A stretch of DNA of 45,101 nucleotides from Candidatus Nanopelagicales bacterium (GTDB lineage Bacteria; Actinomycetota; Actinomycetes; S36-B12). Both the position numbers and the translations under genes were made by a program. The stretch is taken from the NCBI GenBank assembly GCA_030830865.1, contig JAURME010000072.1:1-45101 (forward strand). The letters are read 5' to 3'. Numbering within the stretch: the stretch's first letter is position 1; each line of letters begins with the position of its first letter. Below are positions 1 through 45,101 of the stretch, in pieces. Under the pieces are notes generated by a model. That model had not been told where the DNA came from. It saw only the letters and a list, made by a program, of their open reading frames with translations, and searched no databases.

Positions 1-151
1 CCGCACGGTCCCCGCAGAGCACCTCGAACAGTCCCACCGCGGTGAGCCCATCGGCGAGGAGCCGGCGCACGACGGGGATCACCCGGCGGTCGCGGGCGAG
101 CTCCCGGAACGTGTCGAGGGCCGGAGCCACGGCCCCTGTGAAGTCGGTCAT
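1..151 (-). CDS. trpE: Anthranilate synthase component I, N-terminal fragment
   Basis: Only the first 50 codons are inside the window; the rest lies beyond the left edge. The reading begins [10 protein letters not shown], followed by [13 protein letters not shown] and a [17 protein letters not shown] segment. This is the pattern of the TrpE N-terminal domain, which carries the tryptophan feedback site. TrpE makes anthranilate from chorismate with glutamine amide nitrogen, the first step of tryptophan synthesis. The ATG overlaps the hisI stop codon by 4 bp (ATGA), so the two are probably translated from one mRNA. A hisI-trpE junction is common in actinomycetes. The call rests on a short N-terminus only. 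Confidence 0.8.
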
Positions 152-504
152 ACCGTGCCGCCGGGTGTGACCGCGTCGGCATCGAAGCAGGTTCGGTCGC
201 CTGTGTGACAGGCAGCGCCGACCTGCTCGACGAGGAGCAGGACCGTGTCGCCGTCGCAGTCCAGTCGGACCTCGCGGACCTGCTGCACGTGGCCGGAGGT
301 GTCACCCTTGGCCCACCGCTCCCCGCGACTGCGACTGAAGTAGACGGCACGTCCGGTCTCGAGGGTCTCCCGCAGGGTCTCCGATGTCATCCACGCCATC
401 ATCAGGACCTCGCGCGTGTCCCACTGCTGGGCGATGGCCGGCACGAGGCCGTCCGACGTGAACCTCGTGCGGGTGATGACGTCGTCGACGTCGTCCGGTG
501 ACAT
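148..504 (-). CDS. hisI: Phosphoribosyl-AMP cyclohydrolase
   Basis: 118 aa, the normal size for a monofunctional HisI without a fused HisE domain. It opens the purine ring of phosphoribosyl-AMP in histidine biosynthesis. The metal-site signature is complete: D82-C83-D84-x-D86 followed by A98-C99-H100-T and C106, which supply the Zn and Mg ligands. W38 to E42 (AWMTSE) and the YFSRSR segment near residue 55 are also family-typical. ATG at 504 is chosen because the protein begins right at the family N-terminus; there is no clear Shine-Dalgarno. CAGAAT sits 6 nt before the ATG and may be a -10 for a leaderless message. It is separated from the other his genes by a plus-strand gene. Confidence 0.95.
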
Positions 505-510
505 GTCGCC

Positions 511-516
511 ATTCTG
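511..516 (-). promoter_or_regulatory. Possible -10 element of a leaderless hisI-trpE promoter
   Basis: CAGAAT on the minus strand, six bases before the hisI ATG. It matches the position, but not the first base, of the TAnnnT elements found before six other genes in this window. No -35 or Shine-Dalgarno is evident. Confidence 0.35.
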
Positions 517-527
517 CCGGGGCGCGG

Positions 528-598
528 GAGTCGAGTCATGAGCGCCTCCTCTGCCTCTCGCTGCCGGTGTGCGAGAGTCGGGACATGAGCGCCTCCTC
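528..598 (+). repeat. Imperfect 24-bp direct repeat around the start of the TIGR03085-type gene
   Basis: The 24 bases at 528-551 and at 575-598 agree at 22 positions, with a 47-bp period. Each copy contains ATGAGCGCCTCCTC. The upstream ATG (538) opens a 16-codon frame whose TGA (586-588) overlaps the downstream ATG (585). This may be a relic of a small tandem duplication, or a short upstream ORF coupled to the main gene. Confidence 0.6.
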
Positions 599-1226
599 CC
601 CTGCCCAGCGCGAGCGCCACGAGCTGGCCGAGCTCCTCCTCGAGACCGGCCCCGACGCGGCCACCCTGTGCGAGGGCTGGACCACCAGGGACCTGGCCGC
701 GCACCTCGTCGTGCGGGAGTCCCGCCCGGATGCCGCACCCGGGATCCTCTTCAGTCCGCTGGCCGGCTGGACCGACCGCGTGCAGCAAGCCGTTGCCTCT
801 CAGCCGTTTCCCGAACTCGTCCGCAAGGTCCGCACCGGCCCACCGACCCTGTCGGTGTTCTCGCTCCCCGGCGCGGACTCCGCGGCGAACCTCGTCGAGT
901 ACTTCGTGCATCACGAGGATGTTCGCCGCGGCGCGGAGGGCTGGGCCCCACGGGACCTTCCCGCCGACCTGTCCGACGGCCTGTGGAGGCGGCTCTCGGG
1001 GATGGCACGCCTGCTGTTCCGCCGGGTTCCCTGCGGTGTCGTGCTGGAGCGCACCGACGGGTCGGGCGAGACGGTCACGGCGAAGAAGGGCACGTCCCGG
1101 GTGATCCTGCGCGGAACCGCGGGTGAACTGGTCCTGCGCGCCTACGGCCGCACGGCGGCGCATGTGGATCTCGCGGGCGATCCTGAGTGCGTCACGGCCT
1201 TCGAGAGTGCCCGCCTGGGGGTCTGA
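585..1226 (+). CDS. TIGR03085-type / maleylpyruvate isomerase-like metal-binding protein
   Basis: 213 aa. It resembles the actinobacterial TIGR03085 family, which shares the DinB-like four-helix mycothiol-dependent maleylpyruvate isomerase N-terminal fold. Visible marks are [18 protein letters not shown] near residues 29-46 (the family histidine before a conserved acidic residue) and [10 protein letters not shown] near 106-115, which would supply the other metal ligands. The substrate is unknown. The start is the ATG at 585, just after a near-copy of the same start region 47 bp upstream. It is convergent with hisF, with only 6 bp between stop codons, so no separate terminator fits. It sits between hisF and hisI on the opposite strand and has no obvious role in histidine synthesis. 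Confidence 0.75.
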
Positions 1227-1232
1227 CCGGCG

Positions 1233-2003
1233 TCAGCGCACCGGGTAGCCGGCCCCGGTGAGCTCGGCCTTGACCTCGCCGATGCTCAGGGTCCCGAAAT
1301 GGAAGACGCTGGCGGCGAGCACCGCGTCAGCGCCGGCGCCGACGGCAGGGGCGAAGTCACCGATGCGGCCCGCCCCGCCGCTGGCGATCAGGGGCACCGA
1401 CACCTCACGACGCACCAGCTCGATCAACGCCAGGTCGTAGCCGGACTCGGTGCCGTCGGCGTCCATCGAGTTCAGCAAGATCTCGCCTGCTCCGCGACGT
1501 GCACCCTCGATCGCCCACTCGACGGCATCGATACCCGTGCTCTGGCGACCGCCATGCGTGGTGACCTCGAAGCCGCTGGTCGTGGTCACGCCGGCCGGGC
1601 ATCGCCGGGCATCGACGCTGAGGACGACGCACTGGGCACCGAAGCGCTCCGCGGCCTCGGTCAAGAGCTCGGGGCGGAGGATGGCGGCGGTGTTGACGCT
1701 GACCTTGTCCGCGCCCGCCCTCAGAAGCCGATTGAAGTCCTCGGCCTCGCGCACGCCCCCGCCCACCGTGAGCGGGATGAAGACCGTCTCGGCCGTTCGG
1801 GACACGACGTCGTACGTGGTCTCGCGGTCACCGCTGGATGCCGTGATGTCGAGGAAGACGAGTTCGTCCGCGCCAGCCTGTCCGTAGGCCGTCGCGAGCT
1901 CGACGGGGTCGCCGGCATCACGCAGGTCGACGAAGTTGATGCCCTTGACGACGCGGCCGGCATCGACATCCAGGCATGGGATGACCCGGATCGCGACGCT
2001 CAT
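1233..2003 (-). CDS. hisF: Imidazole glycerol phosphate synthase, cyclase subunit
   Basis: 256 aa (beta/alpha)8 barrel. With HisH it converts PRFAR and ammonia to imidazole glycerol phosphate and AICAR. The N-terminus [17 protein letters not shown] carries the first catalytic Asp (D12); VVLSVDARR carries the second. Phosphate-binding loops are seen as LTVGGG and IASGGAG. ATG 2003 is chosen because it begins at the family N-terminus and has AGGTGAG just upstream; the open frame further upstream has no family similarity. Its start is 16 nt downstream of the priA stop, so it should be co-transcribed with priA. Confidence 0.97.
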
Positions 2004-2019
2004 GTGCTCACCTGACCCG

Positions 2020-2796
2020 TCACGGACCCGGCGGTCCCCACTCGTAGGGGTCGTATCGCGCCTCGATCGCGGTGATGGCCTCGGCGAGGGTGAAGGCCCC
2101 GTCGTACAGTGCACGCCCGACGACGGCCCCCTCGATCCCCATCGGCACCATCTCGGCGAGCTTGTGGAGGTCCTCCAGGCGGGAGATGCCGCCGGACGCG
2201 ATCACGGGTCGGTCGGTGGCCTTGCAGACCTCCTTGAGCAGGTGCAGGTTCGGACCCTTCATCGTGCCGTCCTTGGCGACGTCCGTCACGACGTAGCGCG
2301 CACAGCCTGCGGCGTCGAGCCGACCGAGCGCCTCCCAGAGGTCACCACCCTCCTGGGTCCAACCACGGGCGGCGAGCGTGTGGCCCTTGACGTCCAGACC
2401 CACCGCGATGCGGTCACCGTGCTCGGCGATCGCCTCGGCGGTCCACTCGGGATTCTCCATCGCTGCCGTGCCGAGATTGACGCGCTCGCAGCCCGTGGCC
2501 AGAGCTCGCTTCAGGGACTCGCCGGCGCGGATGCCTCCGGAGAGCTCGACGCGGACGGCGCCGCGCACCGAGTGCACGACGTCGCGGAGCAGGTCGGCGT
2601 TGCTGCCGCGGCCGAAGGCCGCATCGAGATCGACGAGGTGGATCCACGTGGCACCCTGCTCGACCCACGAGCGGGCGGCGTCCAGCGGGGAGCCGTACGT
2701 CGTCTCGGTGCCCGCCTTGCCCTGCACGAGGCGCACGGCCTGGCCATCGGCCACGTCGACAGCGGGCAGGAGCTCGAGCATCCGGGGTGTGTTCAC
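2020..2796 (-). CDS. priA: Phosphoribosyl isomerase A (bifunctional HisA/TrpF)
   Basis: 258 aa from GTG at 2796 (253 aa if ATG at 2781 is used). The sequence follows actinomycete PriA closely: [17 protein letters not shown] with the catalytic Arg, a first-strand Asp, VELSGGI, and [10 protein letters not shown] with the Arg/Trp pair that lets PriA take both the histidine and the tryptophan substrates. It would isomerise ProFAR (histidine) and PRA (tryptophan). Actinomycetes with PriA usually lack a separate trpF; this cannot be checked here. The start lies 10 nt after the stop of the SGNH hydrolase gene. TAGGGT 7 nt before the GTG may be an internal leaderless promoter, or its AGGG may act as a weak ribosome site. 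Confidence 0.93.
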
Positions 2797-2803
2797 GCCC
2801 GGA

Positions 2804-2809
2804 ACCCTA
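2804..2809 (-). promoter_or_regulatory. Possible internal -10 element for priA
   Basis: TAGGGT on the minus strand, 7 nt before the GTG start of priA. Its first three bases are also the TAG stop codon of the SGNH hydrolase gene. It resembles the TAnnnT-N6 elements before other genes here but with one extra spacer base. AGGG could instead act as a weak ribosome-binding site. Confidence 0.35.
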
Positions 2810-3649
2810 TCCAGCCGTGGGGCCACGTCGGATCGCGTGCCCGTCGCCCTCGACCGGCACCGTGCGCAGGACCGGATCCTTGGGCTGACGCCCATCACCG
2901 CTGGACACGCCGCGCAGTCGCCGCCCGACCCAGGGCAGCAGGTGGCGACGGATCCAACGCAGGTCGGTTCGTGTCGCCTCGACACGGCCTGGCTGCGCAG
3001 CCGGTGGCAGCGGCACGCGCCACCAGCCGACCTCCCCACCGAGAAGTGTCGGATCGGTGACGTTGAGGGCCTCCAGGACCGCCGCGGCCACGCGTCGGTG
3101 GCCCGCCGAGGTCAGGTGGAGACGGTCCTCGTTCCACAGGCGTCGATCCGTCAACACCGTCGCCGACTCGAGGTCGACGACGATCGCACCGTGGCGATAG
3201 GCAGTCTCACGCACGTTCGCGTTGAATCGCCCGAATCTCTCGGCGAGCAGGGTCGCGAGCCTCCCGGTGCCCCCGGCCCGACCGACCGCGGTGAAGAGCA
3301 CCACGCGATCCGCGGAGTCCGCGACCGCCGCCACCGCCGTCTCGTAACGACGGAAGAGGGCCGGAAGGTCCGTGCCGCGGCGCAGGACGTCATTGGCTCC
3401 CGCATGGAAGGTGAGGATGGTCGGGTCCATCGCGCACCCGGACGAGACCTGCTCCTCGATGACCTGGTCCAGCAGCTTGCCCCGCACCGCGAGATTGGCG
3501 TACTGAACCGCCTGGCCCCGAAGCGACTCAGAAGCCGCGAGCCCGACGGCGACGCGATCGGCCCACCCCATGTGGTGTCCGTCCGAACGCAGGTCGTCGC
3601 ACATCCCCTCGGTGAACGAGTCACCGAGGCAGACGAGTCGAAGGCTCAT
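2807..3649 (-). CDS. SGNH/GDSL-family hydrolase inside the his gene run
   Basis: 280 aa. The four SGNH blocks are present: GDSFTEG with nucleophile S11, a block-II glycine near G57, GAND at 84-87, and DRLHLT with the acid/base pair D175 and H178. These enzymes are esterases, lipases or acyl-hydrolases; the substrate cannot be read. There is no signal peptide, so it is probably cytoplasmic. The last 90 residues are basic, lack a known motif, and may be a small C-terminal extension. The gene is 17 nt downstream of hisH and 10 nt upstream of priA, so it is embedded in the his operon. TAGGGA six bases before the ATG could be a degenerate -10 or a weak ribosome site. Confidence 0.88.
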
Positions 3650-3666
3650 CGCACGTCCCTACCGGG

Positions 3667-4302
3667 TCACAGTGAGCGGACCCAGTTCTCCAGGAGCGCC
3701 AGTCCTGCGTCACCGGACTTCTCCGGGTGGAACTGGGTGGCACACAAGGGGCCGTTCTCCACTGCCGAGACGAACTCCTCGCCGTGACGGGTCCACGTGA
3801 CAGCGGGCGGCTGGCGGTTCGGGTCCTCGTATCCCGGATCCCACGACCGCACCGCGTACGAGTGGACGAAGTAGAAGCGCTCATCGCTCACCCCTGCGAA
3901 GAGCGACGAGTCCGCCGGTGGACGCACGGTGTTCCAGCCCATGTGCGGCAGGACGTCGGCCTGCAACCGATCGACCGTGCCGCGCCACTGGCCAAGACCC
4001 TCGGACTCGACGCCGTGCTCTACCCCTCGGTCGAACATCACCTGCATCCCGACGCAGATGCCGAGCACCGGGCGCCCACGGGAGAGACGGCGGTCGACGA
4101 TCACGTCGCCAAGGACCGCTCGGATGCCCTCCATGCACGCGGCGAACGCTCCGACACCCGGCACGACCAGTCCGTCGGCGCCCTGCGCCGCGTCCTCATC
4201 ACTCGTCACCGTGACATCGGCGCCGACACGCTCCAGGGCCCGCTGCGCGGACCGTAGGTTGCCGGAGCCGTAGTCGAGGACGACGACGCTGGGGAGGGGC
4301 AT
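3667..4302 (-). CDS. hisH: Imidazole glycerol phosphate synthase, glutaminase subunit
   Basis: 211 aa class-I glutamine amidotransferase. It releases ammonia from glutamine and channels it to HisF. The catalytic triad is C83 (LGICVGMQ), H192 and E194 (QFHPEKSG). The N-terminal [13 protein letters not shown] and the PGVGAF oxyanion loop are typical of HisH. The ATG shares one base with the hisB stop (TGATG), so translation is coupled. HisF lies two genes downstream, with the SGNH hydrolase and priA between them. Confidence 0.97.
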
Positions 4303-4904
4303 CAGGCGGTCGGTGGGGTCAGCGTCCCCTTGGTCGAGGGCACGCCGACCACGCGGGCATCCCGTGCGACGGCCTCGCGCAGCGATCGGGCAACAGACTT
4401 GAACTGGGCCTCGACGATGTGGTGGGCGTTGCGACCGGAGATCACGCGCACGTGCAGCGTGATCTGGGCGGTGGCCACCAGCGACTCCCAGATGTGACGG
4501 GTCAGGGTGGTGTCGTATGTGCCGATGAGCTCGACGAGCTCGGGCTCCTCGTGCACGAGGTAGGGCCGGCCCGAGAGATCCAGCGCCGACTGGACCAGGG
4601 CCTCGTCCAGAGGCACGAGGGCATCGCCGTATCGGCGCAGCCCGGCGCGATCGCCGAGTGCCTCATTAATGGCCTGCCCCAGCGCGAGGGTGGTGTCCTC
4701 GACCGTGTGGTGGGCATCGACCTCGAGATCACCCGTCGTGCGGACGGTCAGGTCCAGCCCGCCGTGCTTGGCCAGTTGCGCGAGCATGTGGTCGTAGAAG
4801 GGCACGCCCGTCTCGACCGAGCTCTGGCCGGTCCCGTCGAGATCGACCTCGACGAACACCGAGCTCTCCTTGGTGCTCCGCTCCACGCGGGCGCTGCGAC
4901 TCAT
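4302..4904 (-). CDS. hisB: Imidazoleglycerol-phosphate dehydratase
   Basis: 200 aa, the monofunctional actinobacterial type without the phosphatase domain. It removes water from imidazole glycerol phosphate to give imidazole acetol phosphate. The manganese-binding motifs are all present: DHML near 38-41, HHTVED at 65-70, the HIWESL segment, and AHHIVEA near the C-terminus. ATG 4904 is preceded by a good GAGGTGAGGG ribosome site and overlaps the hisC stop by 4 bp. Confidence 0.98.
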
Positions 4905-6052
4905 CTGCCCTCACCTCGTTGACTCGACGACCGTGTCTGCCCGGCGTCTACCTCCTGCATGACCTGCTGCAGAGCCGCCCTGAACATACCGTTCTCCTCC
5001 GGCGTGCCGACCGTCACTCGCAGCCAGCCCTCCGGACCGGTCTGCCGGATCAGGACCCCGCGGTCCAGCAGGCCCTGCCACACGACCGCTCGGTCCCCGA
5101 ACCTCCCGAACAGCAGGAAGTTCGCATCACTGGGCGCTACGTCGAATCCCTCGGCCTCGAGCCACTCGGCCAGCGCGTCGCGTTCGCGCCGCACGAGCGA
5201 CACCTGCGCCTGCAGCACGTCGGCGTGCGCCAGCGCCGTGGACGCGACGGCCTGCGTCACCGCGGACAGGTGGTAGGGCAGCCGCACGACCATGAGGGCC
5301 GCGACCACCGCTGGGTCCGCTGCAATCGCATAGCCCAGGCGCGCGCCGGCCAGGGCGAAGGCCTTCGACATCGTGCGGGACACGACGAGGTTGGGGTGAT
5401 CGGGCAGCAGCACGCAGGCCGAGGCGACACCCTCGTGTCGGAACTCGGCGTAGGCCTCGTCGACGATGACGACCGCACCTGCCTGTCGGGCCCCCTCGGC
5501 GATGGCGGCGATGTCCGTCAGTGCCAGCGCGGTGCCGGTCGGGTTGTTCGGTGACGTGAGGATGACGATGCTGGGCTTCCGCTCGGCTATCACGCGTCGA
5601 GCCTCGGCAACGTCGATGCGGAAGTCATCGGTCCGCGGGTAGGTCACGTACTCGGTGAAGGTGTCACGCGCATACTCCGGGTACATCGAGTACGTCGGAT
5701 CGAAGGTCATCGCGAGACGACCGGGACCACCGAAGGCGAGGAACAGCTGGTGCATCACCTCGTTCGACCCGTTCGCAGCCCACACCTGGTCGACCGAGAC
5801 GTCGACGTGGGCCTCGGCGCCGATGTAGGCGCACAGCGCCTCGCGCAGGGCCACGGCCTCCCGATCGGGATAGCGGTTGAGGGTGACAGCGACCTCGGCG
5901 ACCGCGTCACCCATCGCCCTGGCGAGGTCTGCCGGGACGGCGAACGGGTTCTCGTTGACGTTCAGCCGCGCCGCGACGTCGAGCTGCGGCGCGCCGTAGG
6001 AGACCTCTCCCACGAGGTCCTCACGCAGCGGCAGCTCGAACGAGCCGCTCAC
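4901..6052 (-). CDS. hisC: Histidinol-phosphate aminotransferase
   Basis: 383 aa fold-type I PLP enzyme. It transfers the amino group from glutamate to imidazole acetol phosphate. The PLP lysine is K230 in [23 protein letters not shown] (167-173) and VDEAYAEF (197-204) are the cofactor and substrate loops; NENPF near residue 33 is a family mark. GTG 6052 is chosen because it overlaps the hisD stop by 4 bp, has GGAGAGAAGG just upstream, and lies at the family N-terminus. Confidence 0.97.
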
Positions 6053-7377
6053 GCCTTCTCTCCGGAGGCACCGTCGTCCAGACGCGCCTGGATGGCCGCG
6101 CCATGCGCCGGCAGATCCTCGGCGTCGGACAGGGCGAGGACGTGCGGCGCGACGTCGCGAAGGGCCTTCTCGTCGTACTCCACGATGTGCACACCCCGAA
6201 GGAACGTCTGGACCGAAAGCCCCGACGAGTGCCTCGCCGATCCTGCGGTCGGCAGCACATGGTTGGACCCAGCGCAGTAGTCGCCCAGCGAGACGGGTGC
6301 GTACGGGCCCACGAAGACCGCGCCTGCGTTGCGCACCCGCAGGGCCCACTCACGGGCGTCACGGGTCTGGATCTCCAGGTGCTCGGCCGCGTAGGCGTCT
6401 GCGACCGCAAGGCCCTGTTCGAGATCCTCGACGAGGACGATGGCGCTCTGGGTGCCGGAGAGGGCCTCGGTGATGCGCTCGACGTGCTTGGTCTCCGCCA
6501 GCAGGCGAGCAACCTCGGCGTCGACGCGGTCCGCGAGGTTCGGATCATCGGTGACGAGGACCGCCGCGGCCAGGACATCGTGCTCGGCCTGACTGATGAG
6601 GTCGGATGCGACATGCACCGGGTCGGCTGTGCCGTCGGCGAGCACCATCACCTCGGTCGGGCCGGCCTCGGAGTCGATCCCGATGACCCCCTGCAGTGCA
6701 CGCTTGGCCGCCGTGACGTAGATATTGCCGGGGCCCGTGACGAGGTCCACGGGCTCACAACGGCCACCCTCGGGGAGATCCACGCCGAACGCCAGCATCG
6801 CGACGGCCTGGGCTCCTCCGACCGCGTAGACCTCCTCGACGCCCAGGAGGTGGCAGGCAGCCAGGATGGTCGGATGCGGCCATCCGCCGTAGTCACGCTG
6901 CGGCGGGGACACGACCGCCAACGAGCCCACTCCGGCCTCCTGGGCCGGGACCACGTTCATGATGACGCTGCTGGGATAGACGGCCCGACCACCGGGCACA
7001 TACAGTCCCACGCGCTCCACCGGGATCCACCGCTCCGTAACCGTCCCCCCTGGCACGACCACCGTGGTGGTGTCGGTGCGCCGCTGGTCGGCATGCACCC
7101 GGCGGGCGCGGGCGATCGACTCGAGCAGGGCGGCGCGGACGGCCGGGTCGAGGCCGTCGGCCTGCTCGGCGAGCACCTCGGTCGGCACACGCAGGAACGG
7201 CGGACGGATACCGTCGAGCTTCTCGCTCCAGCGCAGCACGGCGGATGCACCCTCGGTACGGATGTCGCCGATGATCGGGCGGATGCGCTCTTCGGCATCG
7301 GCGACATCCATGGCCGCCCGGGGGACGACAGCCCGAGGATTGTCCTGCGAACCACGAAGGTCGATGCGGCGGATCAC
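6049..7377 (-). CDS. hisD: Histidinol dehydrogenase
   Basis: 442 aa zinc enzyme. It oxidises histidinol to histidine in two NAD-dependent steps, the last reactions of the pathway. Seen in order: [46 protein letters not shown], and AAEHLEI with the catalytic Glu-His pair. It is the first gene of the his run. The start is GTG at 7377 (MIRRIDLRG), only 22 bp from the divergent start of the Lon-domain gene. There is no Shine-Dalgarno, but TAGGCT lies exactly 6 nt upstream, so the transcript is probably leaderless. Confidence 0.97.
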
Positions 7378-7383
7378 CCTCGT

Positions 7384-7389
7384 AGCCTA
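7384..7389 (-). promoter_or_regulatory. -10 element of a leaderless hisD operon promoter
   Basis: TAGGCT on the minus strand, followed by 6 nt (ACGAGG) and the GTG of hisD. With a usual 6-7 nt from -10 to the transcription start, the mRNA would begin at or next to the start codon. No clear -35 was found. It overlaps the facing -10 at 7388-7393 by two bases. Confidence 0.65.
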
Positions 7390-7393
7390 CGCT
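7388..7393 (+). promoter_or_regulatory. -10 element of a leaderless promoter for the Lon-domain gene
   Basis: TACGCT on the plus strand, followed by 6 nt (GCCGGG) and the ATG at 7400. It has the same geometry as the facing hisD element, with which it shares positions 7388-7389. There is no Shine-Dalgarno for the ATG, and no clear -35 was seen. Confidence 0.65.
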
Positions 7394-7399
7394 GCCGGG

Positions 7400-8068
7400 A
7401 TGTCGGACCTGCTCCCGCTGTTTCCCCTGAACACACTGCTGGTGCCCGGACTGGTCCTCCCCCTGCACGTGTTCGAGCCGCGCTACCGCGGGCTGGTGCG
7501 TGACCTCATGGAGCTCGAGGACGATGACTCCCGGGAATTCGGGATGATCGCCGTCCGGGAAGGGCGGTCGGTCGAGCGGGAGGGCATCGATGCCCTGTAT
7601 CCCGTGGGGGTCACGACCATCCTGCGTCAGGTCGAGGAGCATGCGGACGGCCGATTCGACATCGTCACGACGGGTGCCCGGCGATTCCGGCTGCGATCCC
7701 TCGATGCGAGCGAGCCCCTCCTGCGAGCGGAGGTGGACTTCCTGGCCGAGGCGACCGACGGGGGCGATGAGGTGATCGCGCGACGGGTCACGGAGCGCTT
7801 CCAGGACTACCGAGAACTCCTCGGAGGACAGGTCCAGGCCTCGGTCGGTGAGGACGGGATCCCCACGGATCCCACCGTCCTGTCCTACTTGGTCACGGCC
7901 GCCATGGTTCTCCCGCTCGACGACCGCCAGTCCCTTCTCGCCGCTGCCACCACCACCGCACGACTCCGCCTGGCCGATCACCTGCTCGTCCGGGAGCTGA
8001 CCCTCATCGGCGAGCTGTCGGCAATGCCGGCGGTGGACCTGCCCGGCGTGCAGCCGTCGGTCAACTGA
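7400..8068 (+). CDS. Lon N-terminal (substrate-binding) domain protein
   Basis: 222 aa made of a LON/PUA-like substrate-binding domain with no AAA+ or protease domain. The N-terminus LLPLFPLNTLLVPGLVLPLHVFEPRY is the classic Lon-domain opening, followed by FGMIAVREG, YPVGVTTILRQVE and a helical half to residue 222. Such stand-alone proteins are widespread in actinobacteria; their role is not established, though a part in substrate recognition is often supposed. It is divergent from hisD and 10 nt upstream of the YbaK-type gene, so the two are likely co-transcribed. Confidence 0.9.
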   Translation: MSDLLPLFPLNTLLVPGLVLPLHVFEPRYRGLVRDLMELEDDDSREFGMIAVREGRSVEREGIDALYPVGVTTILRQVEEHADGRFDIVTTGARRFRLRSLDASEPLLRAEVDFLAEATDGGDEVIARRVTERFQDYRELLGGQVQASVGEDGIPTDPTVLSYLVTAAMVLPLDDRQSLLAAATTTARLRLADHLLVRELTLIGELSAMPAVDLPGVQPSVN

Positions 8069-8078
8069 GGACGCGGCG

Positions 8079-8567
8079 ATGGCTCGGGCACGCGTCGGCG
8101 GAACCCCGGCAACGGTGGCCCTCGCCGCCGCCGGCGTCGACTTCACGACACACGCCTACGACCATGACCCGCGTGCGACGTCCTACGGGCTCGAGGCAGC
8201 CGACGCGCTTGGCCTGGATCCCGCTGACGTGTTCAAGACCCTGCTCGCCGACGTCGATGCCGACCCCGTGGTGGCCATCGTCCCCGTCAGCGGCACCCTC
8301 GACCTGAAGGCACTCGCGGCGGCGGCCGGAGGGCGGCGCGCGGTCATGACCGACCCGGCGGTGGCGCAACGCATCACCGGCTACGTCGTCGGGGGCATCT
8401 CCCCCATCGGCCAGCGCAGGAGCCTGCCCACCTTCCTCGACGAGTCGGCGATGGCCCGCCCGCACATCTACGTGAGCGGGGGACGTCGCGGTCTGGACCT
8501 GGGCCTCGCCCCCGGCGACCTCGTGTCGGTGACGGGAGCGGTGGTGTGCCCTATCGGCCGCGCCTGA
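8079..8567 (+). CDS. ybaK: YbaK/EbsC-type Cys-tRNA(Pro) deacylase
   Basis: 162 aa. The YbaK/ProX fold hydrolyses mischarged Cys-tRNA(Pro) made by prolyl-tRNA synthetase. The catalytic lysine is probably K53 in DVFKTLLAD. Family segments include GTLDLKALAAAAGG and VGGISPIGQRR, the latter forming the substrate pocket. The start 10 nt after the Lon-domain gene fits a two-gene operon. The last 17 bp overlap, tail to tail, with the minus-strand membrane protein gene. Confidence 0.92.
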   Translation: MARARVGGTPATVALAAAGVDFTTHAYDHDPRATSYGLEAADALGLDPADVFKTLLADVDADPVVAIVPVSGTLDLKALAAAAGGRRAVMTDPAVAQRITGYVVGGISPIGQRRSLPTFLDESAMARPHIYVSGGRRGLDLGLAPGDLVSVTGAVVCPIGRA

Positions 8568-9054
8568 CCTCGGTGATCCAGTCCGACAGCGCGAGAACCG
8601 TGACGATCAGCGCGGCGGCGACCGACCACATGAGGTAGACCGCCGGGAGGGAGACGGTCAGGGGAGCATCGACGATGATCTCTGTGGTCGTGGTGGCCTG
8701 CAGGCCCTCGATGTCCGCCGATCCGAGCCGGGTCCCGACGAACCACATGGCTGCGGTGCCGAGGCCGGATGCGAGCAGGGCCGCGATGAGCACCGAGAGC
8801 AGGTGCTCTCGCCTCATGTAGGCGAGCCCGATGGTGATGGCGACCCCGGCGACCAGTCCGAGGATTCCGAAGGCGATGTCCGAGGCGAGATACTCCTCCG
8901 GCTGGAACCCCTGGGGGGAGGCCGACTCCGGTGCGATGACGAGCGGGACCCGCGGCGCAAGGGCCGACCACACGACCCCGAGGGCCGCACCGCTGATCAG
9001 TCCGACGATGACGCCGGCGCTGATGACCGCACCGGCTCGGCGCTCGACGCTCAT
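8551..9054 (-). CDS. Small membrane protein, DUF2567-like
   Basis: 167 aa with four predicted membrane spans near residues 9-31, 60-80, 85-106 and 137-158. An outside loop follows span 1 and contains an FQPEEYLASD segment. The layout resembles the actinobacterial DUF2567 family, but this is a weak assignment. It starts 14 nt after the dnaE stop with a G-rich ribosome site and is probably co-transcribed with dnaE. Its 3' end overlaps the YbaK gene by 17 bp in convergent orientation. The function is unknown. Confidence 0.7.
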   Translation of the reverse strand: MSVERRAGAVISAGVIVGLISGAALGVVWSALAPRVPLVIAPESASPQGFQPEEYLASDIAFGILGLVAGVAITIGLAYMRREHLLSVLIAALLASGLGTAAMWFVGTRLGSADIEGLQATTTTEIIVDAPLTVSLPAVYLMWSVAAALIVTVLALSDWITEVRRGR

Positions 9055-9068
9055 TCACCCGCCCCCTG

Positions 9069-12000
9069 TCACCCGAGACAGGCGGGGCCCAGCAGGGCCT
9101 TGAGGTCGCCATAGAGCGACGGGGACGGCGTCACCCGATAGCGGTCATCCAGCCTCAGGACCGTCGTCCTCGCACCACCCGTGAGGTGCAGGTGTACCTC
9201 CGTCGTGCCCGGGTGGGCCGAGAGCACGTCCTTGAGTCGCTCCACCAGTGGCGGGATGCAGCGCGATACCCCCATCGTGAGCCGGACCGGGCCGGTCCCC
9301 GCGTCGCTCAGGTCCGGCTGGGTGATCTCCATCGCGACCACGCGCACCCCATCGTCGTCGCTGCGGTCGACCCGGGCACGGACGAGGATCACGGCGTCGT
9401 CGACGAGCATCGTGCCGACAGATGCGTAGGCCTGGGGGAAGACCATGACCTCGACGGAACCTTCCAGATCCTCGAGGGTCACGATCGCCCACGGTGACCC
9501 CTGCTTAGTGGTCTTGCGCTGGACCGCGGTCACCAGGCCACCCAGCGTCACGACACTCCCGTCGGCCCGCTCATCGGCGAGCACAGCCGCGATGGTCCGG
9601 TCGGCGTGCTGGGCGAGCAGGTGCTCGGCGCCATGGAGTGGGTGGTCCGAGACATACAGGCCGAGCATCTCGCGCTCGTTCGCCAGCAGGATCGACTTCT
9701 CCCACTCCCCCACGGGGATCTCCTCGCGCGGCACGATCGCCTCGTCACCCTGGGCCTCGAGGCCGCCGAAGAGGTCGAACTGGCCGTGCGACTCCGCCCG
9801 CTTGATGTCGACCGCCGCGTCGACGACCTGCTCGTGGACGTGCACCAGGCCCTTGCGCGTGTGGCCGAGGGAGTCGAAGGCCCCGGACTTGATCAGCGAC
9901 TCGATGACGCGCTTGTTGCACACGGACGCGTCGACCTTGGCGATGAAGTCGTGAAAGTCCGCGAAGCGCCCCACGCGCCGGCGCGTGGCGATGATCGAGT
10001 CGACGACGTTGGTGCCCACGTTTCGCACGGCGGACAGGCCGAAGCGGATGTCACTGCCCCGCGGCGTGAAATCCGAGTCAGAGTCGTTGACGTCCGGCGG
10101 CAGCACCTTGATGCCCATGCGTCGGCACTCGTTGAGGTAGATGGCCGACTTGTCCTTGTCGTCCTTCACGCTCGTCAACAGGCCGGCCATGTACTCGGCC
10201 GGGTAGTTGGCCTTCAGGTAGGCCGTCCAGTAGGAGACCAGACCGTAGCCCGCGGTGTGCGCCTTGTTGAAGGCGTAGTCCGAGAACGGGACGAGGATGT
10301 CCCACAGCGTTCGGATGGCGTTGTCGGAGTATCCGTTCGCCTTCATGCCCTCACTGAAGGGCACGTACTCCTGGTCGAGAATCTCCTTCTTCTTCTTGCC
10401 CATCGCGCGACGCAGCAGGTCTGCTGCCCCGAGCGAGTACCCAGCGAGCTGCTGGGCGATCGCCATGACCTGCTCCTGGTACACGATCAGGCCGTACGTG
10501 TCGCCGAGGATGTCGGCAAGCGGCTCGGCAAGCTCCCGATGGATGGGGACCACCGACTTGCGGCCGTTCTTGCGGTCGGCGTAGTCATTGTGCGCGTTGG
10601 CGCCCATCGGCCCGGGTCGGTACAGGGCGAGGACGGCCGAGATGTCCTCGAAGTTGTCCGGCTGCATGGAGCGCAGCAGGGCGCGCATCGGGCCACCGTC
10701 CAACTGGAACACACCGAGGGTGTCTCCCCGCGTGAGCAGCTCATAGGTGGGGCGGTCGTCCAGGAGGAGCTCCTCCAGCACGATGGTCGTGCCCTGATTG
10801 GCCTCGATATGGCGCAGACAGTCATCGAGGACAGTGAGGTTGCGCAGGCCGAGGAAGTCCATCTTCAGCAGACCGAGGGCCTCACACGCCCCCATGTCGA
10901 ACTGCGTGATCACGGCACCGTCCTGCTCACGGCGCCACACGGGGATGACGTCGAGGAGCGGCTCACGGCAGAGGATGACCCCTGCGGCATGCACTCCGGG
11001 CTGGCGCTTCAGGCCCTCCAGGCCCTTGGCGGTGTCGACCACCTGACGGACCTCGGCCTCCGCCTCGTACAGGGCCCGGAACTCGGCCGCCTCGCCGTAG
11101 CGCGGGTTCGCAGGGTCGAAGACTCCCGTGAGGGAGATGTCCTTTCCCATGACCGAAGGCGGCATCGCCTTGGTGATCCGGTCACCGAGGGCGTAAGGGT
11201 GCCCGAGCACGCGGGCGCTGTCCTTGATGGCCGCCTTCGCCTTGATGGAGCCGTACGTGACGATCTGGGCGACTCGCTCCTCGCCGTACTTCTCGGTCGC
11301 GTAGCGGATCATGTCGCCACGGCGGCGTTCGTCGAAGTCCATGTCGATGTCGGGCATGGACACGCGCTCGGGATTCAGGAATCGCTCGAACAGCAGGCCG
11401 TGCTTCATCGGATCCAGTTCGGTGATGCCCAGCGCGTAGGCGATCATGGCCCCGGCGGCAGAGCCGCGGCCCGGGCCGACCCGGATACCATTCTCCTTCG
11501 CATAGCGGACGAGGTCGGCGGTGACGAGGAAGTAGCCGGGGAACCCCATCTGGATGATGACGCCGACCTCGTACTCGGCCTGCTTGCGGACATCGTCGGG
11601 GACGGCACCCTTGTAGCGGACCTGAAGGCCCCGCTCGACCTCCTTGACCAGCCAGGACTCCTCGGACTCCCCGTCAGGGACAGGGAACCGGGGCATGAGG
11701 TTGGCGCCCTCGGCGAACTCGACTCGACAGCGCTCGGCGATGAGAAGGGTGTTGTCACACGCCTCGGGCAGTTCGGACCACACCCGGCGCATCTCCGCCG
11801 CGGTCTTGACGTAGAAATCGCGAGCGTCGAAGCGGAAGCGCTTGGGGTCATCCATGGTCGTGCGGGTGCCGATGCACAGCAGGACGTCGTGGGTCTCAGC
11901 GTCGCCGGAGTGAACGTAGTGGAGGTCATTGGTGGCGACGAGCGGGAGATCCAGGGACTTCGCGATGCGGAGAAGATCCTCGCGGAAGCGCTGCTCGATG

Positions 12001-12605
12001 GCCAGACCGTGGTCCATGACCTCGACGAAGTAGTTGTCCTTGCCCAGGATGTCGCGGAAATCGGCCGCCGCGGCGAGGGCACGGTCATAGTTGCCGGCTT
12101 GCAGCCACCGGTTCACCTCGCCGCTGGGACACCCGGTGGTGCCGATCAGGCCCGAGCCGTGGCGCTCGAGGAGCTCGCGGTCGAAACGGGGCTTGAAGTA
12201 GTAGCCCTCGAGACTGGAGAGGGACGACAGCCGGAACAGGTTGTGCATGCCTGCCGTGTTCTCGGCCCAGAGCGTCATGTGCGTGTAGCTCTGTTTGCCG
12301 CGACCGGCATTGGAGTCGTCCGGGGTGGCCTCGTCGAAGCCGCCCCCGAAGTCGAACGGCCGGCGCTCGAACCTTCCCTGCGGCGCGTAGTAGCCCTCGA
12401 GGCCGATGATCGGATTGAGACCGCGCGCTGTGGCCTGCTTGTAGAAGTCGTAGGCGCCGTACAGGTTGCCGTGGTCGGTCATGGCCACCGCCGACATCCC
12501 CTGCCGCTCGACCTCGTCGAAGAGGTCGCTCAGCCGGGCCGCTCCGTCGAGCATGGAGTACTCCGTGTGCACATGGAGGTGCACGAAGTCCTCAGACGGG
12601 GGCAT
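9069..12605 (-). CDS. dnaE: DNA polymerase III alpha subunit
   Basis: 1178 aa replicative polymerase of the C family. The N-terminal PHP domain starts FVHLHVHTEYSMLDG and continues with MTDHGNLYG; its metal-binding His/Asp residues look intact, as in actinobacterial DnaE1 where the PHP domain proofreads. The polymerase site has PDIDMDFDERRR near residues 416-427 with the two catalytic Asp residues. A C-terminal OB-fold region (VVTLGGLVTAVQRK) follows the helix-hairpin-helix part. It is uninterrupted, with no intein. The ATG has no strong Shine-Dalgarno but a TAGGGT at 6 nt. Confidence 0.98.
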   Translation of the reverse strand: MPPSEDFVHLHVHTEYSMLDGAARLSDLFDEVERQGMSAVAMTDHGNLYGAYDFYKQATARGLNPIIGLEGYYAPQGRFERRPFDFGGGFDEATPDDSNAGRGKQSYTHMTLWAENTAGMHNLFRLSSLSSLEGYYFKPRFDRELLERHGSGLIGTTGCPSGEVNRWLQAGNYDRALAAAADFRDILGKDNYFVEVMDHGLAIEQRFREDLLRIAKSLDLPLVATNDLHYVHSGDAETHDVLLCIGTRTTMDDPKRFRFDARDFYVKTAAEMRRVWSELPEACDNTLLIAERCRVEFAEGANLMPRFPVPDGESEESWLVKEVERGLQVRYKGAVPDDVRKQAEYEVGVIIQMGFPGYFLVTADLVRYAKENGIRVGPGRGSAAGAMIAYALGITELDPMKHGLLFERFLNPERVSMPDIDMDFDERRRGDMIRYATEKYGEERVAQIVTYGSIKAKAAIKDSARVLGHPYALGDRITKAMPPSVMGKDISLTGVFDPANPRYGEAAEFRALYEAEAEVRQVVDTAKGLEGLKRQPGVHAAGVILCREPLLDVIPVWRREQDGAVITQFDMGACEALGLLKMDFLGLRNLTVLDDCLRHIEANQGTTIVLEELLLDDRPTYELLTRGDTLGVFQLDGGPMRALLRSMQPDNFEDISAVLALYRPGPMGANAHNDYADRKNGRKSVVPIHRELAEPLADILGDTYGLIVYQEQVMAIAQQLAGYSLGAADLLRRAMGKKKKEILDQEYVPFSEGMKANGYSDNAIRTLWDILVPFSDYAFNKAHTAGYGLVSYWTAYLKANYPAEYMAGLLTSVKDDKDKSAIYLNECRRMGIKVLPPDVNDSDSDFTPRGSDIRFGLSAVRNVGTNVVDSIIATRRRVGRFADFHDFIAKVDASVCNKRVIESLIKSGAFDSLGHTRKGLVHVHEQVVDAAVDIKRAESHGQFDLFGGLEAQGDEAIVPREEIPVGEWEKSILLANEREMLGLYVSDHPLHGAEHLLAQHADRTIAAVLADERADGSVVTLGGLVTAVQRKTTKQGSPWAIVTLEDLEGSVEVMVFPQAYASVGTMLVDDAVILVRARVDRSDDDGVRVVAMEITQPDLSDAGTGPVRLTMGVSRCIPPLVERLKDVLSAHPGTTEVHLHLTGGARTTVLRLDDRYRVTPSPSLYGDLKALLGPACLG

Positions 12606-12611
12606 GTCCCC

Positions 12612-12617
12612 ACCCTA
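12612..12617 (-). promoter_or_regulatory. -10 element of a probable leaderless dnaE promoter
   Basis: TAGGGT on the minus strand, then 6 nt (GGGGAC), then the dnaE ATG. It sits in the 114-bp gap after rluD, the only place for a dnaE promoter. AGGG within it could also be read as a weak ribosome site, so this single case is ambiguous on its own. Confidence 0.55.
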
Positions 12618-12719
12618 ACTTTCCGGGCCGACAAACTCCGGCGCCATCCCGGGGTCCAGACGGTCCCGCGACGCCATGGCCGCCGCGGATCGCCTCACCC
12701 TGCTCGAACGCCTCAGCCG

Positions 12720-13640
12720 TCACACTCCGTCCCGAAGTCGATCGAGGGCGACGGACAGATCCTCGGGGTAGTCGCTCTCGATCGTGACGCGCTCACCCGT
12801 GCGCGGATGGTCGAAGGACAGGCTCCTGGCGTGGAGCCACTGTCGCGTCAGCCCGAGCCGGCGGGCGAGATCCGGGTCGGCGCCGTAGGTGAGGTCGCCC
12901 GCGCAGGGATGCCGCAGGGCGGACATGTGGACGCGAATCTGATGGGTGCGACCGGTCTCGAGGTGGATCTCCAGCAACGACGCACGCGGGAAGGCCTCGA
13001 GGGTGTCGTAATGGGTGACGGACGGCTTGCCGTCACTGACGACGGCCCACTTGTAGTCATGCTGGGGATGCCGCCCGACCGGGGCGTCCACCGTGCCGCT
13101 GAGCGGATCGCAGTGGCCTTGAACGACGGCGTGGTAGACCTTGTCGACGGTGCGGTCCTTGAACTGCCGCTTCAGACTGGTGTAAGCCTCCTCGCTCTTC
13201 GCCACAGCCATGACCCCCGAGGTTCCCACGTCGAGTCGATGGACGATCCCCTGTCGCTCCGCCGCCCCCGATGTGCTGACCCGGTAGCCCGCCGCGGCAA
13301 GACCGCCGACCACGGTGGGCCCGGTCCAGCCCGGGCTCGGATGGGCAGCCACGCCCACGGGCTTGTCGACGACCACGACGTCGTCATCGTCGTAGAGGAT
13401 GCGCATTCCGGGCACCGGCTCGGCAACCACGGGGTCGCCCACCGCGGGCTCGCGAAGGTCCAGCGTGAGCATCGCTCCGGTCAGGACCCGGTCGGACTTG
13501 GCCGCCGGGCGGCCGTCGAGCAGGACCGCACCCTCGGCAACGAGCTCGGCAGCACGGGATCGGGACAGTCCCAGCATTCGAGTGAGTGCGACATCGAGTC
13601 GCTCACCATCGAGCCCCTCCGGGACGGGGAGGGTTCTCAC
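12720..13640 (-). CDS. rluD: RluD-type 23S rRNA pseudouridine synthase
   Basis: 306 aa. An N-terminal S4 RNA-binding domain ([25 protein letters not shown]) is followed by the RsuA/RluA catalytic domain. The catalytic Asp is D137 in [12 protein letters not shown]. It modifies uridines in large-subunit rRNA; which positions cannot be read here. GTG 13640 overlaps the lspA stop by 4 bp (GTGA), so it is the second gene of an lspA-rluD pair. The pairing lspA-rluD-dnaE is usual in actinomycetes. Confidence 0.95.
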
Positions 13641-14215
13641 GAACGGCCGCCGTTGAGGTCGATGCCTCGCAGCGCCAGCAGGACCATGAGGGCGGCTGAG
13701 CAGGTGATGAACATGTCCGCGACGTTGAACACCGCGAAGTTGGGCAGTTGGATGAAGTCCACGACATAGCCCAGTCCCGGTCCGGGAGGGCGGGTGACCC
13801 GGTCGATGAGGTTGCCGAGGAGCCCTCCGAGGAGCCCGCCGAGGGCCACGGCCCAGGCGATGCTCCCCAGTCGGCGTGAGGTCCGCAGGATGAAGGCGGC
13901 AACGACCACGGCGACGATCGAGAAGATCCACGTGTATCCGACGCCGATCGAGAATGCTGCTCCGGTGTTCTCGACGTACGTGAACTTCAGCAGGCCTCCG
14001 AGCAGGACGATCGGACCCTCACCGGACTCGATGCGAGGACGGATCGAAGTCACCACCCAGTACTTGACGAGCTGGTCGAGGACGACCGCACCGAGGGCGA
14101 CCAGGGCGAGCGCGGTGAGGCACCGTCGACGCTGACGCGGGTCGGGCGTCGCCGGGGGCTGCTGACCGGCATCCGACGCCTCGACGCTGTCCGCGGATGG
14201 GCTGCTCTCGGTCAC
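13637..14215 (-). CDS. lspA: Lipoprotein signal peptidase (signal peptidase II)
   Basis: 192 aa aspartic membrane protease. It cleaves lipoprotein signal peptides ahead of the lipidated cysteine; the two lipoproteins at the right of this window are possible substrates. Four membrane spans are visible; the catalytic pair is D138 (GNLIDRV) and D167 (FNVADMFI), and VENTGAAFS is present near 81-89. The N-terminus carries about 30 extra polar residues. The start is GTG 14215 with TAGGGT exactly 6 nt upstream. Confidence 0.96.
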
Positions 14216-14221
14216 CGGGCC

Positions 14222-14227
14222 ACCCTA
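14222..14227 (-). promoter_or_regulatory. -10 element of a probable leaderless lspA promoter
   Basis: TAGGGT on the minus strand, then 6 nt (GGCCCG), then the GTG of lspA. It lies in the 56-bp gap after the DksA-like gene and has the same geometry as the elements before dnaE and hisD. Confidence 0.55.
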
Positions 14228-14271
14228 TGCGGGTCAACCCCGGTTGCCGGCGGTGGCCGCCGGCGACCCGA

Positions 14272-14949
14272 TCAGAGGAGGCGCTCTTCCGCGGCCTTGC
14301 AGGTCACGCACAGGGTTGCGCGCGGGAAGGCCTGGAGCCTGTACTTGCCGACCGCGTTGCCGCAGGCCTCGCAGATGCCGTAGGTCCCCGCGTCCAGCCG
14401 CTGCAATGCGTGCTCGACCTGCTCGACCATGCTGCGGGCGTTGTTGGCCAGCGACATCTCGTGCTCGCGCTCGAAGGTCTTGCTCCCCGCGTCGGCCTGA
14501 TCGTCACCGGCTCCGTCCCCGGAGTCCCGGATGAGGTCCGCCAAACCCTCCTCAGCCGTCGCGAGCTCTGCGAGCAGGCGTTCGTGCTCCTCCTCCAACT
14601 GGCCACGGACAGCCTTCAGCTCCTTGGCGGTCCAGGGTGTCTCGTCCTCACGGACCCGGAGCTTCGGAGGGGCCTTCCGGATGGGGAGCGAGCTCTTCTT
14701 GGCCGGGGCCGCCTTCTTGGCCGGAGCCGCCTTCTTGGCAACCTTCTTGGCCGGAGCCGCCTTCTTCGCGGCCTTCTTGGCCGGGGCGGCCTTCTTGGCC
14801 GGAGCCGCCTTCTTCACGACCTTCTTGGCCGGGGCGGCCTTCTTGGCCGGAGCCGCCTTCTTCACGACCTTCTTGGCCGGAGCCGCCTTCTTCGCGGCCT
14901 TCTTGGCCGGAGCGGCCTTCTTCGCGGCCTTCTTCACGACCTTGGCCAT
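14272..14949 (-). CDS. TraR/DksA-type zinc-finger protein with a lysine-alanine tail
   Basis: 225 aa. Residues 3-85 are a histone H1-like basic tail with nine AAPAKK units. Residues 106-180 form a helical coiled-coil region, and a C4 zinc finger follows (C193, C196, C214, C217). The C-terminal part matches the actinobacterial TraR/DksA family. DksA acts in the RNA polymerase secondary channel; whether this member does so is unknown. The tail probably binds nucleic acid, which is an inference from its charge. ATG 14949 has an AGGGGA ribosome site. It is divergent from ileS across 193 bp; a minus-strand TAGCAT at 15038-15043 is a possible -10. Confidence 0.9.
   Translation of the reverse strand: MAKVVKKAAKKAAPAKKAAKKAAPAKKVVKKAAPAKKAAPAKKVVKKAAPAKKAAPAKKAAKKAAPAKKVAKKAAPAKKAAPAKKSSLPIRKAPPKLRVREDETPWTAKELKAVRGQLEEEHERLLAELATAEEGLADLIRDSGDGAGDDQADAGSKTFEREHEMSLANNARSMVEQVEHALQRLDAGTYGICEACGNAVGKYRLQAFPRATLCVTCKAAEERLL
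14695..14943 (-). repeat. Low-complexity coding repeat for nine AAPAKK units
   Basis: Tandem, irregular repeats of about 18-48 bp (GCTCCGGCCAAGAAG-type units on the minus strand) encode residues 3-85 of the DksA-like protein. The units alternate AAKK, VVKK and VAKK linkers. It is inside the gene, in frame throughout, and prone to copy-number change. Confidence 0.9.
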
Positions 14950-15079
14950 GAGATCCCCTGTCCCTGCGCCCGTCGTGCGCGCGCACGTTGGTGGGGCGGG
15001 CCGGTCTGGGAGACAGCCCGCCTTGCGTATCCGCCGAATGCTAGGGGTATGTCGACTCGGCGCGACGGAGCCGCGCCGA

Positions 15080-15085
15080 TATCCT
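15080..15085 (+). promoter_or_regulatory. Possible -10 element of ileS
   Basis: TATCCT in the 193-bp divergent region, 57 nt before the ileS ATG. No convincing -35 at 16-18 nt. If used, the leader would be about 50 nt, with a CGGAGG ribosome site at 15133-15138. That is too short for a T-box riboswitch, and no T-box sequence was found. Confidence 0.3.
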
Positions 15086-15142
15086 GACGAGCCGAACCGG
15101 CGGCCATCCGCCGACCCGCCCGCCAGATCACCCGGAGGCTGC

Positions 15143-18100
15143 ATGTACCGCGCCGTGCCAGCGCAGGTCGATCTTCCTGCCCTGGAGCACGAGGTGCTGG
15201 CGATGTGGGATGACGAGGATGTCTTCGCCGAGTCCGTCCGACAGGCCGAGGGTCGGCCTCTCTGGGTCTTCTACGAGGGTCCGCCGACGGCCAACGGCAC
15301 GCCCGGCACGCACCACGTCGAGGCCCGCGTGTTCAAGGACGTCTTCCCCCGCTACCGGACGATGAAGGGCTACTACGTCCCCCGCAGTGCCGGCTGGGAC
15401 TGCCACGGTCTCCCCGTCGAGCTCGCCGTCGAGAAGGAGCTCGGCTTCACCGGGAAGCAGGACATCGAGGAGTACGGAGTCGCTGAGTTCAACGCCAAGT
15501 GCCGCGAGTCCGTCCTGCGCCATGTCGACGAGTTCACCGACATGACCCGTCGGATGGGCTACTGGGTCGACTTCGACGGGGCCTACTGGACGATGGACAA
15601 GGACTACGTCCAGAGCGTGTGGTGGTCGTTGAAGCAGATCTTCGACAAGGGCCTGCTCTCCCAGGACCATCGCGTCGCCCCCTACTGCCCTCGCTGCGGC
15701 ACGGGCCTGTCAGATCACGAGCTGGCGCAGGGCTATGAGACCGTCGTCGACCCGTCGGTCTACGTGCGCTTCCCGGTTCGCGCGGACGAGGACCTCGCCA
15801 AGCGCCACCCTGGACTGTCCCTGCTCGTGTGGACGACGACCCCCTGGACCCTCGTCTCCAATACGGCCGTCGCGGTGAAGCCCGACGCCACCTACGCCGT
15901 CGTGCGCACCGCGGACGGCGAGACCCTGCTCGTCGCCGAAGAGCTCGCCCCGGCTCTGTTCGGCGAGGACCACACCGTCCTGGAGACCTTTCCGGGAACC
16001 GCGTTGGAGCGGGTGCGGTACGAGCGGCCGTTCGACTACGTGGATATCCCGGATGCGCACTTCATCCTGCTGGCCGATTACGTCACCACGGACGACGGCA
16101 CCGGCCTCGTGCACCAGGCGCCCGCCTTCGGTGCCGATGACCTCGTGACCTGCCGCCGCTACGACCTTCCGGTCGTCAACCCGGTGCGCCCCGATGGGCA
16201 CTTCGCGTCGGACGTCCCCGTCGTTGGCGACATGTTCTTCAAGAAGGCCGACGAGACCCTCATCGCCGACCTCGAGCAGCGTGGGCTCATGTTTCGGCAT
16301 GTGCCCTACGAGCACGCCTACCCGCACTGCTGGCGCTGCCACACGCCGCTCATCTACTACGCGCAGCCCTCGTGGTACATCCGCACCACGGCCCGCAAGG
16401 AGCAACTGCTCGCCGAGAACGAGAACACGAACTGGTTCCCGGACACGATCAAGTGGGGTCGCTACGGCGATTGGCTCACCAACAACGTCGACTGGGCACT
16501 GTCCCGCAACCGCTACTGGGGCACCCCGTTGCCGATCTGGCGCTGTCCCGACGATCACCTGGTCGCAGTCGGCTCCCTCGCCGAGCTGAGTGAGCTCGCC
16601 GGTCGGGACGTCACCGACACCGATCCGCATCGTCCCTATGTCGACGACATCACGATCCCCTGCCCGACCTGCGGCGCCGAGGCGCACCGGGTCCCCGAGG
16701 TCATCGACGGCTGGTACGACTCCGGGTCGATGCCGTTCGCCGCCCTCGGCTATCCGCATAGGAACGCGGACGCCTTCGCGCAGCAGTTTCCCGCGGACTT
16801 CATCTGCGAGGCCATCGACCAGACGCGCGGGTGGTTCTACACCCTCATGGCGGTCAACACCCTGGTGTTCGACCAGTCCTCCTACCGCAACGTCGTGTGC
16901 CTTGGCCACATCCTCGACGAGGACGGCCGCAAGATGAGCAAGCATCTGGGCAATGTGCTCGCGCCGATCCCCCTGATGGACGAGCACGGCGCCGATGCCC
17001 TGCGCTGGTTCATGCTGGCGAGCGGGTCGCCCTGGCAGGCCAGGCGTGTCGGCCACACCGCGATCGCCGACGTGGTCCGCAAGACGCTGCTGACGTACTG
17101 GAACACCGTCTCGTTCCAGTCGCTCTACGCCCGGACGGCCGGCTGGGAGCCCGCGGCAGGTGCGCCGGCGCCGGCGGACCGTCCAGTGATCGACCGTTGG
17201 GTGCTGTCCGAGGCCCAGCAGATGGCCCACGAGGTGGACCTCGCACTGGAGTCATTCGACACGCAACGCGCCGGTCGCCTGCTGTCATCCTTCGTCGACG
17301 ATTTGTCCAACTGGTACGTGCGGCGATCGCGTCGCCGCTTCTGGGACGGCGATCCCGCAGCCCTCGCCACCCTGCACGAGGCTCTCCGGACCGTCACACT
17401 CTGCCTCGCACCCTTCACGCCCTTCATCAGCGAACGGGTGTGGCAGGACCTCTTCCGACCGACCGAGGCCGATGCCCCGCGCAGCGTCCACCTGGCCCCC
17501 TGGCCGGCCTGGAGGCCGGAACTCGTCGACGAGCAACTGAGTGCACAGATGGACCTGGTCCGACGCCTGGTGGAACTCGGCCGAGCCGCTCGCGCGACGG
17601 CCACGGTGCGCACCAGACAACCCCTGCGGCGCGCACTGGTGTCCGCTCCGGGGTGGTCCGCACTTCCGGACGACCTCCGAGGCCAGATCGCCGAGGAGCT
17701 CAACGTACTGACCCTGGAGTCCCTCGGCGAGGAGTCCGCGGGCCTGGTCGATGTCAGCGCCAAGGCGAACTTCCGATCCCTGGGCCGGCGCTACGCGAAG
17801 CAGACTCCCCTCGTCGCCGAGGCCATCGCCGCAGCCGATCCCGCAGGGCTCGCTACGGCTCTCCGGTCCGGAGGGACCGTGACCATCGAGGTGCCGGAGG
17901 TCGGCTCCGTCGAGATCACCGACGAGGACGTCGTCGTGACGGAGACCCCGCGTGAGGGATGGGCCGTGGTCACGGAAGGGGGTGAGAGTGTCGCCCTCGA
18001 CCTCAAGATCGACGAGGAACTGCGGCGAGCCGGCGTCGCGCGCGAGCTCGTCCGGGCACTTCAGGAGGGTCGCAAGACGGCAGGCCTGGAGGTGTCCGAT

Positions 18101-18271
18101 CGGATCCTCGTCCGGTGGGCGACGGACGACCCCGACATCGTCCGGACCATCAACGACCATCGCGATCTCATCGCCGCAGAGGTCCTGGCGAGCTCCTTCG
18201 AGGAGGGCGACGGTGAAGGCTCCACTATCGAGACGGACCTGCCCGTCACCCTCGTGATCCAGCGGGCCTGA
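15143..18271 (+). CDS. ileS: Isoleucyl-tRNA synthetase, IleRS2-like, with GTHH in place of HxGH
   Basis: 1042 aa class-I synthetase of the long, eukaryote-like type common in actinobacteria. It charges tRNA(Ile). The KMSK loop is normal (KMSKH, 597-601). The other signature is not: after PPTANGTP the sequence is G55-T56-H57-H58, so the first and third positions of HxGH are exchanged. The CP1 editing domain (TTPWTLVSNTAVAV near 233) and a C-terminal anticodon-binding region are present. ATG 15143 is chosen for its GGAGG site and because upstream codons are antisense to the DksA-like gene. It is convergent with divIVA, with 15 bp between stops. Confidence 0.97.
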   Translation: MYRAVPAQVDLPALEHEVLAMWDDEDVFAESVRQAEGRPLWVFYEGPPTANGTPGTHHVEARVFKDVFPRYRTMKGYYVPRSAGWDCHGLPVELAVEKELGFTGKQDIEEYGVAEFNAKCRESVLRHVDEFTDMTRRMGYWVDFDGAYWTMDKDYVQSVWWSLKQIFDKGLLSQDHRVAPYCPRCGTGLSDHELAQGYETVVDPSVYVRFPVRADEDLAKRHPGLSLLVWTTTPWTLVSNTAVAVKPDATYAVVRTADGETLLVAEELAPALFGEDHTVLETFPGTALERVRYERPFDYVDIPDAHFILLADYVTTDDGTGLVHQAPAFGADDLVTCRRYDLPVVNPVRPDGHFASDVPVVGDMFFKKADETLIADLEQRGLMFRHVPYEHAYPHCWRCHTPLIYYAQPSWYIRTTARKEQLLAENENTNWFPDTIKWGRYGDWLTNNVDWALSRNRYWGTPLPIWRCPDDHLVAVGSLAELSELAGRDVTDTDPHRPYVDDITIPCPTCGAEAHRVPEVIDGWYDSGSMPFAALGYPHRNADAFAQQFPADFICEAIDQTRGWFYTLMAVNTLVFDQSSYRNVVCLGHILDEDGRKMSKHLGNVLAPIPLMDEHGADALRWFMLASGSPWQARRVGHTAIADVVRKTLLTYWNTVSFQSLYARTAGWEPAAGAPAPADRPVIDRWVLSEAQQMAHEVDLALESFDTQRAGRLLSSFVDDLSNWYVRRSRRRFWDGDPAALATLHEALRTVTLCLAPFTPFISERVWQDLFRPTEADAPRSVHLAPWPAWRPELVDEQLSAQMDLVRRLVELGRAARATATVRTRQPLRRALVSAPGWSALPDDLRGQIAEELNVLTLESLGEESAGLVDVSAKANFRSLGRRYAKQTPLVAEAIAAADPAGLATALRSGGTVTIEVPEVGSVEITDEDVVVTETPREGWAVVTEGGESVALDLKIDEELRRAGVARELVRALQEGRKTAGLEVSDRILVRWATDDPDIVRTINDHRDLIAAEVLASSFEEGDGEGSTIETDLPVTLVIQRA

Positions 18272-18286
18272 TCCCCGAGGCTCTCG

Positions 18287-18760
18287 TCAGGCCTGGTCCA
18301 GCAGCCGCCTCTGCTCGTCCAACGTGGCCCTCACCGCGACACGGATCCCCTCCGCGCGGGTCTCTGCGGCCCGGATGAGCTCGTCCGCTGTGCGTTGGGC
18401 GATGGCCATGACCGCGGCGGCATCGGCATTGCCGTCGAGGGCGGCCTGGAGTTCCGCGGTGACCTCCGCAGTCGACTCCGCGGGCGCGGCGGCCGAGGGG
18501 GACGCCTGGCGGGCAGCCGTGAGGTCAGCCTCAAGCTCAGCCACCCGACGTTCGGCCGCGACCAGCCGGCTCTGGAGCTGGTCACACTGGGTGCGCAGGA
18601 CCGCCTCACCGTCGCGGGCCCGCTGTACCTCATTGGAGTACTGCGCGACATCGGCCTCGATGATGTCGAGGAAGGCATCGACCTCGTCCATGTCGTAGCC
18701 CACACGCATCCGAGTCGTGGCGAACTGGACTCCGCGCACCTCGGCGGGGGTGAGGGGCAT
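18287..18760 (-). CDS. divIVA: DivIVA/Wag31-like polar growth protein, short form
   Basis: 157 aa. The N-terminal DivIVA domain is clear: MPLTPAEVRGVQFATTRM, then GYDMDEVDAFLDIIEADV. A coiled coil covers roughly residues 50-90, an Ala/Ser/Pro linker lies near 90-105, and a second helical stretch runs to the end. DivIVA binds curved membrane and, in actinomycetes, organises polar wall growth. It is shorter than Mycobacterium Wag31 (about 260 aa), mainly by having a shorter second coiled coil. AAGGGAG precedes the ATG. It is the last gene of the division cluster. Confidence 0.93.
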   Translation of the reverse strand: MPLTPAEVRGVQFATTRMRVGYDMDEVDAFLDIIEADVAQYSNEVQRARDGEAVLRTQCDQLQSRLVAAERRVAELEADLTAARQASPSAAAPAESTAEVTAELQAALDGNADAAAVMAIAQRTADELIRAAETRAEGIRVAVRATLDEQRRLLDQA

Positions 18761-18783
18761 GGCGGTCTCCCTTCGGATGCAGG

Positions 18784-19083
18784 TCAGGCGAACGATGCGG
18801 CCAGCGAGCGCACGACTCCTATGAGGATGTTCACGCCGATGAGCAGGATCAGGAAGGCGAGGTCGAAGGAGACCTGGCCCAGACGCAGGGGCGGGATCAC
18901 CCGTCTGAGTGCCTTCAGCGGAGGGTCGGTGACCGAGTAGATCACCTCGAGCAGGACCAGCAGCGGACCACGCGGCGACCAGCCCCGGGAGAACGCCTGG
19001 ACGAGATCGAAGACCAGTCTGGCCAGCAGGAACAGCCAGAACGCCAGGAGGACGAGGGCGATCACCTCGAAGAGGATCGACAC
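18784..19083 (-). CDS. yggT: YggT-family membrane protein
   Basis: 99 aa with two membrane spans (about 5-30 and 72-94). The loop SVTDPPLKALRRVIPP is the family signature. The precise role is unknown; its constant position between sepF and divIVA suggests a link to division or osmotic tolerance. It starts with GTG 19083, with GGGAG upstream, 49 nt after the sepF stop. Confidence 0.93.
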   Translation of the reverse strand: MSILFEVIALVLLAFWLFLLARLVFDLVQAFSRGWSPRGPLLVLLEVIYSVTDPPLKALRRVIPPLRLGQVSFDLAFLILLIGVNILIGVVRSLAASFA

Positions 19084-19132
19084 TCACGGCTCCCGGGGCA
19101 TGGACAGGCAGGCTGATGGACGGGGCATGCGG

Positions 19133-19717
19133 CTAACTCTGATTGAAGAAGCCGTCCTGCGCTATCTGCGCCCTCGCGGCGTCGCCGATGTCGACGTTGA
19201 CCGGGGACAGCAGGAAGACCTTGTTGGTGATCCGCTCGATCGAGCCCCTCATCCCGAAGACGAGGCCCGCGGCGAAGTCGATGATCCGCTTCGCATCGGG
19301 ATCCTCGAGCTCGGACAGGTTCATGATGACGGGTACACCCTCGCGGTACTGCTCGCCGATGCGGCGGGCGTCGTTGTAGCTGCGCGGATGGATCGTCTCG
19401 ATGCGGGAGAGGTCCGACTGCGGGGCATAGGCCGGTCGGCGGTCAGCCAGCGGTGCTGACGTCGGATTGCTCGGCGGGGGCGCATCGCTGCGGAAGGTGC
19501 GCACGGCGCGAGAATCCGGGATCGGCCGCACACCGCGGGACGTGTAGCGATCGTCCTCATAGCCCGGGTCGTAACCGGAGTCGTATCCGCGCGGCCGGGA
19601 CTCTCGGCTGCTGCGGCGGGAATCCTCATACTCCGCGTACTCGTCGTAGCCGTCGTCGTCGCCGTGATCCTCGACAAGACCCAGGTACACGGCCATCTTG
19701 CGCATGGCGCCAGCCAT
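19133..19717 (-). CDS. sepF: Cell division protein SepF
   Basis: 194 aa. The N-terminus MAGAMRKMAVYLGLVED is the SepF membrane-binding amphipathic helix. An acidic/Arg-rich disordered linker covers residues 18-95, and the SepF core follows (IHPRSYNDARRIGEQYREG, then VIMNLSELED, then RIIDFAAGLVFGMRGSIERI). SepF anchors FtsZ to the membrane in actinobacteria, which lack FtsA. The upstream 80-bp gap holds TAGGAT at 19759-19764 (minus), a possible -10 for a separate transcript. Confidence 0.97.
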   Translation of the reverse strand: MAGAMRKMAVYLGLVEDHGDDDGYDEYAEYEDSRRSSRESRPRGYDSGYDPGYEDDRYTSRGVRPIPDSRAVRTFRSDAPPPSNPTSAPLADRRPAYAPQSDLSRIETIHPRSYNDARRIGEQYREGVPVIMNLSELEDPDAKRIIDFAAGLVFGMRGSIERITNKVFLLSPVNVDIGDAARAQIAQDGFFNQS

Positions 19718-19758
19718 CTCCTGTCGTCCTCTCTGTGCGGCATCGCGTGATGCTCGTG

Positions 19759-19764
19759 ATCCTA
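19759..19764 (-). promoter_or_regulatory. Possible -10 element of sepF
   Basis: TAGGAT on the minus strand in the 80-bp gap between yggS and sepF. It would give a leader of about 35-40 nt containing a purine-rich ribosome site. No good -35 was seen. Confidence 0.3.
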
Positions 19765-19797
19765 CGTCGGCATCGGCAGATGCCTGGTGTCTCGACG

Positions 19798-20529
19798 CTA
19801 CTGCACGGGGGGCCGTGCCCCGAGTATCGCGCCCCCCACACGCACCTGTGTCGCACCGTTCTCGATGGCCACCTCCAGGTCATCGCTCATCCCGGCCGAG
19901 ATGACGGTCGCGCCCGGATGGGTCTGCCGAAGGCGCTCGGACAGGTCCCGCAGACGGGAGAACGCGGGACCGGCGGTGTCCCGGACGGGAGCAGCGCCGG
20001 GATGGGGAGCCACGCCCATGACCCCGTCGAGCCGCAGTCCCGGTGCCGCCGCGACGGCATCGGCGAGCGCGTCGAGGTCGGCCGGCGTCACTCCCCCGCG
20101 CCCGGGCTCCGGCTGCCGATCGAGGTTCACCTGCAGCAGGACGCCCAGCACGCGCCCAGCACCCACGGCCGCCCGACCCAGAGGAGTGACGAGCGCTTGT
20201 CTGTCGACGGAGTCCACGGCGTCGGCCCAGCGGACGACGTGGTTCACCTTGTTGCGCTGAAGCTGACCGATCATGCGCCACGTCAGGGCCTGAGCCTGAG
20301 GCTCGCATGCCTCGTGCTTCAGACGCGCCTCCTGGTCGCGGTTCTCCGCCACATCCGTGACCCCCAGACGCGCAAGGAGGTCCACGTCACTGGCCGGGAA
20401 CGTCTTGGTCACGACGACCAGCCGGACCTCGTCCGGGCGGCCGGCAGCTTCGCGGGCCCGGTCGATCCGGCGTCGAACCGAGTCCAGCTTCGCCGCCAGC
20501 TCACCGAGACGGTCCACGTCGGTGCTCAT
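19798..20529 (-). CDS. yggS: YggS-family PLP-binding protein
   Basis: 243 aa single-domain PLP barrel (PLPBP). It takes part in vitamin B6 homeostasis rather than catalysis. The PLP lysine is K42 in VVVTKTFP. Other family segments are MIGQLQRNKVN, MGVAPHPGA, ISAGMSDDLEVAIENG and VRVGGAILG. The ATG overlaps the pgeF stop by 4 bp. Confidence 0.95.
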   Translation of the reverse strand: MSTDVDRLGELAAKLDSVRRRIDRAREAAGRPDEVRLVVVTKTFPASDVDLLARLGVTDVAENRDQEARLKHEACEPQAQALTWRMIGQLQRNKVNHVVRWADAVDSVDRQALVTPLGRAAVGAGRVLGVLLQVNLDRQPEPGRGGVTPADLDALADAVAAAPGLRLDGVMGVAPHPGAAPVRDTAGPAFSRLRDLSERLRQTHPGATVISAGMSDDLEVAIENGATQVRVGGAILGARPPVQ

Positions 20530-21323
20530 GCGTCCTCCCTCCTGTCCCCGCAGGTCACCACGATGCCCTGGCGCCCCGTGCGTCCATCCCGCCGGAAGGA
20601 GAACAGGTCGGGTTCTTCGACCGTGCACAGTGCGACGGAGGTGATCTGGGACCCCGGCACCCCGAGGGACTGCAGACGGTGGGTCACGCCCGCGCGGACA
20701 TCGATCCCCGGCTGACCGTCCGGGCACACCACCAGGCTGGCCTCTGTCACCCCCTCAGGTGCCGTGGCCCTCACGTCGTCGACCCGTTCCGGTGACACCG
20801 GGTAGCAGGCGCCGCACACTGCGGGACCGAGCACGACGTGCGCGGGCTGAACACCGAGCCGCGCCAGTGTCGCCACGGTCGCACCCACGACATCGCCGGC
20901 GAGTCCACGCCAGCCGCAGTGCACCGCAGCCACGGTTCGGTCGTCGTCGCCGACGATCGCCAGAGTGAGGCAGTCCGCTCCCATCGCGAGCAGTGCGATG
21001 TCGGCCCGTGCGCAGACGACGGCATCCGCCACCGGGTCGTGCCCGGCACGTGCGCCCTCGAGCACATCATCGTCGACGACAACCACGTCACTCCCGTGGA
21101 CCGCCGACAGCGTGATGAGTGCGGACGCCCCTGACCATCGACGCACACGATCGCGGTTCTCCCCGACGGAACGGGGGTCGTCTCCCACATGGGTCGCCAG
21201 ATTCAATGAGCGGAAGTCCCCCGTGCTGACGCCGCCGGAACGACCGGTGGCCGCCCAGAAGACTGGACGGCCACCGGGAGCGGACGGATCGATCTCGCCC
21301 CAGTGGAGCGGCCGCCATCCCAC
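20526..21323 (-). CDS. pgeF: PgeF/YfiH-type purine nucleoside phosphorylase (laccase-domain protein)
   Basis: 265 aa. The metal-site triad is H76 (SAVHGSD), C118 (GADCLTLAIV) and H135 (AAVHCGWRGLAGD). Family members have been described both as peptidoglycan-editing factors and as purine nucleoside phosphorylases; the sequence cannot decide. Its place right after ftsZ suits the editing role. The start is GTG 21323, sharing one base with the ftsZ TAG (TAGTG). Confidence 0.94.
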   Translation of the reverse strand: MGWRPLHWGEIDPSAPGGRPVFWAATGRSGGVSTGDFRSLNLATHVGDDPRSVGENRDRVRRWSGASALITLSAVHGSDVVVVDDDVLEGARAGHDPVADAVVCARADIALLAMGADCLTLAIVGDDDRTVAAVHCGWRGLAGDVVGATVATLARLGVQPAHVVLGPAVCGACYPVSPERVDDVRATAPEGVTEASLVVCPDGQPGIDVRAGVTHRLQSLGVPGSQITSVALCTVEEPDLFSFRRDGRTGRQGIVVTCGDRREDA

Positions 21324-22438
21324 TACTTCAGGAAGTCGGGGATGTCGAGGTCGTCGTCGGCATCGTCGAACACGATCGTCCGAGATGGACCGGACGGTGA
21401 GACGACCGCCGGCACCTCACCGGTGTCGCCGTCACGGAATCGCCCGGTCGAGCCGCTGACCGCCATGGCGGCCATCTTCTTGGCGGGAGGCTCGCCCCCC
21501 TCGAAGCCGGCTGCGATGACCGTCACCCGCACCTCGTCGCCCAAGGTGTCGTCGATGACCGCACCGAAGATGATGTTGGCGTCCGGGTGGGCAGCATCGG
21601 CCACCAGACGAGCCGCCTCATTGATCTCGAAAAGTCCGAGGTCGCTGCCACCGGAGACGGACAGCAGGACCCCGTGCGCGCCGTCAATCCCGGCTTCGAG
21701 GAGTGGGCTGGAGATCGCCTTCTCGGCCGCCTCGACCGCACGGTCCTCCCCACGGGCGGATCCGATGCCCATGAGGGCGGAGCCGGCGGAGTGCATGACG
21801 CTCTTGACGTCCGCGAAGTCCAGATTGATCAGACCCGGCGTGGTGATGAGGTCGGTGATCCCCGAGACACCCTGCAGCAGGACGTGATCGGCCTGGCGAA
21901 AGGCGTCGATGACGCTGATGTTGCGGTCCGCAAGCGAGAGCAGGCGGTCGTTGGGGATGACGATCAGGGTGTCGACCTCGCTGCGGAGGGCGTCGACCCC
22001 GGCCTCGGCCTGGGATGAGCGCCGCCGGCCCTCGAAGCCGAACGGACGGGTCACCACGCCGATGGTGAGCGCTCCGAGTGAGCGGGCAACGCGGGCGACC
22101 ACGGGTGCACCTCCGGTCCCCGTGCCACCGCCCTCGCCTGCCGTGACGAAGACCATGTCCGCGCCCTTGAGCACCTCCTCGATCTCCTCGAGGTGATCCT
22201 CGGCCGCCTTCTTGCCGACCTCCGGATTGGCGCCGGCACCGAGGCCACGGGTCAGTTCCCGGCCGATGTCGAGCTTCACGTCGGCGTCGCTCATGAGGAG
22301 CGCCTGAGCGTCGGTGTTGATGGCGATGAACTCCACGCCCTTGAGACCGACCTCGATCATCCGGTTGACGGCATTGACGCCACCGCCTCCGATGCCGACG
22401 ACCTTGATCACTGCCAGGTAATTCTGCGGAGCCGCCAC
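21323..22438 (-). CDS. ftsZ: Cell division protein FtsZ
   Basis: 371 aa tubulin homologue that forms the Z-ring. The GTP signature GGGTGTGG is at 103-110, the T7 loop is [11 protein letters not shown] near 205-215, and the C-terminal tail ending [10 protein letters not shown] is the SepF/FtsW docking peptide. GTG 22438 is chosen because GAAGGGA lies upstream and [15 protein letters not shown] is the usual N-terminus. The linker before the tail is short (about 40 aa). The 232-bp upstream gap probably holds its own promoters. Confidence 0.98.
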
Positions 22439-22495
22439 GGCACCCGTCCCTTCACTCGTTGCCGCCGAGCCCTTCCACCCGGCAACGTTCTGGCT

Positions 22496-22513
22496 CTCAA
22501 CCCTCAACCTCAA
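22496..22513 (-). repeat. Three TTGAG repeats in the ftsZ leader
   Basis: On the minus strand TTGAGG, TTGAGGG and TTGAG repeat with a 6-7 bp period, 58-75 nt before the ftsZ start. Next to it, CTCA-TCT-TGAG (22510-22520) is a short inverted repeat. It could be a regulator site or part of an mRNA stem; no known operator is recognised. Confidence 0.4.
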
Positions 22514-22552
22514 GATGAGACTGAGATTTTCTCGGGTCACGAGCCGGGCGGG

Positions 22553-22582
22553 AGGTTAGGCGGTGTGACGGGTGATGCGCAA
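22553..22582 (-). promoter_or_regulatory. Candidate ftsZ promoter
   Basis: On the minus strand TTGCGC (22582-22577), 18 nt, then TAACCT (22558-22553). The hexamers fit an actinobacterial housekeeping promoter moderately well. The start would be near 22545, giving a leader of about 107 nt that includes the TTGAG repeats. It lies in the ftsQ-ftsZ gap, where several actinomycetes have ftsZ promoters. Confidence 0.45.
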
Positions 22583-22670
22583 GGTGAGACAGGTGTTTTT
22601 CCGAAGTAAAGTCTCGACTTCTCCTTGAGGGTGATCGAGGCCACCTCGACCCCGGACCAGCCGCGGACTA

Positions 22671-23447
22671 CTACTGAAGCCTGAAGGTCGTGGGCAGTTC
22701 GGGGGCGGAGACGTCGTACATGTCAGCCTTGCGTTGCAGGAGTGCCTGCAGCACCTCGGCCTTGGTCTCGGAGTCCAGGGCGCTCCCCCACCGCACGACG
22801 TCCCCCGACCGCAGGTGCAGGTCGATGTCATCGCGGGTCGTGGCCGTGACCGACACCACGCGCTTGAGCAGGTCGTCAGGCAGGCCGTTGACGACGGCCG
22901 TCGCAGCCACCAGCGCAGCCCCCTCGGCGCGCACCTTCGGCAGGCGACGCGGCAACTCTCCGGCGACCGGGAAGACGACCCCGTCGGCGTCGATGCCCCA
23001 AGGACCCTGAGCAGCGCCGTCACCCCCGAGCCCGTCCGGAAGCCCCGCCGAGGGATCCAGGACAGCGATCGGATCACGCACCTCGACGGCGAGGACCACC
23101 TCGTTCGGCCAGCCCCGCCGGACCTCGACTCCCGATACCCAGGGCAGCGCGCGGATGCCCTGTTCGGCACCCGCAGCGTCGACACGGGCCAGCGGCCGGC
23201 CGATGGGGATCGCGGCAGCCTGCAGCACCTCCTCCGCCCGGATCCCGTCCGCGCCCACGACCCGTACCGCGCGAACCTCGAGAACCGATGAGAACCACAC
23301 CAGCCAGACAGCGGCCCCGGTGACCAGCAGGACGAGCACGGTGACGAGCAGCCGACGGCGGCGCCGGCGACGCGGGCCGGGATCGGAGAAGTCGACCGGA
23401 CGCGGTCGCGACGCCGACGGGGCGGCCGGGGCGGTGGAGGCGGTCAT
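22671..23447 (-). CDS. ftsQ: Cell division protein FtsQ
   Basis: 258 aa single-pass protein. An Arg-rich cytoplasmic tail (25-32) is followed by a membrane span (about 33-52), a POTRA domain (VRAVRVVGADGIRAEEVLQAA onward) and the FtsQ beta domain. It links the early and late divisome by holding FtsL and its partners. The ATG overlaps the murC stop by 4 bp. Two tandem TAG stops end the gene. Confidence 0.94.
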   Translation of the reverse strand: MTASTAPAAPSASRPRPVDFSDPGPRRRRRRRLLVTVLVLLVTGAAVWLVWFSSVLEVRAVRVVGADGIRAEEVLQAAAIPIGRPLARVDAAGAEQGIRALPWVSGVEVRRGWPNEVVLAVEVRDPIAVLDPSAGLPDGLGGDGAAQGPWGIDADGVVFPVAGELPRRLPKVRAEGAALVAATAVVNGLPDDLLKRVVSVTATTRDDIDLHLRSGDVVRWGSALDSETKAEVLQALLQRKADMYDVSAPELPTTFRLQ

Positions 23448-24877
23448 GGGCGCGGCTCCCGGGCGCGCAGCAGGTCGAGCACCTCGCCACCGATCATGCC
23501 GATGTCACCGGCACCCAGCGTCATGACGATGTCGCCTGCTCGAGCCCGATCGACAAGATCACCGGCCACCGACGACCACGACGGCTCAAACAGCACGCAG
23601 GCGGGATCAAGGGGAACATTCGCGGCCATCGTCTGCCCACTCGCCCCGGGGATGGGTTCCTCGCCGGGGGCGAACACCTCGAGAACGACCACCTCGTCGG
23701 CAAGACCGAGGGCCTCCCCGAACTCCCGCACGAACATCGAGGTCCGGTAATAGTGGTGCGCCTGGAAGGCCACCACGAGTCTCCCGTCCCCGAGGACCTC
23801 CCGTGCCGCCCGCAGTGTGGCGGAGATCTCGGTCGGGTGATGCGCGTAGTCGTCGTACACCCGGACACCAGCAGCCGAGCCCTTGAAGTCGAACCGACGA
23901 CGGGTGCCGCTGAAGGCGGCCAAACCCTCTCGAAGGGCGGCCGCTGGCAGCCCTAGACCCAGTCCGCAGGCGAAGGCGGCAAGCGCGTTGAGGGCGTTGT
24001 GGCGACCGGGGACCTGCAGGGCGATCTCACCCAGACGAACTCCCCCGTGCACGGTGTCGAAGACCCATCCGGACTCCGCCGCACGAGAGTCGCTCAGTCG
24101 ATAGTCGGCGACCCCGGACTCCCCGTAGGTGCGCACGTCGACGCCGGCATCAGCGGCCTCGGCGGCCAGACGCGCTCCCCCCGGGTCGTCGATGCACACG
24201 ACCACGAAGCCCCCACGGTCCCGGATCCCGATGGCGAACTCGCAGAACGCCTGCTCGATGGCCTCGAAGGTGCCCCAATGGTCCAGGTGATCGGGCTCGA
24301 CATTCGTGACGATGGCCGCGAGCGGCGACAGATGGAGGAAGGATCCATCTGACTCATCGGCCTCCACCACGAACAGCTCTCCTGACCCCAGGTGCGCGTT
24401 CGACCCGGACTCGTGCAGTTCGCTGCCGATGGCGAAGGACGGGTCGACTCCGCAGTGCTGGAGGGCAACGGTGAGCATCGACGTCGTCGTCGTCTTGCCA
24501 TGCGTCCCGGACACCGCGACCCCACGGGAGCCCTCCATGACCGACGCGAGGGCGCGGGCGCGACTCCATTCGGGAACACCTCGCTCACGTGCGGCGACCC
24601 GCTCCGGATTGGACGCAGGGATGGCCGTCGAGACGACCAGTGCATCGACTCCGTCGATGAGGCCCGCATCGTGCCCCACACGTGCATCGACGCCGATGGC
24701 CCGGAGTGCCTGGAGACGTCGGGAGTCCTTCGCGTCGGACCCGGACACCACGACGCCCTGAGCGACCATGATCCGGGCGATGCCGGACATCCCGGCACCG
24801 CCTATGCCGACGATGTGGATGCGCAGCGGCCGATCCGTGCCGCCGGAGGACGCACCCGAGTCCTCAACCACCGTCAT
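23444..24877 (-). CDS. murC: UDP-N-acetylmuramate--L-alanine ligase
   Basis: 477 aa Mur ligase. It adds the first amino acid to UDP-MurNAc. Seen: the N-terminal nucleotide fold IHIVGIGGAGMSG (20-32), the ATP loop GTHGKTT (124-130), VEADESDGSFL, NVEPDHLDHWG, and a C-terminal YDDYAHHPTEI segment typical of MurC. It overlaps murG and ftsQ by 4 bp each. Confidence 0.98.
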   Translation of the reverse strand: MTVVEDSGASSGGTDRPLRIHIVGIGGAGMSGIARIMVAQGVVVSGSDAKDSRRLQALRAIGVDARVGHDAGLIDGVDALVVSTAIPASNPERVAARERGVPEWSRARALASVMEGSRGVAVSGTHGKTTTTSMLTVALQHCGVDPSFAIGSELHESGSNAHLGSGELFVVEADESDGSFLHLSPLAAIVTNVEPDHLDHWGTFEAIEQAFCEFAIGIRDRGGFVVVCIDDPGGARLAAEAADAGVDVRTYGESGVADYRLSDSRAAESGWVFDTVHGGVRLGEIALQVPGRHNALNALAAFACGLGLGLPAAALREGLAAFSGTRRRFDFKGSAAGVRVYDDYAHHPTEISATLRAAREVLGDGRLVVAFQAHHYYRTSMFVREFGEALGLADEVVVLEVFAPGEEPIPGASGQTMAANVPLDPACVLFEPSWSSVAGDLVDRARAGDIVMTLGAGDIGMIGGEVLDLLRAREPRP

Positions 24878-25941
24878 CCTCCTGCCGCAGCCGCCTCCAC
24901 GGCCTGGGCGAGACGCACGTCGGCGTCCCGCTCCCCGAGCCGTGAGGCTGCCGCGCCCATGCTCGACAGCCTGTCCTCATCGTGCAGCAAGGACGCCGCC
25001 GTTTCGACGAGCCACTCCGCAGTGAGATCCGCGTCCTCGATGAGCATCCCTCCGCCCGCACGGACGACCGGGCCTGCATTGAGCCGCTGCTCACCGTTGC
25101 CGATCGGCAGGGGGACGTACAACGCCGGAAGGCCGACAGCGGTCAGTTCCGCACACGTCATGGCCCCGGCTCGCGTGACCGCCAGGTCGGCCGCCGCGTA
25201 CGCGAGGTCCATCCTGTCGATGAACGCCACCGGGACGTAGCCGGGTGCCGGCTCCGGCGCCTCGTTGCGGATCCCGTAGGCATGCAGGACCGTGATGCCC
25301 TGCTTGGTGAGCTCGGGCAGCGCCTCGCCCACCGTGGTGTTGAGGCGCTGGGCACCCTGCGACCCGCCGAAGACCAGCAGCACCGGACCGTGCTCGGGAA
25401 GCCCGAAGAAGCGGCGTGCCTCCTCGCGTCGGGCCGTTCGGTCCAATGACGCTATGGCCTGCCGCAGAGGAAGCCCCATCGGCATCGCCCCGGGGAGCGC
25501 ATCCGGCACGCTGGCATAGACGTGCGAGGTGAAACGGGCCCCCAGTCGGTTGGCCCAGCCGGCGTGCGCGTTGGCCTCGTGGATGACCAGGGGGGTTCGC
25601 GTACGCCGGGCCGCGAGGTAACCAGGCACGGCGGCGTAGCCGCCGAATCCGACGACGACGTCGATCTGACGGCCCCGCACCAGGTCGGTCGCCTGACGGA
25701 CGGCGCGCCGCACGCGGGCCGGCAGGGCGACGAGGTCGCGTCCCGGGCGCCGCGGCATCGGGACACTGGGGACGCTCACCAGTGGGTAGCCGCGGGCCGG
25801 CACGAGGTCCCGCTCCAGGCCACGTTCACCGCCGAGGACGATCACCTCGGCGTCCGGGTCACGTCGCCGCAGAGCGTCGGCGAGGTTCAGTGCCGGCTCG
25901 ATATGCCCCGCGGTGCCGCCCGCCGCCAGGAGGACACGCAC
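24874..25941 (-). CDS. murG: Lipid II glycosyltransferase MurG
   Basis: 355 aa GT28 enzyme. It transfers GlcNAc from UDP-GlcNAc to lipid I at the inner membrane face. GGTAGHIEP near 8-16 and GGSQGAQRLN in the middle are the glycine-rich signatures, and RAGAMTCAELTAVGLPALYVPLP is the UDP-GlcNAc site. GTG 25941 lies 1 nt after the ftsW stop; it begins exactly at the family N-terminus (VRVLLAAGG). There is no strong ribosome site, so translation is likely coupled to ftsW. Confidence 0.97.
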   Translation of the reverse strand: MRVLLAAGGTAGHIEPALNLADALRRRDPDAEVIVLGGERGLERDLVPARGYPLVSVPSVPMPRRPGRDLVALPARVRRAVRQATDLVRGRQIDVVVGFGGYAAVPGYLAARRTRTPLVIHEANAHAGWANRLGARFTSHVYASVPDALPGAMPMGLPLRQAIASLDRTARREEARRFFGLPEHGPVLLVFGGSQGAQRLNTTVGEALPELTKQGITVLHAYGIRNEAPEPAPGYVPVAFIDRMDLAYAAADLAVTRAGAMTCAELTAVGLPALYVPLPIGNGEQRLNAGPVVRAGGGMLIEDADLTAEWLVETAASLLHDEDRLSSMGAAASRLGERDADVRLAQAVEAAAAGG

Positions 25942-25942
25942 G

Positions 25943-27157
25943 TCAACGACGCCGCAGTGACTGCGCGGTGCTGCGCCTGCGGAGAGCGCGACGCGTGTCG
26001 GGCTCGGCCTTGGCGAAGGCCATGAGCATGCCGAGCGCCGCCAGGGTGGGCACCAAGGACGACCCGCCGTACGACACGAGCGGAAGCGGCACGCCGGTGA
26101 TGGGGAGCAGCCCCAGCACCCCGCCGACGTTGATGACAGCCTGCACGACGATCCAGCATCCGACTCCTGCCGACGCGAGCCGCACGAACGGATCGCGGGT
26201 GTTGCGGGACTGTCGGAAGATGGCGAAGGCGAGAACACCGAACAGGGCGAGGACCGAGAGGGTGCCGAACAGCCCGAGTTCCTCCCCGATGACCGGGAAG
26301 ATGAAGTCCGTGTGCGCCTCGGGCAGTGAGCCCCACTTCTCTCGACTCGCGCCGAGCCCGACGCCCCAGAATCCGCCCGTCCCGAGGGCGTACTGACCCT
26401 GGGAGACCTGCCAGCCGAAGCCGAGCCGGTCCGCACCCGGGTCGAGCCACGAGGTGAATCGCTGCATGCGGTAGGGAGCCGCGAGCGTGATGACGACCAG
26501 ACCGATGGCGAACGCTCCGGCCAGCACACCGAACAGGCGCAATGGGGCGCCAGCGGCGAACAGCATGCCCACCGTGATCGCCCCGAGCATGAGCATGTTC
26601 CCGAAGTCGCCCTCGAGCAGGACCATCAGCATCATGGCGCCCGCGACGGGCAGGAGCGGGACGAGGAAGGTCTGCCAGTTCTCGACACGACGACCGTGGC
26701 GGGAGAGCATGGTCGCCCCCCAGACGACGAGCGCGATCTTCGCGAACTCCGACGGCTGAAGGCGGAACGGCCCGAAGATCTCGATCCAGTTGCGCTGGCC
26801 GGCCACCTCGACACCGATGACGAGCACGGCGACGAGAAGCAGGAAGGCCAGACCGAGCAGCGGCCAGGCGAAGCCGCGCCAGAACTGCACCGACGTCCGG
26901 GATGCGAAGACCATGCCGATGACGCCGAGAACGGCGAAAAGCGCCTGCCGTTGCGCGAGCGTGTACGGCGATCCATGGACCCGGAAGCTCTCGATGCTCG
27001 AGGCCGACAGCACCATGATCAGCCCGAGGACCAGCAGGAGGAGCGTCGTGCCCAGCAGCAGGTAGTAGGTGCTGAGCGGATGGTTCAGCAGCGCCCGCAG
27101 ATGACCCGGCGATGTGGCGCGTGCCGTGGGCTCGGCCTCGGCCTCCGCGCGGCTCAT
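25943..27157 (-). CDS. ftsW: Septal peptidoglycan polymerase FtsW
   Basis: 404 aa SEDS protein with about ten membrane spans. It polymerises lipid II with FtsI. The catalytic Asp is probably D284 in EAHTDFIFPVIGEELG; GPFRLQPSEFAK (129-140) and VPLPLVSYGGSS are family motifs. The tail has RRALRRRSTAQSLRRR-like basic residues. The ATG overlaps the murD stop by 4 bp. Confidence 0.97.
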   Translation of the reverse strand: MSRAEAEAEPTARATSPGHLRALLNHPLSTYYLLLGTTLLLLVLGLIMVLSASSIESFRVHGSPYTLAQRQALFAVLGVIGMVFASRTSVQFWRGFAWPLLGLAFLLLVAVLVIGVEVAGQRNWIEIFGPFRLQPSEFAKIALVVWGATMLSRHGRRVENWQTFLVPLLPVAGAMMLMVLLEGDFGNMLMLGAITVGMLFAAGAPLRLFGVLAGAFAIGLVVITLAAPYRMQRFTSWLDPGADRLGFGWQVSQGQYALGTGGFWGVGLGASREKWGSLPEAHTDFIFPVIGEELGLFGTLSVLALFGVLAFAIFRQSRNTRDPFVRLASAGVGCWIVVQAVINVGGVLGLLPITGVPLPLVSYGGSSLVPTLAALGMLMAFAKAEPDTRRALRRRSTAQSLRRR

Positions 27158-28623
27158 GCGGTGTCCCCCTGCCGGCCCGGACCCTCGAACCCCGGGAGAG
27201 CTGCAACGGCCTCGGCGAACATCCGTCCGCGCTCGGTGTAGTCGCGGAACATGTCCCAGGACGCACAGCCAGGCGCCAGGAGCACCGTGTCCCCCGGCAG
27301 CGCGAGCGCGCGCGCCGCAGACACCACGTCGACCATGGCTCCAGTGTCTGCGCTGGCCACCTCGATGACCGGTACATCAGGCGCGTGTCGCCGCAGGGCC
27401 CCTGCGATGACCTCACGGTCCACACCGAGCAGGACGACCCCGCGGAGCCGGTCGACGCTCGCTGCCACCAGGTCGTCGAACTCCTGGCCCTTGGCCATGC
27501 CGCCGGCGATCCACACGATGGGGTCGTAGGACGACAGGGAGGTCTGCGCGGCATGCGCGTTCGTCGCCTTGGAGTCGTCGACGAACGAGATGCCGTCGAC
27601 CGTGCCGACGTCGGCGATCCGATGGGCGGCCGGGACGAAGGCCCGAAGTCCGTCGCGCACCGCCGTCGGCGGGACGCCGAAGGCGCGGGCGAGAGCGGCG
27701 GCCGCAAGGGCGTTCGCCACGTTGTGGGGGGCGAACGGATGCACATCGCGCACCGAGCCGAGTTCCTGCGCGCGCTCGGTGCGATCATCGATGAACGCCC
27801 GGTCGACGAGCAGGTCCTCCACGACGCCCACCATGCTGACATCGGGCACTCCGAGGGTGAAGCCGATGGCGCGGCAGCCCTCGATGACGTCCGCCTCCTC
27901 GACCATCCGGAGGGTCCGCTCGTCTGAGACGTTGTAGACCGCCGCTTCCTGCGTGCGCTCGTAGACGCGGGCCTTCGCCGCAACATAGGCATCGAAGGAG
28001 CCGAAGTGATCGATGTGGTCGTCCGCCACGTTCAGGCAGACGGAGGCGACAGGACTCATCGTGTGCACGAAGGGCAGTTGCGGTGCGCCGACCTCGACGG
28101 CGATGACATCCATCTCGTCGTGCATGACGATGTCCACGAGGGACGTTCCGATGTTGCCTGCTGCACAGGTGCGGTAGCCCGCCGACCGCAGGATGGACTC
28201 CAGCATGAGTGTCGCGGTGGTCTTGCCGTTGGTGCCGGTCACGCACAGCCACGCCGCAGCCGTGTCCGGATCACGCAGCCGCCACGCCAACTCCAGCTCA
28301 CCCCAGACGGGGATGCCGGCCCCCAGCGCCTCGACGATCAGGGGACTGTGCGGCGGCAGACCCGGTGACACCACGAGGATGTCGGTTCCGTCCGGCACAC
28401 CGCCCGTGTGACCGAGTTCGACCCGCACCTCGAGGGCACGCAGGATCCCCGCCCGCTCCCGCTGACGTTCACCGTCACCGCCGTCGACCACGGTGACCCG
28501 GGCCCCGAGTTGCATCAGGGCGTCAGCACAGGCGTAGCCGGCCACGCCGATGCCCGCCACCGTCACCGACCACTGCGTCCAGTCCGAGTTCCGGTGCAGG
28601 CCCTCCACTCCCGGTCGGTTCAC
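27154..28623 (-). CDS. murD: UDP-N-acetylmuramoylalanine--D-glutamate ligase
   Basis: 489 aa Mur ligase that adds D-glutamate. The ATP loop is GTNGKTT (129-135). VADDHIDHFG, DDSKATNAHAA and the C-terminal LAPGCASWDMFRDYTERG are MurD marks. The segment usually read as E-x-S-S-F-Q-L is here EVGAPQL (177-183), so the Ser-Ser-Phe is replaced. GTG 28623 is chosen because it overlaps the mraY stop by 4 bp; it leaves a 20-residue N-terminal extension before the nucleotide fold. Confidence 0.96.
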   Translation of the reverse strand: MNRPGVEGLHRNSDWTQWSVTVAGIGVAGYACADALMQLGARVTVVDGGDGERQRERAGILRALEVRVELGHTGGVPDGTDILVVSPGLPPHSPLIVEALGAGIPVWGELELAWRLRDPDTAAAWLCVTGTNGKTTATLMLESILRSAGYRTCAAGNIGTSLVDIVMHDEMDVIAVEVGAPQLPFVHTMSPVASVCLNVADDHIDHFGSFDAYVAAKARVYERTQEAAVYNVSDERTLRMVEEADVIEGCRAIGFTLGVPDVSMVGVVEDLLVDRAFIDDRTERAQELGSVRDVHPFAPHNVANALAAAALARAFGVPPTAVRDGLRAFVPAAHRIADVGTVDGISFVDDSKATNAHAAQTSLSSYDPIVWIAGGMAKGQEFDDLVAASVDRLRGVVLLGVDREVIAGALRRHAPDVPVIEVASADTGAMVDVVSAARALALPGDTVLLAPGCASWDMFRDYTERGRMFAEAVAALPGFEGPGRQGDTA

Positions 28624-29687
28624 GAACGGACCCACTCCGCATAGAACAGAGCCAGTCCCGCGCCGATGAACAGGCCCTGGATGATCCAGAACCGGACGAC
28701 GATCTGGATCTCCGGCCATCCGAGCATCTCGAAGTGGTGGTGCAGTGGCGCCATCCGGAAGACGCGGCGCCCCGTCAGTTTGAACGATCCGACCTGCAGG
28801 ATCACGGACAGCGAGATGATGAGGAACAGGCCCGCGATGAAGGGCAGGAGCAGCTCGGTCCGAGTGAAGATCGCCAGGCCTGCGATACCGCCGCCGAGCG
28901 CGAGAGAACCGGTGTCGCCCATGAAGATCCGTGCGGGTGACGTGTTCCACCAGAGGAATCCGAACGTGGCGCCGGCACCGGCTGCGGCCACGATCGCCAG
29001 GTCAAGCGGGCTGGCCGTGGTGTAGCAGATCGAGGTCTGCTCGAAGAAGCAGCTCTGTCCGTACTGCCAGATGCTGATGAGGACGTAGGCGAGGAAGGAC
29101 GCGAACGCCGCACCCGTCGCCAGGCCATCGAGGCCGTCGGTGAGGTTCACCCCATTGGTCGTCGCTGTGATGAGGAACCAGATCCACAGGACGAACAGGG
29201 CCATCGGGAGCACCAGCGGCGTGTCCCGCAGGAACGACACCGCCATGCTCGCAGGAGTCTCACCCTGCTCGTTCGGGAAGTTGACGGACAGCACGGCGAA
29301 GGACAGCGCCACCGCGGCCTGGCCGATGAGCTTGGTCCGGGCTCGCAGGCCCGTACTGCGCTGCTTGAAGATCTTCAGGTAGTCGTCGGCCACGCCAACG
29401 AGTCCGAGGCCCACCATTAGGTACAGGATCAGCAGGCCGGACGGGGTGGGTGGGCGCCACGTGATGAGGTGGGTGATCAGGTAGCCGGCGAGGACACCGA
29501 CGATGATCGCAACGCCACCCATCGACGGTGTGCCGCGCTTGGCCTCGTGGTCGGGATAGGCCTCGTCGTCCGTCGAGACACGGATGGCCTGGGCGTACCC
29601 ATGACGGGCGAGCAGGGCGATGAGCAGGGGCGTGCCGACAAGCGCGACGATTGCGGCGATACCGAGGGAGATGACGACGAGCCTCAT
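28620..29687 (-). CDS. mraY: Phospho-N-acetylmuramoyl-pentapeptide transferase
   Basis: 355 aa with about ten membrane spans. It makes lipid I from UDP-MurNAc-pentapeptide and undecaprenyl phosphate. The catalytic aspartates are seen as D101-D102 (VADDYLKIFKQRS), NLTDGLDGLATG (181-192) and FMGDTGSLALGG (255-266), and the APLHHHFE loop is present. GGAGGG precedes the ATG, which overlaps the murF stop by 4 bp. Confidence 0.98.
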   Translation of the reverse strand: MRLVVISLGIAAIVALVGTPLLIALLARHGYAQAIRVSTDDEAYPDHEAKRGTPSMGGVAIIVGVLAGYLITHLITWRPPTPSGLLILYLMVGLGLVGVADDYLKIFKQRSTGLRARTKLIGQAAVALSFAVLSVNFPNEQGETPASMAVSFLRDTPLVLPMALFVLWIWFLITATTNGVNLTDGLDGLATGAAFASFLAYVLISIWQYGQSCFFEQTSICYTTASPLDLAIVAAAGAGATFGFLWWNTSPARIFMGDTGSLALGGGIAGLAIFTRTELLLPFIAGLFLIISLSVILQVGSFKLTGRRVFRMAPLHHHFEMLGWPEIQIVVRFWIIQGLFIGAGLALFYAEWVRS

Positions 29688-31096
29688 ATCTCGCCCTCCC
29701 CCAGTAGTGCGTCGGCGATGCGTTCCAGGCCGATCGCACGCGATGCCTTGACGAGCACGACGTCACCCGGTCGGACCTGCTGCCTCATGAGGTCGATCGC
29801 CTCATCGACATCGGCGACGTGGATGGACTCCTCACCCCAGGCGCCCTCGTTGCTGGCCCCGAGGTGCATCACCCTGGTGCCCTGTCCAACGCAGACCAGT
29901 CGCGAGATGTCGAGCCGGACCGCGAGGCGGCCGATGGCGTCGTGCTCCTCGACACTGGCGTCGCCCAGTTCACGCATCTCCCCGAGCACCGCCCACGTCC
30001 GACGCCCCGCGGCCATCGCGGCGAGGGACTTCAGCGCAGCGCGCACTGACTCGGGATTGGCGTTGTAGGCATCGTTGACCACGACGACCCCGGCCGGTGA
30101 CTCCCGGATCTCCATGCGCCACGGGCTGTCACTGTCGGCCGATCGCAGAGCATCGGCGATGACCTCGATGCTCAGGCCGCACGCGCGCCCGACGGCGGCG
30201 GCGGCCAGCGCATTGGACACGAAGTGCTCACCGCTGAGGCGCAGCGTCACCGGCGCGGACTCCTGCACCTCCTCGTCAGTCAGCGTGAACGAGGGCCTGG
30301 CGCGATCGTCGACACGGACGTCGGTGGCGCGGATGCGCGCGATGGACATCTCGCCGAACAGGATGACGGCCGCGGGCGTCACGTCGCGCATGGCAGTCAC
30401 CAGCGGGTCATCGGCGTTCAGGATCGCGATCCCTTCGGCGTTCAGGGCACGGACGAGCTCGGACTTCGCCCGGGCTATGCCCTCGCGCGATCCCACCACT
30501 CCCAGGTGCGCGGACCCGACGTTCAGGACGACGCCCACATCGGGGCGGGCGAGGCCGGCCAGGTAGGCGATGTGGCCCTCCCCCCGCATACCCATCTCGA
30601 GCACGAGGAAACGCGACTCCGCATCGGCGCGCAGGATCGTCAGCGGAAGCCCGACCTCGGTGTTGTACGAGCCACGGGCGCTGACGGTGGGGCCCTGGGC
30701 TCCGAGAACCCGGGCGATGAGGTCCTTGGTGCTGGTCTTGCCGCTGGAGCCGGTGACTCCGATGACCGTGCAGGTCAGGCGCTCCTGCCGGTACCAGGAG
30801 GCCAGACGGCCGAGAGCGATGACGGGATCATCCACCACGACGCAGGGCAGGTCCACGCCGTCAGTGGTCGACAGCGGTCGAGCGGAAAGGACCAGCGCTG
30901 CGCCGTCCGCCACGGCCTGTGCCGCATGGTCATGCCCGTCAGACCGCTCACCGCGGATCGCGACGAAGAGGGCGCCGGGCGTCACCTCACGCGAGTCGGC
31001 GACGACGATCACGATGGAGTGGGCGTCCGCGGCCACAGGTCCGCACAGGGAGCCGCCGATGGCATCGGCGATCTCCCGAGGTGTCAGGGGGATCAC
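29684..31096 (-). CDS. murF: UDP-MurNAc-tripeptide--D-alanyl-D-alanine ligase
   Basis: 470 aa Mur ligase that completes the pentapeptide with D-Ala-D-Ala. The ATP loop is GSSGKTSTKD (116-125); NTEVGLPLTIL, NVGSAHLG and NDAYNANPESVRAAL are MurF-specific. The start is GTG 31096, overlapping the murE stop by 4 bp (GTGA). Confidence 0.97.
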   Translation of the reverse strand: MIPLTPREIADAIGGSLCGPVAADAHSIVIVVADSREVTPGALFVAIRGERSDGHDHAAQAVADGAALVLSARPLSTTDGVDLPCVVVDDPVIALGRLASWYRQERLTCTVIGVTGSSGKTSTKDLIARVLGAQGPTVSARGSYNTEVGLPLTILRADAESRFLVLEMGMRGEGHIAYLAGLARPDVGVVLNVGSAHLGVVGSREGIARAKSELVRALNAEGIAILNADDPLVTAMRDVTPAAVILFGEMSIARIRATDVRVDDRARPSFTLTDEEVQESAPVTLRLSGEHFVSNALAAAAVGRACGLSIEVIADALRSADSDSPWRMEIRESPAGVVVVNDAYNANPESVRAALKSLAAMAAGRRTWAVLGEMRELGDASVEEHDAIGRLAVRLDISRLVCVGQGTRVMHLGASNEGAWGEESIHVADVDEAIDLMRQQVRPGDVVLVKASRAIGLERIADALLGEGEI

Positions 31097-32643
31097 TCGA
31101 CGGTTCCGATCCGGCGAGCGTCATCCAGTGCATCGGCGAGGACCACGGCATCGTCGAACGGGGTGACCACGCCGGCGACCTCCTGACCCTGCTCGTGCCC
31201 CTTGCCGAGCACCACGATGATGTCACCGGGCTCGGCGACATCCACCGCAACGCTAATGGCTGCCGCCCGGTTTCCGATGTCATGCAGGCCGGTGTCCCCT
31301 CCCCGGGCAGCGCGGGCACCTGCCATGACCGATGCGCGGATGGCAGCCGGATCCTCGGAGCGAGGGTTGTCATCCGTCACGATGACGACCTCGGCGCCCT
31401 GCGCCGCCGCAGCGCCCATCAGTGGTCGCTTCTGCGCGTCCCGGTCGCCACCGGCCCCCAGGACCGCGATGATCCGCGCGGGCGCGGAGCCGCGAAGCGC
31501 GTCGAGCGCCCGCCCGATCGCGTCCGGTGTGTGCGCGTAGTCCACGATGCCGATGATGTCCGGGCCCCCCGCGTCATCGACTCGACGGCCAACGGTCTGC
31601 ATTCGCCCCGGCACCTGCACCGACCCGAGCCCACGAGCAGCCGCCGCGGACTCGACGCCGCAGCTCCGCAGAACCGCAAACGCGCAGAGTGCGTTCGCGA
31701 CGTTGTAGTCACCGGGGAGGGGCACGTGAACGATGGTCTCCTCCTGCTGCGGGCCGGCCACGCGCATGGCGCTGCCACCTGGGACGGATCGGATGTCGCG
31801 GGCGCGCCAGTCCGCCTTCGGATCGTGCACCGACCAGGTGTACACCGGGATGGTCGCCTCCCGAGAAAGGCGTCGGCCGTATTCGTCGTCGACTCCCACG
31901 ACACCGATCGCGGCGTGCTGCGGCGTGAAGAGGCGGGCCTTCGCCCGGTAATAGGTCTCCATGTCGCCGTGATAGTCCAGATGGTCCTGGGAGAGCTGCG
32001 TGAACGCGGCGACGTCATATCGGAAGCCGTCGACCCGATGCTCCTCCAGAGCGATGGAGCTCACCTCCATCACGGCGAACTGGACTCGCTCGTCACGCAT
32101 CACGGCGAGAATCGCTTGGAGGTCCGTTGCCTCCGGTGTCGTCCTGACTCCGGAGAGATCGCGCCCCGCGATGTGCACCCCCACCGTGCCGATGGCTCCC
32201 GTCCTCAGCCCGGCCGCCTGGAATCCCGACTCGACCATGGCCGTGATCGTCGTCTTGCCGTTCGTCCCGGTGATGCCGACGACCTGCAGGTCGCGTGCGG
32301 GCCAGCCGTGGACTGCTGCCGCAACAGGGCCGGCGATGACCCGCGGCTCGGGGACGACGAGCACCGGCACCTCAAGCGCGGCACACAGGCGACCGCCCTC
32401 CTCGTCGGTGACCACGGCGACCGCTCCCTGCCGCACTGCCTCGATGGCGTGCAGAGCGCCATGCGTCACCCGACCGGGCAGGGCGAGGTAGAGGTCACCC
32501 GGGCGGACATCGCGGGAGTCGAGGGTCGCACCGGAGACCCTGAGGTCAGCAACCGCAGAGGATGCGGGCCGCAGTTCGGGGACGGCGGCGCACACGGAGG
32601 CGAGGGCCACCGGACGGGGTTCAGGCCTCAGCGAGTCGCCCAT
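31093..32643 (-). CDS. murE: UDP-MurNAc-tripeptide synthetase, meso-diaminopimelate type
   Basis: 516 aa Mur ligase that adds the third residue of the stem peptide. The amino-acid selector is D425-N426-P427-R428 (DDNPRSEDP), the meso-DAP motif. The ATP loop is GTNGKTT (126-132), and the carbamylated lysine is probably K235 (YRAKARLF). The usual EVSSHAL is EVSSIAL (193-199), with Ile for His. The ATG is 6 nt after the ftsI stop. Confidence 0.97.
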   Translation of the reverse strand: MGDSLRPEPRPVALASVCAAVPELRPASSAVADLRVSGATLDSRDVRPGDLYLALPGRVTHGALHAIEAVRQGAVAVVTDEEGGRLCAALEVPVLVVPEPRVIAGPVAAAVHGWPARDLQVVGITGTNGKTTITAMVESGFQAAGLRTGAIGTVGVHIAGRDLSGVRTTPEATDLQAILAVMRDERVQFAVMEVSSIALEEHRVDGFRYDVAAFTQLSQDHLDYHGDMETYYRAKARLFTPQHAAIGVVGVDDEYGRRLSREATIPVYTWSVHDPKADWRARDIRSVPGGSAMRVAGPQQEETIVHVPLPGDYNVANALCAFAVLRSCGVESAAAARGLGSVQVPGRMQTVGRRVDDAGGPDIIGIVDYAHTPDAIGRALDALRGSAPARIIAVLGAGGDRDAQKRPLMGAAAAQGAEVVIVTDDNPRSEDPAAIRASVMAGARAARGGDTGLHDIGNRAAAISVAVDVAEPGDIIVVLGKGHEQGQEVAGVVTPFDDAVVLADALDDARRIGTVE

Positions 32644-32649
32644 CGTGGA

Positions 32650-34467
32650 TCACCCGCCGAGGGGAAGCCGGGAGAATCTGGCGCCGGTCGGCGGGATCTG
32701 GCGAGCCTGAAGGGCGTACGTCATGACCCGCTTGAACACCGGGCCACCGAGCTGGCCGCCGTAGCGACCGACCCGCGGGTTGTTGAGGAACACTGCCACG
32801 ACGAGTTCGGGAGCATCCACGGGAGCCATGCCGATGAAGGAGGCGATGACACCGCGGTAGCAGCCGCAGTCGGCGTTGAAGGCCTGAGCGGTGCCGGTCT
32901 TGCCGCCCACGCGGTACCCCGGGATCGCCGCGTTCGGGGCGGTGCCACCGGGACCGACCACGGCCTCAAGCATGGCCCGGACCTGACTCGCGGTCTCCGG
33001 TGAGACGACGCGGGTCGGGTCCTCCACCTCGGGGGTCGAGGCAGTGCCGTCAGCGGCGATGAGCTCGTCGACGAGGCGAGGCTGCAGGCGCACGCCATCA
33101 TTGGCGATGGTGGCGAACACGCTGGCCGCCTGGACGGCATTGACGCTGAAGCCCTGGCCGAAGGCGATCGTCGGCATCGACGTGGGTGACCAGTCGTCGT
33201 AGGCAGGCACGTATCCACTGGCCTCACCCGGGAAGCCCAGACCGGCCTTCTGCCCGATGCCGAACTTCTTGAGGTACTTGGAGAGCTTGCGGCCGCCGAT
33301 CCGCTCAGCGGCCAGGATCGTGCCGATGTTGCTGGACTTCGCCATGACCCCGGAGAGGGTCAGATTGAGCGTGCCGTGGGGGGTGTGGTCGTTGAAGTCC
33401 TCACCGCCGCGCATGAGGACCGGCGGGATCTTGAACCACGAGTAGGGCGTGGCCTTGCCCTCGTTGACGACGGCGGCCAGGGTCATGAGCTTCGCCGTCG
33501 AACCGGGCTCGAAGACCTCGGTGAGGGCTCGATTCCCGAGGTCCCTGCTGTCGGCCGATCCCGGGTCGTTGGGATCGAAGGTCGGCGCAGTGGCAAGAGC
33601 GAGGATGTCCCCGGTCTGCGGGTCCATGACGACGACGGTACCGCTGTCGGCGCGTGAACTGCTGACCTGCTGCGCGATCGTCTCCTGTGCGATGAACTGG
33701 ATGTCCCGATCGATCGTGAGCCTGATCGTGGTGCCGGGCTGAGCTTCGGTGCGTGACTGCGCCCCCGTCGGAATGGCGCCCCCGCTCGGGCCCCGCTCGT
33801 AGCGCATCTCTCCCGGAGTGCCGGTCAGGGTGTCCTCATAGGCGTACTCCAGGCCACCGAGACCGGTGCCCTCGGCCCCCACGAATCCCACGATGTTCGC
33901 GGCGAGGTCTCCCGCCGGGTAGATGCGTCGAGAAGTCTCCTCACTGAAGATTCCCGGTAGGCGCAGGTCGGAGATGCGGCCCCAGGTCTCAGGAGTCAGC
34001 TCCTTCGCGAGGTAGACAAAGCGCCGGTCCCCCGTCAGTCGCGCGGCGAGGACATCGGCATCGACCTCGAGGATGGTGGCGAGCTGCTCAGCCTCACCGG
34101 AAGGATCGGTCACCATCGTCTGGTCCGCCGTCAGGTTCCGCGCCTCCACGGTCACGGCCAGGGGTTCGCCCGCATTGTCGAGGATCGCTCCGCGCTGTGC
34201 CGGAAGCTCCAGGACACGCATGCGCTGGCCGAGGGCCTCCGATGCGAGGGTCTCCCCCTTCACCGCCTGCAGTTCGACCAGCCGACCGGCGAAGACGGTC
34301 AAGACCAGGCCCGTCACGACGAGCAGGATCGTTCCCCGCTTGCGGGGATCGGCCATGCGCAGGCCTCGCACCGGCACACGCCGACCGTAGCCGCCACCGC
34401 CTCCTGAGGGTGGTCGCGGCGACGGGCGGCGTGGCGCGGAGGACGATCTGGTCGCGGTGGGGCTCAC
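32650..34467 (-). CDS. ftsI: Septal class-B penicillin-binding protein FtsI
   Basis: 605 aa transpeptidase that cross-links septal peptidoglycan with FtsW. A Pro/Gly-rich cytoplasmic tail (to about 44) is followed by a membrane span (46-62), the PBP dimerisation domain and the transpeptidase domain. Active-site motifs are S323-T-A-K326, S378-S-N and K523-T-G. A CGC pair (C534, C536) sits just after KTG in an extracytoplasmic loop. The start is GTG 34467, overlapping the ftsL-like stop by 4 bp. Confidence 0.97.
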   Translation of the reverse strand: MSPTATRSSSAPRRPSPRPPSGGGGGYGRRVPVRGLRMADPRKRGTILLVVTGLVLTVFAGRLVELQAVKGETLASEALGQRMRVLELPAQRGAILDNAGEPLAVTVEARNLTADQTMVTDPSGEAEQLATILEVDADVLAARLTGDRRFVYLAKELTPETWGRISDLRLPGIFSEETSRRIYPAGDLAANIVGFVGAEGTGLGGLEYAYEDTLTGTPGEMRYERGPSGGAIPTGAQSRTEAQPGTTIRLTIDRDIQFIAQETIAQQVSSSRADSGTVVVMDPQTGDILALATAPTFDPNDPGSADSRDLGNRALTEVFEPGSTAKLMTLAAVVNEGKATPYSWFKIPPVLMRGGEDFNDHTPHGTLNLTLSGVMAKSSNIGTILAAERIGGRKLSKYLKKFGIGQKAGLGFPGEASGYVPAYDDWSPTSMPTIAFGQGFSVNAVQAASVFATIANDGVRLQPRLVDELIAADGTASTPEVEDPTRVVSPETASQVRAMLEAVVGPGGTAPNAAIPGYRVGGKTGTAQAFNADCGCYRGVIASFIGMAPVDAPELVVAVFLNNPRVGRYGGQLGGPVFKRVMTYALQARQIPPTGARFSRLPLGG

Positions 34468-35210
34468 GGCACCGGGACCGCCACGAGGCCGGCGTCGGTG
34501 CTGCCGAGGTCCTTGGTCACGTCGATGACGGTGGCGTCCTCCCAGAGGTTGTTCTCCGCGTTGGGGTTCTTCGCCTTCTTCGCGGCCGCGGCCTGCTCCT
34601 GGTTGCGGGCCGCCTGCGCAGCAGCGGCATCGACGGCGGCAGGATCCTGCTCGGCTGCGGGGCCGACCGGGAGCCCCGCGAGGCCGTTGTCGACGGCCTC
34701 GGCGGCGGTGGCGTCCGCCGGGGTAAGCAGGCGCGGCATCGCCGTGCGGGTGCCCGGTGCTGCCTTGGGCTTGCCGAGCACCTTGCCCGTCGTGACATCC
34801 AGGAAGACCGGGTTCTCGCTCGGAACCATCCCCATGGCCCGAGCCTGACGCTCCAGAGACTCCGGCGCGGCCACAGCGGCCACGGCTTCCGTCAACGCCT
34901 CCTCCTGCTGGAGCAGCGCCGACTGCTCGGACTTCAGCTCACCGATGGTGAAGGCTCCTTGGGCGAGGGACGTGTTGATGAGCAGGATCGACAGCATGCC
35001 GATGCCGAGGACCGAGGTGACGACCAGGGCGAAGACGCCGCGACTGGCCCGCTCCGGGCGCAGCGGGGACACCATCCGCAGGTGCGGCCGAGCCGAACGA
35101 TGTGCGCGCGCGCCCCGAGTGACGTACTCCGTCCCGGCCGGATTCCCGATGGCTTCGGGTGCCTCGGCGGGCATTTCCGGCTCCTCGTGCCGACGTGCTG
35201 CTGCGCTCAT
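34464..35210 (-). CDS. ftsL: FtsL-like bitopic division protein with a long C-terminal tail
   Basis: 248 aa. A cytoplasmic tail (1-57) is followed by one membrane span (about 58-80) and a coiled coil (about 88-125: [19 protein letters not shown], then [17 protein letters not shown]). This is the FtsL/DivIC pattern, and the position between rsmH and ftsI supports it. About 100 extra Ala/Gln-rich residues (150-248) follow, making it longer than a typical FtsL. It should bridge FtsQ with FtsWI. Confidence 0.85.
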
Positions 35211-36160
35211 GCCGCCTCCGCCAGTTTCTCCGCGGCGCGCACACGTACCGAGGCTGATCGCGGGTTCGCGGCGATCTCCTGGGCATCAGCGGTCTCGGCG
35301 CCCCGGGTCAGCAGGCGAAGCCACGGCTCGCGGTCGGCCGGGACGACGGGCAGGTCGGCCGGGACATCCGGACGTGCGCCCGCGGCGAGGACTCGCTTGA
35401 CGATGCGGTCCTCGAGGGACTGGTACGACATGACGACGAGGCGACCGTGCACGGCCAGAGCGGACAGAGCCAGGGGAATGGCCCGCTCAAGGACCTCGAG
35501 CTCACCGTTGACCTCGATGCGGAGGGCCTGAAAGGTGCGCTTCGCAGGATTGCCCCCGGTGCGGCGGGCGGCAGCAGGGATGGCGGCGCGAATGAGGTCG
35601 ACCAGCCGAGCGGAGTCCGTGAACGGCTCCTGCGCCCGCTCCGCGACGATGCGCGCGGCGATCCGGCTGGCGAACTTCTCCTCGCCGTACTGGCGCAGGA
35701 TTCGGGTGAGATCGGCTGCCGTGTAGGTGTTGAGGATGTCGGCGGCCGTCCGGGTATCGGTGGGGTCCATCCGCATGTCCAGCGGCGCGTCCTGCGCGTA
35801 GGCGAATCCGCGATCTGCCTCGTCGAGCTGCATGGACGAGACACCGAGGTCGAACAGGATGCCCTGGACGCTGGCGAGCCCGAGGTCGGCGAGCACGGAT
35901 GGCAGTTCGTCGTAGACCGCATGCACCAGGGTGACCCGGCCCCCGAAGGAGGCCAGACGCTCACCCGACAGCCGGAGCGCCTCGGGATCACGATCAAGTC
36001 CGACGAGTTGAATGTCGGGGAAACGCAGGAGCGCCTCCTCCGCATGGCCGCCGAGACCCAGCGTCGCGTCGACGAGCACAGCGCCCGGCTCGTCGAGGGC
36101 CGGGGCCAGGAGGGTGAGCACACGGTCCCTCATCACCGGGACATGTCGGGGAGCGCTCAT
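35207..36160 (-). CDS. rsmH: 16S rRNA (cytosine-1402 N4) methyltransferase
   Basis: 317 aa. It methylates C1402 of 16S rRNA with S-adenosylmethionine. Seen: [10 protein letters not shown] (6-15), the SAM loop [51 protein letters not shown], and [13 protein letters not shown]. The ATG overlaps the stop of the 45-codon membrane ORF by 4 bp. Confidence 0.98.
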
Positions 36161-36294
36161 GAGCCGGCCCAGGTGTCGACGAGCGTCGCGACGAGGACGA
36201 GGACCCCACCGGTGAGAAGCATGGCCAGACCGAGCGCACCGGAGGAGCGCAGCGTCGAGCGCCAGGGCTCTCCGAAGTGGGTCAGGCTGCTCAT
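36157..36294 (-). CDS. Small single-span membrane protein between mraZ and rsmH
   Basis: 45 aa, starting [19 protein letters not shown], with one hydrophobic span at about 19-40 and an ending DTWAGS. An amphipathic, basic N-terminal part precedes the span, so the N-terminus is probably inside. The ATG has a strong AGGGGGAG ribosome site two bases upstream of the spacer, and its TGA overlaps the rsmH ATG by 4 bp, so it is almost certainly translated. I do not recognise a family. Its position suggests a divisome or wall-synthesis accessory; that is inference. Confidence 0.7.
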
Positions 36295-36389
36295 GTCTCC
36301 CCCTGAGCGGTTCGCGGTCGGGATGCTGGCGGACGGTGGTCGGGCGGTTGTCGGTGGTTCTCGTGGTCGCGGTGGGGCGTTGGCGTCAT
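36291..36389 (-). CDS. Possible 32-codon His/Pro/Arg-rich ORF
   Basis: It starts [11 protein letters not shown] and contains five His and seven Pro. Its TGA overlaps the ATG of the 45-codon membrane ORF by 4 bp. The ribosome site is poor (GGGGA about 11 nt away), and the composition could be noise in GC-rich spacer DNA. Listed because the coupling repeats the pattern of the cluster. Confidence 0.2.
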
Positions 36390-36404
36390 GTCGGTCAGGT
36401 CCCC

Positions 36405-36424
36405 GCCCGCTGTTTCCAGCGGAC
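36405..36424 (-). other. RNA hairpin with GAAA tetraloop in the mraZ-rsmH spacer
   Basis: In the minus-strand RNA an 8-bp stem (GUCCGCUG paired with CAGCGGGC, one G-U) closes a GAAA loop. No U-run follows. It lies about 70 nt after the mraZ stop. It could be a processing or stability element, or a weak attenuator between mraZ and the rest of the cluster. Confidence 0.45.
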
Positions 36425-36492
36425 CCTGGCGCGGGGGAAGTCGCGTCAGGACGGGCGAGGAGCGGGAGGAGACCTCACCGCATGAACGGCCA

Positions 36493-36930
36493 TCAGATGC
36501 CCGGCAGCACCTCCCCACTGAGGTCGGAAAAGGCCTCTTCCTGGGCGGCCAGGTAGGTCGCCCAGGTGGCGGCGTCCCAGATCTCGGCCGTCGAGTTCTT
36601 GCCCACGACCACGACATCGCGGTCGAGTCCGGCGTATTCCCGGAGGGTCGGAGGCACGGTGATGCGTCCCTGACGGTCCGGGATCTCGTCCGAGGCCCCG
36701 GAGAACAGCACTCGCTGGTACGCCTGCGCTCGCGGATCCGACCGGGACGCCTCGTTGAGGCGCTCGGCGTAGCTGGCGAACTCCGCCGCCGGCCAGACGA
36801 CGATCGACCGGTCCTGGCCCTTGGTCAGGACGAGGCCGCCGGCGAATCCCTCGCGGAACTTGGCTGGGAGCACGAGCCGGCCCTTGTCGTCCAGCTTCGG
36901 GGTGTGGGTGCCGAGGAAGCCAAGAAACAT
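36493..36930 (-). CDS. mraZ: Transcriptional regulator MraZ
   Basis: 145 aa with two SpoVT/AbrB-like repeats: HTPKLDDKGRLVLPAKFRE (about 9-27) and EIPDRQGRITVPPTLREYAG (about 82-101), each with the DxxGRxxxP DNA-binding loop. MraZ binds tandem boxes upstream of its own gene and represses or tunes the dcw cluster. ATG 36930 is chosen because GGGGGAGG lies 9 nt upstream and MFLGFLGTHTPKLD is the family N-terminus; the in-frame ATG at 36957 is less likely. Confidence 0.97.
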   Translation of the reverse strand: MFLGFLGTHTPKLDDKGRLVLPAKFREGFAGGLVLTKGQDRSIVVWPAAEFASYAERLNEASRSDPRAQAYQRVLFSGASDEIPDRQGRITVPPTLREYAGLDRDVVVVGKNSTAEIWDAATWATYLAAQEEAFSDLSGEVLPGI

Positions 36931-36984
36931 GTGCCCGACCTCCCCCTTCCACCCCATACGTCACCCTGGTCTCTCCAAGTGCCG

Positions 36985-37018
36985 CCACTGTACTCCACTT
37001 TCCTCCACCGTCAACCAC
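36985..37018 (-). promoter_or_regulatory. mraZ promoter overlapped by four MraZ boxes
   Basis: On the minus strand GTGG occurs at 37018, 37008, 36998 and 36988, exactly 10 bp apart. This is the spacing known for MraZ operators, whose repeats are TGGG- or GTGG-like. Interleaved with them is TTGACG (37014-37009), 16 nt, TACAGT (36992-36987), a good housekeeping promoter. A ring of MraZ bound here would cover both hexamers. Transcription would begin near 36980 with a leader of about 50 nt. Confidence 0.75.
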
Positions 37019-37135
37019 ACTTCCCCTAACAATTTGGTCACGCCCTCCACCTCCCCCCGCCGTCCCCTGAGACCACCGGAACCGGGTCTCCGCGTCGTCT
37101 CCGCGTCGTGCGCGGGATTCCCCACGAGGGCGACG

Positions 37136-37141
37136 TAGCCT
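37136..37141 (+). promoter_or_regulatory. -10 element of a probable leaderless promoter for the DUF3048 gene
   Basis: TAGCCT, then 6 nt (GCGTCC), then the GTG at 37148. It contains no AGGG or GGAG, so it cannot be read as a ribosome site. It is in the 217-bp divergent region shared with mraZ. Confidence 0.6.
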
Positions 37142-37147
37142 GCGTCC

Positions 37148-38377
37148 GTGACCGATGCCCCCTCCCCGGACCTCCGACGCACCCGCACCGTCACCTCTGG
37201 CCTGGTGCTCGGTCTCGCCGTCAGCTCGCTCGTCCTCGGCGCCTGCACCCCGGGGTCCGGCCCGGATGTCCAGGCGCCCTCGGCCTCGTCCTCCGGAGCC
37301 TCCGGCAGCGCCGCTCCGTCGACCACCTCGAGCGCGGCGGCCATGTCGTCCCCGACGTCCGAGCCCACGCCCGGCCCGACCGAGCCCCCGCCGTGGCGCT
37401 CCCCTCTCACCGGCGAGGTCGGCGAGGAGGGCCAACCCGTCCTCATCGTGAAGATGGACAACACCCGGAACGCCCAGCCGCACGCCGGCCTCAGCAAGGC
37501 GGACGTCGTCTACATCGAGGAGGTCGAGTACGGGATGACCCGCATCGCGGCGGTGTTCTCCAGCGAGATCCCCGATCGCATCGGTCCCGTGCGGTCCGCC
37601 CGCATCACCGACATCGACCTTCTCGCCCAGTACCGCCGGCCGGCGTTCTCCTACTCCGGCGCACAGCGCAAGATGTTCCCCGTCCTCGACTCCGCCCCGT
37701 TCGTCGATGTCTCGCCGCGTCGAGGCGATGCCGGCTACAGCCGCGACTACGCCCGGCGTGCGCCGTACAACTACTTCATCGACGGCACCGTGGCGATCGA
37801 GCGCGCGCCCAAGGCCAGTGCCGCACGGGACATCGGATTCACCTTCAGCGAAGACGTTCCCGTCGGAGGTCGGGTGGCCACCTCGGCGAGAGCCGCATGG
37901 CCCTATTCGTCGGCGGAGTTCACCTACCGCCCGAGGAAGGGCACCTACTCCGTCGACCTCAATGACGAGAAGGCCGCCGCTGAGGAGAGCAAGGAGGCGC
38001 AGCAGGCATCAACCGTCGTCATCCAGTACGTCAAGCAGGAAGCCTCGCGATTCTTCGACAAGGGCGGAGGCAACACCCCGCATGCCGAGACGATCGGTTC
38101 GGGCCGGGCACTCGTCCTGCGTGACGGGATGGGCTGGAAGGCCCGGTGGGACCGACCTTCCGCGAAGCAGGGCACCACGTTCACGACAGCCGAGGGGGAG
38201 CCACTGCCCTTCAAGCCCGGCCAGGTGTGGGTGGTGCTGCTGGACCGTGATCGCAAGGCCACGGTCGAGCCGTGGACGTGGCCCGACACGACCTCCACGA
38301 GTGCATCCCCCAGTGCATCCCCGAGCTCGACGATGGTGCCGCAGTCCTCGACGGAGCCATCGTCGGCCTCTGACTAG
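37148..38377 (+). CDS. DUF3048 (YerB-like) lipoprotein
   Basis: 409 aa. A signal peptide ends in the lipobox L30-G31-A32-C33, and a Ser/Pro/Thr-rich linker runs to about residue 82. The DUF3048 domain follows (VLIVKMDNTRNAQPHAGLSKADVVYIEEVE, with IPDRIGPVRSARITDI). The function of the family is unknown; members are surface lipoproteins. The last 30 residues are again Ser/Thr/Pro-rich. GTG 37148 is used; no Shine-Dalgarno is seen. It converges with rmuC, with 12 bp between. Confidence 0.92.
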   Translation: MTDAPSPDLRRTRTVTSGLVLGLAVSSLVLGACTPGSGPDVQAPSASSSGASGSAAPSTTSSAAAMSSPTSEPTPGPTEPPPWRSPLTGEVGEEGQPVLIVKMDNTRNAQPHAGLSKADVVYIEEVEYGMTRIAAVFSSEIPDRIGPVRSARITDIDLLAQYRRPAFSYSGAQRKMFPVLDSAPFVDVSPRRGDAGYSRDYARRAPYNYFIDGTVAIERAPKASAARDIGFTFSEDVPVGGRVATSARAAWPYSSAEFTYRPRKGTYSVDLNDEKAAAEESKEAQQASTVVIQYVKQEASRFFDKGGGNTPHAETIGSGRALVLRDGMGWKARWDRPSAKQGTTFTTAEGEPLPFKPGQVWVVLLDRDRKATVEPWTWPDTTSTSASPSASPSSTMVPQSSTEPSSASD

Positions 38378-38389
38378 TTCGTTCCCCTG

Positions 38390-39538
38390 TCAGCCGCCGC
38401 GGAGCGCTGCGGGATCGGACTGCCGCAGGTCGTCGTCGATCTCCTCCGGGACCGCCAGCGACTTCGGGGCGTCCACCCCCAGGTCGCGCATGCGGCGCGC
38501 CTGACGCATCGCCTGGCGATCGAAGGAGCCGACGAAGGCGTTGTACCCGCGCACGGCTTGGTCCAGTCCGCGACGCATGCCTTCCAGGTGGTCGGTCAGG
38601 ACCGCCAGGCGGGCCAGCATCTCCGCACCGGCCTGCCGGACCTGCTCGGCATTCTCGGCCATGAGCTGACGCTGGTAGCCGAAGGCGATCGTGCGCAGCA
38701 GGGCGAGCATCGTGGTTGGCGTCGCCAGGATGACCTGTCGCTCGAACGTCTTCTCCAGCAGCAGGCCATCGACCTCCAGCGCAGCGGAGAGCAGGGACTC
38801 CAGCGGAAGGAACATCACCACGAAGTCTGGGCTCCGATCAGAGTCGGAGTAGCCCTTCGCCGACAGCTCGCGGCTGCGCGCAAGGAGGTCGTAGGCGTGC
38901 TTGCGCAATAGGTCGTCGCGCTCGGGACCAGCCGACAGTCCAGCCGCCTGCCAGTACGCGTCGAACGGGAACTTCGCGTCGACGAGCACCTCGCCTCCCC
39001 CGGGCAGGTGGACGACGACGTCCGGCCGGGACAGGCCGGCGCCATCGGGACGTGCGTCGGGTCGAGAACCCTGGCGGGTCAGGTGCACGCCCTCGAGGAG
39101 CCCGGCGTGCTCGAGGAGGCCCTCCAGCTGCATCTCCCCCCACTGCCCGCGTGTCTGACCACGGGCGAGCGCCCCGGCCAGCTGGGTCGTCGCTGACTCC
39201 AGGGACTGATAGCGCTCCTGGACAGAGGTGAGCTGACTGGTGAGGGTGGCCTCCGCGGTCGCGCGGTCGCGACTGGCGGCGTCCGATGCCCGACGCAGGC
39301 TCTCCAGGCTCTCGCGCACCGGGGTCAGCAGATCCGCCATCCCCGACATCTCCACGATGCGGGCACGGGCTGCCTCGGCCTCGGACCGGGTCGACGAGAG
39401 GAGGGCCTCCGCGTGCACGGCGCGATCACGTTCCCGTGACACCCGCGACCCGAGCCACGACCACACCATCGCTGCCGCGAGGGTCGCCCCCACCAGCAGG
39501 CCGATGGCGAGCCCGACAGTCAGACCTGCGATGTCCAT
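38390..39538 (-). CDS. rmuC: RmuC-family DNA recombination protein
   Basis: 382 aa. An N-terminal membrane span (about 4-27) is followed by a coiled coil (about 35-120) and the RmuC nuclease-like domain: RGQWGEMQLEGLLEHAGL, then VDAKFPFDAYW, then VVMFLPLESLLSAAL and LATPTTMLALLRTIAFG. RmuC limits recombination at inverted repeats in E. coli; its exact reaction is not established. Its start is divergent from the HelD-like gene over 123 bp. CAGCAT lies 7 nt before the ATG. Confidence 0.93.
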   Translation of the reverse strand: MDIAGLTVGLAIGLLVGATLAAAMVWSWLGSRVSRERDRAVHAEALLSSTRSEAEAARARIVEMSGMADLLTPVRESLESLRRASDAASRDRATAEATLTSQLTSVQERYQSLESATTQLAGALARGQTRGQWGEMQLEGLLEHAGLLEGVHLTRQGSRPDARPDGAGLSRPDVVVHLPGGGEVLVDAKFPFDAYWQAAGLSAGPERDDLLRKHAYDLLARSRELSAKGYSDSDRSPDFVVMFLPLESLLSAALEVDGLLLEKTFERQVILATPTTMLALLRTIAFGYQRQLMAENAEQVRQAGAEMLARLAVLTDHLEGMRRGLDQAVRGYNAFVGSFDRQAMRQARRMRDLGVDAPKSLAVPEEIDDDLRQSDPAALRGG

Positions 39539-39661
39539 GGATCCGATGCTGCCTCACGGGTGTGACAGCCGCTCCCGTGACACGCGCAGATCCGCCGCGT
39601 GGCAGACTCTTCTTCCCCCTCGCCACCGGCGGGGAGATGCAGGGACCACAGGGGAGGTGGG

Positions 39662-41761
39662 ATGGACGCGGTCCAGGAGGAGCAGGCATTCGTCGACGAC
39701 GCCTACGCCCTGCTGGCGACGCAGATCGACCACCTGACCCAGCGCATGGCGCGGGTCGCGACCGCACCGTCCACCGGAACGCCACAGGACCTGCTCGAGC
39801 GGCAGGCACTCCACGACTCGCTGTCCCACCAGCTGGCCAGTGCCACGGCAGCCCAGAACCGCCTGTGCTTCGGTCGGATCGACCATGCCGACGGCCTCGT
39901 CCAGCACCTCGGACGCGTGGGCCTGCGCGACTCGTCCGGCGATCCGGTCCTGCTCGACTGGCGCGCGCCCAGCGCCGCGGGCTTCTACCAGGCCACCACC
40001 GTCGACCCCATGGGGCTGGCGAGCCGTCGCCGCATCATCACCCGGGACCGGACGGTCACGCACACCGAGGACGAGGACCTCAGTGACCCGACCGTGATCA
40101 CCGTCGACGCCGCAGCACGGGCCGTCGATGCTCCGCGCCAGGGCCGGATGGGCGACATCATCGCGACCATCGCGGCCGATCAGGACCGCATCGTGCGCAG
40201 TCCGCTCAACCGTGTGACCGTCGTGCAGGGCGGCCCGGGCACCGGCAAGACCGTGGTCGCCCTTCACCGGGCGGCCTGGCTCCTCTACACCTACCGCGAC
40301 CGCCTGGCGCGAGACGGCGTGCTCGTCATCGGCCCTTCACACGCGTTTCTGCGGTACATCGACCAGGTGCTCCCGAGTCTGGGCGAGACCGACGTGGTGC
40401 TGCTGACGCCCGGCGATCTCTACCCCGGGGTCTCCACGGATCTGCCCGACGCGCCCGCCGCCGCGGCCGTCAAGGGTGACCTCGTCATGGCCAAGGTGAT
40501 CGCCCAGGCCGTGCGCAACCGGATCCGCGTGCCCGCCCACGACGTCACGATGCGCCTCGAGGACGGGTCCAGCGTGACGATCACCGCGGCGCAGTTGGCC
40601 GACGCCCGCAGGGGTGTGCCGCGCAACGGCAGTTTCCACGGCAACCGCGAGCCGTTCCTGAAGCGCGCCCTCGATCACCTGTCCCGGCACCGCGCCGTCC
40701 AACGAGGTGAGGATCCCTCCGATCCGGACATCCGACTCGCACATCTGCAGGACCTCGTCGACGAGCCAGCGGTGCGCCGGACGCTCAATCTCATGTGGCT
40801 GCCCATCACGCCCGAGCGACTCGTGACGCTGTTGCTGACCGACGCTGACACTCTCGCCGCCGCTGCCCACGGACTGCTGTCCCCCGTTCAGCAGGCGACA
40901 CTCCTCCGCGAGCCCGGTGCGCCGTGGACTATCGACGACGCCCCCCTCCTCGACGAGGCGGCCGACCGCCTCGGCGAATTCGTCCGCCCCACCGCGGCGA
41001 CGCGCGAGAACGCCGACTTCGCGGAACTCCATGTCGAGGACCCACTGGCGCGCCACCGACCGACCACCACCCTCGCTGAACGTGCGGTGAACGACCGGGA
41101 CTGGGTCTATGGCCACGTCGTCGTCGACGAGGCGCAGGAGCTCTCGCGCATGGCCTGGCGGGCCCTGGCTCGCCGTTGCGGACGACGCTCCATGACGATC
41201 GTCGGGGATCTGCAGCAGACCACCCACCCCGCGGGGGCCCGCGACTGGCGCGAGGTACTCGACTGGGCCGGTGACCACGTCGACCTGCACACCCTGACCG
41301 TCACCTACCGGATCACCCAGCAGACCGCGGACACCGCCGCTGAACTGCTCACCGCGGCGGGGGGAGATGCCCCGATCCTCCACCCGATCCGCGAGGGCGC
41401 GCCGACCGAGCACCTCTCGACGCCGCGCGGCCTGCTGGCCGACCTCATCCTCGACCGTGTCCGCGACGAGGTGGGCCGCGTCGGCGTGATCGTGCCCGAT
41501 GATCGCGCCGGATCCTTCATGGTGGACCTTGCGGCCAGCGATGCCCGCTTCGGAATCGGAGCCGACGCGGTCGACGCCCCCATCGCCGTGCTCACGGCCC
41601 GTGAGACCAAGGGCCTGGAGTTCGACCACGTGTTCGTCATCGATCCCGATGCCATCGCCCGACAGACCGCACGCGGCGCGGACGTCTACGTGGCCTGTAC
41701 CCGAGCCACGCAGACCCTTCACCTCATCGATCTCGTGTATCCGAGCGCGCCGGTCGACTGA
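39662..41761 (+). CDS. helD: HelD-like superfamily 1 helicase
   Basis: 699 aa. An N-terminal helical arm (about 1-65) is followed by RIDHADGLVQHLGRVGL, LLDWRAP, then UvrD-type motifs: Walker A GGPGTGKT (190-197), Walker B VVVDEAQE near 485, GDLQQTTHP, and a C-terminal ETKGLEFDHVFVIDP. This order is that of actinobacterial HelD, an ATPase that pulls stalled RNA polymerase off DNA and can lower rifampicin sensitivity. ATG 39662 is chosen for its GGGGAGGTGGG ribosome site. Confidence 0.88.
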   Translation: MDAVQEEQAFVDDAYALLATQIDHLTQRMARVATAPSTGTPQDLLERQALHDSLSHQLASATAAQNRLCFGRIDHADGLVQHLGRVGLRDSSGDPVLLDWRAPSAAGFYQATTVDPMGLASRRRIITRDRTVTHTEDEDLSDPTVITVDAAARAVDAPRQGRMGDIIATIAADQDRIVRSPLNRVTVVQGGPGTGKTVVALHRAAWLLYTYRDRLARDGVLVIGPSHAFLRYIDQVLPSLGETDVVLLTPGDLYPGVSTDLPDAPAAAAVKGDLVMAKVIAQAVRNRIRVPAHDVTMRLEDGSSVTITAAQLADARRGVPRNGSFHGNREPFLKRALDHLSRHRAVQRGEDPSDPDIRLAHLQDLVDEPAVRRTLNLMWLPITPERLVTLLLTDADTLAAAAHGLLSPVQQATLLREPGAPWTIDDAPLLDEAADRLGEFVRPTAATRENADFAELHVEDPLARHRPTTTLAERAVNDRDWVYGHVVVDEAQELSRMAWRALARRCGRRSMTIVGDLQQTTHPAGARDWREVLDWAGDHVDLHTLTVTYRITQQTADTAAELLTAAGGDAPILHPIREGAPTEHLSTPRGLLADLILDRVRDEVGRVGVIVPDDRAGSFMVDLAASDARFGIGADAVDAPIAVLTARETKGLEFDHVFVIDPDAIARQTARGADVYVACTRATQTLHLIDLVYPSAPVD

Positions 41762-41897
41762 ACGCACCCGGCGCGTGACCACATCGTTGCCGACCTGAGA
41801 CCTTCTCCGCGGAACGGTCGTCAGCGTGCAACGCGTCCCATCCGCAGAGGACACTGCCAGTGACAGCCACGTCACGGTCCGGACGTCTGGAGGAGCG

Positions 41898-42908
41898 ATG
41901 AACGCCACCCGCACACCAAGTCACCGCACTGTGGTCGCCGCCGCGACCGTCATGGCCCTGGCCGGGCTACTGGCCGGCTGCGGCTCGTCCGGTGTTGCGT
42001 ACGACACCTCTGCCTCCGACGCGATGGCGCCCATGGCCGAGGAGGCCATGCCGGACATGATGGTCGACGGGGAGATGGCGGCGGAGGCGCCCCGAATGGA
42101 CTCCGCGTCCGGCACCTCCGCGTCGATAGACGCGGAGCGTCAGGTGATCCGCACCGCCTACATCAGCATGCGCGTCGACAGCGTGCCGGCCTCGGCAGCC
42201 GACGTCCGCGGGATCGCGGGCGGGTTCGGCGGCATCGTGACGGACGAGAGCATGACCGCCGACGGATCGAGCGACGCGGACGTCGCCAACAGCTACGCGA
42301 CGGTGACCGTGCAGGTGCCAGCCGACCGCCTCGAGGACTTCCTTTCCGCCATCGCCGACCTCGGCACAGTCGACTCACGGACCGTGAGCGCCCAGGATGT
42401 CACGCTGCAGGTGGTCGACCTCGATGCTCGAATCGATGCCCTGACGACGAGCATCACGCGCCTCGAGCAGCTGCTTGCGCGCGCTGAGACCGTCGAGGAC
42501 CTGCTCGCGATCGAGACCGAGCTCTCGCGCCGTCAGGCGGATCTCGATGCCCTCCAGGCACAGCGGACCTGGCTCGGCGACCAGGTGGCCATGTCCACCG
42601 TCACCGTCTCGCTCAGCCCCACGACCTACGTGACGAGCAGCGGAGCACCCGGATTCCTCTCCGGCCTGGAGACTGGCTGGTCAGCACTCGTGGCCGCTGC
42701 AGGTGCGCTCATCACGCTCGCCGGAGTCCTGCTGCCGTTCCTGGTGCTGCTCGGGATCATCGCGGTTCCGGTGACGTTCCTCATCGTGCGACTGGCTCGA
42801 CGCGGACGTAGGGTCCAAGGATGGGAGTCAGGCGCGACCGGCGACGTCGCGGCGGACCCGGTCGCCGACGCCGCCTCCTCATCGCCGGGGTCGCCGCCCT
42901 CGCGCTGA
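41898..42908 (+). CDS. DUF4349 lipoprotein with C-terminal membrane segment
   Basis: 336 aa. A signal peptide ends in lipobox L25-A26-G27... C28. A Met/Asp/Glu-rich stretch follows (43-67, seven Met). The DUF4349 domain begins near 80 (RQVIRTAYISMRVDSV), with a predicted coiled coil at 175-228, then TVTVSLSP and one or two membrane spans at 263-300. The function is unknown. ATG 41898 has a strong TGGAGGAG site. The 3' end overlaps the hydrolase-ABC gene by 88 bp in another frame. Confidence 0.88.
   Translation: MNATRTPSHRTVVAAATVMALAGLLAGCGSSGVAYDTSASDAMAPMAEEAMPDMMVDGEMAAEAPRMDSASGTSASIDAERQVIRTAYISMRVDSVPASAADVRGIAGGFGGIVTDESMTADGSSDADVANSYATVTVQVPADRLEDFLSAIADLGTVDSRTVSAQDVTLQVVDLDARIDALTTSITRLEQLLARAETVEDLLAIETELSRRQADLDALQAQRTWLGDQVAMSTVTVSLSPTTYVTSSGAPGFLSGLETGWSALVAAAGALITLAGVLLPFLVLLGIIAVPVTFLIVRLARRGRRVQGWESGATGDVAADPVADAASSSPGSPPSR
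42809..42814 (+). promoter_or_regulatory. -10 element of a probable leaderless promoter inside the DUF4349 gene
   Basis: TAGGGT, then 6 nt (CCAAGG), then the ATG at 42821. It lies within codons of the DUF4349 C-terminal tail. AGGG or AAGG could also serve as a weak ribosome site, so both readings remain open. Confidence 0.5.
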
Positions 42909-45101
42909 TCATCGGCGGCGTGGCCGCTGTGGTGGTGACCCGACCCTCCCCCATCACGCCCGAGGCACTGATACTCCCCGGCGCCGCCACGTCAGCGCAG
43001 GACCCGGCCCCGGTGAAGCTCGAGGCGGACCTGTACCTCCCGCGCGACGCGTCTTCCTCGCGTCCGGCTGTGCTCATCGCCCATGGCTTCGGCGGCAGCA
43101 AGGCCTCGGTCACCGCTGAGGCCCTCTCCCTCGCCGATGCGGGCTTCGTCGTCCTGACCTATTCCGCGCGCGGCTTCGGGGGGTCATCGGGACAGATCTC
43201 CGTGAACTCCCCGGACTTCGAGATCGCCGACGCCTCGGCGCTCCTGGACTTCCTCGCCACCCGGCCGGAGGTCCGACAGGACGCACCCGGGGACCCCCGC
43301 GTCGGGATCGCGGGCGGCTCGTACGGGGGCGCCCTGGCACTGCTCGCCGCCGGATACGACGATCGCGTCGACGCCGTCGCCGCCGACATCACCTGGAACA
43401 GCCTGCAGGAGTCGCTGTTCGGGCAGGCCGGTGAGCCGCAGGTCGGCGACATCGGCGTGTACAAGAGCCTGTGGACCGGCCTGTTCTTCTCATCCGGTCT
43501 GACCAGCCGCGACGGGTCGGTGACCGAGTGCGGTCGGTTCACCCCGGCCTGGTGTCGGGCCTACGTCGATGCCGCCGTCGACAGCGTCGTGACCGCCGAA
43601 TCGGCCGAACTCATGCGCCGGTCCTCCCCCGTGAGCATCACCGATCGCATCACCGTCCCGACCCTCCTCGGCGGCGGCCAGGCGGACTCCCTGTTCCCCC
43701 TCGGGCAGGCGAACGCCACCGCAGAGCAGATCCGGTCGGCGCACCCGGACGTCCCGGTGAAGGTCGTCTGGCACGCGGGAGGCCACGACGGCAGCCTCAC
43801 GTCGGCGGAGGCGGTGGGCGAGCAGGTGAGGCAGCTGACCGCGGACTGGTTCACCACGCACCTCGACGACGGCCCCCCGGTATCGGATGACTTCCTGTTC
43901 TCGGTCGTCGCAGGGTCCGCGCTGAGCGATCGGGCCGCCGGTACCGACGAGGTGCGGGCTGCGGGGGCCTACCCGGGACTCCAGGGAGCCGAGCAGAGCA
44001 CCGTCACGGTGCAGGGGCCGGCGCAGGAGATCCTCGCCCCGGCCGGCGGCGTCCCGGCCGCGATCTCCTCGCTGCCCGGCCTCGGCGGGCTGGGCGGACT
44101 CGCCGGCCAGGTGGCCGGCGGCCTCGGGACGATGCTCGGAGCAGACGGGCAGAGCGCGGTCTTCACCTCCGAGCCGTTGTCCGCCCCACTGAGCATCGTC
44201 GGATCCCCGCAGGTCCGGGTGACGGTCTCCAGCGATCGACCGGTCGAACAGGCCACCCTCTTCGCGGCCGTCCGCATCGTCGACGACCAGGGTCGCTCAC
44301 AGCTGCCGGCCGGTCTCGTGGCCCCGGTCATGATCCGGGATCTCGCCGGCGATCTCGTGACCCGCGACATCACGCTTCCGGCCATCGTGGTCGACGTGCC
44401 GGCGGGAGCGCGTCTGGCCGTCACACTCTCCACCACCGATCAGGCTTACCGCCTGCCACCGGGACCGGCCGTCTACAGCGTGGCCCTCGCCGGTGACTCC
44501 CTTACTGTCCCGCTGACGCCGGCGACGCCGATCGATACCGGGTTCCCTTCCTGGGGATGGCTGGTGATCGCCGCCGGCCTGACGCTCGGCCTCGTCATTC
44601 TGGTCCGCCTTGCACGCCCACGGGTCCCGCGCCGAGCCACCACCGTCGCGGAGTACACCCCGAGCGCCGCGCCTGTCCGCGTCACCGGGCTGGTGAAGGA
44701 GTTTCCCGGTGGCGTGCGCGCTGTGGACGACGTCTCGTTCGCCGTTCCCGACGGCGCGGTGCTCGGGCTCCTGGGCCCGAATGGGGCGGGCAAGAGCACG
44801 GCCCTGAGGATGCTCATGGGTCTCACCCGACCCACCGCGGGCACCCTCGAGCTTTTCGGCGATCCCGTGCGGCCCGGGACCCCGGCGCTCGCGAGGGTCG
44901 GCTGCTTCATCGAGGGACCGGGGCTGCTCCCCCACCTCACGGGCCGTCAGAACCTGGACTTGTTCTGGCGCGCCTCCGGCCGCAGCGGCGATCCGCGCCA
45001 TGCGGAGGTGCTCGACATCGCCGGCCTCGGCCCGGCCATCGATCGCCGGGTGCGCACCTACAGCCAGGGCATGAAGCAACGGCTCGGCATTGCGCAGGCC
45101 A
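42821..45101 (+). CDS. Membrane-anchored serine hydrolase fused to an ABC transporter ATPase (3' end missing)
   Basis: 760 codons are visible with no stop; the gene runs past the right edge. An Arg-rich inside tail precedes span 1 (about 19-41). Residues 65-350 are an alpha/beta hydrolase of the X-Pro dipeptidyl-peptidase/CocE type with triad S167 (GGSYGG), D289 and H322 (HAGGHDG). Residues 355-565 look like the family's C-terminal jelly-roll domain. Span 2 is at about 577-597. The ABC domain starts at 617: Walker A GPNGAGKST (652-660), IEGPGLLPHLTG in place of a usual Q-loop (BcrA-like), and signature YSQGMKQR (747-754). The hydrolase would face outside and the ATPase inside. Confidence 0.85.
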   Translation, partial: MGVRRDRRRRGGPGRRRRLLIAGVAALALIIGGVAAVVVTRPSPITPEALILPGAATSAQDPAPVKLEADLYLPRDASSSRPAVLIAHGFGGSKASVTAEALSLADAGFVVLTYSARGFGGSSGQISVNSPDFEIADASALLDFLATRPEVRQDAPGDPRVGIAGGSYGGALALLAAGYDDRVDAVAADITWNSLQESLFGQAGEPQVGDIGVYKSLWTGLFFSSGLTSRDGSVTECGRFTPAWCRAYVDAAVDSVVTAESAELMRRSSPVSITDRITVPTLLGGGQADSLFPLGQANATAEQIRSAHPDVPVKVVWHAGGHDGSLTSAEAVGEQVRQLTADWFTTHLDDGPPVSDDFLFSVVAGSALSDRAAGTDEVRAAGAYPGLQGAEQSTVTVQGPAQEILAPAGGVPAAISSLPGLGGLGGLAGQVAGGLGTMLGADGQSAVFTSEPLSAPLSIVGSPQVRVTVSSDRPVEQATLFAAVRIVDDQGRSQLPAGLVAPVMIRDLAGDLVTRDITLPAIVVDVPAGARLAVTLSTTDQAYRLPPGPAVYSVALAGDSLTVPLTPATPIDTGFPSWGWLVIAAGLTLGLVILVRLARPRVPRRATTVAEYTPSAAPVRVTGLVKEFPGGVRAVDDVSFAVPDGAVLGLLGPNGAGKSTALRMLMGLTRPTAGTLELFGDPVRPGTPALARVGCFIEGPGLLPHLTGRQNLDLFWRASGRSGDPRHAEVLDIAGLGPAIDRRVRTYSQGMKQRLGIAQA

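Follow-up and report, generated by a model that had tools for sequence, protein, structure and literature searches.

The window analysed here, a 45,101-nucleotide stretch of DNA from a Candidatus Nanopelagicales bacterium, ends inside an open frame that appears to place a hydrolase and an ABC ATPase on the same polypeptide. Two questions follow: whether such a fusion is real, and what a protein of this kind could do.

A gene cut by a contig end

The window corresponds to C32, one of 176 contigs in the genome, and this contig stops inside the gene. As claimed in an earlier note on the same DNA, the frame at 42821-45100 (plus strand) is free of stops over 760 codons and carries its domains on one polypeptide; it then runs off the window end. 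A gene broken off at the end of a contig might be an artefact of assembly or annotation, in which two genes were wrongly joined. However, the last 141 bases of C32 match the end of C121, another contig of the same genome, without a difference, as expected of an assembly overlap. Once the two contigs are joined, the fusion protein is 871 aa long, with its stop at C121:55265 on the minus strand, so that extension of the contig, a check proposed earlier, recovered the ATPase end and an ABC-2 permease gene next to it. The join is independently backed by a relative within Nanopelagicales (locus L024), in which a DUF4349 gene, the fusion and the permease lie on one unbroken contig in the same order as in the source genome; the proteins encoded 3' of the permease are also shared between L024 and the C121 side (those starting MTTFREY..., PAQLGRFFxDFExG..., MPLSEHEQRLLEQME... 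and a DinB-like protein). Moreover, on the closed plasmid NZ_LR134452.1 of Tsukamurella tyrosinosolvens, the fusion is a single annotated CDS (WP_232066410.1, 'alpha/beta fold hydrolase') whose gene has a 4-base overlap with the next one, annotated 'ABC transporter permease'. For practical purposes, an artefact is refuted.

A frameshift between residues 560 and 620 is ruled out by GC3, which stays steady at 0.82-0.91 over the hydrolase/ATPase junction, and by relatives with 51-74% identity, whose frame is open there. These relatives are fused in one frame, which also rules out a loss of the fusion in close relatives. A chance origin of the fused frame is excluded, because the same domain order is found in about 50 genomes of the family and in 132 frames overall.

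Table 1. Positions in the window of the fusion gene, its parts and its overlapping neighbour
Feature	Coordinates	Strand	Evidence or remark
DUF4349 gene, lipoprotein-like start, 88-base overlap with fusion start	41826..42908	+	Pfam 4.3e-66
Hydrolase-ABC ATPase fusion gene	42821..45101	+	3' part beyond window, completed on C121
First hydrophobic segment after Arg-rich N-tail, residues 19-40, signal peptide or anchor	42875..42940	+	97/100 relatives; L024 TM helix 2-29
Alpha/beta hydrolase domain, Peptidase_S15/CocE type, residues 65-346	43013..43858	+	Pfam; fold match to 8YZN, CocE
Nucleophile Ser167 in GGSYGG	43319..43321	+	Ser in 100/100 distinct fused proteins
Cys237 and Cys245 (CGRFTPAWC), probable disulphide	43529..43555	+	both Cys in 100/100
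Catalytic acid Asp289	43685..43687	+	100/100
Catalytic base His322	43784..43786	+	100/100
PepX_C jelly-roll, Pfam part residues 442-548	44144..44464	+	Pfam; all-beta 438-578 in L024 model
Second membrane span, residues 578-599	44552..44617	+	hydrophobic in 100/100; L024 helix 584-603
ABC ATPase, N-terminal part; Walker A 652-659, signature 748-752	44675..45101	+	Pfam; motif alignment
Glu698 in place of Q-loop Gln (E-loop)	44912..44914	+	E in 100/100; aligns with ABCA7 Gln

The hydrolase half

In the window protein, Pfam finds in this order Peptidase_S15 (E 1.6e-18; 67.8 bits, cut-off 23), PepX_C (6.4e-13; 49.5 bits, cut-off 22.5) and ABC_tran (5.2e-21), all above their gathering scores. Among NCBIfam models, the first half matches CocE_NonD; with TIGR00976, the window protein scores 63.8, slightly below the cut-off of 66.3, and a Streptomyces relative (L046) scores 108.1, above it. 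The catalytic triad is intact, as had been read from the sequence (codons TCG at 43319, GAC at 43685 and CAC at 43784).

Because the window protein is cut by the contig end, the relative L024 (857 aa) was modelled in its place, using AlphaFold2 and 47 related sequences. The model (mean pLDDT 87.3) consists of a helix (residues 2-29), an alpha/beta hydrolase, an all-beta domain (438-578), a second helix (584-603) and the ATPase (618-849). Lipase PaL (8YZN) ranks first for the hydrolase half in a sequence search of the PDB, and it is also the closest fold to the outer part of the model (VIA Z 32.8, 455 residues, rmsd 3.0), followed by cocaine esterase (CocE 1L7Q: Z 26.2, 457 residues, rmsd 3.0) and X-Pro peptidases. 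The matches to 8YZN, CocE and SACOL2612 extend across both the hydrolase and the jelly-roll domains. Of the earlier description as 'peptidase/esterase', the assignment to hydrolases is upheld by Pfam, whereas 'peptidase' is less well backed than 'esterase/lipase-like', PaL being nearest; the fold neighbours point weakly to a substrate that is an ester or lipid-like, rather than a peptide.

With the CocE/NonD and S15 enzymes (cocaine esterase, alpha-amino acid ester hydrolase, X-Pro dipeptidyl aminopeptidase) and PaL, the fusion shares a Ser-Asp-His alpha/beta hydrolase followed by a jelly-roll. It differs from them in that its hydrolase would be tethered to the membrane outside the cell and continues into a span and an ABC ATPase; it also has an invariant Cys pair, and identity is only about 16-25%.

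The ATPase half and its permease

The earlier note had also pointed to Walker A and signature motifs, which are indeed present as GPNGAGKS and SQGMK; the Walker B, D-loop and H-loop of the source protein are encoded on C121. Conservation was counted over 100 distinct fused sequences, in all of which the Walker A Lys, the signature SxGM, the Walker B Asp and Glu, the D-loop Asp and the H-loop His are invariant. Since the triad and the Cys pair are invariant too, both halves appear to be kept active.

The ATPase had been called BcrA-like, and this finds support in ABC_tran and in drug and lantibiotic exporter models: the best NCBIfam models are DrrA and a lantibiotic-protection ATPase, and FtsE models score lower. 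The domain nevertheless does not reach the curated threshold of any of the NCBIfam ATPase models listed (best 94.6-179.7 bits versus about 310). By these scores it is related to the DrrA and lantibiotic-protection subfamilies and a member of neither. In the PDB fold search, the inner part of the L024 model is closest to TM0544 and NosF. The Glu at the Q-loop position is what we take to be the 'E-loop' of LanF-type lantibiotic-immunity ATPases; a literature search on the E-loop returned no useful paper. The same Glu is found in free-standing relatives (L137, L138, L140, L142), free-standing ATPase-permease pairs among them, so that it is a trait of the exporter branch rather than of the fusion. 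Known exporters of the BcrA/LanF/DrrA type share with the fusion the type of ATPase domain, this Glu and an ABC-2 permease in the operon, but their ATPases are free, cytoplasmic proteins of about 300 aa with no outside enzyme. In another genome (G194, L143:4084-5886), a related ATPase is fused to its own ABC-2 permease in one 600-aa frame, and there Asp replaces the Q-loop Gln.

A permease gene had been expected to follow, and it does: the source genome encodes a 290-aa membrane protein of ABC-2 type (PF12679, E 4.2e-11), with an ATGA overlap with the 3' end of the fusion gene. In all 124 loci that can be tested, the gene directly 3' of the fusion encodes an ABC-2 permease (PF12679/PF12730), and the two genes usually overlap by 4 bases; the other 8 of the 132 fused frames are cut by contig ends. 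The permease is thus an obligate partner; it matches PF12679/PF12730 only, with no FtsX-type match.

Other neighbours are not conserved between lineages, and they therefore indicate no pathway. Across loci, no precursor or biosynthetic gene turns up repeatedly next to the fusion, and a third conserved partner was rejected, as only the permease recurs. TerC, considered as a partner, lies beside the fusion in Pseudonocardiales, where it is divergent and a local feature. The DUF4349 gene is confined to the nearest relatives, with few similar loci, and is therefore not an obligate part. In a streamlined genome of 1.34 Mb (G105, L125:2208-7330), genes for DUF305 and copper monooxygenase-like proteins neighbour the fusion and its permease; the fusion is missing from other genomes of that genus. 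Elsewhere in the source genome, a second DNA polymerase III alpha-like gene (1202 aa; L003:949-5804 on C121) overlaps a DinB-like polymerase gene, a pair that by eye looks like a mutagenic repair pair; another DnaE is encoded in the window at 9069-12605. The window also contains a cell division and wall (dcw) cluster that includes genes for FtsZ, MurG, Mur ligase and PBP (21323-34467, minus strand).

Membrane topology

The order originally proposed, namely N-tail inside, span, hydrolase, span and ATPase, is borne out overall by the two hydrophobic segments and by the L024 model; the exception is the first 'span', which may be a cleavable signal peptide. Net charge before the N-terminal hydrophobic segment averages +3.8 over the 100 distinct fused proteins, and an AxA motif follows the segment in 67 of them, although this motif is merely suggestive because the surrounding sequence is Ala-rich. 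Were the signal cleaved, the second span alone would still keep the hydrolase outside. The linker from this span to the first ATPase strand is nearly constant, with a median of 17 residues.

A hydrolase outside and an ATPase inside are strongly indicated by the N-terminal segment (97/100), the second span (100/100), the invariant Cys pair and a free-standing relative that bears CWB2 domains. The Cys pair, in chains with few other Cys (about half of the fusion proteins have just 3 in total), fits a disulphide formed outside the cell. The free-standing relative (L141:3912-6773, genome G414) ends in three CWB2 cell-wall-binding domains, a second way to hold the same enzyme outside the cell.

Distribution and origin

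The distribution was searched within Actinomycetota. In the bacterium's own family, about 50 of 85 genomes carry the fusion as a single open frame, and it is also found elsewhere in the class and in further classes of Actinomycetota, with carriers in Streptomyces, Lentzea, Amycolatopsis, Blastococcus, Actinomadura and Rhodococcus. The 132 fused frames, some of them redundant, range from Nanopelagicales to Streptomyces, Amycolatopsis and Tsukamurella, which agrees with the earlier belief that similar fusions occur in other actinobacteria. Many free-living species have it, mostly as a single copy per genome, and streamlined genomes of 1.3-1.4 Mb have it as well.

Each half also exists alone in other Actinomycetota, as free-standing hydrolases (L123, L124, L139, L141, L144) and as free-standing ATPase-permease pairs (L137, L140, L142); among the loci inspected, none had the hydrolase and the ATPase as adjacent separate genes. 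At L140 and L142, long frames suggested other N-terminal domains in place of the hydrolase; these proved to be non-coding read-through, Arg-rich and domain-free, and the real genes are free-standing ATPases. In a tree of the hydrolases, the fused sequences group in a single clade that excludes the five free-standing hydrolases sampled (support 0.999); the ATPase tree gives no resolution here (support 0.09). The simplest reading of these sequences would be one old fusion followed by mostly vertical descent.

Possible functions

Our preferred reading, to which we give somewhat less than an even chance, is that of an ABC-2 exporter whose own outside esterase/amidase acts on what the pump expels. 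For stoichiometry, direction, a substrate common to both halves, chemistry and coupling, we infer the following scheme. The fusion and the following permease would form one ABC-2 exporter, probably with two fusion chains and two permeases. The ATPase half would work in the cytoplasm, and the same chain would cross the membrane just before it, holding the CocE/S15-type esterase/amidase and the jelly-roll next to the pore on the outer side of the membrane. The pump may expel an amphipathic compound that contains an ester or amide (an antibiotic, a lipid or a peptide), or lift it from the outer leaflet, and the tethered enzyme would cut it at once, either disarming a foreign compound or maturing an own one. 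Processing of a substrate at the mouth of an exporter, one idea of the earlier note, is plausible; for its other idea, a cleavage that signals through the ATPase, the analysis gave no positive support.

Three other scenarios are considered. The two halves may be independent, with the span a mere anchor for a surface esterase and the two activities directed at unrelated compounds. No shared substrate is known, and relatives of the hydrolase work without a transporter, as this scenario would predict; yet the halves are never split in 132 frames from several classes of Actinomycetota, the fused hydrolases form their own clade against the five free ones sampled, and a segment that served only as an anchor would be expected to disappear or be exchanged more frequently. 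We regard it as rather unlikely. The ATPase and permease might instead transport nothing and serve to open or close the enzyme outside, in the way FtsEX controls cell-wall hydrolases. The covalent link through a short, nearly constant linker would suit such gating, as would the constant retention of both activities together, but the permease is of the ABC-2 exporter type and not of the FtsX type, the ATPase resembles those of drug and lantibiotic exporters more than FtsE, and no hydrolase accompanies the closest free-standing ATPase-permease pairs; an ATP-gated hydrolase is thus quite improbable.

A narrower form of the exporter model would see the system as dedicated to maturing an own secreted product, for example by removal of a leader or an acyl group on export, and not to defence. 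It has the analogy of peptidase-containing exporters and the mostly single copy in many free-living species on its side. Against it, neither a precursor nor a biosynthetic gene recurs nearby, and the fusion is present in streamlined genomes too, so that we hold it unlikely. The patchy presence of the fusion does not discriminate between defence and own-product export.

Comparable systems and significance

The nisin-resistance operons with NSR and NsrFP (PMC4828448), and the Corynebacterium operons (PMC8003753), come to mind, as NSR and NsrFP likewise combine a membrane-associated outside peptidase with an ABC transporter against envelope-active peptides. However, NSR belongs to the S41 peptidases and stands as a protein of its own, and its transporter is of the BceAB/FtsX type, whereas the fusion pairs an S15/CocE hydrolase with an ABC-2 permease; the likeness is one of idea, not of descent. 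In Myxococcus, an ABC-2 membrane protein is fused to an M1 aminopeptidase (Q1D520, TC 3.A.1.145; PMC3924187), again an uncharacterised fusion of an exporter part with a hydrolytic enzyme, but there the permease is fused, not the ATPase, and a zinc peptidase at the C-terminus provides the enzyme. FtsEX is similar in that an ABC ATPase is thought to act on an outside hydrolase, and different in its non-covalent association, its FtsX-type permease and its other hydrolases. That the fusion belongs to AreABCD, an exporter of S. coelicolor (SCO3956-3959; PMC3924187), was rejected: AreABCD has two tandem ATPase-permease pairs, versus the fusion and one permease in the Streptomyces loci inspected.

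A literature search for S15 peptidases with ABC transporters found no paper on the fusion (most subscription journals lay outside the search), and a labyrinthopeptin or class III lanthipeptide lead yielded nothing. The fusion thus seems unstudied, similar ideas being known with other enzymes and partners. It is possible, although we think it rather doubtful, that it represents an undescribed class of ABC exporters in Actinomycetota, in which the ATPase chain carries an extracytoplasmic enzyme and the expulsion and hydrolysis of the same envelope-active compound are coupled.

In any case, a conserved and common two-gene module is present in Streptomyces, Amycolatopsis, Rhodococcus and aquatic actinobacteria, and its exporter part is easily missed, because RefSeq names one annotated record after the hydrolase half only. 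If both halves share one compound, it would be a one-chain device to 'expel and cut'. Such a device, if confirmed, would be relevant to envelope-antibiotic resistance or to the export of own products, and would offer a clean system for asking whether ATP hydrolysis inside the cell steers an enzyme outside it.
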